A stretch of 64,000 nt of DNA from positions 1,054,001-1,118,000 of the forward strand of contig JBCAQO010000006.1 in the NCBI GenBank assembly GCA_039111635.1, in the 5' to 3' direction. The number at the start of each line of letters is the position of its first letter. Position 1 is the first letter of the stretch. This document shows, piece after piece, positions 1-64,000 of the stretch. A model generated the notes under the pieces. The model had not been told where the DNA came from. It searched no databases and saw nothing but the letters and a program-made list of their open reading frames with translations. The position numbers were made by a program, and so were the translations under genes. The DNA is from Heterobasidion occidentale (taxonomy: Eukaryota; Basidiomycota; Agaricomycetes; Russulales; Bondarzewiaceae).

Positions 1-579
1 AGGAGGGGCATCGTCACGGTAAGTGTTGTGAGAAGGGTTGGCGCAGGCGGGGACGCGGGGAGAGCTGTGGGGGGACGAGGAAGATCCGAGCCGAGTGCCA
101 GCTGAGCGCCTCGGAGGGTCTCAGTTATAGCTCACCGCGCCCACGCGTGACGCCCCCGACGCGGCCCCGCACCACACTGGCAGCAGCGGGTGCACCGCGT
201 GCACGCGTCCCCACTCTGAGCGCGGCGCCGGTCCAGGCGAGTGCGCACGCCGCACAGGCACCGCCGTCGCGACGGGCTTGGCGCATGCTCAGACGCGGAC
301 GCGGATAGGCACAGCACAAAGAGGGAATGGGCTTCGACGCTATCGTGCACGGCGTCGAGGCAGCACGGACGTCGGGGAGGACGATAAGGACCGCAGCTGG
401 GACTCGGTCAGACTCGGTGTCCAGATGTCGGAATCGGGCGTGCCGCAGTGCCGAGCATATTGCGTCACTCGATCCTCCGTCAGCTTCACCTCCACCACCT
501 CCGTCGACGATGGCCAGTCCGCTCCCTCTCACTTAGACGGCCACGCTGCCTTCCACACTGGCACGCAACCCTCGTATCT
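1..579. other. No gene assigned; upstream region of the ABC1-type gene
   Basis: GC-rich sequence with many CpG-rich open frames on both strands, none with a recognisable domain or a convincing chain of exons. It should contain the promoter of the kinase-like gene that starts at 580. A divergent gene could begin off the left edge, but nothing in the sequence proves it. Confidence 0.4.
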
Positions 580-2750
580 ATGCTCCTCCGCCCGCTCTCG
601 CCGCGCTGCCTCTCTCATTTGCCCGCGTTCACCCACCGCACCCTCTCCACCCCCGCTCACTCCCTCGCCCGTCCCTCTCGCATCCAAACATACGCCCGCG
701 GGTCCGCATACGCACTCGCCGCTCTCGCGCAGCCTACCTCGCAGACCGCGAGCTCTATGCGTCCACCGTCGCACGCAACCTCCGCACCTTTTGGACAGTA
801 CGTCGCCGTTCTCTCTACCCAACCAACTCGGATGCTCATATTTCGGCGCCCAGTGTGCGGTGATTGCGGCTGACTACAAATTCAACTTCAAACCAGACGC
901 AGCGGACGGGATCACCGCCCTCCACGAGCGTGTCGGTGAGCGCGTCTTCAACCTCCTCACCTCCAACGGCGGCCTCTACATCAAATTCGGTCCGCTCCTC
1001 TCTCCTTTTCGTTCCTCTTTTTCGTCTAACCGCTCGCACTCAAAGGCCAAGCAATCGGCGCCAACGCCGCCCTCCTCCCGCGTCCCATCCAGCGCAAATT
1101 CGCCCGCCTCTTCGACGACGCGCCCCAGATCCCCTACGCCGACGTCGAGCGTGTCTTCCGCGCAGAGTTCGGCCGCCCCCCGAGCGGCCCTGACGGCGTC
1201 TTTGCCGAGTTTGAGGAGCAAGCTGTCGCTAGCGCGAGCGTCGCCCAGGTGCACCGTGCACGGCTCAAGCCCACCGACGGGGGTGGGGCAGGTGAGTGGG
1301 TCGCCGTCAAGGTGCAAAAGCCGGCGGTCGGGAAGCAGATGGAGCCCGACCTCGCTGCGTTCCGTGCCGTCATGTGGATGTACGAGCACTGGTTTTTCGA
1401 CCTCCCCGTCTACTTCATGGTCGGTACGTGCCCCCGCCCCACCTCGTCCGCACACCTCAACAGCCAAACTAACCACGCACCACAGACTTCATCAGCCAAC
1501 ACCTCCGCCAGGAGCTCGACTTCGAGAACGAGGCCCGCAACGCGGACCGCACCGCCGCCTTCGTCGCCGCCGACCCGGCGCTCCGCGAGCGCGTGCACAT
1601 CCCCAAGGTGCACCACGCGTACACGACGAAGCGCGTCATGACCGCCGAATGGATCGACGGCGTGCGCATGAGCGACCGCGAGGGCATCCTGCGGCTCATG
1701 GGCGAGGGCGCGCGCGGGCTCCCCCCGAGCGCGATCGCGCTCCCTTCGCTCGCCCCGGATGCGAGCTTGACGGCGGCCGCGCGCGCGCGCGACGCGCCCC
1801 CGCTCAAGGGCGGCGTCCGCGCGCTAATGCACACCATGGTCGACCTCTTCAGCGCGCAGATCTTCCGCTGGGGCTGGGTCCACTGCGACCCGCACCCGGG
1901 CAACGTCCTCGTGCGCGCGCACCCGTCACCCGCGCACGCGCACGCGCCGCAGCTCGTCCTGCTCGACCACGGGCTGTACGTGCGCCTGCCGGACGCGTTC
2001 CGCGCGGAGTACGCGCGCCTGTGGAAGGGCCTGCTGGCGATGGACGTGCGCGCGGTCGAGGAGGTCACGCGCGGGTGGGGCATCGGCGCGCCAGACCTGT
2101 TCGCGAGCGCGACGCTGCTGAAGCCGGTGAGCTTCGGGAGGGAGGACGGGCCGAGGAGGAGCCGAGCCAGTACGAGGCGGGCGTGCGCATGAAGGAGAAG
2201 CTGAAGGGCTTCCTCCTCGACACGGACAAGATGCCGAAGGAGCTCATGTTCATCGGCCGCAACATGCGGTGAGCCGCTCCCCGCTTCGCTTCTGACCACC
2301 GCCCGCTCACTCTGCTCTCTATTCCTACCCAGCATCGTACAGGGCAACAACCAGATGCTCGGCTCCCCCGTCAACCGCATCAAACTCACCGGCCTCGCCG
2401 CCTCCCGCGCCCTCGCAGACGCACCCCTCCTCGCCCGGGCCCACCTCCCCTTCCCCTCCTCGCCCCCCTCGTCCACATCCCTCGCGTCCGCGCTCCTCCG
2501 CTCCCCCGCACACGCGCTCTCCGCCCTCGCCGCCCGCGCGCGCGCATACTGGCACCACGCGCTCTTCCTCGCGGCGGTGTACGCGCTCGACGCGGCGTTC
2601 TACGCGGCGCGCGCGCGCCAGTGGCTGCGTGCGCGCGCGACGGGCGCCGGGGAGGGCGCCGGGTTTGAGGACGCGCTCGAGCGCTCGATGCGCGCGCTCG
2701 CGCGGCGGCGGTTCGGCATCGAGATGGACGCCGCGGCGTTCGAGGGGTAG
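580..2750 (+). CDS. ABC1/UbiB-family atypical kinase, ADCK1/Mcp2-like, mitochondrial
   Basis: Spliced gene encoding a UbiB-type protein kinase-like protein. The N-terminus (MLLRPLSPRC..., rich in Arg and Ser, no acid residues) looks like a mitochondrial presequence. Family landmarks follow in order: ADYKFNFKPD, the NGGLYIKFGQ segment (KxGQ motif), ASASVAQVHRA (Ala-rich loop), VAVKVQKP (Lys of the nucleotide pocket), DFENEARNADR, TKRVMTAEWIDG, HCDPHPGNVLV (catalytic-loop equivalent) and LLDHGLYV (metal-binding Asp). The DYKxNFKP region and overall order resemble yeast Mcp2 and human ADCK1 more than Coq8. Mcp2 is tied to mitochondrial lipid homeostasis, and that role is inferred here. Introns are visible near 798-853, 991-1050, 1421-1485, 2129-2172 and 2270-2331. 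Near 725-732 the frame changes by one base inside a hydrophobic stretch with no fitting intron, which suggests a one-base loss or sequencing error. Confidence 0.85.
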
Positions 2751-3255
2751 ATGTCTGCTGCGTGTCGTACGTGCTGGTGTAATAATCGATGCTGAGATTG
2801 CCCGCTCGAGCGCCTCCGTGCTGACCGCGTCGGGCTCGGCGCGGGGCGCAGCCGTCGCTTTTGATCCCCAGGGTCTGACGTGAGCACGATCCGTTTGGGT
2901 TCGTCGGGAATGGAGACGCGTATCGCCAACAACCTCGTCACTGTTTCGAGGCCGATCGGGCTTTTTCAAGGGACCAGGTATGCGATCGGCCCCGTGTTCG
3001 CCATGATTGAGGAGGGGATGCGAGTCGAGGAGCTGTCATGGTTGTCTTTCCGGGCGCCTGATTGGATCCCTGTGGGTCTGAACGCATTGATGATCCTGTG
3101 GGCTTACGGGCGCTCGTCAAACACAGGATGGCTATCTTCTGCGGTAGGTCATGTGGGTCCTTGCGGGACACTCTTTCCTTCTTTTGGTTCTCGTGTGGCG
3201 ACGCACTTTCACTCCATCCACGACCAAGGTCAGACCATCCTGAGGTTATTCACTG
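2751..3255. other. Intergenic, no feature recognised
   Basis: Separates the ABC1-type gene from the F-box array. Open frames are short and lack domains. It should hold the terminator of the first gene and the promoter of the first F-box gene, but no clear signal was seen. Confidence 0.4.
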
Positions 3256-4531
3256 ATGGATTCCTTGCCCTACGAACTTCTCAAGATGATCGTAGATGAG
3301 GTGCCCGATCACAAGGATCTGCGCCGGATTCGAACGGTGAACAAGACATTCTGTGCACTCGTCACACCACGTGTATTTCAAGGGTACAGTGTCGATGGCA
3401 CCGCCGAGAACGCTACGGCGATCAATGAGATTGCACGTCGCGAAACGTTGGCAAAGTGCGTCAAGCATATCAATTTCTCGCCGCATTCATTCTATAGCCC
3501 AGGGAGTGAGTTCTGTTACACTGTTCTTGCGAGCAGAGGGAGACTCGATGTTTTTTTAAGCGCATAGCGACGAAGGGCCGTTGGCCGGGCTGGAGCATGT
3601 CACCGCCACTTTTTCGTGTCTCCACAAGCTTGCGGCACTCAAGACTTTGAATCTGTCGTTCTCCCCGCCATTTGTTACTCTGGACCATTTATCTCATGAG
3701 ATGTCACGTTTGCAACGGACCATTCTCTCGACAATCCTCGAGCAACCATCCGTACCTCCTCTCACCGCCCTCTCCCTCTCCGGTTTGACGCCGTTCCACG
3801 ACCCGATGTTTGACCTCCCTTTTTTCCAGAATCTTTTTATTTCGCTGGTCCGGTTCGAAATCATAGTTCGTCATGGAGTCCGGCGGCAGCTTTCTTTACG
3901 GGACTCTTTCGTCGAGTTTTGGCAGAACGTGGTGCAGCGTCGTATCTTCGGCACCCTCGCATCTCACCCCCAATCCCTCACCAGGTTCTCTCTGCATAGC
4001 AACATAGATGTCGGCGTCGTCGCCAAGATCGATTTTTCGGGGCTGCACTTCCCCGCGCTCAGATTCGTCTCTTTGGGCTGCATCCTGTTCAACGAGGAGA
4101 CGCACGTCGAGGACTTCATCGTGCGCCACAGGCGCACGCTCCGGAGTCTGTGGCTCCCTTCCTGCAGGATCGCGATCCACGGCCCGGGCCAGGGGCCACC
4201 CCGCTTTTGGTCGGAGGTCTTCACTCGGTTTGCGGATGTCCTAGAGGAGTTGACGGGAGTTTTTGTAGGTGATGGTCGTCATCGCCAGCTCAACAGGTAC
4301 ACGAGGCTGTACGAGCGAACGGGGCACACGTATCTTCTCGATAGCCTTGTGAGGATCGAGGACGAGGAGGCTTTGAGGAGGTTTGAGTACGTGGTTTTCT
4401 TGAGGGATGCCCGCAGAGGAAAACATGGGACATCACAACTCGGTTTGGCCCTCGTCACACGCAGTGTGCGCCGATACGCAATGATGGAGGATTCCTTGTC
4501 TCTGCGTTGGGCGTTGGGCCGTACAATCTAG
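3256..4531 (+). CDS. F-box protein, tandem paralogue 1
   Basis: Begins MDSLPYELLKMIVDEV, an F-box signature (LPxELLxxIxxxV...DLRRIRxVNKTFxxLxxPRVF), which in this family binds Skp1 and brings substrates to an SCF ubiquitin ligase. An intron at about 3506-3560 (GTGAGT donor, AAG acceptor) leads into a long C-terminal region with Leu-rich, LRR-like spacing and conserved blocks LTPFHDPMFDLP, FNEETHVEDFIV and GPPRFWSEVFTRFADVLEEL. Those blocks recur in the two downstream copies and probably form the substrate-recognition part. Some 390 residues in all. The C-terminus is longer than in its neighbours because the stop found in copy 2 is passed. The substrate is unknown. Agaricomycetes have large, fast-evolving F-box families, so this array fits a lineage-specific expansion. 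Confidence 0.75.
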
Positions 4532-5127
4532 GTAGCGCACGAGCGCGATGGGCTCATCATTGGTTGTGGATCGCAAAAACAAACGTCCGGCGCTTCCATT
4601 ACCCATGCGTAGAGCTCGCCTTCGGCACGCGCGGTGCTAGACGAGAAGGATCGTCGGAGACCAACGTACATTTTAGCGGAAAAAGAGAATCCACGCAAGA
4701 TGCCAGAAAAGAAAAGAAGAAAGCTCGCTGTGATTACTCGGCCCGAGCAGTGCTCCTTCGATGCCTGATAAGCGCTTAAGCACTTGTCGAATAAGGAGAC
4801 ATGGGTCAGTTGTGCCGTGCACCCTTTGAGCGTGTATACACTTGTGCTGTGATCGTTGATAGGTATCGAACCTCTTCGGAGTGTGAGTGAGGAACGTTGA
4901 CCGTGGCACTGGCCACTACTGGCCAGCCAGGACCAGCGCTTGAGCCGTGCTGTTCAGTTTCTCGGTGGCCGCAGCCGCGGCTAGCTGACCTCCTTCAGTC
5001 TCCTTCCTCCAGTCACTGTGTGAATCTTCCACTCAACCTACGATCAAGACCCTGCTGTACTAGAAGGTCATCCGCCATCCCACATAAGGACCGCTTTTCA
5101 TGCTTGATTTGTCTCAAAGCTGAATCC
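4532..5127. other. Spacer between F-box copies 1 and 2
   Basis: No domain-bearing frame. This AT-richer spacer ends just before the second ATGAATTCCTTGCCTTATGA start, so it presumably contains that gene's promoter. Confidence 0.4.
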
Positions 5128-6235
5128 ATGAATTCCTTGCCTTATGAACTTCTGAAGACCGTTGTGGACGAGGTGCCTAGTCACCAGGATCTGCTTCGGA
5201 TTCGACTGGTGAACACAACATTCTGCGCACTAGCCACACCGCGCGTATTCCGTTGGTTTCGCATCTGCGGCACCGCACAGAATGCCTTCGCAATCACTGA
5301 AATTGCACGACGTCAAAGGCTGGCAGGATGTATAAAGGGGATCGCGTTTCCGCTAGATCATTTAAAGAGTGAGTTTTATTTGACCCTGCTGCGATTGGAA
5401 GGAGACTTGATGGATTCTGCAAGTGAGTCAGGAATGGCAGTGCGAAGTAGAGCACGTCATTACAGCCTTTACCTGCCTCCACAGTCTCACGGCACTCAAG
5501 ATGTTGTCGTTGTCATTTACCCCATGCAACGCGCACAGTCCCTCAACTGATCAATGGGCAATCCTCTCTACGATCCTAGGCCAACATCCCTTACCTCGTC
5601 TCACTTTCCTCTCGATCCGCCACCTGACTCCGTTCCATGACCCGATAATTGACCTCCCTGCCTTCCGGGATCTCTTTGTTTCGCTGGCCTATCTGTCTAT
5701 ATCACTTCATCATGGACGCTCGCCGCAACGTCGTTTTCGAGACTCTTTTGTCGATTTCTGGCAGCATGCGATGCAGCATCAAGTTTTGAACACCCTTACA
5801 TCTCACCCCCGATCCCTTACGGAGTTCTCACTGCACAGTGACATAGATGTTGGCATCGTCGCCAAAGTCGATTTTTCAGAACTATATCTCCCCGCACTCA
5901 CATTTATTTCGTTGACTGGGATCTTGTTCAACGAGGAAACCCACGTCGATGACTTCATCGTGCGACACAAGCTCACCCTCCAAACACTGTCTCTCCAATC
6001 TTGCAACATCGCGATCCACGATCCCATCCAAGGACCACCTCGCTTTTGGTCGCAAATATATACTCGGTTTGCGGATGCCTTGGAGGAACTGATGTGGCGT
6101 GCCATTTCCATCGGCCGATATGCGCAGCTGGACTTAGAGACCGGATATTCGTATCTCGTCCAAGGTCGTGTGAGGGAAGAAGACGCAGAGGCTTTGAGGT
6201 TGTTAGGTGCCCGAGTTACATCAAGGTGCAAATAG
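5128..6235 (+). CDS. F-box protein, tandem paralogue 2
   Basis: Second direct repeat of the F-box gene. It starts MNSLPYELLKTVVDEV and keeps the F-box pattern through TTFCALATPRVF. A 55-nt intron sits at 5369-5423 in the same position and phase as in copy 1 (GTGAGT donor, CAAG acceptor), which supports common descent. Exon 2 opens MSQEWQCEVEHV and carries the shared blocks LTPFHDPIIDLP, LFNEETHVDDFIV and GPPRFWSQIYTRFADALEEL. It ends shortly after the ARVTSRCK tail. Both exons are open, and this is the most intact-looking of the three copies. As with copy 1, a role as SCF adaptor is known for the family, while its target cannot be read from sequence. Confidence 0.75.
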
Positions 6236-6621
6236 TACATTGGCGCTGTTCCCCATGTTCAGTGCACCTTGTCCAGAGGAACTGTATCATGCGTAACGGG
6301 TAACTGCACCTACGTGTTCTTCATGTCCTCGAAAATAAATGCATTTACTTCTCTAGAGAACAATCTTGTGGCTCACGACGATTGCAGCGGCTGAAGTACT
6401 TTTCAAATTGTAGAGATGTCTCCTCGTCGTATGGGATGATGTGGTCCACTAATATCTTCTGTGTGAGGTCATATGGGAGCATATGGGGCCGGGGTTGTGG
6501 GCTGTTGTGGGAGCCTTCTCCTTCGGTCACTGTGTGACGCACTTGCACACTACTTGCACTTCATCGATTCATCTACGACCCAGGCCATCCATTTACAAGA
6601 CAACTATCGTCAGACAAATTT
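6236..6621. other. Spacer between F-box copies 2 and 3
   Basis: AT-rich spacer with no recognised gene. It ends at the start codon of the third F-box copy. Confidence 0.4.
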
Positions 6622-7798
6622 ATGAATTCCTTGCCTTATAACTTCTCAAAACCATTGTCGACGGGCTATCTGATCGCAAGGACCTGCTTCATATCCGAGC
6701 GGTGAACAAGACATTCTGTGCACTGGTCACACCGCGCGTATTTGCACGTCTCTCTACCACTGGTTCCGCCAAGGATGCTATCAAGATCAGGGAAGTAGTG
6801 CGACGCAAACCGTTAGCAGAATGCGTCAAGTATTATGCTTCTTGGCCACGGGACATGAATAGTCAGCTATACCTTACACTCTTGCTAGCAGAATGGGGTT
6901 TGATGCCGGTTTGATGCGATTTTTGCAAGGTTGGAGCCCGGAAGAGAATTTTGACAGACTCAAGCATTTCGCGGCAGCGTTTTCATGTCTTCACGGTCTC
7001 ACGGCCCTGGAGACCTTGATGTTGGTATTCTACGGGTGCAATGCGGACAGTGCTCTCGATCCGCGATCACACATACAACCGACCATTCTTTCCACAATAT
7101 TAAGACAACCATCCTTGCCTCGTCTCAAAAAGCTCTACATTGCGAATATGGCTCCGTTCCATGACCCGATGTTTGACCTCCCTTCCTTCCGCAATCTCTT
7201 TGTTTCGCTGGAGTATCTGTGTATCATGTTCCGTCATGGACCCTCGCCGCAGCGTCGTTTTCGAAACTCTTTTGTCAAGTTCTGGCGGCACGCGGTGCAG
7301 CGTCAAGTCTTCAGCGCCTTCGCATCTCACCCGCAATCCCTCACGGAGCTCATACTTCACAGTGACATAAATGTTGGCATTGTCGCCACGATCGATTTTT
7401 CGCAGTTGTACTTCCCGGCGCTTACGCATCTAGTGCTGAATGGTTTCTTGTTCAATGAGGAGACCCACGTCGAGGAATTCATCGTGCGCCAAAGGCACAC
7501 GCTCTGGAAGCTAGGTGTCCAATTTTGCAACATCGCGATTCACGATCCAATCCATGGACCGCCTCGCTTCTGGTCACAGACATACACCCGATTTGCGGAT
7601 GTGCTGGAGGGATTGACGGAAAAAGTTCAGGATACTATATTCTGCAACGGATACGCGGTGCCAAACCTCCAGAGTGGATATTCCTATGACGTCCATGCGC
7701 GCGCGAGAGACGAAGATAAAGAGGCTCTGAGGATGTTCACACCCGGGTTGCATCGAGGTCCAAACATGTTTCCCTCCATACTCATCGTACGTAAATAA
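6622..7798 (+). pseudogene. F-box paralogue 3, frame-shifted at the start
   Basis: Third direct copy. The first six codons (MNSLPY) match copy 2, but one base is missing at about 6640 (TATAAC where copies 1 and 2 have TA(C/T)GAAC), so the ATG frame runs out of the F-box. The F-box itself then continues one frame over: LLKTIVDGLSDRKDLLHIR and NKTFCALVTPRVF. The shared intron remains at about 6862-6929 with the CAAG acceptor, but its donor has decayed from GTGAGT to GTCAGC. Exon 2 is open to the end and keeps MAPFHDPMFDLPSF, FLFNEETHVEEFIV and GPPRFWSQTYTRFADVLEGL. Two separate lesions at expression-critical places suggest a decaying copy. A single sequencing error plus a weak donor is the alternative. 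Confidence 0.6.
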
Positions 7799-7912
7799 TC
7801 CTCTGATGCACAATAAACGCTTGGCCTCGCATCCGGCTCGACATTGTCGAAGCGCGCCAGTGAGCACAATCCATCGACCACAAGCGAACCAAAAAAAACT
7901 CGAAAAACACAC

Positions 7913-10900
7913 TCATCGCCTCCCCCCCGCCTCATCCAGCACGCGCCTCGCCAGCAGCACGTACTCCGCGCCCGCCTCCGCCTCCGCGGCCTCCGCGGCA
8001 CCCTCGCTCTCCGCCATGCGCTCCCAGTGCGCGAGCCCACCATCGACGAGCGTGAGTGCCTCCTCCGCGCTGTGCTCCTCGACCCAGCGCACGTACTCCG
8101 CCTCCTGCCACCCGTGCAGCCGGTGCGGGAGCGCGATCGGCGAGCGCACGAGGATGTGGTGCAGCACGACGAGCGGAGGGAGACCCGCCGTGTGCGCGCG
8201 CGAGGCGAGCGACGCATTGTCGAGGAACAGGAGCGGCCTGGCGAGGATCCCGAAGCGGTGAGCGTTCGCGCGCGGCGACGAGAAGGAGCAGGAGGGGGGG
8301 AAGGAGGAGCAAGGGAAGAGACAACCGCATGGCGCGCAGCGCGCGGTAGTCCTCGCCGATGACGTCGAGGCTGCCGCCGCGCTTGCTCTGCGGGCTCTCG
8401 AGCATGAACGCGCTCAGCGCGAACTCTAGCTCCGTCATGTCGCTCGTGAGCTGCAGCTTCCCGCTCTCGTTGAGCGGCTTCGCAATGGAGACGTGCAGCA
8501 CGAACGTCTTGATCACGTGCGTCACTATCCCGATCACCCTAACACACAGATATACAGGCAGAGTCGCCGGTTGAGACTCTCGTGCGGATCGCGAGCAGGC
8601 GGGGCGGGGCTCACCAGTCGCGGCCGGCGGCGCCGACGTTGAAGCGGGCGAGGATCTCGGCCTTGACGAACGTCAGCTTCTCCGCGAGCTCCTTCACGTA
8701 CGCGCTCGCGCCGCCCATCCCGCCCGACATCGGGTCCGCGTCCGCCGCAAAGTCGATCTTGTGCAGCTTCGCGATGATCGCACTCAGCTCGCGCCGCACC
8801 ACGCCCAGCAGCGGCTCCACGATCCGCCCAAACGCGTCGTCCAAGTCCTGACCCACGCCCACCTCCGTCAGCGCCCGCGCGCACACACAGAACAATGGGG
8901 CGAAGGGAGACGCACCTTGACCGCCGGCCGCAGGACCTCGTACACCGCCTCCGGGTACTCCTCCTCCAGCTTCTGCACGCGCACCCAGACGTGGAACAGG
9001 AACGTCGCCGCCGCGCGTTCCCGATCTGCGCCGCCGTCGCCGCCGGGCCCGCGAGCGCGGTCGCCGAGCGGTCGCGCACGACCAGCGCGTCCGCGCGCGC
9101 GAGCGCCATCTCGAGCGCGCCGCGCACGTGCTGCTGCGCGAGCGCGCGCACGAGCAGCGGGTCGAACTTGGCCGCGTCGAGCTCGTTCGCGAGCGCGCGC
9201 GCGAGGGCGACGCCGTCGGCGGCGGTTGGGGGTGCGCGTGCGCCGCCGTGGAAGGCGTGCCCGACGGACTCGGTGAGGCGCGCGGAGGCGCGGGAGAGGT
9301 AGAGGGATTCGAAGGTGGCGAGGGCGTGGAGGACGAGGATGGTTTCGGGGCTGTTGAGGTCGGGATAGATTAGGTGATGTGCGGGTAGTCGGTGGAGCGG
9401 TGATGTGGGATTTACCTCTGATAGGTCGAGGTGTAGACCGTGTCGGTGTGCACTGCAATGCTGGAGAAAAAATCGTGGAAGAGGCGCAGGAGGCGGGGAT
9501 ACCCCGTGCTGAGCGTCTGCTGCAAAAACGTCGATGCTGCCACGCCCAGATCAGCCTCTTCATCTCCTCCTGGTCCCTTCTGTCCGAGACAAGAAGAGAG
9601 ACAAAGATCCATCCAAGAAAAGGACACGCACTTTTTGCGCCGTCGCGGCACTGCTTCTCGAGCGTCTGGCCCAGGGATCCCCAGAACGTCGAGCTAGGCC
9701 TATCTTCGAAGAGCTGTGGGCGGACGCGGACGGGACAAAGCGACGCGCGTATGGGGGAACCGGGATGTAAATCCAAGGGGGATCACGGCGTTAGGATCTA
9801 TGAGTCGTCACCTTCATCGCCTCGTCGAGGAACACGACCTGGGACACAGGGTCCTTTTTGCGCTTCAACACTTTCTCCAGGGTGTAGACCTGATCGTGGA
9901 GCGCCGCGGGAACGGGGGGTTTTATTTTAGAGTGAATGGGAGGGTGGGATGTGGGTTTGATTTGGTTACCTTGATGCAAGCGCTGGTGAGGTCTTCAATC
10001 AGCGAGGTCAGCCGGGCCCATAGTGCGTTGGTCCACTGCGGGGCCGTGAGGTTCGTCGGCTCCATGCGCACGCGCGACTTGTATGCGAGGGAAGACGGTG
10101 CCGATTCTGTACGTGGTCGTCAACTCACGGGCCCCGCACCAAAGTAGAGACAAAAAAAGAAAGATACGGGAATAGAAATGGAAACGGCGACGAGTATAGC
10201 ACGGGGACTAAAGATACCTTTCGATATGAGCTCCTTGGAGATGCGCGACACGTCGAACGCGGACCGATGCGGCTCTCGACGGCGTCTGTCAGATCGGATA
10301 CGAGGTTCTGCACGAGCTGTGGGAGCACGCGGAGGTTGTGTGCGGTCTGGAGGGACGACGCGAGCAGAGACTGGTTCTGCCCGGCCGTCCGGCGAGGCTT
10401 CAGACCTGTGCGTGGAAGGGAGAATTAAGGGGGCGCACGATTTCGGTGAGGCCGGTGAGGACCATGGATTCCATGTCGGCGGTGACCCTGGCGCGCGCGG
10501 AGTCGATGAAGGGGATGTGGGCTGCGACTGGGCGCACCTCGCGCAAGGATATGCGTCTGCTGTGCGGAGGGAGGTCTTGGGCGGGAGGTTCATTCGACGC
10601 GTCTGACGTCGGACCACTCTGCGAGCCCTCTAGGAGATCGGCTGAAAGGAGGAAGGGTCAAGTAAGAGAGGCGTTTTTGGTGAAGTAGAGCTCACAGAGC
10701 TCGGTGACGCTGAGCGCGGCCTGTGCCAGCGTGCGCTCTTTTTCGCCTTCAAGGTCCAGTCCGGGGGTAGCGCTGCGTCGGCCAGCGTCGAGAGAGGGCC
10801 GACCTGTCTTCGTCTCCGAGGTCGTGCCCCGCTCGGGGGCGGTCTCGGGTCCGTCGCCGAGGTCGGCCATCTGGGCCTGCAGCCTCTTCGCGAGCATGAC

Positions 10901-11509
10901 GAAGCGCGAGGTGCGACGGAGGGCGTCGGACACCTGCTGGAGGCGCTGGAGGCGGGTCACGTTCGCCTGGAGCGCCTGGTACGGGTCGCGTATTTTGGAT
11001 CGGAGCCTGCGCGCGCGCGCGCGAGGGTAAGTAGACTGCGTGCAGAGCAGGGGGGGCTCACTTTGCGAGGGACGTGTCGAGGTCGTCGAGGCCGGATCGG
11101 ACAGAGCCGAGGGAGAGCTCGAGATCGCCGACGCCGGCAGCCTGGACGAGCAGGCCCTCATGGTGGGTGGTGACCTAGCGCGCTATGGATCTGAGCGGGG
11201 ACGCGACGGGACGGGGGAGGGCGGGCGGGACGTACATACCACGTTCTTGATCTGCTTGTCGACGTCGTCGATGCCGTAGTTGAGCTTCGCGATGGCGACG
11301 GAGATGTCCTCCCTGGCGGGCTCGAGGGCGGACGGCTTTGCGGATGCGGATGTAGCGGCGGACGCGGACGGGGGCGGGGGATAGGGCTCGCCGGCGAGGA
11401 CGGCGTTTGCGTAGTCGTTCGCGTCGAAGTCGGGGGAGGCGAATACGGAGTAATCTGGGCAAGTTTAGAACGTGCGCGGTCGTCGAGGAGGGGCGGGGAT
11501 ACCAGACAT
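7913..11509 (-). CDS. COG5: Conserved oligomeric Golgi complex subunit 5
   Basis: Large, many-exon gene for COG5, a subunit of lobe B of the COG tether that acts in retrograde intra-Golgi vesicle traffic. The start ATG is at 11509, and a tiny first exon (ATGTCTG) is followed by an intron to about 11460, giving MSDYSVFASPDFDANDY. Conserved landmarks follow: SVAIAKLNYGIDDVDKQIKNVV, a THHEGLL helix, RDPYQALQANVTRLQRLQ, LRRTSRFVMLAKRLQAQM and LAQAALSVTELC. The middle contains AFDVSRISKELISK and VYTLEKVLKRKKDP. The C-terminal part has NESGKLQLTSDMTELEFAL, VLHHILVRSPIALPHRLHGW and EYVRWVEEHSAEEALTLVDG, which fit the COG5 tail. The stop is at 7913-7915. Divergent from the membrane-protein gene starting at 11831, about 320 bp away. 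All exon-to-exon joins used GT-AG introns; I did not verify every one. Confidence 0.85.
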
Positions 11510-11830
11510 GACGTTGAGGCAGGGTTGAGGACGGCGGGCAGCGGTGGTCGGGGGCCGTGCGGGGAGCGGCTGCGGCAAGCGATGCTGCACACCCTGACTC
11601 AGCGAGGGTGCTTGGCTCGCGACCGCAATATTCGGTCCCCGTCCAATCTCTCTCCTTCTCTCGCTCACTCTAACTCGTAATCACTTGGCCCACATTCCCC
11701 TTCGTCCGCCTTGCTTTTCTTTGCCTTCTGCAATGCCAGAAAGACTTTGATTTATTCTCAATAATCGCAGCCCGCACCCTCCAAGCTCTGGTAGTCTCTC
11801 TCCTTCTCTAACAGCTCCCCGGCCGACGCC
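11510..11830. promoter_or_regulatory. Divergent intergenic region between COG5 and a membrane-protein gene
   Basis: A 321-bp spacer between two start codons pointing away from each other, so both promoters must lie here or in the first exons. It is pyrimidine-rich near 11640-11720. No specific factor site is claimed. Confidence 0.4.
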
Positions 11831-13768
11831 ATGATCATTCTCGACCCAGAGGATGATCAACTCCCCAAACTCGCAGTCGACACCGCCGCGATCCCCACAC
11901 GCCGCACAGCCGATCCCTTTCCCCAACAAATCCCCTCCCGCCCCCGCAGTCCCGTTCTCCCCGACTATGAAACATCCGAAGCCCAGCAGCAAATATTTCA
12001 AAAGCTACGAGGCAAAAGTCGAAAGAGCTCAAAGTTCTGTCGGGGCGTCCTCTACGCCATCATCCTCTACGTCGGCCTCTTCGTCGTCGTAGGTCTCCCC
12101 ATGATTTTCCTCGTGAGTTCTCCCGTTGCCCTCTACCGCTTCGCTTTTTGGCCTCATCAGGCTCGCACTCGAACAGCGGATATGGCGGCGCCCACCACGC
12201 CATCCAATCCCCCTCTTTGAACACCCCCCTCCGCCAAACATGGTCTCCCAAGTCGAACTCTCCATCCCTCTCTCCGAAGGCGAGGAGGCAGCGTGCAACT
12301 CGTGGAATTCCGAATACTCTTCCCCGGGCTCTCGGAGGTACGCACAAATCCGCGCCTCATTTGATATGATGAAATCGCTCAGGGCCCTTTCGCCGCAGTT
12401 TGCAATTCGCCCTCCCGGTCGATAAACCCATCCTCATCCACTCCAACGTCTCCACCGACCGCGCCACCCTCCCCGGCTTCTCCGGCCACTTACATGTCGA
12501 CGTCAACCGCGACAGAAACGTCTCCGACGCCCTCGTCGCCGTCACCGTGCACTACTCGACCTACGACCTCTTCAGAGAGACCCACGTGTGTCTCATGAAA
12601 AGCGACAACCGAACCGCCGTCTCGCTTTACGTGCGTGCTTCCCCTCCCACATTCTCCACCCACGCGACCTCAGCTCACCCGCTCCCGCTCCACCTAGGTA
12701 CCCGAGTCCATGGAAGCATCCGACGCGTTATCGTTCAACATCACCCTTTTGTTGCCCCATGTCGTTTCGCCCCGGCCACTACGCCTCGACCGCCTCTCGA
12801 CGAGCCTCCCTTACTTCAACCAATCCTTTGGGCACTTGGAGACCGTCCGATTCAAGAAGGTGCTCATCGAGGGCGCTTCGTCCAAAGTCACTTTTGATGT
12901 GAGTCGTCGTCTTGGCTTGCGCCCTCCTTCCTTTCTTCCTTTCTTTCTTCCTTCCCTTCCTGCCTGCCTTTCTGCCTTCCTGCCTGCCGGCTCAGACTTC
13001 CATGCAGTACATCAAGGCGAACAAGCTTTCGGTGAAGACCACGGAACAAGAGGTTTCAGGTACGTTCAATATATCCGATACGCTGACGTTGGACACCATC
13101 AATGGGTAAGCTCTTCCTCCCTCCGTACACTCCCACGCGCTCACGGCCCCGGGCTCTCATAGCCCCATCTACGCCAACATCACGCTCAAGAACTGCGGAC
13201 GTCCCGACAAGCCTACCTTCATGTCTCTTGACACGGGCAACGGGTACGCATCCTTCCCTCCCCCTCTTCCACCGGTGAAGATCGGCATTGACCGGCCCTC
13301 CTGACCCTACGCAGGCCGATCAACGCGAACATCTCCCTTCTCGTGAGCGAGAAATACCAGCTCTTCCCCCCCGTCCCGGTCGAGTTCCACCCGAACTTCG
13401 CCACCAAGGCGCGCACCTTCAACGCCCCGATGGCGCTCGCCATCGCGCACGCGGGCCGCGCCTCGCGCTTCTTCCTCTCCGCGCAAAACTCGCAGGCGCC
13501 GGTGGACGTCGCGCTCGACGCGCTCTACGCCGGCACGTTCGACCTGCAGGCCAAGTCCGACGCCGTGCACGTGCGCACGGGCCCCGTCGCGGGCGCGTCC
13601 GGCGCGGAGAGGCTCGCGGTGGTGTACGACCACGAGACGCACAGCCGGATGCTCGGGTGGGTCGGGCGCGGCGAGCGCCCGGCGATGGACGACCGGAAGA
13701 AGGAGGGCCATGTGGAGGTCATGTCGTCGCTGAGCCCCGTCACGCTCCACGTCGACGAGTCGGCCTGA
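11831..13768 (+). CDS. Single-pass membrane protein of unknown function
   Basis: The start MIILDPEDDQLPKLAV opens a cytosolic N-terminal part of about 75 residues with Pro-rich stretches and VLPDYETSEAQQ. One hydrophobic segment follows (GVLYAIILYVGLFVVVGLPM, about residues 70-93), preceded by Arg/Lys, so a type II topology with the C-terminus outside or in the lumen is likely. Several exons follow: a LPVDKPILIHSNVSTDRA block, FNITLLLPHVVSPRPLRLD, VSGTFNISDTLTLDTING and a last exon from about 13316 with VEFHPNFATKARTFNAPMAL, ending at 13768. The beta-rich, repetitive character of the outer part recalls surface or adhesin-like domains, but no named family was recognised. The joins around 12170-12400 are the least certain. 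One intron (12901-12994) contains a long CCTT-type pyrimidine tract. Confidence 0.65.
12925..12990. repeat. Pyrimidine-rich CCTT/CTGC simple repeat in an intron
   Basis: Imperfect tandem TTCC and TGCC units just upstream of the CTCAG acceptor in the membrane-protein gene. It may act as an oversized polypyrimidine tract. Confidence 0.7.
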
Positions 13769-14549
13769 CGCGCGCGTCCCACGACCGCCGCCGCCGCCAG
13801 CCACTGACTCACTCATTCACTCACTCATCCACTCACGCGCGCGCGGCTTGTTGTATCATAGTGTATACTGGGGGAATTCGGCCGCGCGCACTTCAGCACT
13901 CGCACTCGCAACTCACACGCACGCACCTGCACTCACGCATTCACGCTTTACTCTCACACTTTCGGGATCGGGATCATCTGCATCGCCCCGCCGCAGCCGC
14001 AGCCACTCGCTGCCGGCCGGGCTGGGGTCGTGTTTCGCTTTCTTTATATGCGTCCTCGTCCTCGTCATCGATCGACGACCGGGGACGCGACGCTCTTTTA
14101 TCCTATTTGGCTGCGCACATACGGACGGGTCGACGACTGGGCCACCCGACGTCGGATTTATACTTACACCACACTCTGCTATTTCTAGCTAGCTAGCTAC
14201 TTACTGTTGCACGGACTAGGCTTATCTCGAAACGCAAATATACATATCGCTCGCTCGCTCGCTCGTCTGCCTGTGGACTCTGTCCGTCTGATCTGATATG
14301 GTCCATCGTGCTCCCTGCAATGAAATCGAAAAGTAACTTACACACAGATATCGAACATGAGCGACGTGCGTGCGGGGATCGTAAACGCGACTCTCTACTA
14401 CCGACTACGTATGATGCGTACAATGCCGTGAAATAAAGAAATATAAGGAGATAAGAGACGGCGAAGGGCGAACGGTGAGTGACGTCGGCGTGCACCGCAG
14501 GTTTTGGTAGGCAACCGCCGCAGCGTTGCGGTCTCGCGCAGCCCCATGA
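13769..14549. other. Convergent intergenic region with several microsatellites
   Basis: Lies between the 3' ends of the membrane-protein gene and the OPT transporter. It contains an ACTC/ATTC-type repeat (about 13803-13836), a CTAG run (14184-14199) and a TCGC run (about 14246-14266). No coding evidence. Confidence 0.6.
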
Positions 14550-17500
14550 TCAGTCGGTCGCGGCGCACCGGTCGACGGACAGGTTCGCGGGGTTCCCCCA
14601 CCAGTTCGGGAAGTCCACCGCGTTTCCGCTCGCGCCGAAGACGGCGAAGCTCTGTGTGTGTGATGGACGAGGGTGAGGGTGAGTGAGTGACGAAACGGGA
14701 AGGGAGAGGGGATTGGGACGTACGAGGATGAACATGATGATCTGGCTCCCGCCGTCGAGCGCGGCGGACGTGATGTAGTTGTACTGCGGATAGGACGGCG
14801 CGTCAGTTCGCTCGGCGGAGAGACGGCTGGACAGCGAGACGCACCTTCTTGAACCACCCGGGGCGTCTCCGGCGCGCCCACTGCTGGGACGCGAGGCCGA
14901 TCACGAGGCACGACCACCACATCCCGTTGACCGAGTACGGCAGGTAGCCGATGTAGAGCAGGATGATGGGCGTGTTGATGTACTTCGCCGCGCGCGCGGC
15001 GAACGAGTCCTTGCGCGCGAAGCGGTGCACGAGCCAGAACGGGACGGGCATGAACAGGCCGAGGAAGATCGCGAAGGGGACGAGCCAGTACGGCTTGCCG
15101 TACGTGAAGAGCTCCTTGCCGAGCGCGCCCATGGCCACGGAGCCCGAGTTGTACTGCTGGATGATCCACCCGGACCACTGGAAGAAGGCGGGAAGGTGAG
15201 CGGGAGGTAACGTGGACGATGCAGGGAGGGGGACATACCACACGGGTGCCGACGGGATCTATCAGGACTTCACGGTTGTTCGTGACGATGGTCTTCATCA
15301 CTGCGCCGCAGGGCGTTAGCGACTGCTCTCACCAGCGTCAGACAGGACGGAAAGCTTACTTGTGTAGTTGAAGATCGACCCGACGATCGAGCCCGCCATT
15401 TGGAAAGCGAACGTCCATCTTGGAGGAACCTTTGTATATTGCCCAAGCTTCAGATCTAAAGATTATTTTTATCAACATTCCTTCCCATGGGATGCGAATG
15501 GGGAAAGGAGGTACCTTGGAGCAGGTATAATGTCTGGAACGAGGTGCTGTTTCCGTACAGGTTGGCGTACATGACGGGGCTGAACGCACCGAGTGAGCGG
15601 ATTGGTAAACTTCAGCTTTTCAAAGGTGGTACTTACATCGGTTGTCCAGGATGAATGAAAGCAGCGATAATCTGGATGGCATACTTGATGGAGATGTTGA
15701 ACCCTGTGGTAGCGCTGACTGTCGAAGAGGTGAGAAGTGCACCATGGAATGGGACGCGAAAGACGCACTGAAGCCGAGGGCAACGGCAATGATGGCACTG
15801 AGGAGCGTGAAGAAAATGATACTCCACGCGGGCATGAGCACAGTGCCATTGCCCGTGGCATACTACAGTGGACGGTCAACGTTTGTGGGCATACGGGAGT
15901 CAGAAAATGAAACGTACACTGCACCCAATACCGACAGCGAGCGAGCTGATGAAGAGAATGAGATACCACCATTGCGGTACTTCGGGGTATTTCTGCATGA
16001 CTATCAAGTGCATCACAAGATTAATTCTCACACGACGGAAGGAAAGCAAGGACGAGCCTCACCTTTGTAATGAGGATCATCGATATCCAAATTGGTTTTC
16101 AAGAACCGTGTCCCTCCCAGTGCTGTGTATACTCCCATCAACTACGTGTCTCGAGTAGTCGGTTATGAGACTGACCTCTCTTCAGATCCGACCAGTACCA
16201 AAGAACGACGTGAACGATTGCCGCTCCCAAGGAGAGGTTGTACACCAGTTGCGAGATCGTGTAACTGGTGGTGTATCTCGGCAGGCCGAATTCGGCCAAC
16301 TTCGATGGGTCCAGCCTATGATCCGATGTCAAAACGGCACTCTGGTTGTATGTGCCGCCGTCATCTCCAAAGAGGGAGGTCGACATGAAGACCAGGTTCC
16401 GGCCGTTGAACGTATTCGCGTAGTAACACGCTGTCAGGATAATGTAACCCAAAGCCATCCCGACTAGAATCTAAAGTCAGCATTGCGAGCATACTGGATA
16501 TGCAATATGCAAGCGCGTACTGTAGGAGTTGATTTCTGCATCGAGAGCTATCGGTGAGAGTTTCATCGAGAATTACGCATCAGGATGTACGCACGAGTTT
16601 GCCAAGGCCAGACAAGCGGGTTTCCCTGGGTGATAAGGGTCCACGAAGTGCTGAAGGAGAGCAAGCCAATGCCCTCGTTACTGGATCCTGCACCGAACAG
16701 ATTGCGGATAAAGGTAGAGCGCCCATTGCTGATGAGGCAGATAACCGAGATTGCGCTCATGAGAGGGAAAGGATATTGAGGAATCCTGGTATACAAGTGG
16801 CGAGAATGAATGATAGCGGCTTGAAACGTAACGTCAAAGCTTACCATTCCCAAAGGAAGATCGCTGTGAACTGTCAATGGAAAGAGCATGAGAGAGACCT
16901 GAAAAACAATAGCAGTCTCAATACATACCACGATCCAGAAATACCGCCTGGAGGATACGTGAGCCAAGATCCTGTTTTCATAGAACAGCTACTGACCTCT
17001 TCTTGTGATTGAGCATGCCCTTGAAATGCAGACTCTGAAGCAAGTTGACAACGGAGATGTAGAAGCGGGTAGAAAGCGCTGCGCAATTTTCGTCACATTG
17101 CTGCAGACAGAGGACAACGGTGCAAACTCACTAGGTTGGGTACACCAGCAGGTTTCGTACTTTCGGCGACAACAATTAGCACGATCTGAGATATCTGAGA
17201 GAAATCGCAACATACGTAGTCCCGCGATACCGTAGCCAATCATCTGACTGGCAAAGATCTGGAAAATAGCAACGGCGGGATTCAAACGTATGTCGTAAAA
17301 AAGATCTGAAACCCAAAAGTCAGATGACGGCCATCCATATGGTATCGAGAAAATCATTTACCCAGTGCAGCGATGATTTCCATTGCTACAGCCACGTTCG
17401 AAGCGGTGGAAGCCATCATGACGATCGCAGTATGTTCTGCGCATGGATGACGTTAGAACATGGAGCGTCAAAGAAACCAAATCAACTGACCTTTGATGTT

Positions 17501-18079
17501 GAACGGGCCTGGATTGAGATACCGCCATCGACCATGACTTGGGATGGCCGCTACATAGACGAAATTGAAAAAAAGAATCGACATGCGAAGATGCTTCACT
17601 CACCATGCATCGCGGTTCCAAGCACATACGCGATAATCAGACTGAAGAGCTGGGACACGGTAGCATTCTGCGGCTTGAATGTGTAGATTGTGCCCAGGAC
17701 CTATGATCCGCATAAATAGGCTGACATGTGCGAAGAATGCCAGATGCGTACCGCACTGAAAGCACTGAGACCGATGCCGAGAAACGCGCTCCGAAATGTA
17801 AGGACGGGAAGACTCGGGTCGTCTTCTGTCGAGATGATCTAGAGATACCCCAGTCAGAGGGTCAAGGAAACGCTGTGCGACATGAACAAAACTCACCTCC
17901 ACTGCGACGTCTTCCGCTTTCTCAATCACCTTCTCTGATACCGCATCCGCATCCTTCTCCGTAGCGCTTGGTGTCTCCTCGTCGACGTAGACATCAGTGA
18001 CGGCTTTCTTCTCCAAGGAAGAGCCCTTGGAGCCCGTCCTCCTGAGCTCGGGAGTCGCGTCTGTTGTCACAGCAGACAT
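14550..18079 (-). CDS. OPT-family oligopeptide transporter
   Basis: Gene with more than ten short introns encoding a proton-coupled oligopeptide transporter of the OPT superfamily, expected in the plasma membrane and importing small peptides as a nitrogen and sulfur source. The start MSAVTTDATPELRR gives an acidic cytosolic N-terminus. Diagnostic pieces in order: AFLGIGLSAFSAVLGTIY, the family signature NPGPFNIKEH (about 17490-17550), FYDIRLNPAVAIFQIFASQM, GLLSFSTSWTLITQGNPL, a long extracellular loop FNGRNLVFMSTSLFGDDG, LPRYTTSYTISQLVYNLS, MQKYPEVPQWWY, WSGWIIQQYNSGSVAMGALG, PYWLVPFAIFLGLFMPVPFW and a C-terminus with FPNWWGNPANLSVDRCAATD. About 12-16 membrane segments are implied. Convergent with the upstream-listed gene and divergent, at 1.7 kb, from MET3. 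Confidence 0.85.
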
Positions 18080-19743
18080 GCGGTCGAGAGGGAGAAAAGG
18101 GAAGTTGCCCGTGAAATAGAAGATTGCTCGCGAGACCGTTTTAAGGCCCGTAATTCCAAGCCTGGAGAAGCCTGGGAATGGTTCTCGGAGCCCTTATCTC
18201 TCGGTAGTACGCGAAAGATTGCGGTGACAGAAGATTGACTGGCGCCGATAAGTTGCAAATAACCAGCAAATGACCAGCACCTAAGTACTGAGCCAAAATA
18301 AAACGCGTAAATCAACCGTCGATCTGCTGCTATAGTGGCGTTTCCATTCGCTGGGTGAATCAATCTCGACGATAGAGAATTTTTGTTGATAACGCACCAA
18401 GAGAACCGACAGTCGGACATCGTGCCTGGATAATGGAGGCAATCGGTTCGACAGAGATTGCCTTTCAGTTGGCTGAAGACGTTCGAGCCTCCGACGGGCG
18501 AGACTCTGCGAGACTACTGCGAGACTTGACGTTATCTAATCTCGGGCAGGCAACGATCGAATCAATCCCCACAGCGGGCCTGAGCGGGTCTGAGCGGGCC
18601 CTGGGACCTGCCCACGCCGCGGCGGATACTGACAGGTCCAAAGTTGTACAGTCTCGAACTCGACGCTCCAACCCTTCCCTACTGCCCTTCCCAACTTTGA
18701 TGCACCTGCACCATGCAGGCTCATATCAAGAGGTCGATTGGCCTGGATGGACGTTTGACACTGTTGGACCCAGGAAATTGAGCGGTGAAATCGGGCCACG
18801 GCCCGCGAAAGATCCTCAGCAGGTTTGATGCGTAACACACTGTGGAAGTACATGGCGATGTCCACTCTGTACAGAGCTGTCTACTACTTATATGGAGCCC
18901 ACCAAAGAGGAGGAATGATGAAAGACATTGCAATCGTCTGAATAGATGGTGTGTGCGTAGTTTGAACCCAGTTCTGGTAAAATATGACAAAAAAAGAAAA
19001 GACCCTCTTCTTACATCATCTTGGCCTGATTGTGCACTGTCTATGCAAAAGCCACGTGGCTGCGCAACACTCAAGGCGGACGGACTTGACATGCTTTGAT
19101 TTCGCTGTCGTTTGCCGTAGCGACTCATAGCGACCATTGATATTGGGATATTGACATTTGCTGGCAGTGTCAGACAGTCATAAACGTGGATCTCACTCAA
19201 CGGAGGCTAAGAGCGGCTATGCAGTGCTTTTTTTGCTTTACTTGAAGACCCGGTGACTTCCAAATCTATGTCGGAATTGATTTCCACATCGTCCCCTCAC
19301 TCAGCATTGCAGCAATGCATCGCTAAGCACCAGGGGTCCTATGGATCTCATGTCCTGAGGCAAGTGGACTTCCGCTTTATGAGATGAAAAGCGGTGGCTG
19401 AATGAAGGCACGACACTGAAGAGGGCGCCTTTGGCCATCAATTCCTCACCGTGACGCTCAACACTCGTCACTCCTCCTGTCGTATATGAGTCGGTTTGTG
19501 CCGTACACCGAGGGATTCTGGATGACGCTGACATGGCAGATGGCCTCCCTGGATTTGTGTGTATGCATCAGCATTTTGCGTCGAGCTCAAGATGACGAGC
19601 ACCGGCGATTGCGTGATTCAGGCCAATTTTCATCCTATAAGACGCCTTAGGCTCCCTCCCCACAATGCCTCCTCATCCACTGTCCCACGGACGTTTTCAA
19701 AAGCTGCTCTATCATACTCCTGACAAAATCACGCCCGACCGAC
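18080..19743. other. Divergent intergenic region between the OPT transporter and MET3
   Basis: About 1.66 kb without a credible gene. Open frames here are short and lack known domains. It separates two start codons, so it holds the promoters of a peptide transporter and of the sulfate-assimilation gene. One palindromic CACGTG box is listed separately. Confidence 0.45.
19051..19060. promoter_or_regulatory. Palindromic E-box GCCACGTGGC upstream of MET3
   Basis: A perfect 10-bp palindrome with a CACGTG core, about 690 bp before the MET3 start. In yeast, Cbf1 binds CACGTG in sulfur-gene promoters. The link here is inference from motif and position only, and the core will also occur by chance. 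Confidence 0.25.
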
Positions 19744-22022
<2,279 letters not shown>

Positions 22023-22116
22023 TAAGCTGGATAGAAGATCATTCTACGCCGTACGAGTTGAAGACGATTCAGCAGCCGATGCATGATGCCCCGCCCCCTC
22101 ATAGCCCTTTATGACG

Positions 22117-22471
22117 CTACGGATCGTTGCTCAGCATCAGGACATTGAACGAGCCAGTGGCTGGCATGGAGGGCTTACCACAGGTATCTATGCACGTGAA
22201 GTAATCTGGTTGGCACGCGGGCGCGTCGGGGAAGGCGTTGCAGCAGACGATGCAGTAGCGCGCGCATTGCTAAACAGAGCAGAACGGAAAAAGAGAGCCG
22301 GGCGGGTCCGTCGTCAGTGTGAAGGGAGGCGTGGGCGGTCTTCCGGGGAGAGGACTGGAGGCTTACCGAGCCGGAAGGCGGGGTGGAGCATTCGTCGGCG
22401 CTTTGAGCGGCTGTGAGGGGGGAGAGGATGGAGAGGGAGAGGGCTGCGAGGAGGGTGCAGGTGAGACGCAT
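22117..22471 (-). CDS. Small secreted cysteine-rich protein
   Basis: Two-exon gene. Exon 1 encodes a clear signal peptide (MRLTCTLLAALSLSILSPL, cleavage likely near TAAQS) and the start of the mature protein, ADECSTPPSGS. After an intron of about 95 nt (GTAAGC...TTTAG, about 22370-22275), exon 2 gives QCARYCIVCCNAFPDAPACQ and DYFTCIDTCG, ending at 22117. The mature chain, some 60 residues, has eight Cys, including a CC pair, with spacing near C-x10-C-x3-C-x2-C-C-x9-C-x6-C-x4-C. A GTAAGC after ...CIDTCG could be another donor, so the last 20 residues are uncertain. No family was recognised. Such proteins in fungi are often effectors or antimicrobial or structural secreted peptides. Function here is unknown. 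Confidence 0.6.
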
Positions 22472-23342
22472 GGCGACTGGCGGCTGGTGGGATGAACACG
22501 ACGGAGGGCGGATCTGCGGTGTGTTTTATATGGGCCCGCGTAGGCGATGCGAGGCCGTACGCGCTTAACGCGCTCGACGGCAAAGCATGTCGGAGAGATT
22601 GATCAGTCGCTCGTTAGCGCTGTGATGCAGTTTATGGGATGTCGGTCGCTCGAGTGGAGAAGGCCGGGAGAGGCTGGAACGATAGCAGCAAATAAAGGAA
22701 CGATGGGCCCGCGAGCGAGGTGTCTGTCTCGACTTACGACCGACTTCAATGTCTGTTGGCTGGTGTTGCTGTACCTTGGGAGGCCCTCATAATGGATAGG
22801 TTGTCAGGAGAGTGATATGTGCTGCCTGCGTTGCATATGTATGCGGATGGGTGTCGTTCTCGGGATTCCGTCAAAAGGAAGTGGCCAAGAGGAAAGCGAG
22901 CGCTCGCTATCGTCACCTGAGATTGCGCGTGGGGTCATGGAGACAGAAAGCATCGGGCCGGGCGGGTCTACATATGTTTGTTGGAAGATGGAATGCGGGA
23001 GTTGACGCGCACCTGCGATGCTCGACTGACGCTGGGAGGGGACGTGCTGAAACGCACGGACGGGGAACTCTGTTTGGCGTCTCGACGACAGGACTGACCG
23101 GGGTGTGATGGGACACGCGTTCACGATCGGGAAACATAGCTTGGACGATTTACGACATACGCGTGTGCTGCAAGAGAGTTCGCACGGTCATGTGAGGGGA
23201 TGGGACCACGTCTCGAGCGCCAGCGCACGGCTGCTGCAATACACTTTCATTCCAATACTTACACGCGACCCACCGTTCGTCGCCCAGGTCTTTCGCCCGT
23301 CAAAGGTTCATCGTTCTCCGGACACCCGTCGCGTCTACCACA
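22472..23342. other. Divergent intergenic region, no gene recognised
   Basis: Between the secreted Cys-rich gene and the vigilin gene, both starting outward. No frame here carries a known domain. Confidence 0.4.
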
Positions 23343-26300
23343 ATGGCTGCAGATCTTCAGGTCCGCTGCTGTCCCTCCTGCCCTGTCCACGCACCCGCAA
23401 CGCTGACCCGCTGGTCTCTCCCTTGCAGAGAAGGCACCACGAACTCGAAGGTGCCGCGGACCCATTCCCCTCCCTCTACGAGTCCCCCCCTGTCCTCTCA
23501 AAGGCTGCCGCCCCCGTCGCTCAACCCGTCGACACCGACTCCCACGACGCCTTCCCCACCCTCGCCCCCTCGCCCGCCTCCGTCAACAAGCCTGCCGCAC
23601 CCGCATGGGGCAGCCCCGTCGGCCCCCGCATCAAGCCCGCGACCGTCCATCCCAACCAGGTCACCGAGTCCTTCACCCTCTCCTCCATCGACCTCTCCAC
23701 CTCCGGCAAGGACGGCAAACCGGCTACCCTCGGTGAGATCATGAAGCAGGTCATGACAAAGTTCAAGGTCAAGATCGAGGCATCCACAAACCAGAAGACT
23801 CGCCAGACCACCTTCCACCTCAAGGCAGACTCGAACAAGGACCTCGAGAAAGGAAAGAGGTCCCTCCTTTCCCTCCTCAGCCCCACCGTGAGTCCTCCCC
23901 CTCTCCCCTTTCCGTCCACCGCGCCACATATATTTTCTTCCCGCCCCTAGGTCTCTCTGGTCATAAATGCCCCGGCCTCGACCATCGCGTCCATCATCGG
24001 CGTCAAAGGTGATGCTGTCCTTCTGCCTCCCTCAAGTCTCGTGCTCACCCACCCCATCCCCATCGCAGGTGCTACGCTCAAGCAGATCCGTGACCAGACC
24101 AACGTCAGGGTGGACATCCCCCCCAAGGATTCCCTCTCGGTCCCCAACGGAAACGGTCACCCCAACGGCTCCCCCCGCGGCACCACTCCCGTCCCCGACG
24201 ACGAAGAGGAAGAGCCCACCATCCCGATCACCATCACCGGCCCCCAGCCCTTCGCGATAGAGGCCCAAGAGCTCATCAAGGACATCGTTGCGTCAAAGGC
24301 TGCAAAAAAGACCTTGCGCGTCCGCGACATCCCCTCTCACATCGTCCCCTTCATCAAGGCCCGCCGCTCCGTCTTCATTGATGCAGCCCACGGAGCCGAC
24401 GTGCAGCTCACCCTCAGCAGCGCCGACCGCGAGCTCACCGCGGTCGGCGATCGCGACGCCGTCCTCCGTGTCATCGACGCTGTCAAGGCTACCGTCGACG
24501 CGTTCTCCTCCGGCCTCACTCCCATCAAGATCACGCTTCCCAAGCGTCAGCACCGCCTGCTCGTCGGCAAGGCCGTCGACGAGATCATGGCGTCGAGCAG
24601 GTGCTCCGTCGTCGTGCCCCAGCCAGAGGAATCCAGCGAGGAAGTCACCGTCTGGGGCAAGGACGAGGACGTCGCGGGCGGCCTTTCGGCCGTCATGGCA
24701 AAGGCGAACTCGCAGTACATCCACGAGTTCCCCTCCCTGGACCCGCCGCGCTCTCCAAGCAGCTCCTCACCTACATGACCGTCACCGGCTACCCCGAGAC
24801 CCTCGCCGCCGCCCACCCCGGCGTGTCGGTCTTCACGCCCAGCCCGGCCATGCGGGAGCGCGCGAGCGTGCTCAACATCGAGATCATCGGCGAGAAGCCC
24901 ATCGTGGACGGCGCCGTGCGACAAGTGTCGACGTTGATCGGCAAGCTCATCGGCGCCACCAAGGATGTCCCTGTCGACTGGCTCGTGCACAGGATCGTTC
25001 AGGCTAAGCACGCCAGGAAGTGCGCGCGTCTTTCTCCCTCGCAGACGGTCTATTGATGTCGTCTGAACAGGATCAAGCAGTTCCACGAGAACCACAACGT
25101 GCTCCTCTTCTTCCCTCCCGAGGCCGCCGAGCAGTCGTCCGTCCTCCTGGTGTACGACCCGACCTCGCCCTCCGCGTCCCCGTCTCCCGTCGAAAAGGCG
25201 AAGCACATCGACAACGTCGAGAAGGAGCTGCTCCAGTTTGCCAAGGACGCCGCGGACGTCAAGAGCGCGACCATCACCGTCGAAAAGAAATGGCACAGCG
25301 CCGTCATCGGCCAGGGCGGCACCACTCTCAACGCGTGCGCCCCTTTTCTCTCATGTGGTCTCGCTTCTGCGGATTGACGGTGGAATTGTTGCAGCATCAT
25401 CGGCGACGAGAACGCCCTCTCCATCAAGATCGGTGCCGAGGTTGGGGACGCGTCCACCGAGGACGTCGTCCTCGTCCGCGGCGCCAGCAGCGAGGTCGAC
25501 CGCGCCGTTAAGGAGATCCAAGAGATCGTCGAGAACGCGAAGAACGACCTGATCCTCAGCGGCTACGTACGTCCCCTCGCCCATTTTCTCTCTCGCCCCG
25601 CACCGAATCGCGTTCACAGTCCGTCGAGTTCGAGATCGACCGCGAGTTCGTCGGCAGGGTCGTCGGCTCGCAGGGCGCGGGCGTGAACAAGCTGCGCGAC
25701 CAGCTCGGCGTCAAGGTCGACTTTTCGGACGAGGTCGACGAGAAGCAGCAGGACAGCTGGAAGAAGAAGAACACCAAGGCTGCCGCGCATTCCAAGTCGA
25801 AGGTCACCATCGTCGGGCGCAAGGAGAACGTCGAGGAGGCCAAGCGGCGCATCCTGACTCAGGTCGAGAGGCTGGTGCGTCGCGCTCGTCGACGTTGGCG
25901 CGCTGCGCGTGTTGCTGATCGTCTTGCCAGGCGGACGAGACGTCCGAGGTGCTCAAGATCGCGAGTCAGTATCACTCCGGACTCATTGGCGAAAAGGGCA
26001 AGTACGTCTTGCGGTTGGAGGAGAAGTACTCTGTCAAGATCACCTTCCCGCGCGAGTCGGCCGATAATGGCGAAGGCCGGACTCGCGAGCACCTCAAGGC
26101 CGACGAGGTCCTCGTCAAGGGCGGCCGCAAGGGCGTCGCGGGCGCCAAGTCGGAGCTGCTCGACGTAAGAATCCCTACCTCTCGCTCGTGAGCCTGGCAC
26201 GCTCACCGCCCGGACTCTTTGCAGGCCGTCGAGTTCGAGAAGGAATCCAACAACGTCATCAAGTTCACCGTCCCCGCGCGCGCGATCCCCCGCATCCTCG

Positions 26301-27757
26301 GCAAGGGCGGCGCCACGATCAACGAGATCAAGGACGAGACCGGCGCGCAGATCGACCTCGACAAGACGACGCCCGAGGCCGAGAGCGCGCAGATCACCTG
26401 CCACGGGACGAAGAAGGCCGTCGCCGCCGCCAAGGCCGCCATCCAGGCGATCGCGGACCAGGTCGGCGAGGAGACGACCGTCGTGCTCACCGTCGAGAAC
26501 AGGTTCCACCGCGCGCTCATCGGCGCGGGCGGCCAGGTCCTCAAGGACCTCATCAGCCGCTGCGACGGCCCCACCGACACCCGCGCGCAGGCGGGCTTGG
26601 TCCGGTTGTGAGTGCCCATCATCTCCCTTATGTCTCGTGGCGCGATCTCAGCGTCTCGTTCCGTCGTACAGCCCGCGGTCGGGCGATGAGCCCAAGGACG
26701 AGGTGCGCCTGCGCGGCGACCCGAAGGTCGTCGCCAAGCTCAAGGCCGAGCTCGAGAAGGCCGTCGGCGAGCTGCGCGATCGCGTTGTGCTCGCGGTCGA
26801 CATTCCCGCGCAGCAGCACCGCGCGCTCATCGGCCGCGGCGGGCAGAACCTGACCGAGTTCCAGACCAAGTTCGCCGTGCAGGTGCAGTACCCCGGCTCG
26901 CGCTCGTACGGCCAGGCGGGCCCCCCGGAGAACGCGGACGCGCTCGCCGCCGTCGCGCCCGAGAACGTCGTCAAGGTGTCCGGCGCGCGCGCCGCCGTCG
27001 AGGCGGCCATCGAGAACCTCAAGGTGCGTTCCCGCCGTGCTCGCGCTCGCGCTCTCTCTCGCGCTCACGCCCGTCCGCTGCTGCAGTCCCAGATCAAGGC
27101 GCCCGCGCCCGAGGCGCTCGTCGAGACCGTGGCCGTGCCCCTCAAGTACCACCACGCGGTCACGCAGCAGGGCAACTTCTTCCGCACCCTGCGCACGTAC
27201 GGCGTCCAGGTCGAGCAGTCGGCCCACCCCCAAAAATCCGCCGTCCCGGTCCGCCCCGAGCCCGACGCCGACGCCGCCGCGCCGTCCACGCGCATCGACG
27301 ACGCCGACGACGAGCCCGCCGCCGCGGGCGCGCAGTGGGAGGTCGTGCCGAACTACCAGGACGCGGAGGAGGGCGAGTCCACGTGGACGCTCAAGGCGCG
27401 CGACCGCGCGGCGCTCGAGCGCGCGCGGCAGGCGATCGACGACGCGCTCGCGGCGCGCGGCGGGATGAGCCACGTCGGCTTCCTCACGCTGCCGGACCGC
27501 GCGAGCTTCCCGCGCATCGTCGGCGCGAAGGGCTCGAACATCGCGCGCCTGCACGGCGAGACGGGCGCGGACATCACCGTCGGGCGGAAAACAACACGAT
27601 CGTCATCATGGGTGCGTGTCTCGCTTTGCGTCGCCCGTGTGTGCGCGGGTGCTGATGGTGGCGCTGCAATGCAGGTTCAGAGTCGTCGATCGTGGCGGCC
27701 AAGGACGCCATCCTCAAGACGGCTGCGGACACCGGCCGCCGCGGGCGCAACTACTGA
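23343..27757 (+). CDS. Vigilin/Scp160-like multi-KH RNA-binding protein, copy A
   Basis: Starts MAADLQ, then an intron to about 23428, then RRHHELEGAADPFPSLYESP. The rest is a chain of KH domains that bind single-stranded RNA. Yeast Scp160 works with polysomes at the ER. GxxG loops seen in order: IIGVKG, VIGQGG, VVGSQG, LIGEKG, ILGKGG, LIGAGG, LIGRGG and IVGAKG, with degenerate modules between (LVGKAV, VTQQGN). The C-terminus is AADTGRRGRNY. Two breaks are visible. Near 24731 the frame must slip by one base between YIHEFP and LPGPAALSKQLL, with no possible intron; the same slip is in copy B. Near 27586 one G is missing relative to copy B, which throws the last exons out of frame in this copy only. 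The rest is collinear with copy B except for a shorter Ala run at 27318. Confidence 0.85.
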
Positions 27758-28013
27758 TCTTTCTGTCGGGGTTCATGGCGAGCGCACTGACGCACGGACG
27801 GATGATACACCTTACTTACGGATGGATGGGGGCTTGAATTATTGCATTGTTATCCTACCACTCGCACTTTCCGTCACCGCATGAAACAATATAAGCATCG
27901 TTTTATAATCATCCACGACCCGGAGCAGGGATGGACACGGAGCATTCATTCCCGTAGATGGAGAGCGGAGAGCAAGAAACTAATTAAGCTGCGTAATAGT
28001 GGTAGTAGACCAC

Positions 28014-30944
28014 TCAGATATCGATCGGTGCCCCGTCCATGTCGTCGTCCATCGGCTCTCCGTCCACGTCACCCTCGTCCACCGGCGCGTGTTCAGCGAC
28101 GGGCTCCTCGACGAGAGGTTTGCCGTCGACATCGTCGTCGTCGATGGGCTGCCCGTCCACGTCGTCGTCCATCGGCTGTCCGTCGACATCGTCAGCCAGA
28201 GGCTCCCCGTCGACCTCGTCGCCCATCGGCTCCCCATCGACGTCCTCCCCTAGCGGCTGTCCGTCCACGTCGTCGTCCATCGGCTGCCCGTCCACGTCGT
28301 CGTCCATCGGCTGCCCGTCCACGTCGTCCACCGGCTCGCCGTCAATCCCGTCGCTCCCATCGTCCATCGCCTCGCCGTCCAGACCACCAGCCGCGCCCTC
28401 AGCCGCGGGAGCGGCGACCTGCGCGGCCTCGTCGGCCGGCCTGAACGAGCTGGCCTTGAACCGCGACGTGAACACCGGCACGCTCTCCTCCTCGACCTCG
28501 GGGGCCACGTCCTGAGCGGGTGTCGCCTCCCCCGCCTGCCCCTCGATGCGCTCGCGGAGCTCGGCGGTGAAGTCGGGCGGGAACACGATCCAGTCCTCCC
28601 AGATGTCGATGACGGCCGTGATTTGCTTCTTGAACATGTCGGCCGTGATGCGCCCGGGGAAGGAGTGGTAGATCGTGGAGAAGTGGTCGAAGACGAGGCC
28701 CAGGCGGCCCTGGAACTCTTGCCGGAATTTCCAGGCCATGGGCAAGGGGCGGCGGAGTTGTGCAGGATGTCGCATATCAGGTGGAGGCGCGCGAGCTTCC
28801 TTGGCACGGGAGTGCCGTCCACGACTAAGGATGCGATGATGATGTCTGAAATCTGCGTGTGTTGACGATCAGACCCAGGCCATTCAAAGCAGAGCAGAAC
28901 ATGGTAGGCTTGCCTCATTCGCAGCTTCGGCATGCTCTAGACTGAATGCCATGCACCGTGCCAACTCGCCTCTAGTTCCTGACAGAGACCGGAGCATAGC
29001 TTCGAACCGTTTACGAGCCAATTTCCCGAGCTTTGTCTTCCGTGTTCGCTCCCTTTCAGACTCCTCGGCAGAGTCTGTAGAGAACACGCTGTTATAGCCC
29101 TGAAGATACACACACACCTTCGTTTCAATACATCTGCGGAGCTGTCATGATGACATACCTCGTCATCAAACTCGCGTTCGAGGCTTCGGTCCCTATCCAC
29201 CAAGGACCTGTAGTACCTGTGCTTTCGATGCTGGATTTATACGTGTCAGTTTTGGAAGCTGCAGGGATGCCCCTGACCAACCTGATGATTTGTCAAAAAC
29301 GCATAACGTGCATTGCCCTTCTCCCTCTCTCGTAGAGTTTCTTCATATTTATCGTTATGCCCCTTCACTTCAGCAGCGACGGTGCGTATGAACATTACAG
29401 TCACGTCGTCATCGTCGCTGTGGGCCCTATCAGTGGGGGAGCGGTGCCGACGAGGGGAACGGCTGCGACGATCATAGCGGCCACGACTGTGCTGTCGGCG
29501 TCGATGTGGTGGAGAACGCGATCGACTTGGACTGTACGACCTACTGCGTGAACGTCGCGAGACATACCGGTCATGCGAGCGCGAGCGCGAACGAGGACGC
29601 CGAGCTGGACTGTGTTTTTCATGTTCCCTGGAGCGGGAGCGGGATCTGTGAACGACTGCGTGATATTAATTTAATGGGGAAGCCACATTCAGCTACTGTC
29701 CAGCAAAACTTACCATACATAGGTTTGGCCGCGATTGGGACGGCTTTACTCCAACCGACACGTAGAACCGAGCCGCCCCAGTCAAATCCGTCAAACTCCC
29801 GCAGGGCGGCTTCAGCATCCTTTCTTTTCATGAATGAGACAAAACCACTGAGCCCAGCATTCTTGGTACGACGGGTGGCCGTCATGTCCGCCCCGGGACC
29901 GTGACCGACGTCACCACGAGGCCACATCACTTTGACCTGTAACATGAATCAAAGTCAAAGGCGAGCCTTGAATCAAATAAGCCGATTGAAATACTCACCG
30001 AACCAACCGGTCCCGCACGCGCAAAAAATGTACCTAAGCTTTGTTCCGTGACGTGAGGGGGAAGATTGGCGACAAAAACATTAGATGTCTAAGACGGAAT
30101 GAGCATGAGACGTCGCAGTGAAGTATCTCTATCCAAACCTCGGGGTCTCCGCGATCCTTACTGCCACTTTGGCCTTCATATGCTATATAGCATGTCAGTC
30201 GTTTATCATGGGCGAGTTTTCTGCAGCGTACCAGCCATAGCTGTCGCAGACCTTGCGTGAGCTGCGAGTATTCATCAGAAAAAGACGAAGACATGGAGCA
30301 CAAGCACGAACCAGTCCGCGAAAATCGAGCTTCTCTTTCCGCCTGGTCTCTGTTCTCACGATGAGCACCACATGCTACGAGTTAGCCATTACAACAAACT
30401 TTTTGATTTCTTCCAGAAAGGCATCCATGGCGCGCTTGCCTTTGGGCTTGGGTGCTAAAGGAGGAGTAGGTGACTATAGTGTGGTCAACATGGTGTCAAC
30501 TTGACTTGCAATCCATCTTACCTCAGACATCTCCTCTAGCGGTCGCATGTTGCGAGAGGATCCTTCTGCCTTGGACTGCACCGAGGGCGTATAAGCAACC
30601 CCTGAATCTTTTGACGAACGAACGAATCCTGGCCCTGCTTGTTTTTTGGCTACAGCCTCGCCCTCGAAAGCGTCCAGAAATTCTGCGTATGCTCTGGCAG
30701 CATTCTCTTCCTCTTCCCTCTTCTTCGCATCAGCTGCCTCCTTCTCTTTCTCTCTCCGGGACTTTCGCACAGTACCCTGGGCATACTGCGACAATTTCTG
30801 ATCATCGACAGGTTTTTGCTGTTGCATGAGAACGGTTGGTGAGTGTGAACTGAGGAGAAATAAGTTCTATCCGTCGCACTGGGAACGAAGATTCATCTTC
30901 GTCTTTGTCAAAAAAGCGGCTAATTTGGACTTTGTTTTGTCCAT
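28014..30944 (-). CDS. U2 snRNP-associated protein SR140 (U2SURP-like), copy A
   Basis: Splicing factor of the SR140 family. The start MDKTKSKLAAF at 30944 is followed by a Lys/Glu-rich helix (EKEAADAKKREEEENAARAY) and AEFLDAFEGE. Then an RRM: ETSNVFVANLPPHVTEQSL, VKVMWPRGD, GLSGFVSFMKRKDAEAAL and VLRVGWSKAVP. Next an Arg/Ser-rich linker, a SURP-like part (FIRTVAAEVKGHNDKYEETL), and a CID domain (RGELARCMAFSLEHAEAANE, IASLVVDGTPVPRKLARL, FPGRITADMFKKQITAVIDIW). The protein ends in a strongly acidic tail of DDDVDGQPM-type repeats, stop at 28014. In this copy one G is missing near 28747 relative to copy B, which breaks the CID, and one T near 30911, which shifts the N-terminus. The repeat tail is intact here. 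The gene is convergent with vigilin. Combining copies gives an open gene, so the lesions are probably sequencing indels. Confidence 0.8.
28020..28370 (-). repeat. Acidic decapeptide-repeat tail of SR140
   Basis: Roughly eleven in-frame tandem units of about 10-11 codons with consensus D-D-D-V-D-G-(Q/E)-P-(M/L), with the DNA repeat visible as CATCGGCTGCCCGTCCACGT-like units. The same tract is at 43810-44150 in copy B. Confidence 0.85.
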
Positions 30945-31322
30945 GGTGTCCTGAAGAAGATCAAGGTACGAATGGTATTAGATATGTTGGTATGATGCCT
31001 TAAGGAGTAGAAAGTGCTCGAGTTTGGAGTGCTGTTAGGCTGTAGGTGGCTGTCGAACGCTGTCGAGTTAAGTGTCACATTGTTATCGAGTCACGTCACA
31101 TATAGTACCACTATGGTACCGTGTTCATTTTCCAAAAAACATACTCAGGGCAACGCTCTCTACTCGATATTGGCATCGACTAATGAGCGCCATCAAGACT
31201 ACAACAACGGAATTTGCCTCGTACACCATCAGAGCACAGAACGGCCTCCCAATACCTGATCATATTATATGATAAATCGTCCATCACTCCGATCCCGACT
31301 ATGATACAGACGAACAGGTCGA
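30945..31322. other. Short intergenic region between SR140 and PP5 (copy A)
   Basis: Lies 5' of SR140 and 3' of the phosphatase gene. No coding evidence. Divergence from copy B is higher than in neighbouring exons, including small indels. Confidence 0.4.
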
Positions 31323-33799
31323 CTACATCATCAGACCGGACAAGCCGCTTGATGCATAGGCCATCGGCTTCATTGCTGGGTGGGGTTGGGCTTCAAATTG
31401 GAAGTATTCCTGCGTGCCAGCGGAGTCGATGCGAATCTAACATGGAGTTGTTGAGTATCTTGAATCTTACTTGGATCCGCTCCAAAAAAAATAGCCTTAC
31501 GAATGCCCCTTTATTACCGGCCTGGTCCACATAATTCGGCGCAGAAAACACCTGTATTAGAAACGAGCAATGTTAAATACCAAGCGTAGAGAATTATGAT
31601 AAGATGGCATACAGTGGTGCACAGGCCGTTGTGCTCAATGGCATAACCATCTGAAGGGCCCGTAACGAATTAGATCTTGGATGTACAAGTCATGATTAAA
31701 TTCGCAGATGCCCACCTTGACGAACTTCATGACTCCGCAAAATGCCAGTGACACCATTCAACTCACACCATCTGCGTGTCACGTCTGGGCCAAAGGCAAT
31801 ACCAACACCCTTTTACACGATCAGGTCCTTGGATTTATGAATCGAAGTGCTTAAAAAAAGACATACCCGTTTGCTTGGCCCTCTACCAGGCGTTTCTTGT
31901 GGATCGGTCCATAGGAGCTATAATAGAATCGGTCAACACGCCCTCAACGGACCTTTGCTCAGACGCAGACCCGGACATACCTCGCCTAGATCCTCATGAG
32001 TATAAGGGGACATAAGCGAGTTGAAAGATCACATACACATCAACCCCTCTGTCCCTGGCTGACGTCCAATCCTCTCTATCTTACGAATCTCATCCAACGT
32101 AACACCATCTTTGCTGAAAAGACCGCCATGCACGACGAAGTATCGCTTGAGTCCTTCTGGAGACAAGATGGAACCTTGGGTTTTTCCGGTGGTCTTGTTG
32201 CAGAAATCAACGTCGCCAAAGGCACTACAAGAGTTTACTTTCTTAGTATAGATGGAACCGCGACTGATAAATGCTTGAACGACGCACTGGTTGTGAATAA
32301 ATGCGCGAAGAGCTGGCTGATGTCAGGACATAGATCTCTACATTTTGCAAACGAGAATTACCTTATAGGTCTGATCACCATGTTTATGCTTTGCCTCGCC
32401 CTCGAACCCATATGTTCGATTCATTTCTTTCGTCTCGTGATTGCCACGATTTATAAACATATTCTTTGGATATAGCCCTATCGCAGTCCCTTTAGCTTGG
32501 ATCAGCCAGATGTCATACACAAATGCTCTCACATTTGTAGGCTAAGGCGGTGAGGATAACCTCGATCGACCATGAGCCTCGATCGACAAGATCGCCATTC
32601 ATGAGCAAGCAATGCTTCTCAGATGGTGGTCCGGTCAAAGAATACAAGTATAGCATATCATAAAATTGGCCTACCCCAATGCATGAGCATGCGAACCCAG
32701 ATATTCTGTGTTTAGACGTACCATGCACATCACCGATGACATCGCAAGTCATTCCCTCCGAGAGGCAATTCTACTAGGCTTTGTTCTTTGATAAAAAGGG
32801 AGTGTGCTCCCAGGACGATCTCCCATACATATCGACGCGGAAGGGCCTTGCCGTCCTTGAACCACTGGATCATAGCCTGAACGAATTCCAGAGTTATCGT
32901 GTATTTCCCGTCTTCAGCCGTCTCCATTTTAGGCCCGTCGTATTTTTTGTCAAGATCGCAACCACCTATATGAGTGTAAAAGTGAGTTCCTGTATCGAGA
33001 TATCGTGGTGATACAAACCGTCTGCAATGATTTCAAGGCATCTCTCTACGGCTGACTGTTCTTCGCCTACCTCGATGGCCTGCGTTGAAAGGATTGAAGG
33101 ACAGAGACATCCAATATGCAATATGTAAGCTACCTTTTCAAATTCAATCTTTCGTAGAAGCTTCTGCGTTGATTCTAATTGCAGCTTGACTTGGTTATTG
33201 TGGGGCTCAAGCGCCATTACTTTCTTCAAGTCGGCCACGGCCAGCTGAGGTTTAAGAGTCTGTATGTGACATCGCTCGTCTATGATTGATAGTTGCTCGA
33301 AATCATGCTCGGAAAGATGCGATTTAGACCATACCTATAATAAGCTTTGGCATACTTGGGATTGAGTGCAATCGCCCTGCCTAGGAAGATCTTCTCAGTT
33401 CAATCATCATTGACTCTTTGAATGAAACACCTACTGGCATCTTGAAGAGCGTAGCCATGTTCTTCTATTTTCAACCGTGTGTATGCTCTGTTACAAAATA
33501 GCGTCGCATCCGTCGGGTTCTTCCCGATGGCCTCCGAGTATAGATGAGCCGCACGCGGGAAATCATGATCTACAGGATCAAACAAAATAAAGGAACCAAA
33601 AGCAGAGCACGTAGATTATGAACGGACCAATAAATGCCTTGTTAGCCTGCGCCTTCAATTTTGATGCCTCTTCCTTATCTACTTCTCCTGAAACCTCTTT
33701 CGTATCTAGGCTTAGTGTCGAAAGAGACGGCGATGGGATCGATGAGGGTGGAGTTGACTGTAATGGAGAGGAAGGAACAGATGATGAAGCGTCGCTCAT
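31323..33799 (-). CDS. Serine/threonine protein phosphatase 5 (Ppt1/PP5-like), copy A
   Basis: PPP-family phosphatase with an N-terminal TPR domain, which in this family docks on Hsp90 and restrains the catalytic site. The start [15 protein letters not shown] is followed by [10 protein letters not shown], a TPR helix [35 protein letters not shown] and [20 protein letters not shown]. The PP5 linker ([20 protein letters not shown]) comes next, then the metal-binding motifs [16 protein letters not shown] and NRGNHE, followed by the KIERI and SAPNY regions and [15 protein letters not shown] at the end. Many short introns separate these. In this copy two bases are missing near 32757, relative to copy B, just before [10 protein letters not shown], which shifts the frame. 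The N-terminal exon is intact here but broken in copy B. Confidence 0.82.
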
Positions 33800-34339
33800 G
33801 GTTCAAGATCAGTTAAAAGCTCGTTCTAAAGATGATTTGGAGAGCAAGGATCTCTGCTAGTACATTAGCAGACCGGAGTGATTGTCCACTGCATGCATAC
33901 CTTTGTCCGAAAGGGGAGAAAACAACGTGCTTGGGGATGATGATGAGATTTATGTACACGAGAGAGTACTTGTGGGAGGGTCCAATGAACGGATACTGTA
34001 GACTTGCGACCGTGCAGGAAGGGTAATGGTACTTACGTCACACAAAACTAGCGGATATTGGGTCTCAGTAGTGTCTCAGTGCTGTCCCAGCCCAAGCAAG
34101 CCTTCATGAAGCAACAAGATGGCAAACTCCCCTTGGTCAATGGACCGTTACCCATACATAAACAGTGTAGATTGCGAGAATGTTACAGGGCTACTCTTCA
34201 ATTGAGCCATACTAGAACCTTTAAATATAGCACCACAGGGTATAGTAGCTGAAATTAATCAAACTCGATGTACGACAACGGAAAAAACGAGCGCTATAGG
34301 AAAAGAGCGAAAAGACGTGCAATATCACATCGAGTGACT
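33800..34339. other. Intergenic region between PP5 and the GH23-like gene (copy A)
   Basis: 540 bp, AT-rich, no recognised gene. It should hold the PP5 promoter and the terminator of the GH23-like gene. Confidence 0.4.
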
Positions 34340-35588
34340 TTAGTCGCACTGGTCCAGGTTGAAGTACTTTCCAAGACGGGGCCTCATGGTGTACGCGTCT
34401 ACATTCTGCAACCAACCGTTGACAAATGGTGCAAGCTGCGACAAAAACAATCAGATAAAAATATTTGACTCAGAGGTGCCACTCACTAGTCCAGGTTGTT
34501 CTGGCATCTGCAGCACGATGTGGACGCGGCGGCAGTTGCCTGGCCCTGATATGTACAATGTATGAGCGCTTTTTTATATAAAAAGTTGGAGCACCACGTT
34601 GCTTACAAAAGTCAATTGCGCGGACCAGCCATTGTACTGACCGATGGTCTTCAAGACATCACCACCATTGCTATTCAGCGTATCAGAGAAAAACTGAGCG
34701 CCTGTGCGAATGTTGTAGTCCTGAGGGTTAAGGCATCAACAAATGTGAGTGAGTTTCCTGTAGGTCAGTCAACTTACGGGATCCTTGCAATTCCCGCCAG
34801 GCGCCGATCCACACTTGTCCTTGGTTATCTGCATTAAGCCCTGTTCACCAGCACCACCAACAGTGGCAGGATTACAACTACTCTCTTGCATGGCAAACGA
34901 AGCCAACATGATAGGCGGAACTATCCAATCAGGATTAGAGAACAAGACCCAAACAAGCGACAAAAATGTTCCTCACCATTAAATTCTCCACCATACTTCT
35001 CAAAGAGCCCCACATAATCGTTGCAGGCTTTGAAGGGGCTGCTCTTGTCCTTGATCGCAGTCGACAGGTCGGCAGCGATGAGGTCAGAAATACGGACGAA
35101 TGGAGGCCTCCAACCGCCATCGTTGATACCACAATTCAACCAGTCGATGTTACCGTTAGGGCCGCTGACAGCAGTGATGTCCTCTGCAAGTAAACTAGTG
35201 AGGGCCATCGACTAGGCATCACAACTTCCTTGGACTCACTCGTAGCACCGATGTCACCACACTTAGACTTGACGCTAATCAAGCCTGCGATAGCCCCTTT
35301 CACGCTGCTTTTGCTGTCATCAACATAGTTCGCGACAGGGGCCGACGCAGGCGCGGCTGCGACAGAAGTCGTCGGCGCCACATAAGTAGAGGTCGGGGGA
35401 TTGTTGGTTGTCGAAGTCGTGTGGGGGAAGGAGGAGGAGCTCTTTACTTTGCAACGCTTGCTGGATGAGCTTCCCCGACGGGCAATGTGGGCATGGCGAG
35501 CAGAATGAGAGCGTTCTTCGTGAACGTTGCTCGCCTCGACAACGGCAAGAGCGAGGGCGATAGTAACAAGGCCGGAGATGAGTTTCAT
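34340..35588 (-). CDS. Secreted lytic transglycosylase-like (SLT/GH23) protein, copy A
   Basis: A signal peptide (MKLISGLVTIALALAVVEA) is followed by a basic, Ser/Thr/Pro-rich linker. The first globular part has GDIGATEDITAVSGPNGNID and DWLNCGINDGGWRPPFVRIS. The SLT core is PPIMLASFAMQESSCNP (ES with the likely catalytic Glu), then GGAGEQGLMQITKDKCG and the DYNIRTGAQFFSDTL / TIGQYNGW segment that closes the active site in soluble lytic transglycosylases. The C-terminus carries a CCRC cluster. Enzymes of this fold cleave peptidoglycan between MurNAc and GlcNAc. A fungal secreted copy points to action on bacteria, or to a repurposed use on chitin-like substrates; this is inference. Near 34425 one base is missing relative to copy B, so the last exon is out of frame here. 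Confidence 0.75.
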
Positions 35589-35839
35589 GATACAGTAACG
35601 AATGTGGGTTCCGCCTTGGGAGTAGTATCGAGTCTGAAGGTGCAAAGAAAGGCTCAGCAACGTGGGGTGCTGATTTTATGGGAAAGACGCTTACCCAGAA
35701 GCACTCTTAGCGTTGGCGACGTGGAGTAAAATGCGTGGATATATCCTGATATATCACGTTTACAGTAAAAAAATACCAAGCAGGTCACAGCTGCCAAGCG
35801 ATCCAATCAATTCATTCAGAACTTTAGGCTAGCACTTAC

Positions 35840-38824
35840 CTTTTTTGGCAACCGACCGATCACCGTCCAAGCATGCGGAAATTATTTTCTTTTTCTCAAT
35901 GGTCTCTCCGATGAACGGTTCGTCATCGAAGCTCGCAAGCATGAAGCTCAATTCAACCTCGCGTCAAAGCGATGGCGAAGGACGGCGCTCATAGTTTCGT
36001 CCTCGATCAGTAAGATAAGCTCATCGATGCCTCCTGGCACCGGACATTGCCTCAAATATCCCCTGGGGATATCCGTGGTATATTAGGAATATACCACGAA
36101 TATACCACGAATATCCCCAGACCCCCCCTCGGTACATTCGTGGTATATCTGAGGTAAAGTCACAAATCCCTCGAATATCCCCAGGGGATATTCGAGGCAG
36201 GGTATATCCACGGTATATTCACGGTATATTCACGGTATATTCACAGTATATTGTTGGTTTATTAGAGCTCAATATTGATCATTTACCGCTTTGAAAGCAC
36301 CATATAGATACACATAAAAATATTTAAATATCAGTAAAATACAATAAAGCCATTGGAGGCTATACAAGGATCCCAAAGGTGAAACACGACAATCCACAAA
36401 ACATTCTGCCTAGAAGGCGCCGGTGCAAACAGGGCACCCCACCGCCCTCACCCCGCTTATTCCTCCTTAGCTCAAAACACACACCGCGAGATGTTATCTA
36501 TCAGTACCAAGGGTCACAACCCAACGAGAAAGAAGAGCACGTACCAGGCAGCCCGAGGAGCTCTTCGTACAGCTGCCTGGGCTTGACGGCGCCGAAGAAC
36601 CAGGGCACCTGTTCGAGGTAATAAGCGCAGAGTTCCGAGGCGCGGGGCCAGGGTGGGAGATAGGCTTCGAGGGCGTATTGAGGGAGGCAAATCGACGCGT
36701 CTGAGAACGCGTGGGAGATCTCCTGGGATGTAGGGGAGGTTGGAGGGTGAGCCCGCGCTGGTGACGGCCGTGGATGGCCGTGAGGGGCCATGGTTGGGGC
36801 TTTCCGGTAATTCATTCTCACCCTGTTCAAAGTTGGCATTGAGAGCAAGTGGACAGAGGAGGGAAATCTGCACTTACCAGGAGCAGCGACTGCATAACGA
36901 TGAGGTCGCATGGTCAGCACTTACTTGAGGAAAGGGGTAGCTGTGAGAGCATCAACGACGCACCCTGCCGATCGGCCATAGAACGTCGAGCCGCCATCGT
37001 CATGCAGCGCGAGCGTCCCAAGAATATCGAGTGTCGTGCTCTCGTCGGCCTCCTCACATGTTTTTTTGGCCTCTGGACGATCCAAGTCTTGCACCGCGTC
37101 GCCTCCGGCCGCAAGATGGAGGACTTAATCGACTTGATCTTCATGAGGTCATGGCGCAAGAGCGGGTGCTGCTCGCGGGTGACGTGAAAGTGCGAGAGCA
37201 CGAGGGCGTCCTCCAGCTGGTAGATGCGGTCGGACATGTCTGTTATTTGGAGTGCAGGCGGTCGGTGTCGGCGAGGATGAATCTGGGCAGCGTGGATGAT
37301 AGGGGTTGGTGGGAGGGGCCCGGGAGGATAGACAAGGGCTGCTCACCGTGTGCCTTAGCCTGTGACGAGGATGCCTGTAAAGAGAAATGTCAATGAGAGA
37401 CTGGCGACGAGCGACGATAATGAGCGAAATATATGCACCAAAAAAGAATATCATACGACGAGCGCGAGCCCTGTTTCCGAGCCCAACACCCTGCCACCAG
37501 CAATCGGGATCCGTACACACGTCTCCTGTCGCCCCCGCCCCCACCCTTCCCTCCCCCTTCCGCCCCCCCAGCACTGGTGTTCGACGCATCGTCGGACGCA
37601 TATACTGTTTTTTGAGGCCCATCTTAAGAAATAACATTTCAACATCAGAAGGGGAACAGAGGATCCAAGGGACACGTTTGGAGAGGAAGAAAAAACTTGC
37701 CAAGGCCCGTCCATGCGTTATCTTGGTGTCGGTATTGCGCGTCAAATTTGTTCCTCGTGTCCTGCTGTCTAGATTTGGCCGGTTTCTCTCGAGCTCGGGT
37801 CGCATGTGTCCTCCTTGTCATTGTTGTTGGAAGGGAAGCTGTATGTGTATCTGTTTGTTGGTGCTCGAGGTGTCGATGGACGGTGCAATGGTGCTGGTGG
37901 AGGTGGAGAGGTTACATGCAATAGGGAGTCGATAGAAGGAGGACGACTTGAAAGAAATTCGACGACGCGCATACATCACGTGGCCGTGGAGGTGGATGAG
38001 TCATCCCTCAACGTGTTGCGACTGGGGGATATTAGGGGTATTTCCCTGCGAGGGATATTCGCGGTATATTCGTGGTATATTCCCAATATACCATGGATAT
38101 CCCCTGGGGATATTTGGGGGCAATGTCCGGTGTGGGCTTGTCTGCTGATAGTCTGCTGATACCTAGCTCACCTGTCGCAAAGCGTGTATTTCTCTGAACG
38201 ATGATTTTGACTCTCATGACGGTCAATCGTTATGATCCTGACGGGAGCCGTCGTACTGCCGTCGTTGGCGAGGTGGCAATCAGGGCACGGCGTCTTCTGC
38301 CCGTTTTGCCAATGAATATCGGGTAGTGAAGGACGAGGCCGTTTGAGTCTCACCGAGTTTGCTATGCGAGCTTTCAAAGTTCCTACCCAGACTCTGTCCT
38401 CGTCTGTGTCATCTTCAACGTACTTTCATATCGAATATAACTCACCTACCTTCCAAACGCATGTGCTCCACCCACCTGAAGCGCCCCAGCTGATTCACAT
38501 CACGCATAATCAAAATTATGATGCTAGAAAGTATTAGATATACATGTCTTTTCGCTTCATCGCTGTAGACCAATGCATGCCTGACTGCCCAGACGTCGAT
38601 GCTTGAAGTGAAGGGAACACAACCAAAAAAGTTATGGTTAGGATTCCGCAGCACTGACTGGTCCTGTCTACTCCCACGTTCTTCCTGTCCTGGCACATCA
38701 CTTGCACCAATCCGCTACCAGCCGCTACCGTTCCTTATAGTCGTTGTACCGTCGCGAGTTGTGCTTGGGGCGGATAGGTACCTTTGTAAATGGTTGACGG
38801 CAACACTGCGCTCAAACTGATCAC
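35840..38824 (-). CDS. Unidentified spliced gene, copy A, with a transposon inside an intron
   Basis: Tentative gene just 5' of the GH23-like gene, same strand. Exon-like pieces flanked by GT-AG signals: QFERSVAVNHLQ (about 38780-38816), LGRFRWVEHMRLEG, TLKARIANS, then TPCPDCHLANDGSTTAPVRI ... KYTLCD (to about 38170, donor GTGAGC), and after the next intron IDELILLIEDETMSAVLRHR and ASFDDEPFIGETIEKKKIIS ending at the GTAAGT donor at 35839. The last two pieces lie in different frames, so a slip or missed intron exists. No family recognised. The CPDC pair might bind metal. The 2.1-kb mobile element sits in the intron between KYTLCD and IDELIL. The uninterrupted version is in copy B. Confidence 0.35.
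36038..36118 (+). repeat. Left terminal inverted repeat
   Basis: Matches the reverse complement of 38052-38132 apart from a few substitutions and a small indel after the first 14 bases. It contains the palindrome ATATCCCCTGGGGATAT. Confidence 0.9.
36078..36253. repeat. Left subterminal 11-bp repeats
   Basis: Two short arrays of an 11-bp unit: CGAATATACCA-type (about 36090-36117) and, in the opposite orientation, CACGGTATATT-type, four units at about 36209-36253. Such arrays are usual transposase-binding sites in CACTA-class elements. Confidence 0.75.
36545..37374 (-). pseudogene. Captured fragment of a Zn2Cys6-type fungal transcription-factor gene
   Basis: Inside the transposon, reading on the minus strand, is a series typical of basidiomycete binuclear-cluster regulators just downstream of the zinc cluster: SSSQAKAH, RFILADTDRLHSK, MSDRIYQLEDALVLSHFHVT, HPLLRHDLMKIKS, LGTLALHDDGGSTFYGRSAG and, at the start of the fungal regulatory domain, YALEAYLPPWPRASELCAYY, LEQVPWFFGAVKPRQLYEELL. 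Intron signals of the donor gene remain (GTGAGC...CCCAG between the first two pieces; GTAAGT near 36930; GTACGT right after the last piece), so capture was at DNA level. One base is missing near 37246 (a TAA arises where ...SKITDMSDR is expected) and another frame change lies in the poly-A of the ...KK... stretch near 37065. Neither a zinc cluster nor the rest of the regulatory domain was found. Confidence 0.8.
38052..38132 (-). repeat. Right terminal inverted repeat
   Basis: Inverted partner of 36038-36118, with two to three 11-bp GGTATATTCG-type units in its inner half. It ends ...CAATGTCCGGTG before the TGG duplication. Confidence 0.9.
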
Positions 38825-39248
38825 ATCGTCTGGTAGCTTTCTCTCTTTCATGTGTCAGAAATCTCACGAACCGAGTCGCAACATGCAATAGATGTTACGT
38901 CGTATGGATGCATTGTATTCTGTCGAATTCATGTTGAAATCTCTCAGGGAAATCCGTGTCCAAAACTTATACGCAGGCCAGATGTATTCTGATGCAGTTC
39001 CACACGACTGTTTTCGTGATAAATTGTTGTGAGTCACAATTCTACTCCTACTCTACTATGAAACGACGTTACGAATCCTATAGGAGATTTTGATAGGTCA
39101 ACTATCTTCGAGCATCAGTATGCAAAATATTCAACGTTGAGATCTTGGAGACTTAGAGAGACCACTGAGAGACCATCTTACTGATTCAAACATGGGCCGT
39201 ATAGGCAACTGCTGATGAATTGACGAAAATCGAAATGAACTCCCTTCA
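38825..39248. other. AT-rich region up to the gap, copy A
   Basis: Collinear with about 52501-52921 in copy B. It probably contains the 5' part of the unidentified minus-strand gene and the start of the region upstream of ACR3. The sequence stops at the gap before the ACR3 start codon. Confidence 0.4.
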
Positions 39249-39348
39249 NNNNNNNNNNNNNNNNNNNNNNNNNNNNNNNNNNNNNNNNNNNNNNNNNNNN
39301 NNNNNNNNNNNNNNNNNNNNNNNNNNNNNNNNNNNNNNNNNNNNNNNN
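39249..39348. other. Assembly gap, exactly 100 N
   Basis: A run of 100 N, the usual placeholder for a gap of unknown size between scaffolded contigs. Both copies of the duplicated block abut it. Confidence 0.99.
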
Positions 39349-42300
39349 CCCGCCTCCGTCAACAAGCCTGCCGCACCCGCATGGGGCAGCCCCGTCGGCC
39401 CCCGCATCAAGCCCGCGACCGTCCATCCCAACCAGGTCACCGAGTCCTTCACCCTCTCCTCCATCGACCTCTCCACCTCCGGCAAGGACGGCAAACCGGC
39501 TACCCTCGGTGAGATCATGAAGCAGGTCATGACAAAGTTCAAGGTCAAGATCGAGGCATCCACAAACCAGAAGACTCGCCAGACCACCTTCCACCTCAAG
39601 GCAGACTCGAACAAGGACCTCGAGAAAGGAAAGAGGTCCCTCCTTTCCCTCCTCAGCCCCACCGTGAGTCCTCCCCCTCTCCCCTTTCCGTCCACCGCGC
39701 CACATATATTTTCTTCCCGCCCCTAGGTCTCTCTGGTCATAAATGCCCCGGCCTCGACCATCGCGTCCATCATCGGCGTCAAAGGTGATGCTGTCCTTCT
39801 GCCTCCCTCAAGTCTCGTGCTCACCCACCCCATCCCCATCGCAGGTGCTACGCTCAAGCAGATCCGTGACCAGACCAACGTCAGGGTGGACATCCCCCCC
39901 AAGGATTCCCTCTCGGTCCCCAACGGAAACGGTCACCCCAACGGCTCCCCCCGCGGCACCACTCCCGTCCCCGACGACGAAGAGGAAGAGCCCACCATCC
40001 CGATCACCATCACCGGCCCCCAGCCCTTCGCGATAGAGGCCCAAGAGCTCATCAAGGACATCGTTGCGTCAAAGGCTGCAAAAAAGACCTTGCGCGTCCG
40101 CGACATCCCCTCTCACATCGTCCCCTTCATCAAGGCCCGCCGCTCCGTCTTCATTGATGCAGCCCACGGAGCCGACGTGCAGCTCACCCTCAGCAGCGCC
40201 GACCGCGAGCTCACCGCGGTCGGCGATCGCGACGCCGTCCTCCGTGTCATCGACGCTGTCAAGGCTACCGTCGACGCGTTCTCCTCCGGCCTCACTCCCA
40301 TCAAGATCACGCTTCCCAAGCGTCAGCACCGCCTGCTCGTCGGCAAGGCCGTCGACGAGATCATGGCGTCGAGCAGGTGCTCCGTCGTCGTGCCCCAGCC
40401 AGAGGAATCCAGCGAGGAAGTCACCGTCTGGGGCAAGGACGAGGACGTCGCGGGCGGCCTTTCGGCCGTCATGGCAAAGGCGAACTCGCAGTACATCCAC
40501 GAGTTCCCCTCCCTGGACCCGCCGCGCTCTCCAAGCAGCTCCTCACCTACATGACCGTCACCGGCTACCCCGAGACCCTCGCCGCCGCCCACCCCGGCGT
40601 GTCGGTCTTCACGCCCAGCCCGGCCATGCGGGAGCGCGCGAGCGTGCTCAACATCGAGATCATCGGCGAGAAGCCCATCGTGGACGGCGCCGTGCGACAA
40701 GTGTCGACGTTGATCGGCAAGCTCATCGGCGCCACCAAGGATGTCCCTGTCGACTGGCTCGTGCACAGGATCGTTCAGGCTAAGCACGCCAGGAAGTGCG
40801 CGCGTCTTTCTCCCTCGCAGACGGTCTATTGATGTCGTCTGAACAGGATCAAGCAGTTCCACGAGAACCACAACGTGCTCCTCTTCTTCCCTCCCGAGGC
40901 CGCCGAGCAGTCGTCCGTCCTCCTGGTGTACGACCCGACCTCGCCCTCCGCGTCCCCGTCTCCCGTCGAAAAGGCGAAGCACATCGACAACGTCGAGAAG
41001 GAGCTGCTCCAGTTTGCCAAGGACGCCGCGGACGTCAAGAGCGCGACCATCACCGTCGAAAAGAAATGGCACAGCGCCGTCATCGGCCAGGGCGGCACCA
41101 CTCTCAACGCGTGCGCCCCTTTTCTCTTATGTGGTCTCGCTTCTGCGAATTGACGGTGGAATTGTTGCAGCATCATCGGCGACGAGAACGCCCTCTCCAT
41201 CAAGATCGGTGCCGAGGTTGGGGACGCGTCCACCGAGGACGTCGTCCTCGTCCGCGGCGCCAGCAGCGAGGTCGACCGCGCCGTCAAAGAGATTCAAGAG
41301 ATCGTCGAGAACGCGAAGAACGACCTGATCCTCAGCGGCTACGTACGTCCCCTCGCCCATTTTCTCTCTCGCCCCGCACCGAATCGCGTTCACAGTCCGT
41401 CGAGTTCGAGATCGACCGCGAGTTCGTCGGCAGGATCGTTGGCTCGCAGGGCGCGGGCGTGAACAAGCTGCGCGACCAGCTCGGCGTCAAGGTCGACTTT
41501 TCGGACGAGGTCGACGAGAAGCAGCAGGACAGCTGGAAGAAGAAGAACACCAAGGCTGCCGCGCATTCCAAGTCGAAGGTCACCATCGTCGGGCGCAAGG
41601 AGAACGTCGAGGAGGCCAAGCGGCGCATCCTGACTCAGGTCGAGAGGCTGGTGCGTCGCGCTCGTCGACGTTGGCGTGTTGCGCGTGTTGCTGATCGTCT
41701 TGCCAGGCGGACGAGACGTCCGAGGTGCTCAAGATCGCGAGTCAGTATCACTCCGGACTCATTGGCGAAAAGGGCAAGTACGTCTTGCGGTTGGAGGAGA
41801 AGTACTCCGTCAAGATCACCTTCCCGCGCGAGTCGGCCGATAACGGCGAGGGCCGGACTCGCGAGCACCTCAAGGCCGACGAGGTCCTCGTCAAGGGCGG
41901 CCGCAAGGGCGTCGCGGGCGCCAAGTCGGAGCTGCTCGACGTAAGAATCCTCGCCCCTCGCTCGTGAGCCCGGCACGCTCACCGCCTAGACTCTTTGCAG
42001 GCCGTCGAGTTCGAGAAGGAATCCAACAACGTCATCAAGTTCACCGTCCCCGCGCGCGCGATCCCCCGCATCCTCGGCAAGGGCGGCGCCACGATCAACG
42101 AGATCAAGGACGAGACCGGCGCGCAGATCGACCTCGACAAGACGACGCCCGAGGCCGAGAGCGCGCAGATCACCTGCCACGGGACGAAGAAGGCCGTCGC
42201 CGCCGCCAAGGCCGCCATCCAGGCGATCGCGGACCAGGTCGGCGAGGAGACGACCGTCGTGCTCACCGTCGAGAACAGGTTCCACCGCGCGCTCATCGGC

Positions 42301-43547
42301 GCGGGCGGCCAGGTCCTCAAGGACCTCATCAGCCGCTGCGGCGGCCCCACCGACACCCGCGCGCAGGCGGGCTTGGTCCGGTTGTGAGTGCCCATCATCG
42401 CCCTTTGTCTCGCGGCGTGCGCTAAGCCTCTCGTTCGGTCGTACAGCCCGCGGTCGGGCGATGAGCCCAAGGACGAGGTGCGCCTGCGCGGCGACCCGAA
42501 GATCGTCGCCAAGCTCAAGGCCGAGCTCGAGAAGGCCGTCGGCGAGCTGCGCGACCGCGTCGTGCTCGCGGTCGACATCCCCGCGCCGCAGCACCGCGCG
42601 CTCATCGGCCGCGGCGGGCAGAACCTGACCGAGTTCCAGACCAAGTTCGCCGTGCAGGTGCAGTACCCCGGTTCGCGCTCGTACGGCCAGGCGGGCCCCC
42701 CGGAGAACGCGGACGCGCTCGCGGCCGTCGCACCGGAGAACGTCGTCAAGGTGTCCGGCGCGCGCGCCGCCGTCGAGGCGGCCATCGAGAACCTCAAGGT
42801 GCGTTCCCGCCGTGCTCGCGCTCGCGCCCGCTCTCTCGCGCTCACGCCCGTCCGCTGCTGCAGTCCCAGATCAAGGCGCCCGCGCCCGAGGCGCTCGTCG
42901 AGACCGTGGCCGTGCCCCTCAAGTACCACCACGCGGTCACGCAGCAGGGCAACTTCTTCCGCACCCTGCGCACGTACGGCGTCCAGGTCGAGCAGTCGGC
43001 CCACCCCCAAAAATCCGCCGTCCCGGTCCGCCCCGAGCCCGACGCGGACGCCGCCGCGCCGTCCACGCGCATCGACGACGCCGACGACGAGCCCGCCGCC
43101 GCAGCCGCCGCAGCGGGCGCGCAGTGGGAGGTCGTGCCGAACTACCAGGACGCGGAGGAGGGCGAGTCCACGTGGACGCTCAAGGCGCGCGACCGCGCGG
43201 CGCTCGAGCGCGCGCGGCAGGCGATCGACGACGCGCTCGTGCGCGCGCGCGGGATGAGCCACGTCGGCTTCCTCACGCTGCCGGACCGCGCGAGCTTCCC
43301 GCGCATCGTCGGCGCGAAGGGCTCGAACATCGCGCGCCTGCACGGCGAGACGGGCGCGGACATCACCGTCGGGCGGGAAAACAACACGATCGTCATCATG
43401 GGTGCGTGTCTCGCTTTGCGTCGCCCGTGTGTGCGCGGGTGCTGATGGTGGCGCTGCAATGCAGGTTCAGAGTCGTCGATCGTGGCGGCCAAGGACGCCA
43501 TCCTCAAGACGGCTGCGGACACCGGCCGCCGCGGGCGCAACTACTGA
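39349..43547 (+). CDS. Vigilin/Scp160-like multi-KH protein, copy B, 5' truncated by the gap
   Basis: Begins in mid-exon at the position equal to 23573 of copy A, so the first part of the gene is absent. The KH modules and GxxG loops are as in copy A (IIGVKG to IVGAKG) and the gene ends AADTGRRGRNY at 43547. The frame slip between YIHEFP and LPGPAALSKQLL recurs at about 40507, identical to copy A. Unlike copy A, the last KH domain is in frame (DITVGRENNTIVIMG). An Ala run near 43096-43113 is four codons longer, and VRARGMSHV replaces AARGGMSHV near 43240. Both are ordinary allelic-type changes. Confidence 0.85.
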
Positions 43548-43803
43548 TCTTTCTGTCGGGGTTCATGGCGAGCGCACTGACGCACGGACGGATGATACAC
43601 CTTACTTACGGATGGATGGGGGCTTGAATTATTGCATTGTTATCCTACCACTCGCACTTTCCGTCACCGCATGAAACAATATAAGCATCGTTTTATAATC
43701 ATCCACGACCCGGAGCAGGGATGGACACGGAGCATTCATTCCCGTAGATGGAGAGCGGAGAGCAAGAAACTAATTAAGCTGCGTAATAGTGGTAGTAGAC
43801 CAC

Positions 43804-46736
43804 TCAGATATCGATCGGTGCCCCGTCCATGTCGTCGTCCATCGGCTCTCCGTCCACGTCACCCTCGTCCACCGGCGCGTGTTCAGCGACGGGCTCCTCG
43901 ACGAGAGGTTTGCCGTCGACATCGTCGTCGTCGATGGGCTGCCCGTCCACGTCGTCGTCCATCGGCTGTCCGTCGACATCGTCAGCCAGAGGCTCCCCGT
44001 CGACCTCGTCGCCCATCGGCTCCCCATCGACGTCCTCCCTAGCGGCTGTCCGTCCACGTCGTCGTCCATCGGCTGCCCGTCCACGTCGTCGTCCATCGGC
44101 TGCCCGTCCACGTCGTCCACCGGCTCGCCGTCAATCCCGTCGCTCCCATCGTCCATCGCCTCGCCGTCCAGACCACCAGCCGCGCCCTCAGCCGCGGGAG
44201 CGGCGACCTGCGCGGCCTCGTCGGCCGGCCTGAACGAGCTGGCCTTGAACCGCGACGTGAACACCGGCACGCTCTCCTCCTCGACCTCGGGGGCCACGTC
44301 CTGAGCGGGTGTCGCCTCCCCCGCCTGCCCCTCGATGCGCTCGCGGAGCTCGGCGGTGAAGTCGGGCGGGAACACGATCCAGTCCTCCCAGATGTCGATG
44401 ACGGCCGTGATTTGCTTCTTGAACATGTCGGCCGTGATGCGCCCGGGGAAGGAGTGGTAGATCGTGGAGAAGTGGTCGAAGACGAGGCCCAGGCGGCCCT
44501 GGAACTCTTGCCGGAATTTCCAGGCCATGGGCAAGGGGGCGGCGGAGTTGTGCAGGATGTCGCATATCAGGTGGAGGCGCGCGAGCTTCCTTGGCACGGG
44601 AGTGCCGTCCACGACTAAGGATGCGATGATGATGTCTGAAATCTGCGTGTGTTGACGATCAGACCCAGGCCATTCAAAGCAGAGCAGAACATGGTAGGCT
44701 TGCCTCATTCGCAGCTTCGGCATGCTCTAGACTGAATGCCATGCACCGTGCCAACTCGCCTCTAGTTCCTGACAGAGACCGGAGCATAGCTTCGAACCGT
44801 TTACGAGCCAATTTCCCGAGCTTTGTCTTCCGTGTTCGCTCCCTTTCAGACTCCTCGGCAGAGTCTGTAGAGAACACGCTGTTATAGCCCTGAAGATACA
44901 CACACACCTTCGTTTCAATACATCTGCGGAGCTGTCACGATGACATACCTCGTCATCAAACTCGCGTTCGAGGCTTCGGTCCCTATCCACCAAGGACCTG
45001 TAGTACCTGTGCTTTCGATGCTGGATTTATACGTGTCAGTTTTGGAAGCTGCAGGGATGCCCGCCTGACCAACCTGATGATTTGTCAAAAACGCATAACG
45101 TGCATTGCCCTTCTCCCTCTCTCGTAGAGTTTCTTCATATTTATCGTTATGCCCCTTCACTTCAGCAGCGACGGTGCGTATGAACATTACAGTCACGTCG
45201 TCATCGTCGCTGTGGGCCCTATCAGTGGGGGAGCGGTGCCGACGAGGGGAACGGCTGCGACGATCATAGCGGCCACGACTGTGCTGTCGGCGTCGATGTG
45301 GTGGAGAACGCGATCGACTTGGACTGTACGACCTACTGCGTGAACGTCGCGAGACATACCGGTCATGCGAGCGCGAGCGCGAACGAGGACGCCGAGCTGG
45401 ACTGTGTTTTTCATGTTCCCTGGAGCGGGAGCGGGATCTGTGAACGACTGCGTGATATTAATTTAATGGGGAAGCCACATTCAGCTACTGTCCAGCAAAA
45501 CTTACCATACATAGGTTTGGCCGCGATTGGGACGGCTTTACTCCAACCGACACGTAGAACCGAGCCGCCCCAGTCAAATCCGTCAAACTCCCGCAGGGCG
45601 GCTTCAGCATCCTTTCTTTTCATGAATGAGACAAAACCACTGAGCCCAGCATTCTTGGTACGACGGGTGGCCGTCATGTCCGCCCCGGGACCGTGACCGA
45701 CGTCACCACGAGGCCACATCACTTTGACCTGTAACATGAATCAAAGTCAAAGGCGAGCCTTGAATAAATAAGCCGATTGAAATACTCACCGAACCAACCG
45801 GTCCCGCACGCGCAAAAAATGTACCTAAGCTTTGTTCCGTGACGTGAGGGGGAAGATTGGCGACAAAAACATTAGATGTCTAAGACGGAATGAGCATGAG
45901 ACGTCGCAGTGAAGTATCTCTATCCAAACCTCGGGGTCTCCGCGATCCTTACTGCCACTTTGGCCTTCATATGCTATATAGCATGTCAGTCGTTTATCAT
46001 GGGCGAGTTTTCTGCAGCGTACCAGCCATAGCTGTCGCAGACCTTGCGTGAGCTGCGAGTATTCATCAGAAAAAGACGAAGACATGGAGCACAAGCACGA
46101 ACCAGTCCGCGAAAATCGAGCTTCTCTTTCCGCCTGGTCTCTGTTCTCACGATGAGCACCACATGCTACGAGTTAGCCATTACAACAAACTTTTTGATTT
46201 CTTCCAGAAAGGCATCCATGGCGCGCTTGCCTTTGGGCTTGGGTGCTAAAGGAGGAGTAGGTGACTATAGTGTGGTCAACATGGTGTCAACTTGACTTGC
46301 AATCCATCTTACCTCAGACATCTCCTCTAGCGGTCGCATGTTGCGAGAGGATCCTTCTGCCTTGGACTGCACCGAGGGCGTATAAGCAACCCCTGAATCT
46401 TTTGACGAACGAACGAATCCTGGCCCTGCTTGTTTTTTGGCTACAGCCTCGCCCTCGAAAGCGTCCAGAAATTCTGCGTATGCTCTGGCAGCATTCTCTT
46501 CCTCTTCCCTCTTCTTCGCATCAGCTGCCTCCTTCTCTTTCTCTCTCCGGGACTTTCGCACAGTACCCTGGGCATACTGCGACAATTTCTGATCATCGAC
46601 AGGTTTTTGCTGTTGCATGAGAACGGTTGGTGAGTGTGAACTGAGGAGAAATAAGTTCTATCCGTCGCACTGGGAACGAAGATTCATCTTCGTCTTTGTC
46701 AAAAAAAGCGGCTAATTTGGACTTTGTTTTGTCCAT
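43804..46736 (-). CDS. U2 snRNP-associated protein SR140 (U2SURP-like), copy B
   Basis: Same domain order as the copy at 28014-30944: coiled N-terminus, RRM, RS linker, SURP-like region, CID, acidic repeat tail. Here the start reads MDKTKSKLAAFFDKDEDESS, longer in frame than in copy A, and the CID is uninterrupted (HNSAAPLPMAWKFRQEFQGR). One C is missing near 44039 inside the repeat tail, so the last units are out of frame. Since each copy is open where the other is broken, the true gene is very probably intact. Confidence 0.8.
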
Positions 46737-47111
46737 GGTGTCCTGAAGAAGATCAAGGTACGAATGGTATTAGATATGTTGGTATGATGCCTTCAGGAGT
46801 AGAAAGTGCTCGAGTTTGGAGTGCTGTTAGGCTGTAGGCGGCTGTAGATCGCTGTCGAGTTAGTTGTCACATTGTTATCGAGTCACGTCACATATAGTAC
46901 CACTATGGTACCGTTTCATTTTCCAAAAAACATACTCAGGGCAACGCTCTCTACTCGATATTGGCATCGACTAATGAGCGCCATCAAGACAACAACGGAA
47001 TTTGCCTCGTACACCATCAGAGCACAGAACGGCCTCCCCAATACCTGATCATATTATATGATAAATCGTCCACCATCCCGATCCCGACTATGATACAGAC
47101 GAACAGGTCGA
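46737..47111. other. Intergenic region between SR140 and PP5 (copy B)
   Basis: Counterpart of 30945-31322, with several small indels between the copies. No gene seen. Confidence 0.4.
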
Positions 47112-49577
47112 CTACATCATCAGACCGGACAAGCCGCTTGATGCATAGGCCATCGGCTTCATTGCTGGGTGGGTTGGGCTTCAAATTGGAAGTATTCCTG
47201 CGTGCCAGCGGAGTCGATGCGAATCTAACATGGAGTTGTTGAGTATCTTGAATCTTACTTGGATCCGCTCCAAAAAAAATAGCTTACGAATGCCCCTTTA
47301 TTACCGGCCTGGCACATAATTCGGCGCAGAAAACACCTGTATTAGAAAACGAGCAATGTTAAATACCAGCGTAGAGAATTATGATAAGATGGCATACAGT
47401 GGTGCACAGGCCGTTGTGCTCAATGGCATAACCATCTGAAGGGCCCGTAACGAATTAGATCTTGGATGTACAAGTCATGATTAAATTCGCAGATGCCCAC
47501 CTTGACGAACTTCATGACTCCGCAAAATGCCAGTGACACCATTCAACTCACACCATCTGCGTGTCACGTCTGGGCCAAAGGCAATACCAACACCTCTTTA
47601 CACGATCAGGTCCTTGGATTTATGAATCGAAGTGCTTAAAAAAAGACATACCCGTTTGCTTGGCCTCTACCAGGCGTTTCTTGTGGATCGGTCCATAGGA
47701 GCTATAATAGAATCGGTCAACACGCCCTCAACGGACCTTTGCTCAGACGCAGACCCGGACATACCTCGCCTAGATCCTCATGAGTATAAGGGACATAAGC
47801 GAGTTGAAAGATCACATACACATCAACCCCTCTGTCCCTGGCTGACGTCCAATCCTCTCTATCTTACGAAATCTCATCCAACGTAACACCATCTTTGCTG
47901 AAAAGACCGCCATGCACGACGAAGTATCGCTTGAGTCCTTCTGGAGACAAGATGGAACCTTGGGTTTTTCCGGTGGTCTTGTTGCAGAAATCAACGTCGC
48001 CAAAGGCACTACAAGAGTTTACTTTCTTAGTATAGATGGAACCGCGACTGATAAATGCTTGAACGACGCACTGGTTGTGAATAAATGCGCGAAGAGCTGG
48101 CTGATGTCAGGACATAGATCTCTACATTTTGCAACGAGAATTACCTTATAGGTCTGATCACCATGTTTATGCTTTGCCTCGCCCTCGAACCCATATGTTC
48201 GATTCATTTCTTTCGTCTCGTGATTGCCACGATTTAAAATATTCTTTGGATATAGCCCTATCGCAGTCCCTTTAGCTTGGATCAGCCAGATGTCATACAC
48301 AAATGCTCTCACATTGTAGGCTAAGGCGGTGAGGATAACCTCGATCGACCATGAGCCTCGATCGACAAGATCGCCATTCATGAGCAAGCAATGCTTCTCA
48401 GATGGTGGTCCGGTCAAAGAATACAAGTATAGCATATCATAAATTGGCCTACCCCAATGCATGAGCATGCGAACCCAGATATTCTGTGTTTAGACGTACC
48501 ATGCACATCACCGATGACATCGCAAGTCATTCCCTCCTTGAGAGGCAATTCTACTAGGCTTTGTTCTTTGATAAAAAGGGAGTGTGCTCCCAGGACGATC
48601 TCCCATACATATCGACGCGAAGGGCCTTGCCGTCCTTGAACCACTGGATCATAGCCTGAACGAATTCCAGAGTTATCGTGTATTTCCGTCTTCAGCCGTC
48701 TCCATTTTTAGGCCCGTCGTATTTTTTGTCAAGATCGCAACCACCTATATGAGTGTAAAAGTGAGTTCCTGTATCGAGATATCGTGTGTGATACAAACCG
48801 TCTGCAATGATTTCAAGGCATCTCTCTACGGCTGACTGTTCTTCGCCTACCTCGATGGCCTGCGTTGAAAGGATTGAAGGACAGAGACATCCAATATGCA
48901 ATATGTAAGCTACCTTTTCAAATTCAATCTTTCGTAGAAGCTTCTGCGTTGATTCTAATTGCAGCTTGACTTGGTTATTGTGGGCTCAAGCGCCATTACT
49001 TTCTTCAAGTCGGCCACGGCCAGCTGAGGTTTAAGAGTCTGTATGTGACACATCGCTCGTCTATGATTGATAGTTGCTCGAAATCATGCTCGGAAAGATG
49101 CGATTTAGACCATACCTATAATAAGCTTTGGCATACTTGGGATTGAGTGCAATCGCCCTGCCTAGGAAGATTCTTCTCAGTTCAATCATCATTGACTCTT
49201 TGAATGAAACACCTACTGGCATCTTGAAGAGCGTAGCCATGTTCTTCTATTTTCAAAAGTGTGTATGCTCTGTTACAAAATAGCGTCGCATCCGTCGGGT
49301 TCTTCCCGATGGCCTCCGAGTATAGATGAGCCGCACGCGGGAAATCATGATCTACAGGATCAAACAAAATAAAGGAACCAAAAGCAGACGTAGATTATGA
49401 ACGGACCAATAAATGCCTTGTTAGCCTGCGCCTTCAATTTTGATGCCTCTTCCTTATCTACTTCTCCTGAAACCTCTTTCGTATCTAGGCTTAGTGTCGA
49501 AAGAGACGGCGATGGGATCGATGAGGTGGAGTTGACTGTAATGGAGAGGAAGGAACAGATGATGAAGCGTCGCTCAT
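47112..49577 (-). CDS. Serine/threonine protein phosphatase 5 (Ppt1/PP5-like), copy B
   Basis: Counterpart of 31323-33799. [16 protein letters not shown] and NRGNHE are present, and the [17 protein letters not shown] junction is in frame here. The first exon lost one base near 49525 (STPPSSIPS is out of frame), and several homopolymers differ from copy A. Read together, the two copies describe a complete TPR-phosphatase. Confidence 0.8.
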
Positions 49578-50116
49578 GGTTCAAGATCAGTTAAAAGCTC
49601 GTTCTAAAGATGATTTGAGAGCAAGGATCTCTGCTAGTACATTAGCAGACCGGAGAGATTGTCCACTGCAAGCATACCTTTAGTCCGAAAGGGGAGAAAA
49701 CAACGTGCTTGGGGATGATGATGAGATTTATGTACACGAGAGAGTACTTGTGGGAGGGTCCAATGAACGGATACTGTAGACTTGCGACCGTGCAGGAAGG
49801 GTAATGGTACTTACGTCACACAAAACTAGCGGATATTGGGTCTCAGTAGTGTCTCAGTGCTGTCCCAGCCAAGCAAGCCTTCATGAAGCAACAAGATGGG
49901 CAAACTCCCCTTGGTCAATGGACGTTACCCATACATAAACAGTGTAGATTGCGAGAATGTTACAGGGCTACTCTTCAATTGAGCCATACTAGAACCTTTA
50001 AATATAGCACCACAGGGTATAGTAGCTGAAATTAATCAAACTCGATGTACGACAACGGAAAAAACGAGCGCTATAGGAAAAGAGCGAAAAGACGTGCAAT
50101 ATCACATCGAGTGACT
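49578..50116. other. Intergenic region between PP5 and the GH23-like gene (copy B)
   Basis: Counterpart of 33800-34339. No gene seen. Confidence 0.4.
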
Positions 50117-51364
50117 TTAGTCGCACTGGTCCAGGTTGAAGTACTTTCCAAGACGGGGCCTCATGGTGTACGCGTCTACATTCTGCAACCAACCGTTGAC
50201 AAATTGGTGCAAGCTGCGACAAAAACAATCAGATAAAAATATTTGACTCAGAGGTGCCACTCACTAGTCCAGGTTGTTCTGGCATCTGCAGCACGATGTG
50301 GACGCGGCGGCAGTTGCCTGGCCCTGATATGTACAATGTATGAGCGCTTTTTATATAAAAAGTTGGAGCACCACGTTGCTTACAAAAGTCAATTGCGCGG
50401 ACCAGCCATTGTACTGACCGATGGTCTTCAAGACATCACCACCATTGCCGTTCAGCGTATCAGAGAAAAACTGAGCGCCTGTGCGAATGTTGTAGTCCTG
50501 AGGGTTAAGGCATCAACAAATGTGAGTGATTTCCTGTAGGTCAGTCAACTTACGGGATCCTTGCAATTCCCGCCAGGCGCCGATCCACACTTGTCCTTGG
50601 TTATCTGCATTAAGCCCTGTTCACCAGCACCACCAACAGTGGCAGGATTACAACTACTCTCTTGCATGGCAAACGAAGCCAACATGATAGGCGGAACTAT
50701 CCAATCAGGATTAGAGAACAAGACCCAAACAAGCGACAAAAATGTTCCTCACCATTAAATTCTCCACCATACTTCTCAAAGAGCCCCACATAATCGTTGC
50801 AGGCTTTGAAGGGGCTGCTCTTGTCCTTGATCGCAGTCGATAGGTCGGCAGCGATGAGGTCAGAAATACGGACGAATGGAGGCCTCCAACCGCCATCGTT
50901 GATACCACAATTCAACCAGTCGATGTTACCGTTAGGGCCGCTGACAGCAGTGATGTCCTCTGCAAGTAACCTAGTGAGGGCCATCGACTAGGCATCACAA
51001 CTTCCTTGGACTCACTCGTAGCACCGATGTCACCACACTTAGACTTGACGCTAATCAAGCCTGCGATAGCCCCTTTCACGCTGCTTTTGCTGTCATCAAC
51101 ATAGTTCGCGACAGGGGCCGACGCAGGCGCGGCTGCGACAGAAGTCGTCGGCGCCACAAAAGTAGAGGTCGGGGGATTGTTGGTTGTCGAAGTCGTGTGG
51201 GGGAAGGAAGAGGAGCTCTTTACTTTGCAACGCTTGCTGGATGAGCTTCCCCGACGGGCAATGTGGGCATGGCGAGCAGAATGAGAGCGTTCTTTGTGAA
51301 CGTTGCTCGCCTCGACAACGGCAAGAGCGAGGGCGATAGCAACAAGGCCGGAGATGAGTTTCAT
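50117..51364 (-). CDS. Secreted lytic transglycosylase-like (SLT/GH23) protein, copy B
   Basis: Counterpart of 34340-35588 and the intact version. It has signal peptide, Ser/Thr linker, the ES of FAMQESSCNP, GLMQIT, and an in-frame last exon with NNLDYLHQFVNGWLQNVD and RLGKYFNLDQCD. Differences from copy A are a few substitutions (for example Val/Ala in the signal peptide, Tyr/Phe in the linker). Confidence 0.78.
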
Positions 51365-51615
51365 GATACAGTAACGAATGTGGGTTCCGCCTTGGGAGTA
51401 GTATCGAGTCTGAAGGTGCAAAGAAAGGCTCAGCAACGTGGGGTGCTGATTTTATGGGAAAGACGCTTACCCAGAAGCACTCTTAGCGTTGGCGACGTGG
51501 AGTAAAATGCGTGGATATATCCTGATATATCACGTTTACAGTAAAAAAATACCAAGCAGGTCACAGCTGCCAAGCGATCCAATCAATTCATTCAGAACTT
51601 TAAGCTAGCACTTAC

Positions 51616-52500
51616 CTTTTTTGGCAACCGACCGATCACCGTCCAAGCATGCGGAAATTATTTTCTTTTTCTCAATGGTCTCTCCGATGAACGGTTCGTC
51701 ATCGAAGCTCGCAAGCATGAAGCTCAATTCAACCTCGCGTCAAAGCGATGGCGAAGGACGGCGCTCATAGTTTCGTCCTCGATCAGTAAGATAAGCTCAT
51801 CGATGCCTCCTGGGCTTGTCTGCTGGTAGTCTGCTGATACCTAGCTCACCTGTCGCAAAGCGTGTATTTCTCTGAACGATGATTTTGACTCTCACGACGG
51901 TCAATCGTTATGATCCTGACGGGAGCCGTCGTACTGCCGTCGTTGGCGAGGTGGCAATCAGGGCACGGCGTCTTCTGCCCGTTTTGCCAATGAATATCGG
52001 GTAGTGAAGGACGAGGCCGTTTGAGTCTCACCGAGTTTGCTATGCGAGCTTTCAAAGTTCCTACCCAGACTCTGTCCTCGTCTGTGTCAACTTCAACGTA
52101 CTTTCATATCGAATATAACCCACCTACCTTCCAAACGCATGTGCTCCACCCACCTGAAGCGCCCCAGCTGATTCACATCACGCATAAACAAAATTATGAT
52201 GCTAGAAAGTATTAGATGTACATGTCTTTTCGCTTCATCGCTGTAGACCATGCATGCCTGACTGCCCAGACGTCGATGCTTGAAGTGAAGGGAACACAAC
52301 CAAAAAAGTTATGGTTAGGATTCCGCAGCACTGACTGGTCCTGTCTACTCCCACGTTCTTCCTGTCCTGGCACATCACTTGCACCAATCCGCTACCAGCC
52401 GCTACCGTTCCTTATAGTCGTTGTACCGTCGCGAGTTGTGCTTGGGGCGGATAGGTACCTTTGTAAATGGTTGACGGCAACACTGCGCTCAAACTGATCA
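51616..52500 (-). CDS. Unidentified spliced gene, copy B, without the transposon
   Basis: Counterpart of the interrupted gene in copy A. Here the intron between ...KYTLCD and IDELILLIEDETMSAV is about 60 nt (GTGAGC...CCCAG, about 51845-51790), the normal size in this genome. The frame change after RHRFDA, before ASFDDEPFIGETIE, is present here too. The 5' exons above 52460 are unclear; a start further upstream, to about 52620, is possible. Product unknown. Confidence 0.4.
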
Positions 52501-52969
52501 CATCGTCTGGTAGCTTTATCTCTTTCATGTGTCAGAAATCTCACGAACCGAGTCGCAACATGCAATAGATGTTACGTCGTATGGATGCATTGTATTCTGT
52601 CGAATTCATGTTGAAATCTCTCAGGGAAATCCGTGTCCAAACTTATACACAGGCCAGATGTATTCTGATGCAGTTCCACACGTCTGTTTTCGTGATAAAT
52701 TGTTGTGAGTCACAATTCTACTCCTACTCTACTATGAAACGACGTTACGATCCTTATAGGAGATTTTGATAGGTCAACTATCTTCGAGCATCAGTATGCA
52801 AAATATTCAACGTTGAGATCTTGAGACTTAGAGAGACCACTGAGAGACCATCTTACTGATTCAAACATGGGCCGTATAAGGCAACTGCTGAATTTGACGA
52901 AAATCGAAATGAACTCCCTTCTTAATGAGCAAGTGAGTTATTTTGCTTTCCTTGCGGCTCTCATCCATC

Positions 52970-54398
52970 ATGGACACTACTCATCCTAGCAAAGAGTTAC
53001 AAGAATCTTCTCCTGTCATCTTATTTCAGTCCTCGGGATGTACGAGAGCCCTTTCAGACGCAAGCCCCCCGACTGAGCATGCGAAGGGTATGTCTTTTCG
53101 GGTTCATTGTACAACAATATGGAAGTTGACTTGATATTCCAGACTTGTTCTCTAAACTAAGCATATCAGATCGACTTTTGACTCCTGCTATCCTGATAGC
53201 CATGATTCTCGGAGTAGTTATCGGAGTCTTTGCACCTGGCGTCCAAAGCACCTTTGATACTGTTAAATTGAACGGCGTCTCAGCACGTATGTATCTCGAT
53301 TCTCTATATAATGCATCTCACACGTCGCGTCCTTCGCCAGCTATCGCCATTGGATTGATTGCCATGATGTGGCCGATTCTTACCAAGGTCCAATATGAAA
53401 CGTTCCCCGCTCTATTCACTTCACAGCGCCTCTGGACCCACATCGTCTTATCCGTCGTCCTGAATTGGATTATTGGACCGTTCATTATGCTGGGCCTTGC
53501 ATGGGCAACTCTACCAGATCTCCCCACGTATCGCACAGGGGTTATCATGGTCGGGCTCGCTCGTTGCATCGCTATGGTCATGATTTGGAACCAGCTCGCG
53601 CGCGGAGACGGCAACTACTGCGCGATCCTAGTCATGATCAATTCCATTCTCCAGATTGTATTGTACTCCCCCTTCGCAGTCTTGTTCATCAATATCATCG
53701 GAAACCAAGAGTCCTCGATTCATGTTTCCTACGGCAAGGTTGCGATCTCTGTGCTTATTGTATGTTCATCTCGTCATTACGGTTGCTCTCTTCCTAACTC
53801 TATTTCAGTATCTAGGAATACCATTAGTGGCAGGAGCGATAACACGATACGGTGTCTGGTTATTTACCAGCAAACGCTTCCTCAACGAGAAATTTCTGCC
53901 TCTCTTTGGCTATATTTCTCTTCTCGGGCTTCTCTATACTATCATCGTCATGTTCGCCTACCAAGGACACCAGATTATTCATAATCTCGGTCCCGTCTTC
54001 CGCACCATGGTCCCCCTAGTCCTCTACTTCGCAATTATGTGGACATTCGCATTCTGGATGACTTGGCGTCTCAGCATTCGGTATCCGTCGATCTTCGGGT
54101 ATGAGATGGCTGTCGTGCAGAGCTTCACAGCAGGCAGTAACAATTTCGTAAGTTGTTCGTAGTTGGTCTGACAACATCATCCAGTTCTCAAATATTTTCT
54201 GTTCCAGGAGCTCGCGATCGCGGTTGCAATTGCAGTCTACGGTATTGATTCAGACCAGGCTCTTGCTGCGACAATAGGGCCACTTGTGGAGGTCCCCACC
54301 TTTTAGCATTGACGTGGGTTTCGTTATTCCTCCATCAGAAGCTTGCATGGTCTCCGTTGGAGCTTGTGGAGGGGCATGTAGCAGAGAAGGATACATAA
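52970..54398 (+). CDS. ACR3: Arsenite efflux transporter, ACR3 family, with a frame slip near the 3' end
   Basis: Plasma-membrane arsenite (and antimonite) extruder of the ACR3 branch of the BART superfamily. The start [15 protein letters not shown] gives a cytosolic N-terminus, and an intron (about 53087-53141) leads to [20 protein letters not shown]. About ten membrane helices follow, with the family block [20 protein letters not shown], whose Cys is essential for transport in studied ACR3 proteins, and the helix RTGVIMVG. Later pieces: [38 protein letters not shown] and [20 protein letters not shown]. At 54301-54306 the frame meets TTTTAG right after GPLVEVPT. One frame over, the expected last helix continues ([20 protein letters not shown]) to a stop at 54396-54398. 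This is a one-base loss or a sequencing error. Confidence 0.85.
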
Positions 54399-54417
54399 AA
54401 GTGTACCATGTTTTGAT

Positions 54418-54446
54418 CTCCTCCTCCTCCTCCTCCTCCTCCTCCA
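54418..54446. repeat. (TCC)n microsatellite
   Basis: About nine uninterrupted TCC units between the convergent ends of ACR3 and the bZIP gene. Confidence 0.9.
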
Positions 54447-54507
54447 TTAAGCCAATATGTATACATATGCCACAGACGTGTCAAAAAATCCGAAACAGCG
54501 CTGTCGT

Positions 54508-55268
54508 TCACATCTGCAAAGTTGATCGGTGGTCGGAAAGGCGCTGTAATATGGTCGTGTGCGAATTATCCTCCTGCTGCATGGGTTGCGCAGTCTCTTC
54601 CTCTTCTACCAGGCCCTCGCAATCTATGTACCCGCCGCAGCATTCCGATTCCGACTCGTGATAGGAGCCTGCGGGGGTCAAAGGCGCTGCTGAAAAGAGC
54701 ACGGGATTCTCGTTAAGCGTCAGGACTTCAGCTGTCCCTTGCACACGCTCCAAGCTTTTCCCTGGTGAGGTACTGGCAGTGCCTTGCGGGATCGTCTGAG
54801 AGAAGAAGGTGGCGAGAATCTCGGCAACGTTATTGTCCCTGTTTGAGACCCTATGATCCAGGCGCAATCAGGCGTCGGGCTTCTTTGGCTCTTGGCTCTT
54901 AATGCTCCAAAAACTATACCTTGACAGTTTTGCGGTGCTCGAGGCCATCTGATGAAACCTCGCCAATGTCGTCTGCGTGCGCCCGAGATGCTCCATAAGC
55001 TCTGAGCACGCATTGATCTATTCATTGTCAGCTGCAAGTCGCGCATGTAAGTCCTTTGGAAAGTCACCATATCTTCATCAAACCCTCCAGAAGAGCCTGC
55101 CTTTGCTATCGCGAGCTCCTGGCGCAAACGTGTATTCTCTGCCTCCGCAACACGGCATCGCTCTTCGAGGTCGGCGACATACTTGGCCCGGCGGTCACGA
55201 TATGCCCGTTGCTGTGCAAGAGAGCGTGAAGGTGGTATAGTCATGTCTTTCTTACGGCCTCGCGTCAT
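54508..55268 (-). CDS. AP-1-like bZIP transcription factor
   Basis: Three exons. Exon 1 encodes MTRGRKKDMTIPPSRSLAQQ, the basic region QQRAYRDRRAKYV and a leucine zipper start ADLEERCRVAEAENTRLRQE. The Asn of the canonical NxxAQxxFR motif is replaced (SLAQQRAYR), as in many Agaricomycete bZIPs. A 51-nt intron follows EDM; exon 2 has INACSELMEHLGRTQTTLAR, exon 3 SNRDNNVAEILATFFSQTIP. The C-terminal tail carries ESECCGGYIDCEGLVEEEET, a Cys/acidic motif like the redox- or metal-responsive C-termini of Yap/Pap1 relatives. It ends about 110 bp from the convergent ACR3 gene. In budding yeast the AP-1-like factor Arr1/Yap8 sits in one cluster with ARR3 and activates it; the same role here is inference from family and position. 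Confidence 0.78.
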
Positions 55269-58200
55269 ATCGTACTACCCAAATGCCGTGCTCGGAGCGC
55301 AAGCTCCTGCTGTCTGTGCTGCACAGTGCTGCACTGCTGTTGGAATAGAAGTGGCCTATGTAAGTCCTATGTAGGGGTGTAGGTTTGGACCACGAACTTC
55401 AAATTCAAAGTCAAAACCAAAATCATAATCGATTTGTCACCGGTCGTCACCTGACTTCTGCAACTAGCGCTGGCGCCGAAACCGGCGTCCTCCTGTGATA
55501 CACCAGCCAGCTCCCCACCACCGACATGCTTTGTGAAACTGTGTGCATTTTCAGCTCTATTGTGCTGGTATAGTATCGAAGTGAGGCATGGTGAGGCGGT
55601 CCGCTGTTGATATCGACGGTCATGGCGAACTGTCACTTGAGGGCCTTGTGTGCTGTCGTATCGGAAACACATCACAAGACTCCTGTGACCATCCACTCGC
55701 CCCTGCGTCATGAGTGATACACTGATATTGGCGACACGCCCAAAGAGCTTACCAGGTAACCCGGTCAACCTGTCAATAGCACCAAGCTGAACCATCAAGA
55801 TCCTGATCCTGTCACGAGCACCCCTTCTATCAGAAAGTATGTCCAGATTACCATGATGCCATATCACCTCGAGACCTCGAGCTTCACAATGGACCTAGCG
55901 ACGATACCTGTTATCAGTCAACATCGTGTTAACAAGGTTGTGCTCTTGCTATATGCGATTATGTGGGCTCTCGTACCGACAATAAGCTCGGCGCTGATTC
56001 TAGCTCTCCACCTAGTCGCTCAGGAGGAGCTCTACACCACAAGGTTTCCAAAAAATGTTAGCAGCCGCTCTTTGTGAGTATGACGGACACATGTTTGACG
56101 TCCGCTGATGCTCCAGGGGCCAACAAGACCTAACAAGACGCGCTCAATCTCAGACCGTTCTTTACCCGCGCAAGGCTCATTCTTACTACTCTATAGTGGC
56201 TCTTCGAATCTATTGCTGTTCTATGCGCTATCAATGGGGCACAGAAATCGAACGCTAAATTCTGTGCGTACGATGCCGGCACCGAGCTTAGCTCCTGGAG
56301 CAAACCGACGCCCGACGTCATCTGCACGGATCACACGCACCTTGGCATAATACCAGTCTCTTGTCTTTTCTCACCAGCTGATACTTCGGCGTCCCATGCA
56401 TGTACCCTCCATCGTCATCACCTGATAGATACATTCTCGCTGGCAGAATTGCTGTTCACTGACTAAATCAGGGGCCCTCAGTGATTTACTGACTAACTTC
56501 AGAATGCAGAGTTTCCATCAGGTTGTGATGTACGATCGAGACGGGACGCCAGTTCGTCTGACGGCTCTATTCGCGGATGTTCGTGTTGTGGCCCACTCGG
56601 AGTCCGCGACACGATGTATGACGCGTCCCGCCGATGATGAACAGTAAGTCATGGGCTCTCACGCTGCGGCCTTATCGTCGTCTTTGTGAGGTTCTTGTCA
56701 CATAACTCAGCTGCTGTATGTGCTGAGAGTCAAATTTTGATCAGAAGGAAGAAAAAGGGTAAGTGTATTCTTGTTTTGATCGTGGTACTTACTCACTTGA
56801 GAACCCAAGGACGCAGAGTAAATAAGGCCTCTTTCGTTATCCAATCTGCGTCTGCGTTTTACATCTATTTTGCATTCGGGGAAGTGGCACGGCCGCATTC
56901 TCGGTCATCTGGCGTGAGCTCTGACGCCGATGAGAATACCGGACTATTGGTCACAAGTATGTGTTATGCTCACCCTTTCCGACACACGAGGCGGAGTAGG
57001 GCCTCGGAACAGCGCGCGTTACAGTGAGCTATGCGCCTTACTGTTTTGCGCTGGCTCCTCTCATTTTGAGATCTCCGAAATATGCCTGCGGTCTGCGAAT
57101 CAATGTTAGATGAATACACGGGGATTACACATGGGTTGGTGATAGGTAGGGAGAGAACGTAGCTAGAGCGGTTAGCCTTTGGTGCGGGAGAGGGCATAAG
57201 TCCGCAACATACCTATGAGAAAGCACTAGAAATCATGTATTTCGCCACAACTCCGAACAATGGAAGGCACGTAGCTGACTATGATCAAAACAACGATTTC
57301 ATTCATCGAGTTACAGAACAAAGAACAGCTTGTCGTCGATACGGTACGCGGACTGGTAGTTGTGTAAAGTGCACCCCATTGAAGACTGACACAGCTTATA
57401 GGGTTCTCGCATAAATGGTAGCCCGCGCAGCAGTATGGTAACCCAAACAAGGGATGGTTTCCTTCGCATATAGTCCACTGTGGAGGGACCCGTGGCTTGT
57501 GTCAATTGATGGAGCGACGAAGATCCGAGGCTGAGGAGGGTGAACAGGTTACGGGACCCAGTGATCACGACGAGGATCTGAATTTGGAGCCGAAGACGAC
57601 AGCTTCGCGGGTGAGAGCGCAAGGAAATGGCCATTGTTGTCCAATCGAAGTGTCTGATTCGGGCGATTCAGCCACAGGAAGGCCCATGAGACGCAGGTTG
57701 GCGCAGCAAGTGGGCTAGGCACACGAGCTGTGAACGACAGCAATCGATCATGCGTCCGCTCTTGCCTTTCATGGTATGGAAATGAGTTGCGTGGAATGAG
57801 TCAACGGGCGTCCGCACACCACTATGGGACTCCAACCCCGGGAGGCACAGTAGGGGAGAGATGGCGTTGCTGATGTGATGCGTGCGAGAGACGACTGGGA
57901 CAGGAGTCCGGACCTTGTGCGCGGGTCGTATGCAAGGCGGAAAAGAACTGGAGGCTATGCGCCGATCGTGACTTTGGCTGATGGCGTCGTCGCGAGAGGC
58001 AAGGCGTTGGGTCCGAAATCAAAGCTGTGACCGTGGTTGGAAAGCGCGGGGCTGGACAGCCAAGGATGGTCCTGGTGCGATGAGGGTGCTAATAGGGCTT
58101 GTGCGCAAAGGGATGGGGGAGGAGAGGCCGACAGCGCCGGATGACTCGGTGAGGTGAGGCGAAGCGAGTCGTGACTCAGGGAGTGTTTGTGTGTGTTTGG

Positions 58201-58642
58201 CGGGAGCGTGTATAACAGAAGGAGTCAGTTGAAGGCCCACAAGGCGAGTGCCAGAGATATCGCGACCCCCTCGAACGCCCAGCTCTCGTCTTGACTCGGC
58301 CCTCCTTTATTTTCTCTAGACCGTTCACTGACTGTCTCTGACTCCCCCCTCCTTCAGCATTTAAGAAGTCCTCCCAGCTGCTGCTGAAGGACGAGAATAT
58401 CTAGTCGGGTCATCCAGGTCGTCTGACTCTGGAGATCCGCCTCTAACCTGCTGCCGTCAAAATGTATTCTCACCGGAAAACTCGCCGTTCATTCGTCCGC
58501 TCGACCACCCTCGCTCTCGTCTCGTCTTCGTTCCGTATTACTGGATCAACCTCACCCCTTGTCACCCTCGAGATAAATGATAGTCCCATCTGAATAATCT
58601 TCTTGTTGCCCGTGCTCCTCGACCCTTCCGACCGCATTCCTA
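55269..58642. other. 3.4 kb without a recognisable gene
   Basis: Scattered short frames only. A hydrophobic stretch at about 55889-56040 (HRVNKVVLLLYAIMWALVPT) looks like one or two membrane helices but could not be extended into a gene by plausible splicing. A short frame at about 56512-56640 (VVMYDRDGTPVRLTALFADV) is also isolated. These may be relics of a decayed gene. The last 400 bp should be the cyclin promoter. Confidence 0.4.
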
Positions 58643-60543
58643 ATGCACGCCATCTCCCACTCTCTCACCCATCGCGGGTCGAGTGCGTCCCGCACTCGCT
58701 CCCGATGGCAGCCGTATTCTTCCGTCCCCTCCTCGCGGTCTCCATCGAGTGCATGCCTCAATACCCCTGCTACAACTGTATCAACACCCCCCTCAAGCCA
58801 ATACTCTTCGTCTTGCGAATCAGCCCTTCTCAACTCTTCATCAGCCCTACCTCTCTCACAGAAGGACGGAACACCACGCGATGTGCAGAAATCGAGATAT
58901 GTGAACGGTTTAGTCGGTGCGGCACTGCTCTCTCCCTTCCCTTTGTGGCGCGTCAGTCTCACTTTTCCAACAAGATCTGGCTGTCAAGTCTTTATGCGAG
59001 ATATGGCATCCCCATGACATACCCGCTGTTTTCTCGGCACCCACTCGAACAATCGTCCCTGCACCTATCGCGAGCAGTCCCGTATCCCTTCCGCCCACGC
59101 ATCAGACTAATATACACGTCTTCCATCCTCGATACTCCCAACTCCCTTCGCCAGTCTCTCCTGGGTGCCCTTTGCCATCTCCATCCACACCTTTCTCCAC
59201 GACATCACAATACTCCGACAACACGACCGATAACACTTCCACCTCCTCATCTTCCACCTCCTCTAAACCAACTCGAAGTAATGTAGTCCCGCTGAAGGGT
59301 TTCGTGCACGAGGTCCTGCGTAGATCCAGGACCTCGTGCAGCGTTCTTCAAACTGCACTATGCTACCTTGAAGCCATACGCTCGAAGGTACCCAACATCA
59401 TCCAGCAAGAGAAGCTGGGCAATGGTGTGCGAGGCGAACCGGATCAGAGTTTTCGGATCATCCAGGCCGATGAATCTGAGGCAAGCTCATTCGCCGATGA
59501 GGCGATAACAGACGACCTCATGGGAACCTCGTACTCTGCTGACTCGGATAGCTCGTGCGGGTCAGTCGAACCTACGTTCGTATCATGGACACTAGTCTTC
59601 CCCCGACTCCTTCGTTCTGTTCAACCTCACAACCGGAAGTCGTGACCTCGCTGAGGCGACCTGGACCTTCTGCGGAACTGCCGCCGTTGCCGCCATTGCC
59701 ATCGCCCCTCCTCTGCCCTCGCCGTTCGTTCCTGGCGGCTCTCATCCTCGCATCGAAGTTCACGCAGGACAAGTGCTACTCTAACCGTGCCTGGGCGAAG
59801 CTCGCTGGACTTCCTGCGCGCGAGATTGGGAGATGCGAGCGGGCCCTTGGCGAGGCCCTGGAGTGGCGCCTATGGGTTGGCAAGCTGCCTTGTCCCGTGG
59901 TCCCGTATCTCGTAGTAGAAGCGATGGCGCACTGCTTATGCCTGGCTCTACATCGTTCGCAGAGGCTTTGAATCTGGGTAGCACGCCCGGTTATTCGATG
60001 CCTCCGCCTTCGACACTGCGTCGCTCTAGCACGCTCCCTGCGAGCGCTTTTGCCTCTACTCTATCTCGAGATGCCTCCGCACTTTCCCTCCGTTTCCCGC
60101 AGCCGTCACTCGAGATGGCGATGGTTCCTCAGACCCTCTCTTTAGATTCGCATCTTGCTACACAATTCACGCCCATGCCTGCGCCGCCGATGACAACATG
60201 GTCTCATGGAGAGGCCGGCACAGATATCTCTTACTCCGCACCCTATCCTGCACCGCTTTCGGACGCTTCTTCGACACCAATGCTGAGTGTGTCGCCGACG
60301 TCGACCGTCTCGTCTCAGGACAGTCTGTACGAGGAGAGGACGATCAACATGGCGAATTTCGTGGATGTTGCCTCGCCGTTGGCGATGAAGGTCGATTCTT
60401 CCATTCTAGCGCCGCCGTCTGGATACGCGTTTGCATACCCGGGCGAATGGCCATCTACGGCTGGGGAATACATGAGCGAGGGCGGAATCAGTGGTTCTTG
60501 GGACGGTGTGGGATACTCCCTACGCGAAGATTTTCGTTGTTAA
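58643..60543 (+). CDS. PCL-type cyclin (Pho80/Pcl5-like cyclin box)
   Basis: The Ser-rich N-terminus MHAISHSLTHRGSSASRTRS leads to RYVNGLVGAAL, where an intron interrupts the first cyclin helix. It resumes with VKSLCEIWHPHDIPAVFSA, a low-complexity Ser/Thr/Pro insert, and KGFVHEVLRRSRTSCSVLQT / ALCYLEAIRSKVPNI. After a short intron near 59555-59595 comes the core LLCPRRSFLAALILASKFTQ, DKCYSNRAWAKLAGLPAREI and ALGEALEWRLWVGK. This is the cyclin box of the Pcl family, which activates Pho85-type CDKs in phosphate, cell-cycle or amino-acid signalling. At about 59885-59910 the frame changes without a fitting intron to VSRSRSDGALLMPGSTSFAE and a long Ser/Pro-rich tail to 60543. Alternatively the protein stops at 59971. 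Confidence 0.7.
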
Positions 60544-62560
60544 CACCTCGCTGTCTCCCGCGTTAGTTTTTTTTTGTCCCAATATCGTCTCTAGCGCTCG
60601 ACTCTTATCTATTTTCTTGTTCTTTAACTCCCTTGTACACACTGTAACATTGTACATAGAATTTGGCAGGCTTTGCTCTTTCCTATAGTCTGTTCATACG
60701 CTCCGCGTTGTTATCTTCTTTTGCGACCTGTCGGGCTGCGTCTTTCTTCCGTGCCTGCGATCTTTGGGCTTCCCCCATTCGGTTCGGCTCGATGGACGAC
60801 ACTGGTGCTGCCTAATTATGCCTACAACGCACGTATGATCTATTCTTTCTTGTTGTCCTGTTCCATGTTGCACGGTTTCTGAGAGTGATCTTGTCTGCAC
60901 GCACACAGTTCCGCGGCCGACCATATCGTCGACATTCTACGGGACCCCGACCGCACGTACGCAGTGACCGCGGAGCCATCGTGCGCATCAAACTTTTCGA
61001 GCGACTTCTGCGGAGGTCTTTAACGTGCACTACCGCGGAGGCGCGGCTTCGGGCTACGTCGTTGACGTTCTCGCCGGAATGCGACTCCATCATTCGTTCA
61101 CCATCCATGCATGTCAACAGGTTCGGGAACCGCAAAGGGCTAGATTCTTGCACCCCATGTGAGTAGCTACTCGTACCGTTGCTGTTATAGAAACTATGAT
61201 GGGCTTCCTGTAGTCACTAGTCACTGTCAGGGCGGATCATATTCGAACGCACACCAGCTTAACATGTGCCGCGCTTCAGGACCCTGAGGCCTGAGGGCCT
61301 ACCAAGTATCATATACGTCGGCGTCAAGTCAAGGGCTAGACTAGACAGACGCGCGCGTCGCTCGGCTGTCTCGCTTCTAGTACAACAGATCGGTTTTAAT
61401 CCTCCTTTCAATCTCTTGCACTTTTCTCCCGCTCATTGCCTTTCAGCTAAGTAGTGTCCTTGGATTCCGCACTCTCCCCGCAATCTTTGAAACGGAGTCA
61501 CACATCTGTCAAACGTGCCACTGCCAATACAGTGTGCATTCACTCGAGTGCCTCACGCGAATTCGATGGCATCGATATGAACCGGATTCTCCCAGTTCGC
61601 GTCATCGCTTCGCGGACGGACAGCCTATCATCCAACAGCGCAACTTGCTCGTCGGATAAACGCAGGGTGGTATCTGTATGGATGTTCTACGTAGTATCAC
61701 GATTCAGTTTCGAGATGCTGATGTCTCATCAGGGAAAGCTCCCAGGTGGTTTCGCATCCAGGGATCTCCAAGGTTTACGTTGAGGACGCTCCAGACTAGC
61801 ACGGACTTTGATGGCATCGCTTTGTGCTCTTGAAGGTCTATCCCGAGGATGCGCATGACGTGCGCACCTGTGCAGCACATACACTGACATTGGCTCGATA
61901 TGACCTTTCAGTAGCCAGCGCAGCCCTGGTTCCATCTACCAATGACGCCCTCCAAATTTAACGCTGCGGTGTCCCGATTCTGGACTTGTGCAGGACTATA
62001 TACAAACAGGCGAACTTCTCGGAACTTTCCCTTGCAGCTCCCTCTAGGTATCCCTTTGGTAGCTCTCCAGGCCTTATCCGATACACCACGAAGCGCCCAC
62101 TTATGGTCTGGAGCATCGATATGCACCTCCCGCTCGGAAATCTTCTTCGGAAGATGGAAGGATGTAATAAATGTGACTCACTGTTCCGAGTTGACATCGC
62201 CTGTGGCTACGTTCCTCGTTGGCTGAAGCCGAAATTTTTACGCTGATTACGCTGAGGGAGACAGCAAAGATCTCTACATTATTACCGTATCATGACGATC
62301 AACCGAGCGTCCGCCGGGAGCCGGTGTTTTGATCATCTCAGAGGAGTGCCTTGTTCTCATGCGATACGGACTGAACTGACGACACTCGGCCATGAATAGA
62401 AGACGTACATTCATATTCATATCAGGATAAGTATACACGGGACCATTACTCGTCACACGTTCGTTCTGCCCGACTTCCTTATATGACCTTTCATACATAA
62501 CTTTCTTTAGATCTGTCCATCTTATCCAACATTATTGGGTTTCATGACGCATCTGTACGT
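60544..62560. other. 2 kb without a recognisable gene
   Basis: Open frames in 61266-62246 are short and show no domain, signal peptide or consistent splicing pattern. Confidence 0.4.
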
Positions 62561-63218
62561 CTACTCGTTGAAGAACTCCAAGGGAGTCTCGGCTGTCTGG
62601 ATGGCCTGCCAGGTCGTCGGGTGTCCGTCTGCGTCCTTGTGACCTTCGTCCGTGAACAGCGAGTGAAATTTGACATCTTCCGTTCCCTGGAACGCGCAGG
62701 CGTGGTCAGTCGAATCGTTTTCGCTGCCAAGTAGATAAGCTTGTGAGCTAGGAAATAGACGCACTCTATTCGGCGGGTCGTGGATGCTGTACCGGGTGAT
62801 GTTCAAACCATCAAGATCGGAGGTACAAGTCACATAGCAAGCGACGCACCGGACATGAACGAACCCTTCTCCGAGGTCATCATTGACCGCAGGAATCCTG
62901 ATCTTCCCTAGGATGATGGTGCCGTAGCTGGTGGGTGCGCTACGGACTTGGACGAGGTCGCTGTTGAGATCGAAGCCTACGAGCTCTGAATCGGAGAGAG
63001 ATGACACGCGAGACCACATCTTGGGCTCGTGTTTGTCCCAATCGTGGCGAGATTTGACGATCGCAGCCTTGACGTCGTGGAGGACAGTCTGGAAGGCCTC
63101 GATCGCGTTCGCATGAGGCGCATGCGCTTCGTTGAAAACAAGTTCTTCTTCAGAGGCTGCATATTTTCCAGGAAATTAGTTGTTTTTCAAAGAAGGCTCT
63201 GTAGAAAGAGTCACCCAT
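62561..63218 (-). CDS. Small conserved-looking protein of unknown function
   Basis: The start codon at 63218 is split from the next exon by an intron (ATGG, then GTGACT...ATGCAG), giving MASEEELVFNEAHAPHANAI. It continues AFQTVLHDVKAAIVKSRHDW, KMWSRVSSLSDSELVGFDLN, GTIILGKIRIPAVNDDLGEG and FVHVR. After an intron (about 62852-62790) comes IHDPPNR, and after another KFHSLFTDEGHKDADGHPTT and WQAIQTAETPLEFFNE, ending at 62561. The exon joins are clean, the product is about 150 residues, acidic, without signal peptide or membrane segment. I recall similar unnamed proteins in other Agaricomycetes but no function. It is divergent from the BZW-like gene, 147 bp away. Confidence 0.65.
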
Positions 63219-63365
63219 TGTGTATGCACTGTGAGCGATGGCGAGACGGAGGGCTGCACCGCGGGGCGATAATCAGTTTAGCGGTTGTTGCCTAAACGGG
63301 AACTGCTCTTTTCAAAGCACAGGCCAGGTTGTCGACGCCGTTCGGATTGAGCTCGTAACCTGTGG
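63219..63365. promoter_or_regulatory. Short divergent promoter region
   Basis: Only 147 bp separate the start codons of the unknown small protein and the BZW-like gene, so the two promoters must overlap here. No specific element is claimed. Confidence 0.4.
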
Positions 63366-64000
63366 ATGTCTCAGCAACAATCCGCTGCAAAGCCTTCGCT
63401 CCAGGGGGTCAGAATTAAAGCTAGGAAAGGTGCTGTTAAAGCCCAGGCAAAGCACGAACCCACAGGCAAGTCTTTTGACTCGTATCACCCTCTTTCCCCA
63501 TCCGCCTCTGATACTCCTTTGTAGTCTTCCGAGACCAAGTATACAAGCACCTCGAGGCCGTACCTCAAGGAGACTTTGACGCCGTCGCAAACAAGCTCGT
63601 CTCAGCAGGATCTACCCTCGAATTTTTGAAATATGCCGATGCTCTCTTCGATATCCTCATCGTCGGCGGTTTGCTGCAGCCAGGTGGAAACTACCTCGAT
63701 GAGGATCGCGCTACATCTCCTTTCTCTATCTTCCAGGCGAAAGAGCCGCCTCAACTCGACGACATAAAGAACTACGTGGAGGTTTTCAACAAGCTCATCA
63801 GAAGGTGCGTCCCCTCGCACGATGTCGCATGACCACACAACGCTCATGTATGCGCACGGACGCATAGGTACAAGTACCTCCAGAAGCCCCTTGAGACCAC
63901 CTCTCTACCTACCCTTCTCCAGTATGTGAATCGCTGGGACCCCGTTCAGAAGGAAAAGTTCGCTATGGCTACAGGCCTTCTCATGGCCCAAGGCCTTGCT
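63366..64000 (+). CDS. BZW/5MP (eIF5-mimic) translation regulator, 5' part
   Basis: The start MSQQQSAAKPSLQGVRIKAR (KPxLxGxRxKxRK is the family opening) is followed by FRDQVYKHLEAVPQGDFDAV, LEFLKYADALFDILIVGGLL, QPGG, YVEVFNKLIRRYKYLQKPLE and NRWDPVQKEKFAMATGLLMA. These match the N-terminal helical part of BZW1/BZW2, which bind eIF2 and eIF3 through a C-terminal W2 domain and compete with eIF5. That W2 domain lies beyond the window. The first intron (63466-63524) begins GCAAGT after ...CACAG, so it is a GC-AG intron. The second, near 63806-63868, is GT-AG. The gene runs off the window end. Confidence 0.85.

Follow-up and report, generated by a model that had tools for sequence, protein, structure and literature searches.

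A probable Pack-CACTA-like element carrying a decayed piece of a Zn2Cys6 gene in the basidiomycete Heterobasidion occidentale

The segment at positions 36038-38132 of the DNA analysed here, a 64,000-nucleotide stretch of the Heterobasidion occidentale genome (the window), is best explained as a Pack-CACTA-like element, with a probability of about 0.92. Its ends match larger relatives with a predicted Transposase_21 gene, its middle matches a piece of a host Zn2Cys6 gene, and it was likely moved in trans, as suggested by shared terminal inverted repeats (TIRs), multiple copies, target site duplications (TSDs) and empty sites. The features on which this reading is based are collected in Table 1.

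Table 1. Features of the window and related elements elsewhere in the assembly (positions without a contig are those of the window)
Feature	Location	Strand	Remarks
Non-autonomous Pack-CACTA-like element (probable), 2095 bp	36038..38132	.	TIRs, TSD, empty site, six copies
Left TSD	36035..36037	.	TGG
Left TIR	36038..36117	+	CACCGGACATTG...; inverted-repeat match
Subterminal repeats, direct and inverted	36118..36250	.	TATATTCACGG-type
End from larger relative	36038..36559	.	Matches L046 8016-7481 at 75%; overlaps captured piece by a few bases
Captured genomic fragment of Zn2Cys6 gene	36555..37569	-	87% to L054 4077-5116, well-aligned part
Captured 5' part of donor exon 6	36555..36822	-	YLPPWPRASELC; cut before Fungal_trans match
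Captured donor exon 5, 12 nt	36878..36889	-	Both splice sites kept
Captured donor exon 4	36964..37282	-	RFILADTDRLHSK...; 1-nt deletions and a 7-nt deletion at end
Captured donor exon 3, 28 nt	37347..37374	-	CAA changed to TAA stop
End from larger relative	37570..38132	.	Matches L046 401-1084, 76-86%
Right TIR	38052..38132	-	Inverted-repeat match
Right TSD	38133..38135	.	TGG
Assembly gap of 100 N where two overlapping region copies meet	39249..39348	.
Empty site in second region copy	51811..51813	.	Single TGG
L046, larger relative, 7616 bp	C8		TSD TCG
L047, larger relative, 7711 bp	C2		No TSD
L048, larger relative, 7635 bp	C2		TSD CTT; last TIR base changed
L058, more distant larger relative sharing ends	C4		Matched by L046 gene model in tblastn
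L049, non-autonomous relative	C62		TSD CAT
L050, non-autonomous relative	C8		No TSD
L052 group, non-autonomous relatives	C1		TSD TAG; more full or partial copies on C8, C2, C7

Structure of the element

The two TIR arms (80 and 81 bp) are 92.6% identical over 81 columns (E=3e-26), and the best inverted match of the element scores 116 bits, whereas 50 mononucleotide shuffles of it gave no more than 33.7. Inverted ends of about 80 bp flanked by TGG on both sides, as described in an earlier note made from the window's letters alone, are therefore real. Direct and inverted subterminal repeats of the TATATTC type lie within 250 bp of the left end, as in the CACTA/EnSpm superfamily. Of the 12 elements with both ends read, 9 have a TSD of 3 bp, the length found in that superfamily (it is absent from L044, L047 and L050). 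Pack-CACTA elements likewise have a 3-bp TSD. The TIR opens with CACCGG, not with the CACTA or CACTG start of the superfamily. This motif is not strict outside plants, animal TIRs beginning with CCC (PMC1636069). Given this latitude and the terminal CACCGG, the element is likely to be CACTA-type, not canonical CACTA.

A search of the element interior for a transposase yielded none. Rfam and tRNA scans of the whole window, and a Pfam search of the gene adjoining the insertion, gave no match. Searches for related DNA covered the window's own assembly (45,052,067 bases in 159 contigs), where the 80-bp left TIR used as query found at least 54 matching stretches; these include partial and inner stretches and are not a count of elements.

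Larger relatives and the candidate transposase

Four larger elements of 7.5-7.7 kb have the same ends: L046, L047, L048 and the more distant L058. Both ends of the window's element are collinear with L046, each for more than 500 bp, at 75-86% identity (76-88% to L047), and the outermost left 80 bp is 99% identical to the L046 end. The right end (37570-38132) lacks about 100 bp around the transposase start codon and otherwise corresponds to a stretch of L046 that starts upstream of the predicted transposase gene and extends into it. Outside the left TIR the closest larger relative is only about 75-88% identical to the element ends, and no direct parent is present among the matches.

The gene model of L046 has, from exon 2 onward, six GT-AG introns measuring 52-69 nt, preceded by a first intron placed by eye. 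It predicts a protein of 876 residues that matches PF02992 (Transposase_21, tnp2) with E=1.6e-6 and 27.9 bits, just under the cut-off of 28.6. Pfam searches of seven single stop-to-stop ORFs of L046 returned no transposase family; PF02992 showed up, below its cut-off, in single ORFs of L048 (E=2.4e-4) and L046 (E=0.14). The model matches L047, L048 and L058 in tblastn, and 34 homologous proteins were found among 7995 candidates scored, 9 of which carry PF02992. The candidate mobilising relative would accordingly be of the Transposase_21 (tnp2) type, on a marginal score with which the homologues are consistent. A second conserved set of reading frames in the larger elements converges on the transposase gene from the other end. 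To judge from sequence, these relatives are of CACTA-type build apart from their terminal motif CACCG. The window's element thus shares its ends with L046 and L047, and also with L048 and L058, in which a transposase is predicted. Further copies sharing both ends, and a partner of this kind bearing a predicted transposase gene, were among the things that the earlier note had proposed to look for.

The captured fragment and its donor

Among 22 matches to the element interior, the captured piece corresponds only to a gene on contig C10 (L054) and its haplotig C131, the other matches being ends of family elements. This gene is the donor that the earlier note had hoped to find among the Zn2Cys6 genes of the genome, and the match, at 87% identity (K2P 0.135-0.148 over the six copies described below), upholds its description of an interior that lacks a transposase and holds an intron-containing Zn2Cys6 fragment. 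The element thus has host gene DNA between TIRs and no transposase, as is the case for Pack-CACTA elements. The fragment spans the tail of donor intron 2, exons 3, 4 and 5, and part of exon 6. Introns 3-5 are retained together with their splice sites, which indicates that the captured material was genomic DNA and not a transcript. At one junction the donor and the element end share a 3-bp match, CTC; none is clear at the other.

The donor protein model matches Fungal_trans with 81.6 bits and Zn_clus with 19.9 bits (cut-off 21). A total of 767 homologues at E up to 0.001 were found among 7991 candidates scored, the best being from Artomyces (71%) and Auriscalpium (69%), which is indicative of Russulales, with none above 71%. 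The donor alleles are less than 1% apart in the captured part. The fragment does not include the zinc cluster and ends at about residue 277 of the donor model, short of the Fungal_trans match that starts at residue 292, so that it breaks off at about the start of the regulatory domain, which it had been supposed to include in part.

Decay of the fragment

All six copies have the same exon 3 stop and a shared deletion where exon 4 ends, 7 nt long in the window copy; further frameshifts differ among them, and a 2-nt deletion in the exon 6 part occurs in the window copy only. A coding function is ruled out by the stop and frameshifts in every copy, and the earlier statement that the interior encodes part of a protein has to be given up.

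At the 21 listed residue differences between fragment and donor, which include the stop and one next-to-last codon past the junction that is no substitution, the orthologues (60 of the 120 listed were used) agree with the donor in 19 cases and with the element in 2. CpG transitions are similarly one-sided: 19 exonic sites were lost in the element versus 2 in the donor, and 9 intronic sites versus 4. The polarity of the orthologue comparison and the one-sided CpG loss suggest that the fragment decayed after capture, in good part before its recent spread. Comparison of fragment and donor gives a pN/pS ratio of 0.21-0.23 across the six copies; the window copy shows 25 nonsynonymous and 38 synonymous differences, the codon past the junction included. 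This ratio is lower than a simple model of capture followed by neutral change would give; a CpG bias in third codon positions could account for this.

Copies, target sites and empty sites

The element interior (36252-37960) has six nearly full-length matches in the assembly, the window's own included, at 97-100% identity; repeat counts from this search (22 matches) are lower bounds. K2P distances among these six copies (15 pairs) are 0.006-0.013, measured along about 2.07 kb. Their spread therefore looks recent, the divergence of about 1% between copies being similar to the difference between the two haplotypes described below. TSDs are present in five of the six copies: TGG in the window, and TAG, CTA, CAA and CGT. 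The C2 copy L044 has none, both of its ends having been inspected. Together with TCG, CTT, CAT and a second TAG from relatives, the nine TSDs show no target consensus.

Other classes of element were considered and rejected. Helitrons have neither TIR nor TSD, both of which are present here. MULE and hAT elements have TSDs of 9 bp and 8 bp, respectively, against 3 bp in the present family, and PIF/Harbinger elements have TSDs of type TWA, which the nine listed above are not.

Empty sites were sought by joining the flanks of seven elements (five of the six copies, L046 and L048), 40 of 81 candidates being scored. Besides the window, continuous matches at 98-100% were found for two of the seven. 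The joined flanks of L045 match continuously at C2 (100%, 299 bases), C64 (98%) and C12 (85%), and those of L046 at C11 (100%, 300 bases) and at two sites with 77%. Because these sites occur more than once, they are likely to be paralogous, not allelic, empty sites. With the flanks of L043 and L048, nothing but repeats spanned the junction (73-81%), and those of L041, L042 and L044 gave no continuous match among the 40 of 81 candidates scored.

An insert-free copy of the region

The region around the element is present twice in one scaffold, at 23573-39247 and 39349-52921, with 98.9% identity over 12.5 kb. In the second copy the insertion site is empty. The 1 kb to its left has 993 identical positions and 7 mismatches to the inserted copy, and the 1 kb to its right 986 and 12. 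The single TGG and the lack of an insert reported in the earlier note are thus directly visible, and its further claim that this copy is allelic fits the most likely reading of the assembly, namely that two haplotype contigs in dovetail overlap were placed one behind the other.

It is very unlikely that the insert-free copy is one unit of a true tandem duplication. Such a duplication would place both copies in one scaffold, as is observed. However, the end of the first copy and the start of the second coincide with the two sides of a stretch of exactly 100 N, and copy boundaries flush with such a gap fit two haplotypes better than a real tandem duplication. Further haplotig-like contig pairs in the assembly (C131/C10, 97% over 5.3 kb; C116/C2, 99.8% over 2.5 kb) also argue against it. 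A tandem duplication, if real, would remove only the allelic claim.

Origin of the element

The element likely arose from a larger parent of the 7.6-kb type that lost about 6.4 kb internally, the space being filled with genomic DNA of the gene. The filling would likely have occurred by break repair with template switching; the CTC match at the junction offers weak support for this but could be due to chance. Once captured, the piece would have decayed in the manner of non-coding DNA, in considerable part through CpG transitions, and one decayed copy, recognised by its ends, would recently have spread to six places.

Another route to the same structure is the joint movement of two neighbouring family elements with the DNA between them, a tandem-insertion model put forward for plant Pack-CACTAs (PMC8903248). 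Suitable neighbours exist: on C8 some 2 kb separate L046 from L050, and a relative of 1.3 kb lies 268 bp from L047. However, no inner TIR remnants are seen at the two junctions and each end is collinear with one larger-element end for more than 500 bp, while the 3-bp CTC match, unless accidental, fits template switching; this route therefore seems unlikely. About equally doubtful is an origin of the fragment from a diverged functional homologue, in another species or a lost paralogue, with the element arriving or spreading later. The low pN/pS would be in keeping with such a source, as would a divergence of 13-15% from the donor compared with less than 1% between donor alleles in the captured part. 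Against this, 19 of the 21 residue differences show the orthologues in agreement with the donor, CpG decay is one-sided, no closer gene is present among the 22 interior matches and no homologue exceeds 71%. As a sign of a foreign donor the low pN/pS (0.22) is weakened by the polarised differences, and the idea is retained as a rival only. That the segment is a host gene remnant with inverted ends arising by chance, or a Helitron capture, would accommodate a gene fragment with introns but has a negligible probability in view of 80-bp TIRs far above shuffled sequences, 3-bp TSDs, six copies and ends common to transposase-bearing relatives.

Several observations count against the Pack-CACTA-like origin itself: the CACCG start of the TIR, the PF02992 score below cut-off, the missing TSD of L044, the lack of a direct parent, the five of seven joined-flank tests without a clean empty site, and the low pN/pS.

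Relation to known systems

Pack-TYPE elements have been described for plants, including Pack-CACTA of Arabidopsis and maize (PMC8903248). As here, these are non-autonomous, have CACTA-type ends, carry a host gene fragment and occur in several copies, and some relatives hold pieces of more than one locus (PMC8903248). The present element differs in its fungal host and terminal motif CACCG, and in that a single assembly contains the donor, the relatives with a predicted transposase and a haplotype that likely lacks the insert. The word stem 'fung' is absent from the main text of that paper. Pack-TIRs described in animals (PMC8277862) also have a gene fragment between TIRs, a multicopy form and short microhomology at the junction, but in animal genomes; the word 'fungi' does not occur in the main text of PMC8277862.

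Within fungi, histone H3 transduplication by hAT elements is described in Pyrenophora tritici-repentis and Pseudocercospora fijiensis, together with a Tc1/mariner case (PMC3538342, PMC6710886), and the histone gene captured in P. fijiensis is an intron-free copy within hAT elements mutated by RIP (PMC6710886). Capture by TIR transposons, which carry and multiply host genes, is thus already known from ascomycetes (PMC3538342, PMC6710886). Unlike these cases, the present one is a basidiomycete's CACTA-type derivative that carries genomic DNA with its introns retained. Gene-capturing Helitrons with captured gene pieces are known in the basidiomycete Pleurotus ostreatus (PMC4289320); the present element, by contrast, has TIRs and a TSD. 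The Transposase_21 CACTA family occurs in fungi (PMC1636069), gene capture by fungal CACTA elements being absent from the parts of that paper covered, and the fungal paper PMC10853768 has 'Pack-CACTA' in its reference list only. Among the listed titles and beginnings of abstracts, in a literature that excludes most subscription journals, there was no fungal Pack-CACTA.

The Pack-type architecture first proposed for the segment holds, since copies, transposase carriers and donor gene are all in the genome. The suggestion that a fungal case would be unusual fails for TIR-transposon capture in general, ascomycete examples being in print, and may stand for the CACTA type: a basidiomycete capture of this type that retains introns, and for which a donor, a candidate mover and an empty site are identified, looks new. 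TIR-transposon gene capture has been studied mostly in plants and recently in animals. The presence of candidate mover, donor, product and likely insert-free haplotype in one fungal assembly makes the capture mechanism testable in a single strain.

Other captures in the element family

Three further non-autonomous relatives were inspected (L049, L050 and the L052 group). All contain pieces of about 100-190 bp that match a conserved gene at C10:2261744/2162033 with 81-83% identity; it has nine homologues, four of them named, from other Agaricomycetes, and a Pfam search of the C10:2261744 gene model gave no match. L049 and L050 also match, at 72-82%, a stretch inside an MFS-like ORF on C3 (C3:1052573). 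The score of this ORF (24.1) is under the cut-off of 33.4, and it is therefore counted only as a probable further gene. Two loci matching parts of L049 and L050, C8:1365169 and C10:1922080, were discarded as captured genes, lying beside related TIRs or unidentified ORFs. The family has thus taken up host DNA more than once, with good support for one more gene and probably a third, and capture looks like a repeated habit of these elements.

Predicted transcription and a possible silencing role

Followed along the direction of the transposase gene, the window's element runs from the upstream stretch through an exon 1 remnant without start codon and an exon 2 remnant to the captured fragment in sense orientation. 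All six copies have GC in place of GT at the first splice donor. The right end (37570-38132) presumably holds the promoter of the transposase gene, facing the captured fragment, and the other end presumably keeps a stretch upstream of the second, converging gene of the larger element. With such promoters at the ends, one or both strands of the fragment are predicted to be transcribed. The expected products are a chimeric transcript and, should transcription start from the opposite end as well, double-stranded RNA.

An improbable extension is that the element acts as a natural silencing cassette, in which two presumed inward-facing promoters, without the transposase start codon, would flank a fragment of a conserved regulator and yield double-stranded RNA. 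The donor regulator could then be tuned by RNAi from the six young copies, of which one is likely heterozygous. Whether captured fragments make RNA against the donor becomes testable in the same strain. Fragment and donor share 12 identical stretches of at least 21 bases.

Predicted gene adjacent to the insert

The 2095-bp insert is located upstream of a predicted ORF, at a distance of 449 bp from its predicted start codon. A Pfam search of this ORF gave no match. Any promoter effect of the insert on the ORF could be revealed by the insert-free copy of the region. The short internal repeats of the window are shared by the two copies of the duplicated stretch.

Predicted ORF and additional repeats in the window
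Feature	Position	Strand	Remarks
Predicted ORF next to the insert	35136-35588	minus	Signal-peptide-like start, by eye
Direct copies (n = 3), diverged, about 1 kb each	3256-7764		67-69% identical
Short internal repeats	28021-28381; 43811-44170		About 72% alike

Related elements at other loci

In locus L047 (C2:1930833-1939673), a 1.3-kb relative is followed by a 268-bp stretch, the 7.7-kb element and the same 268 bp again (463-730 and 8442-8709; 100% identity). It is a local duplication in which two members of the family take part.

A related TIR end is present upstream of the donor regulator gene in the C131 haplotype (L055, 4664-4746) and absent from the matching position of C10. The sequence adjoining this single end suggests a 3-bp duplication, CGT.

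Near-identical ORFs (KDAIAKRHSLMEHSGCE...) are found at the edges of two places on C10 (L072, C10:1922080; L073, C10:1897131) and represent locally repeated genes. Both places match part of L050, a non-autonomous relative on C8 (75%).
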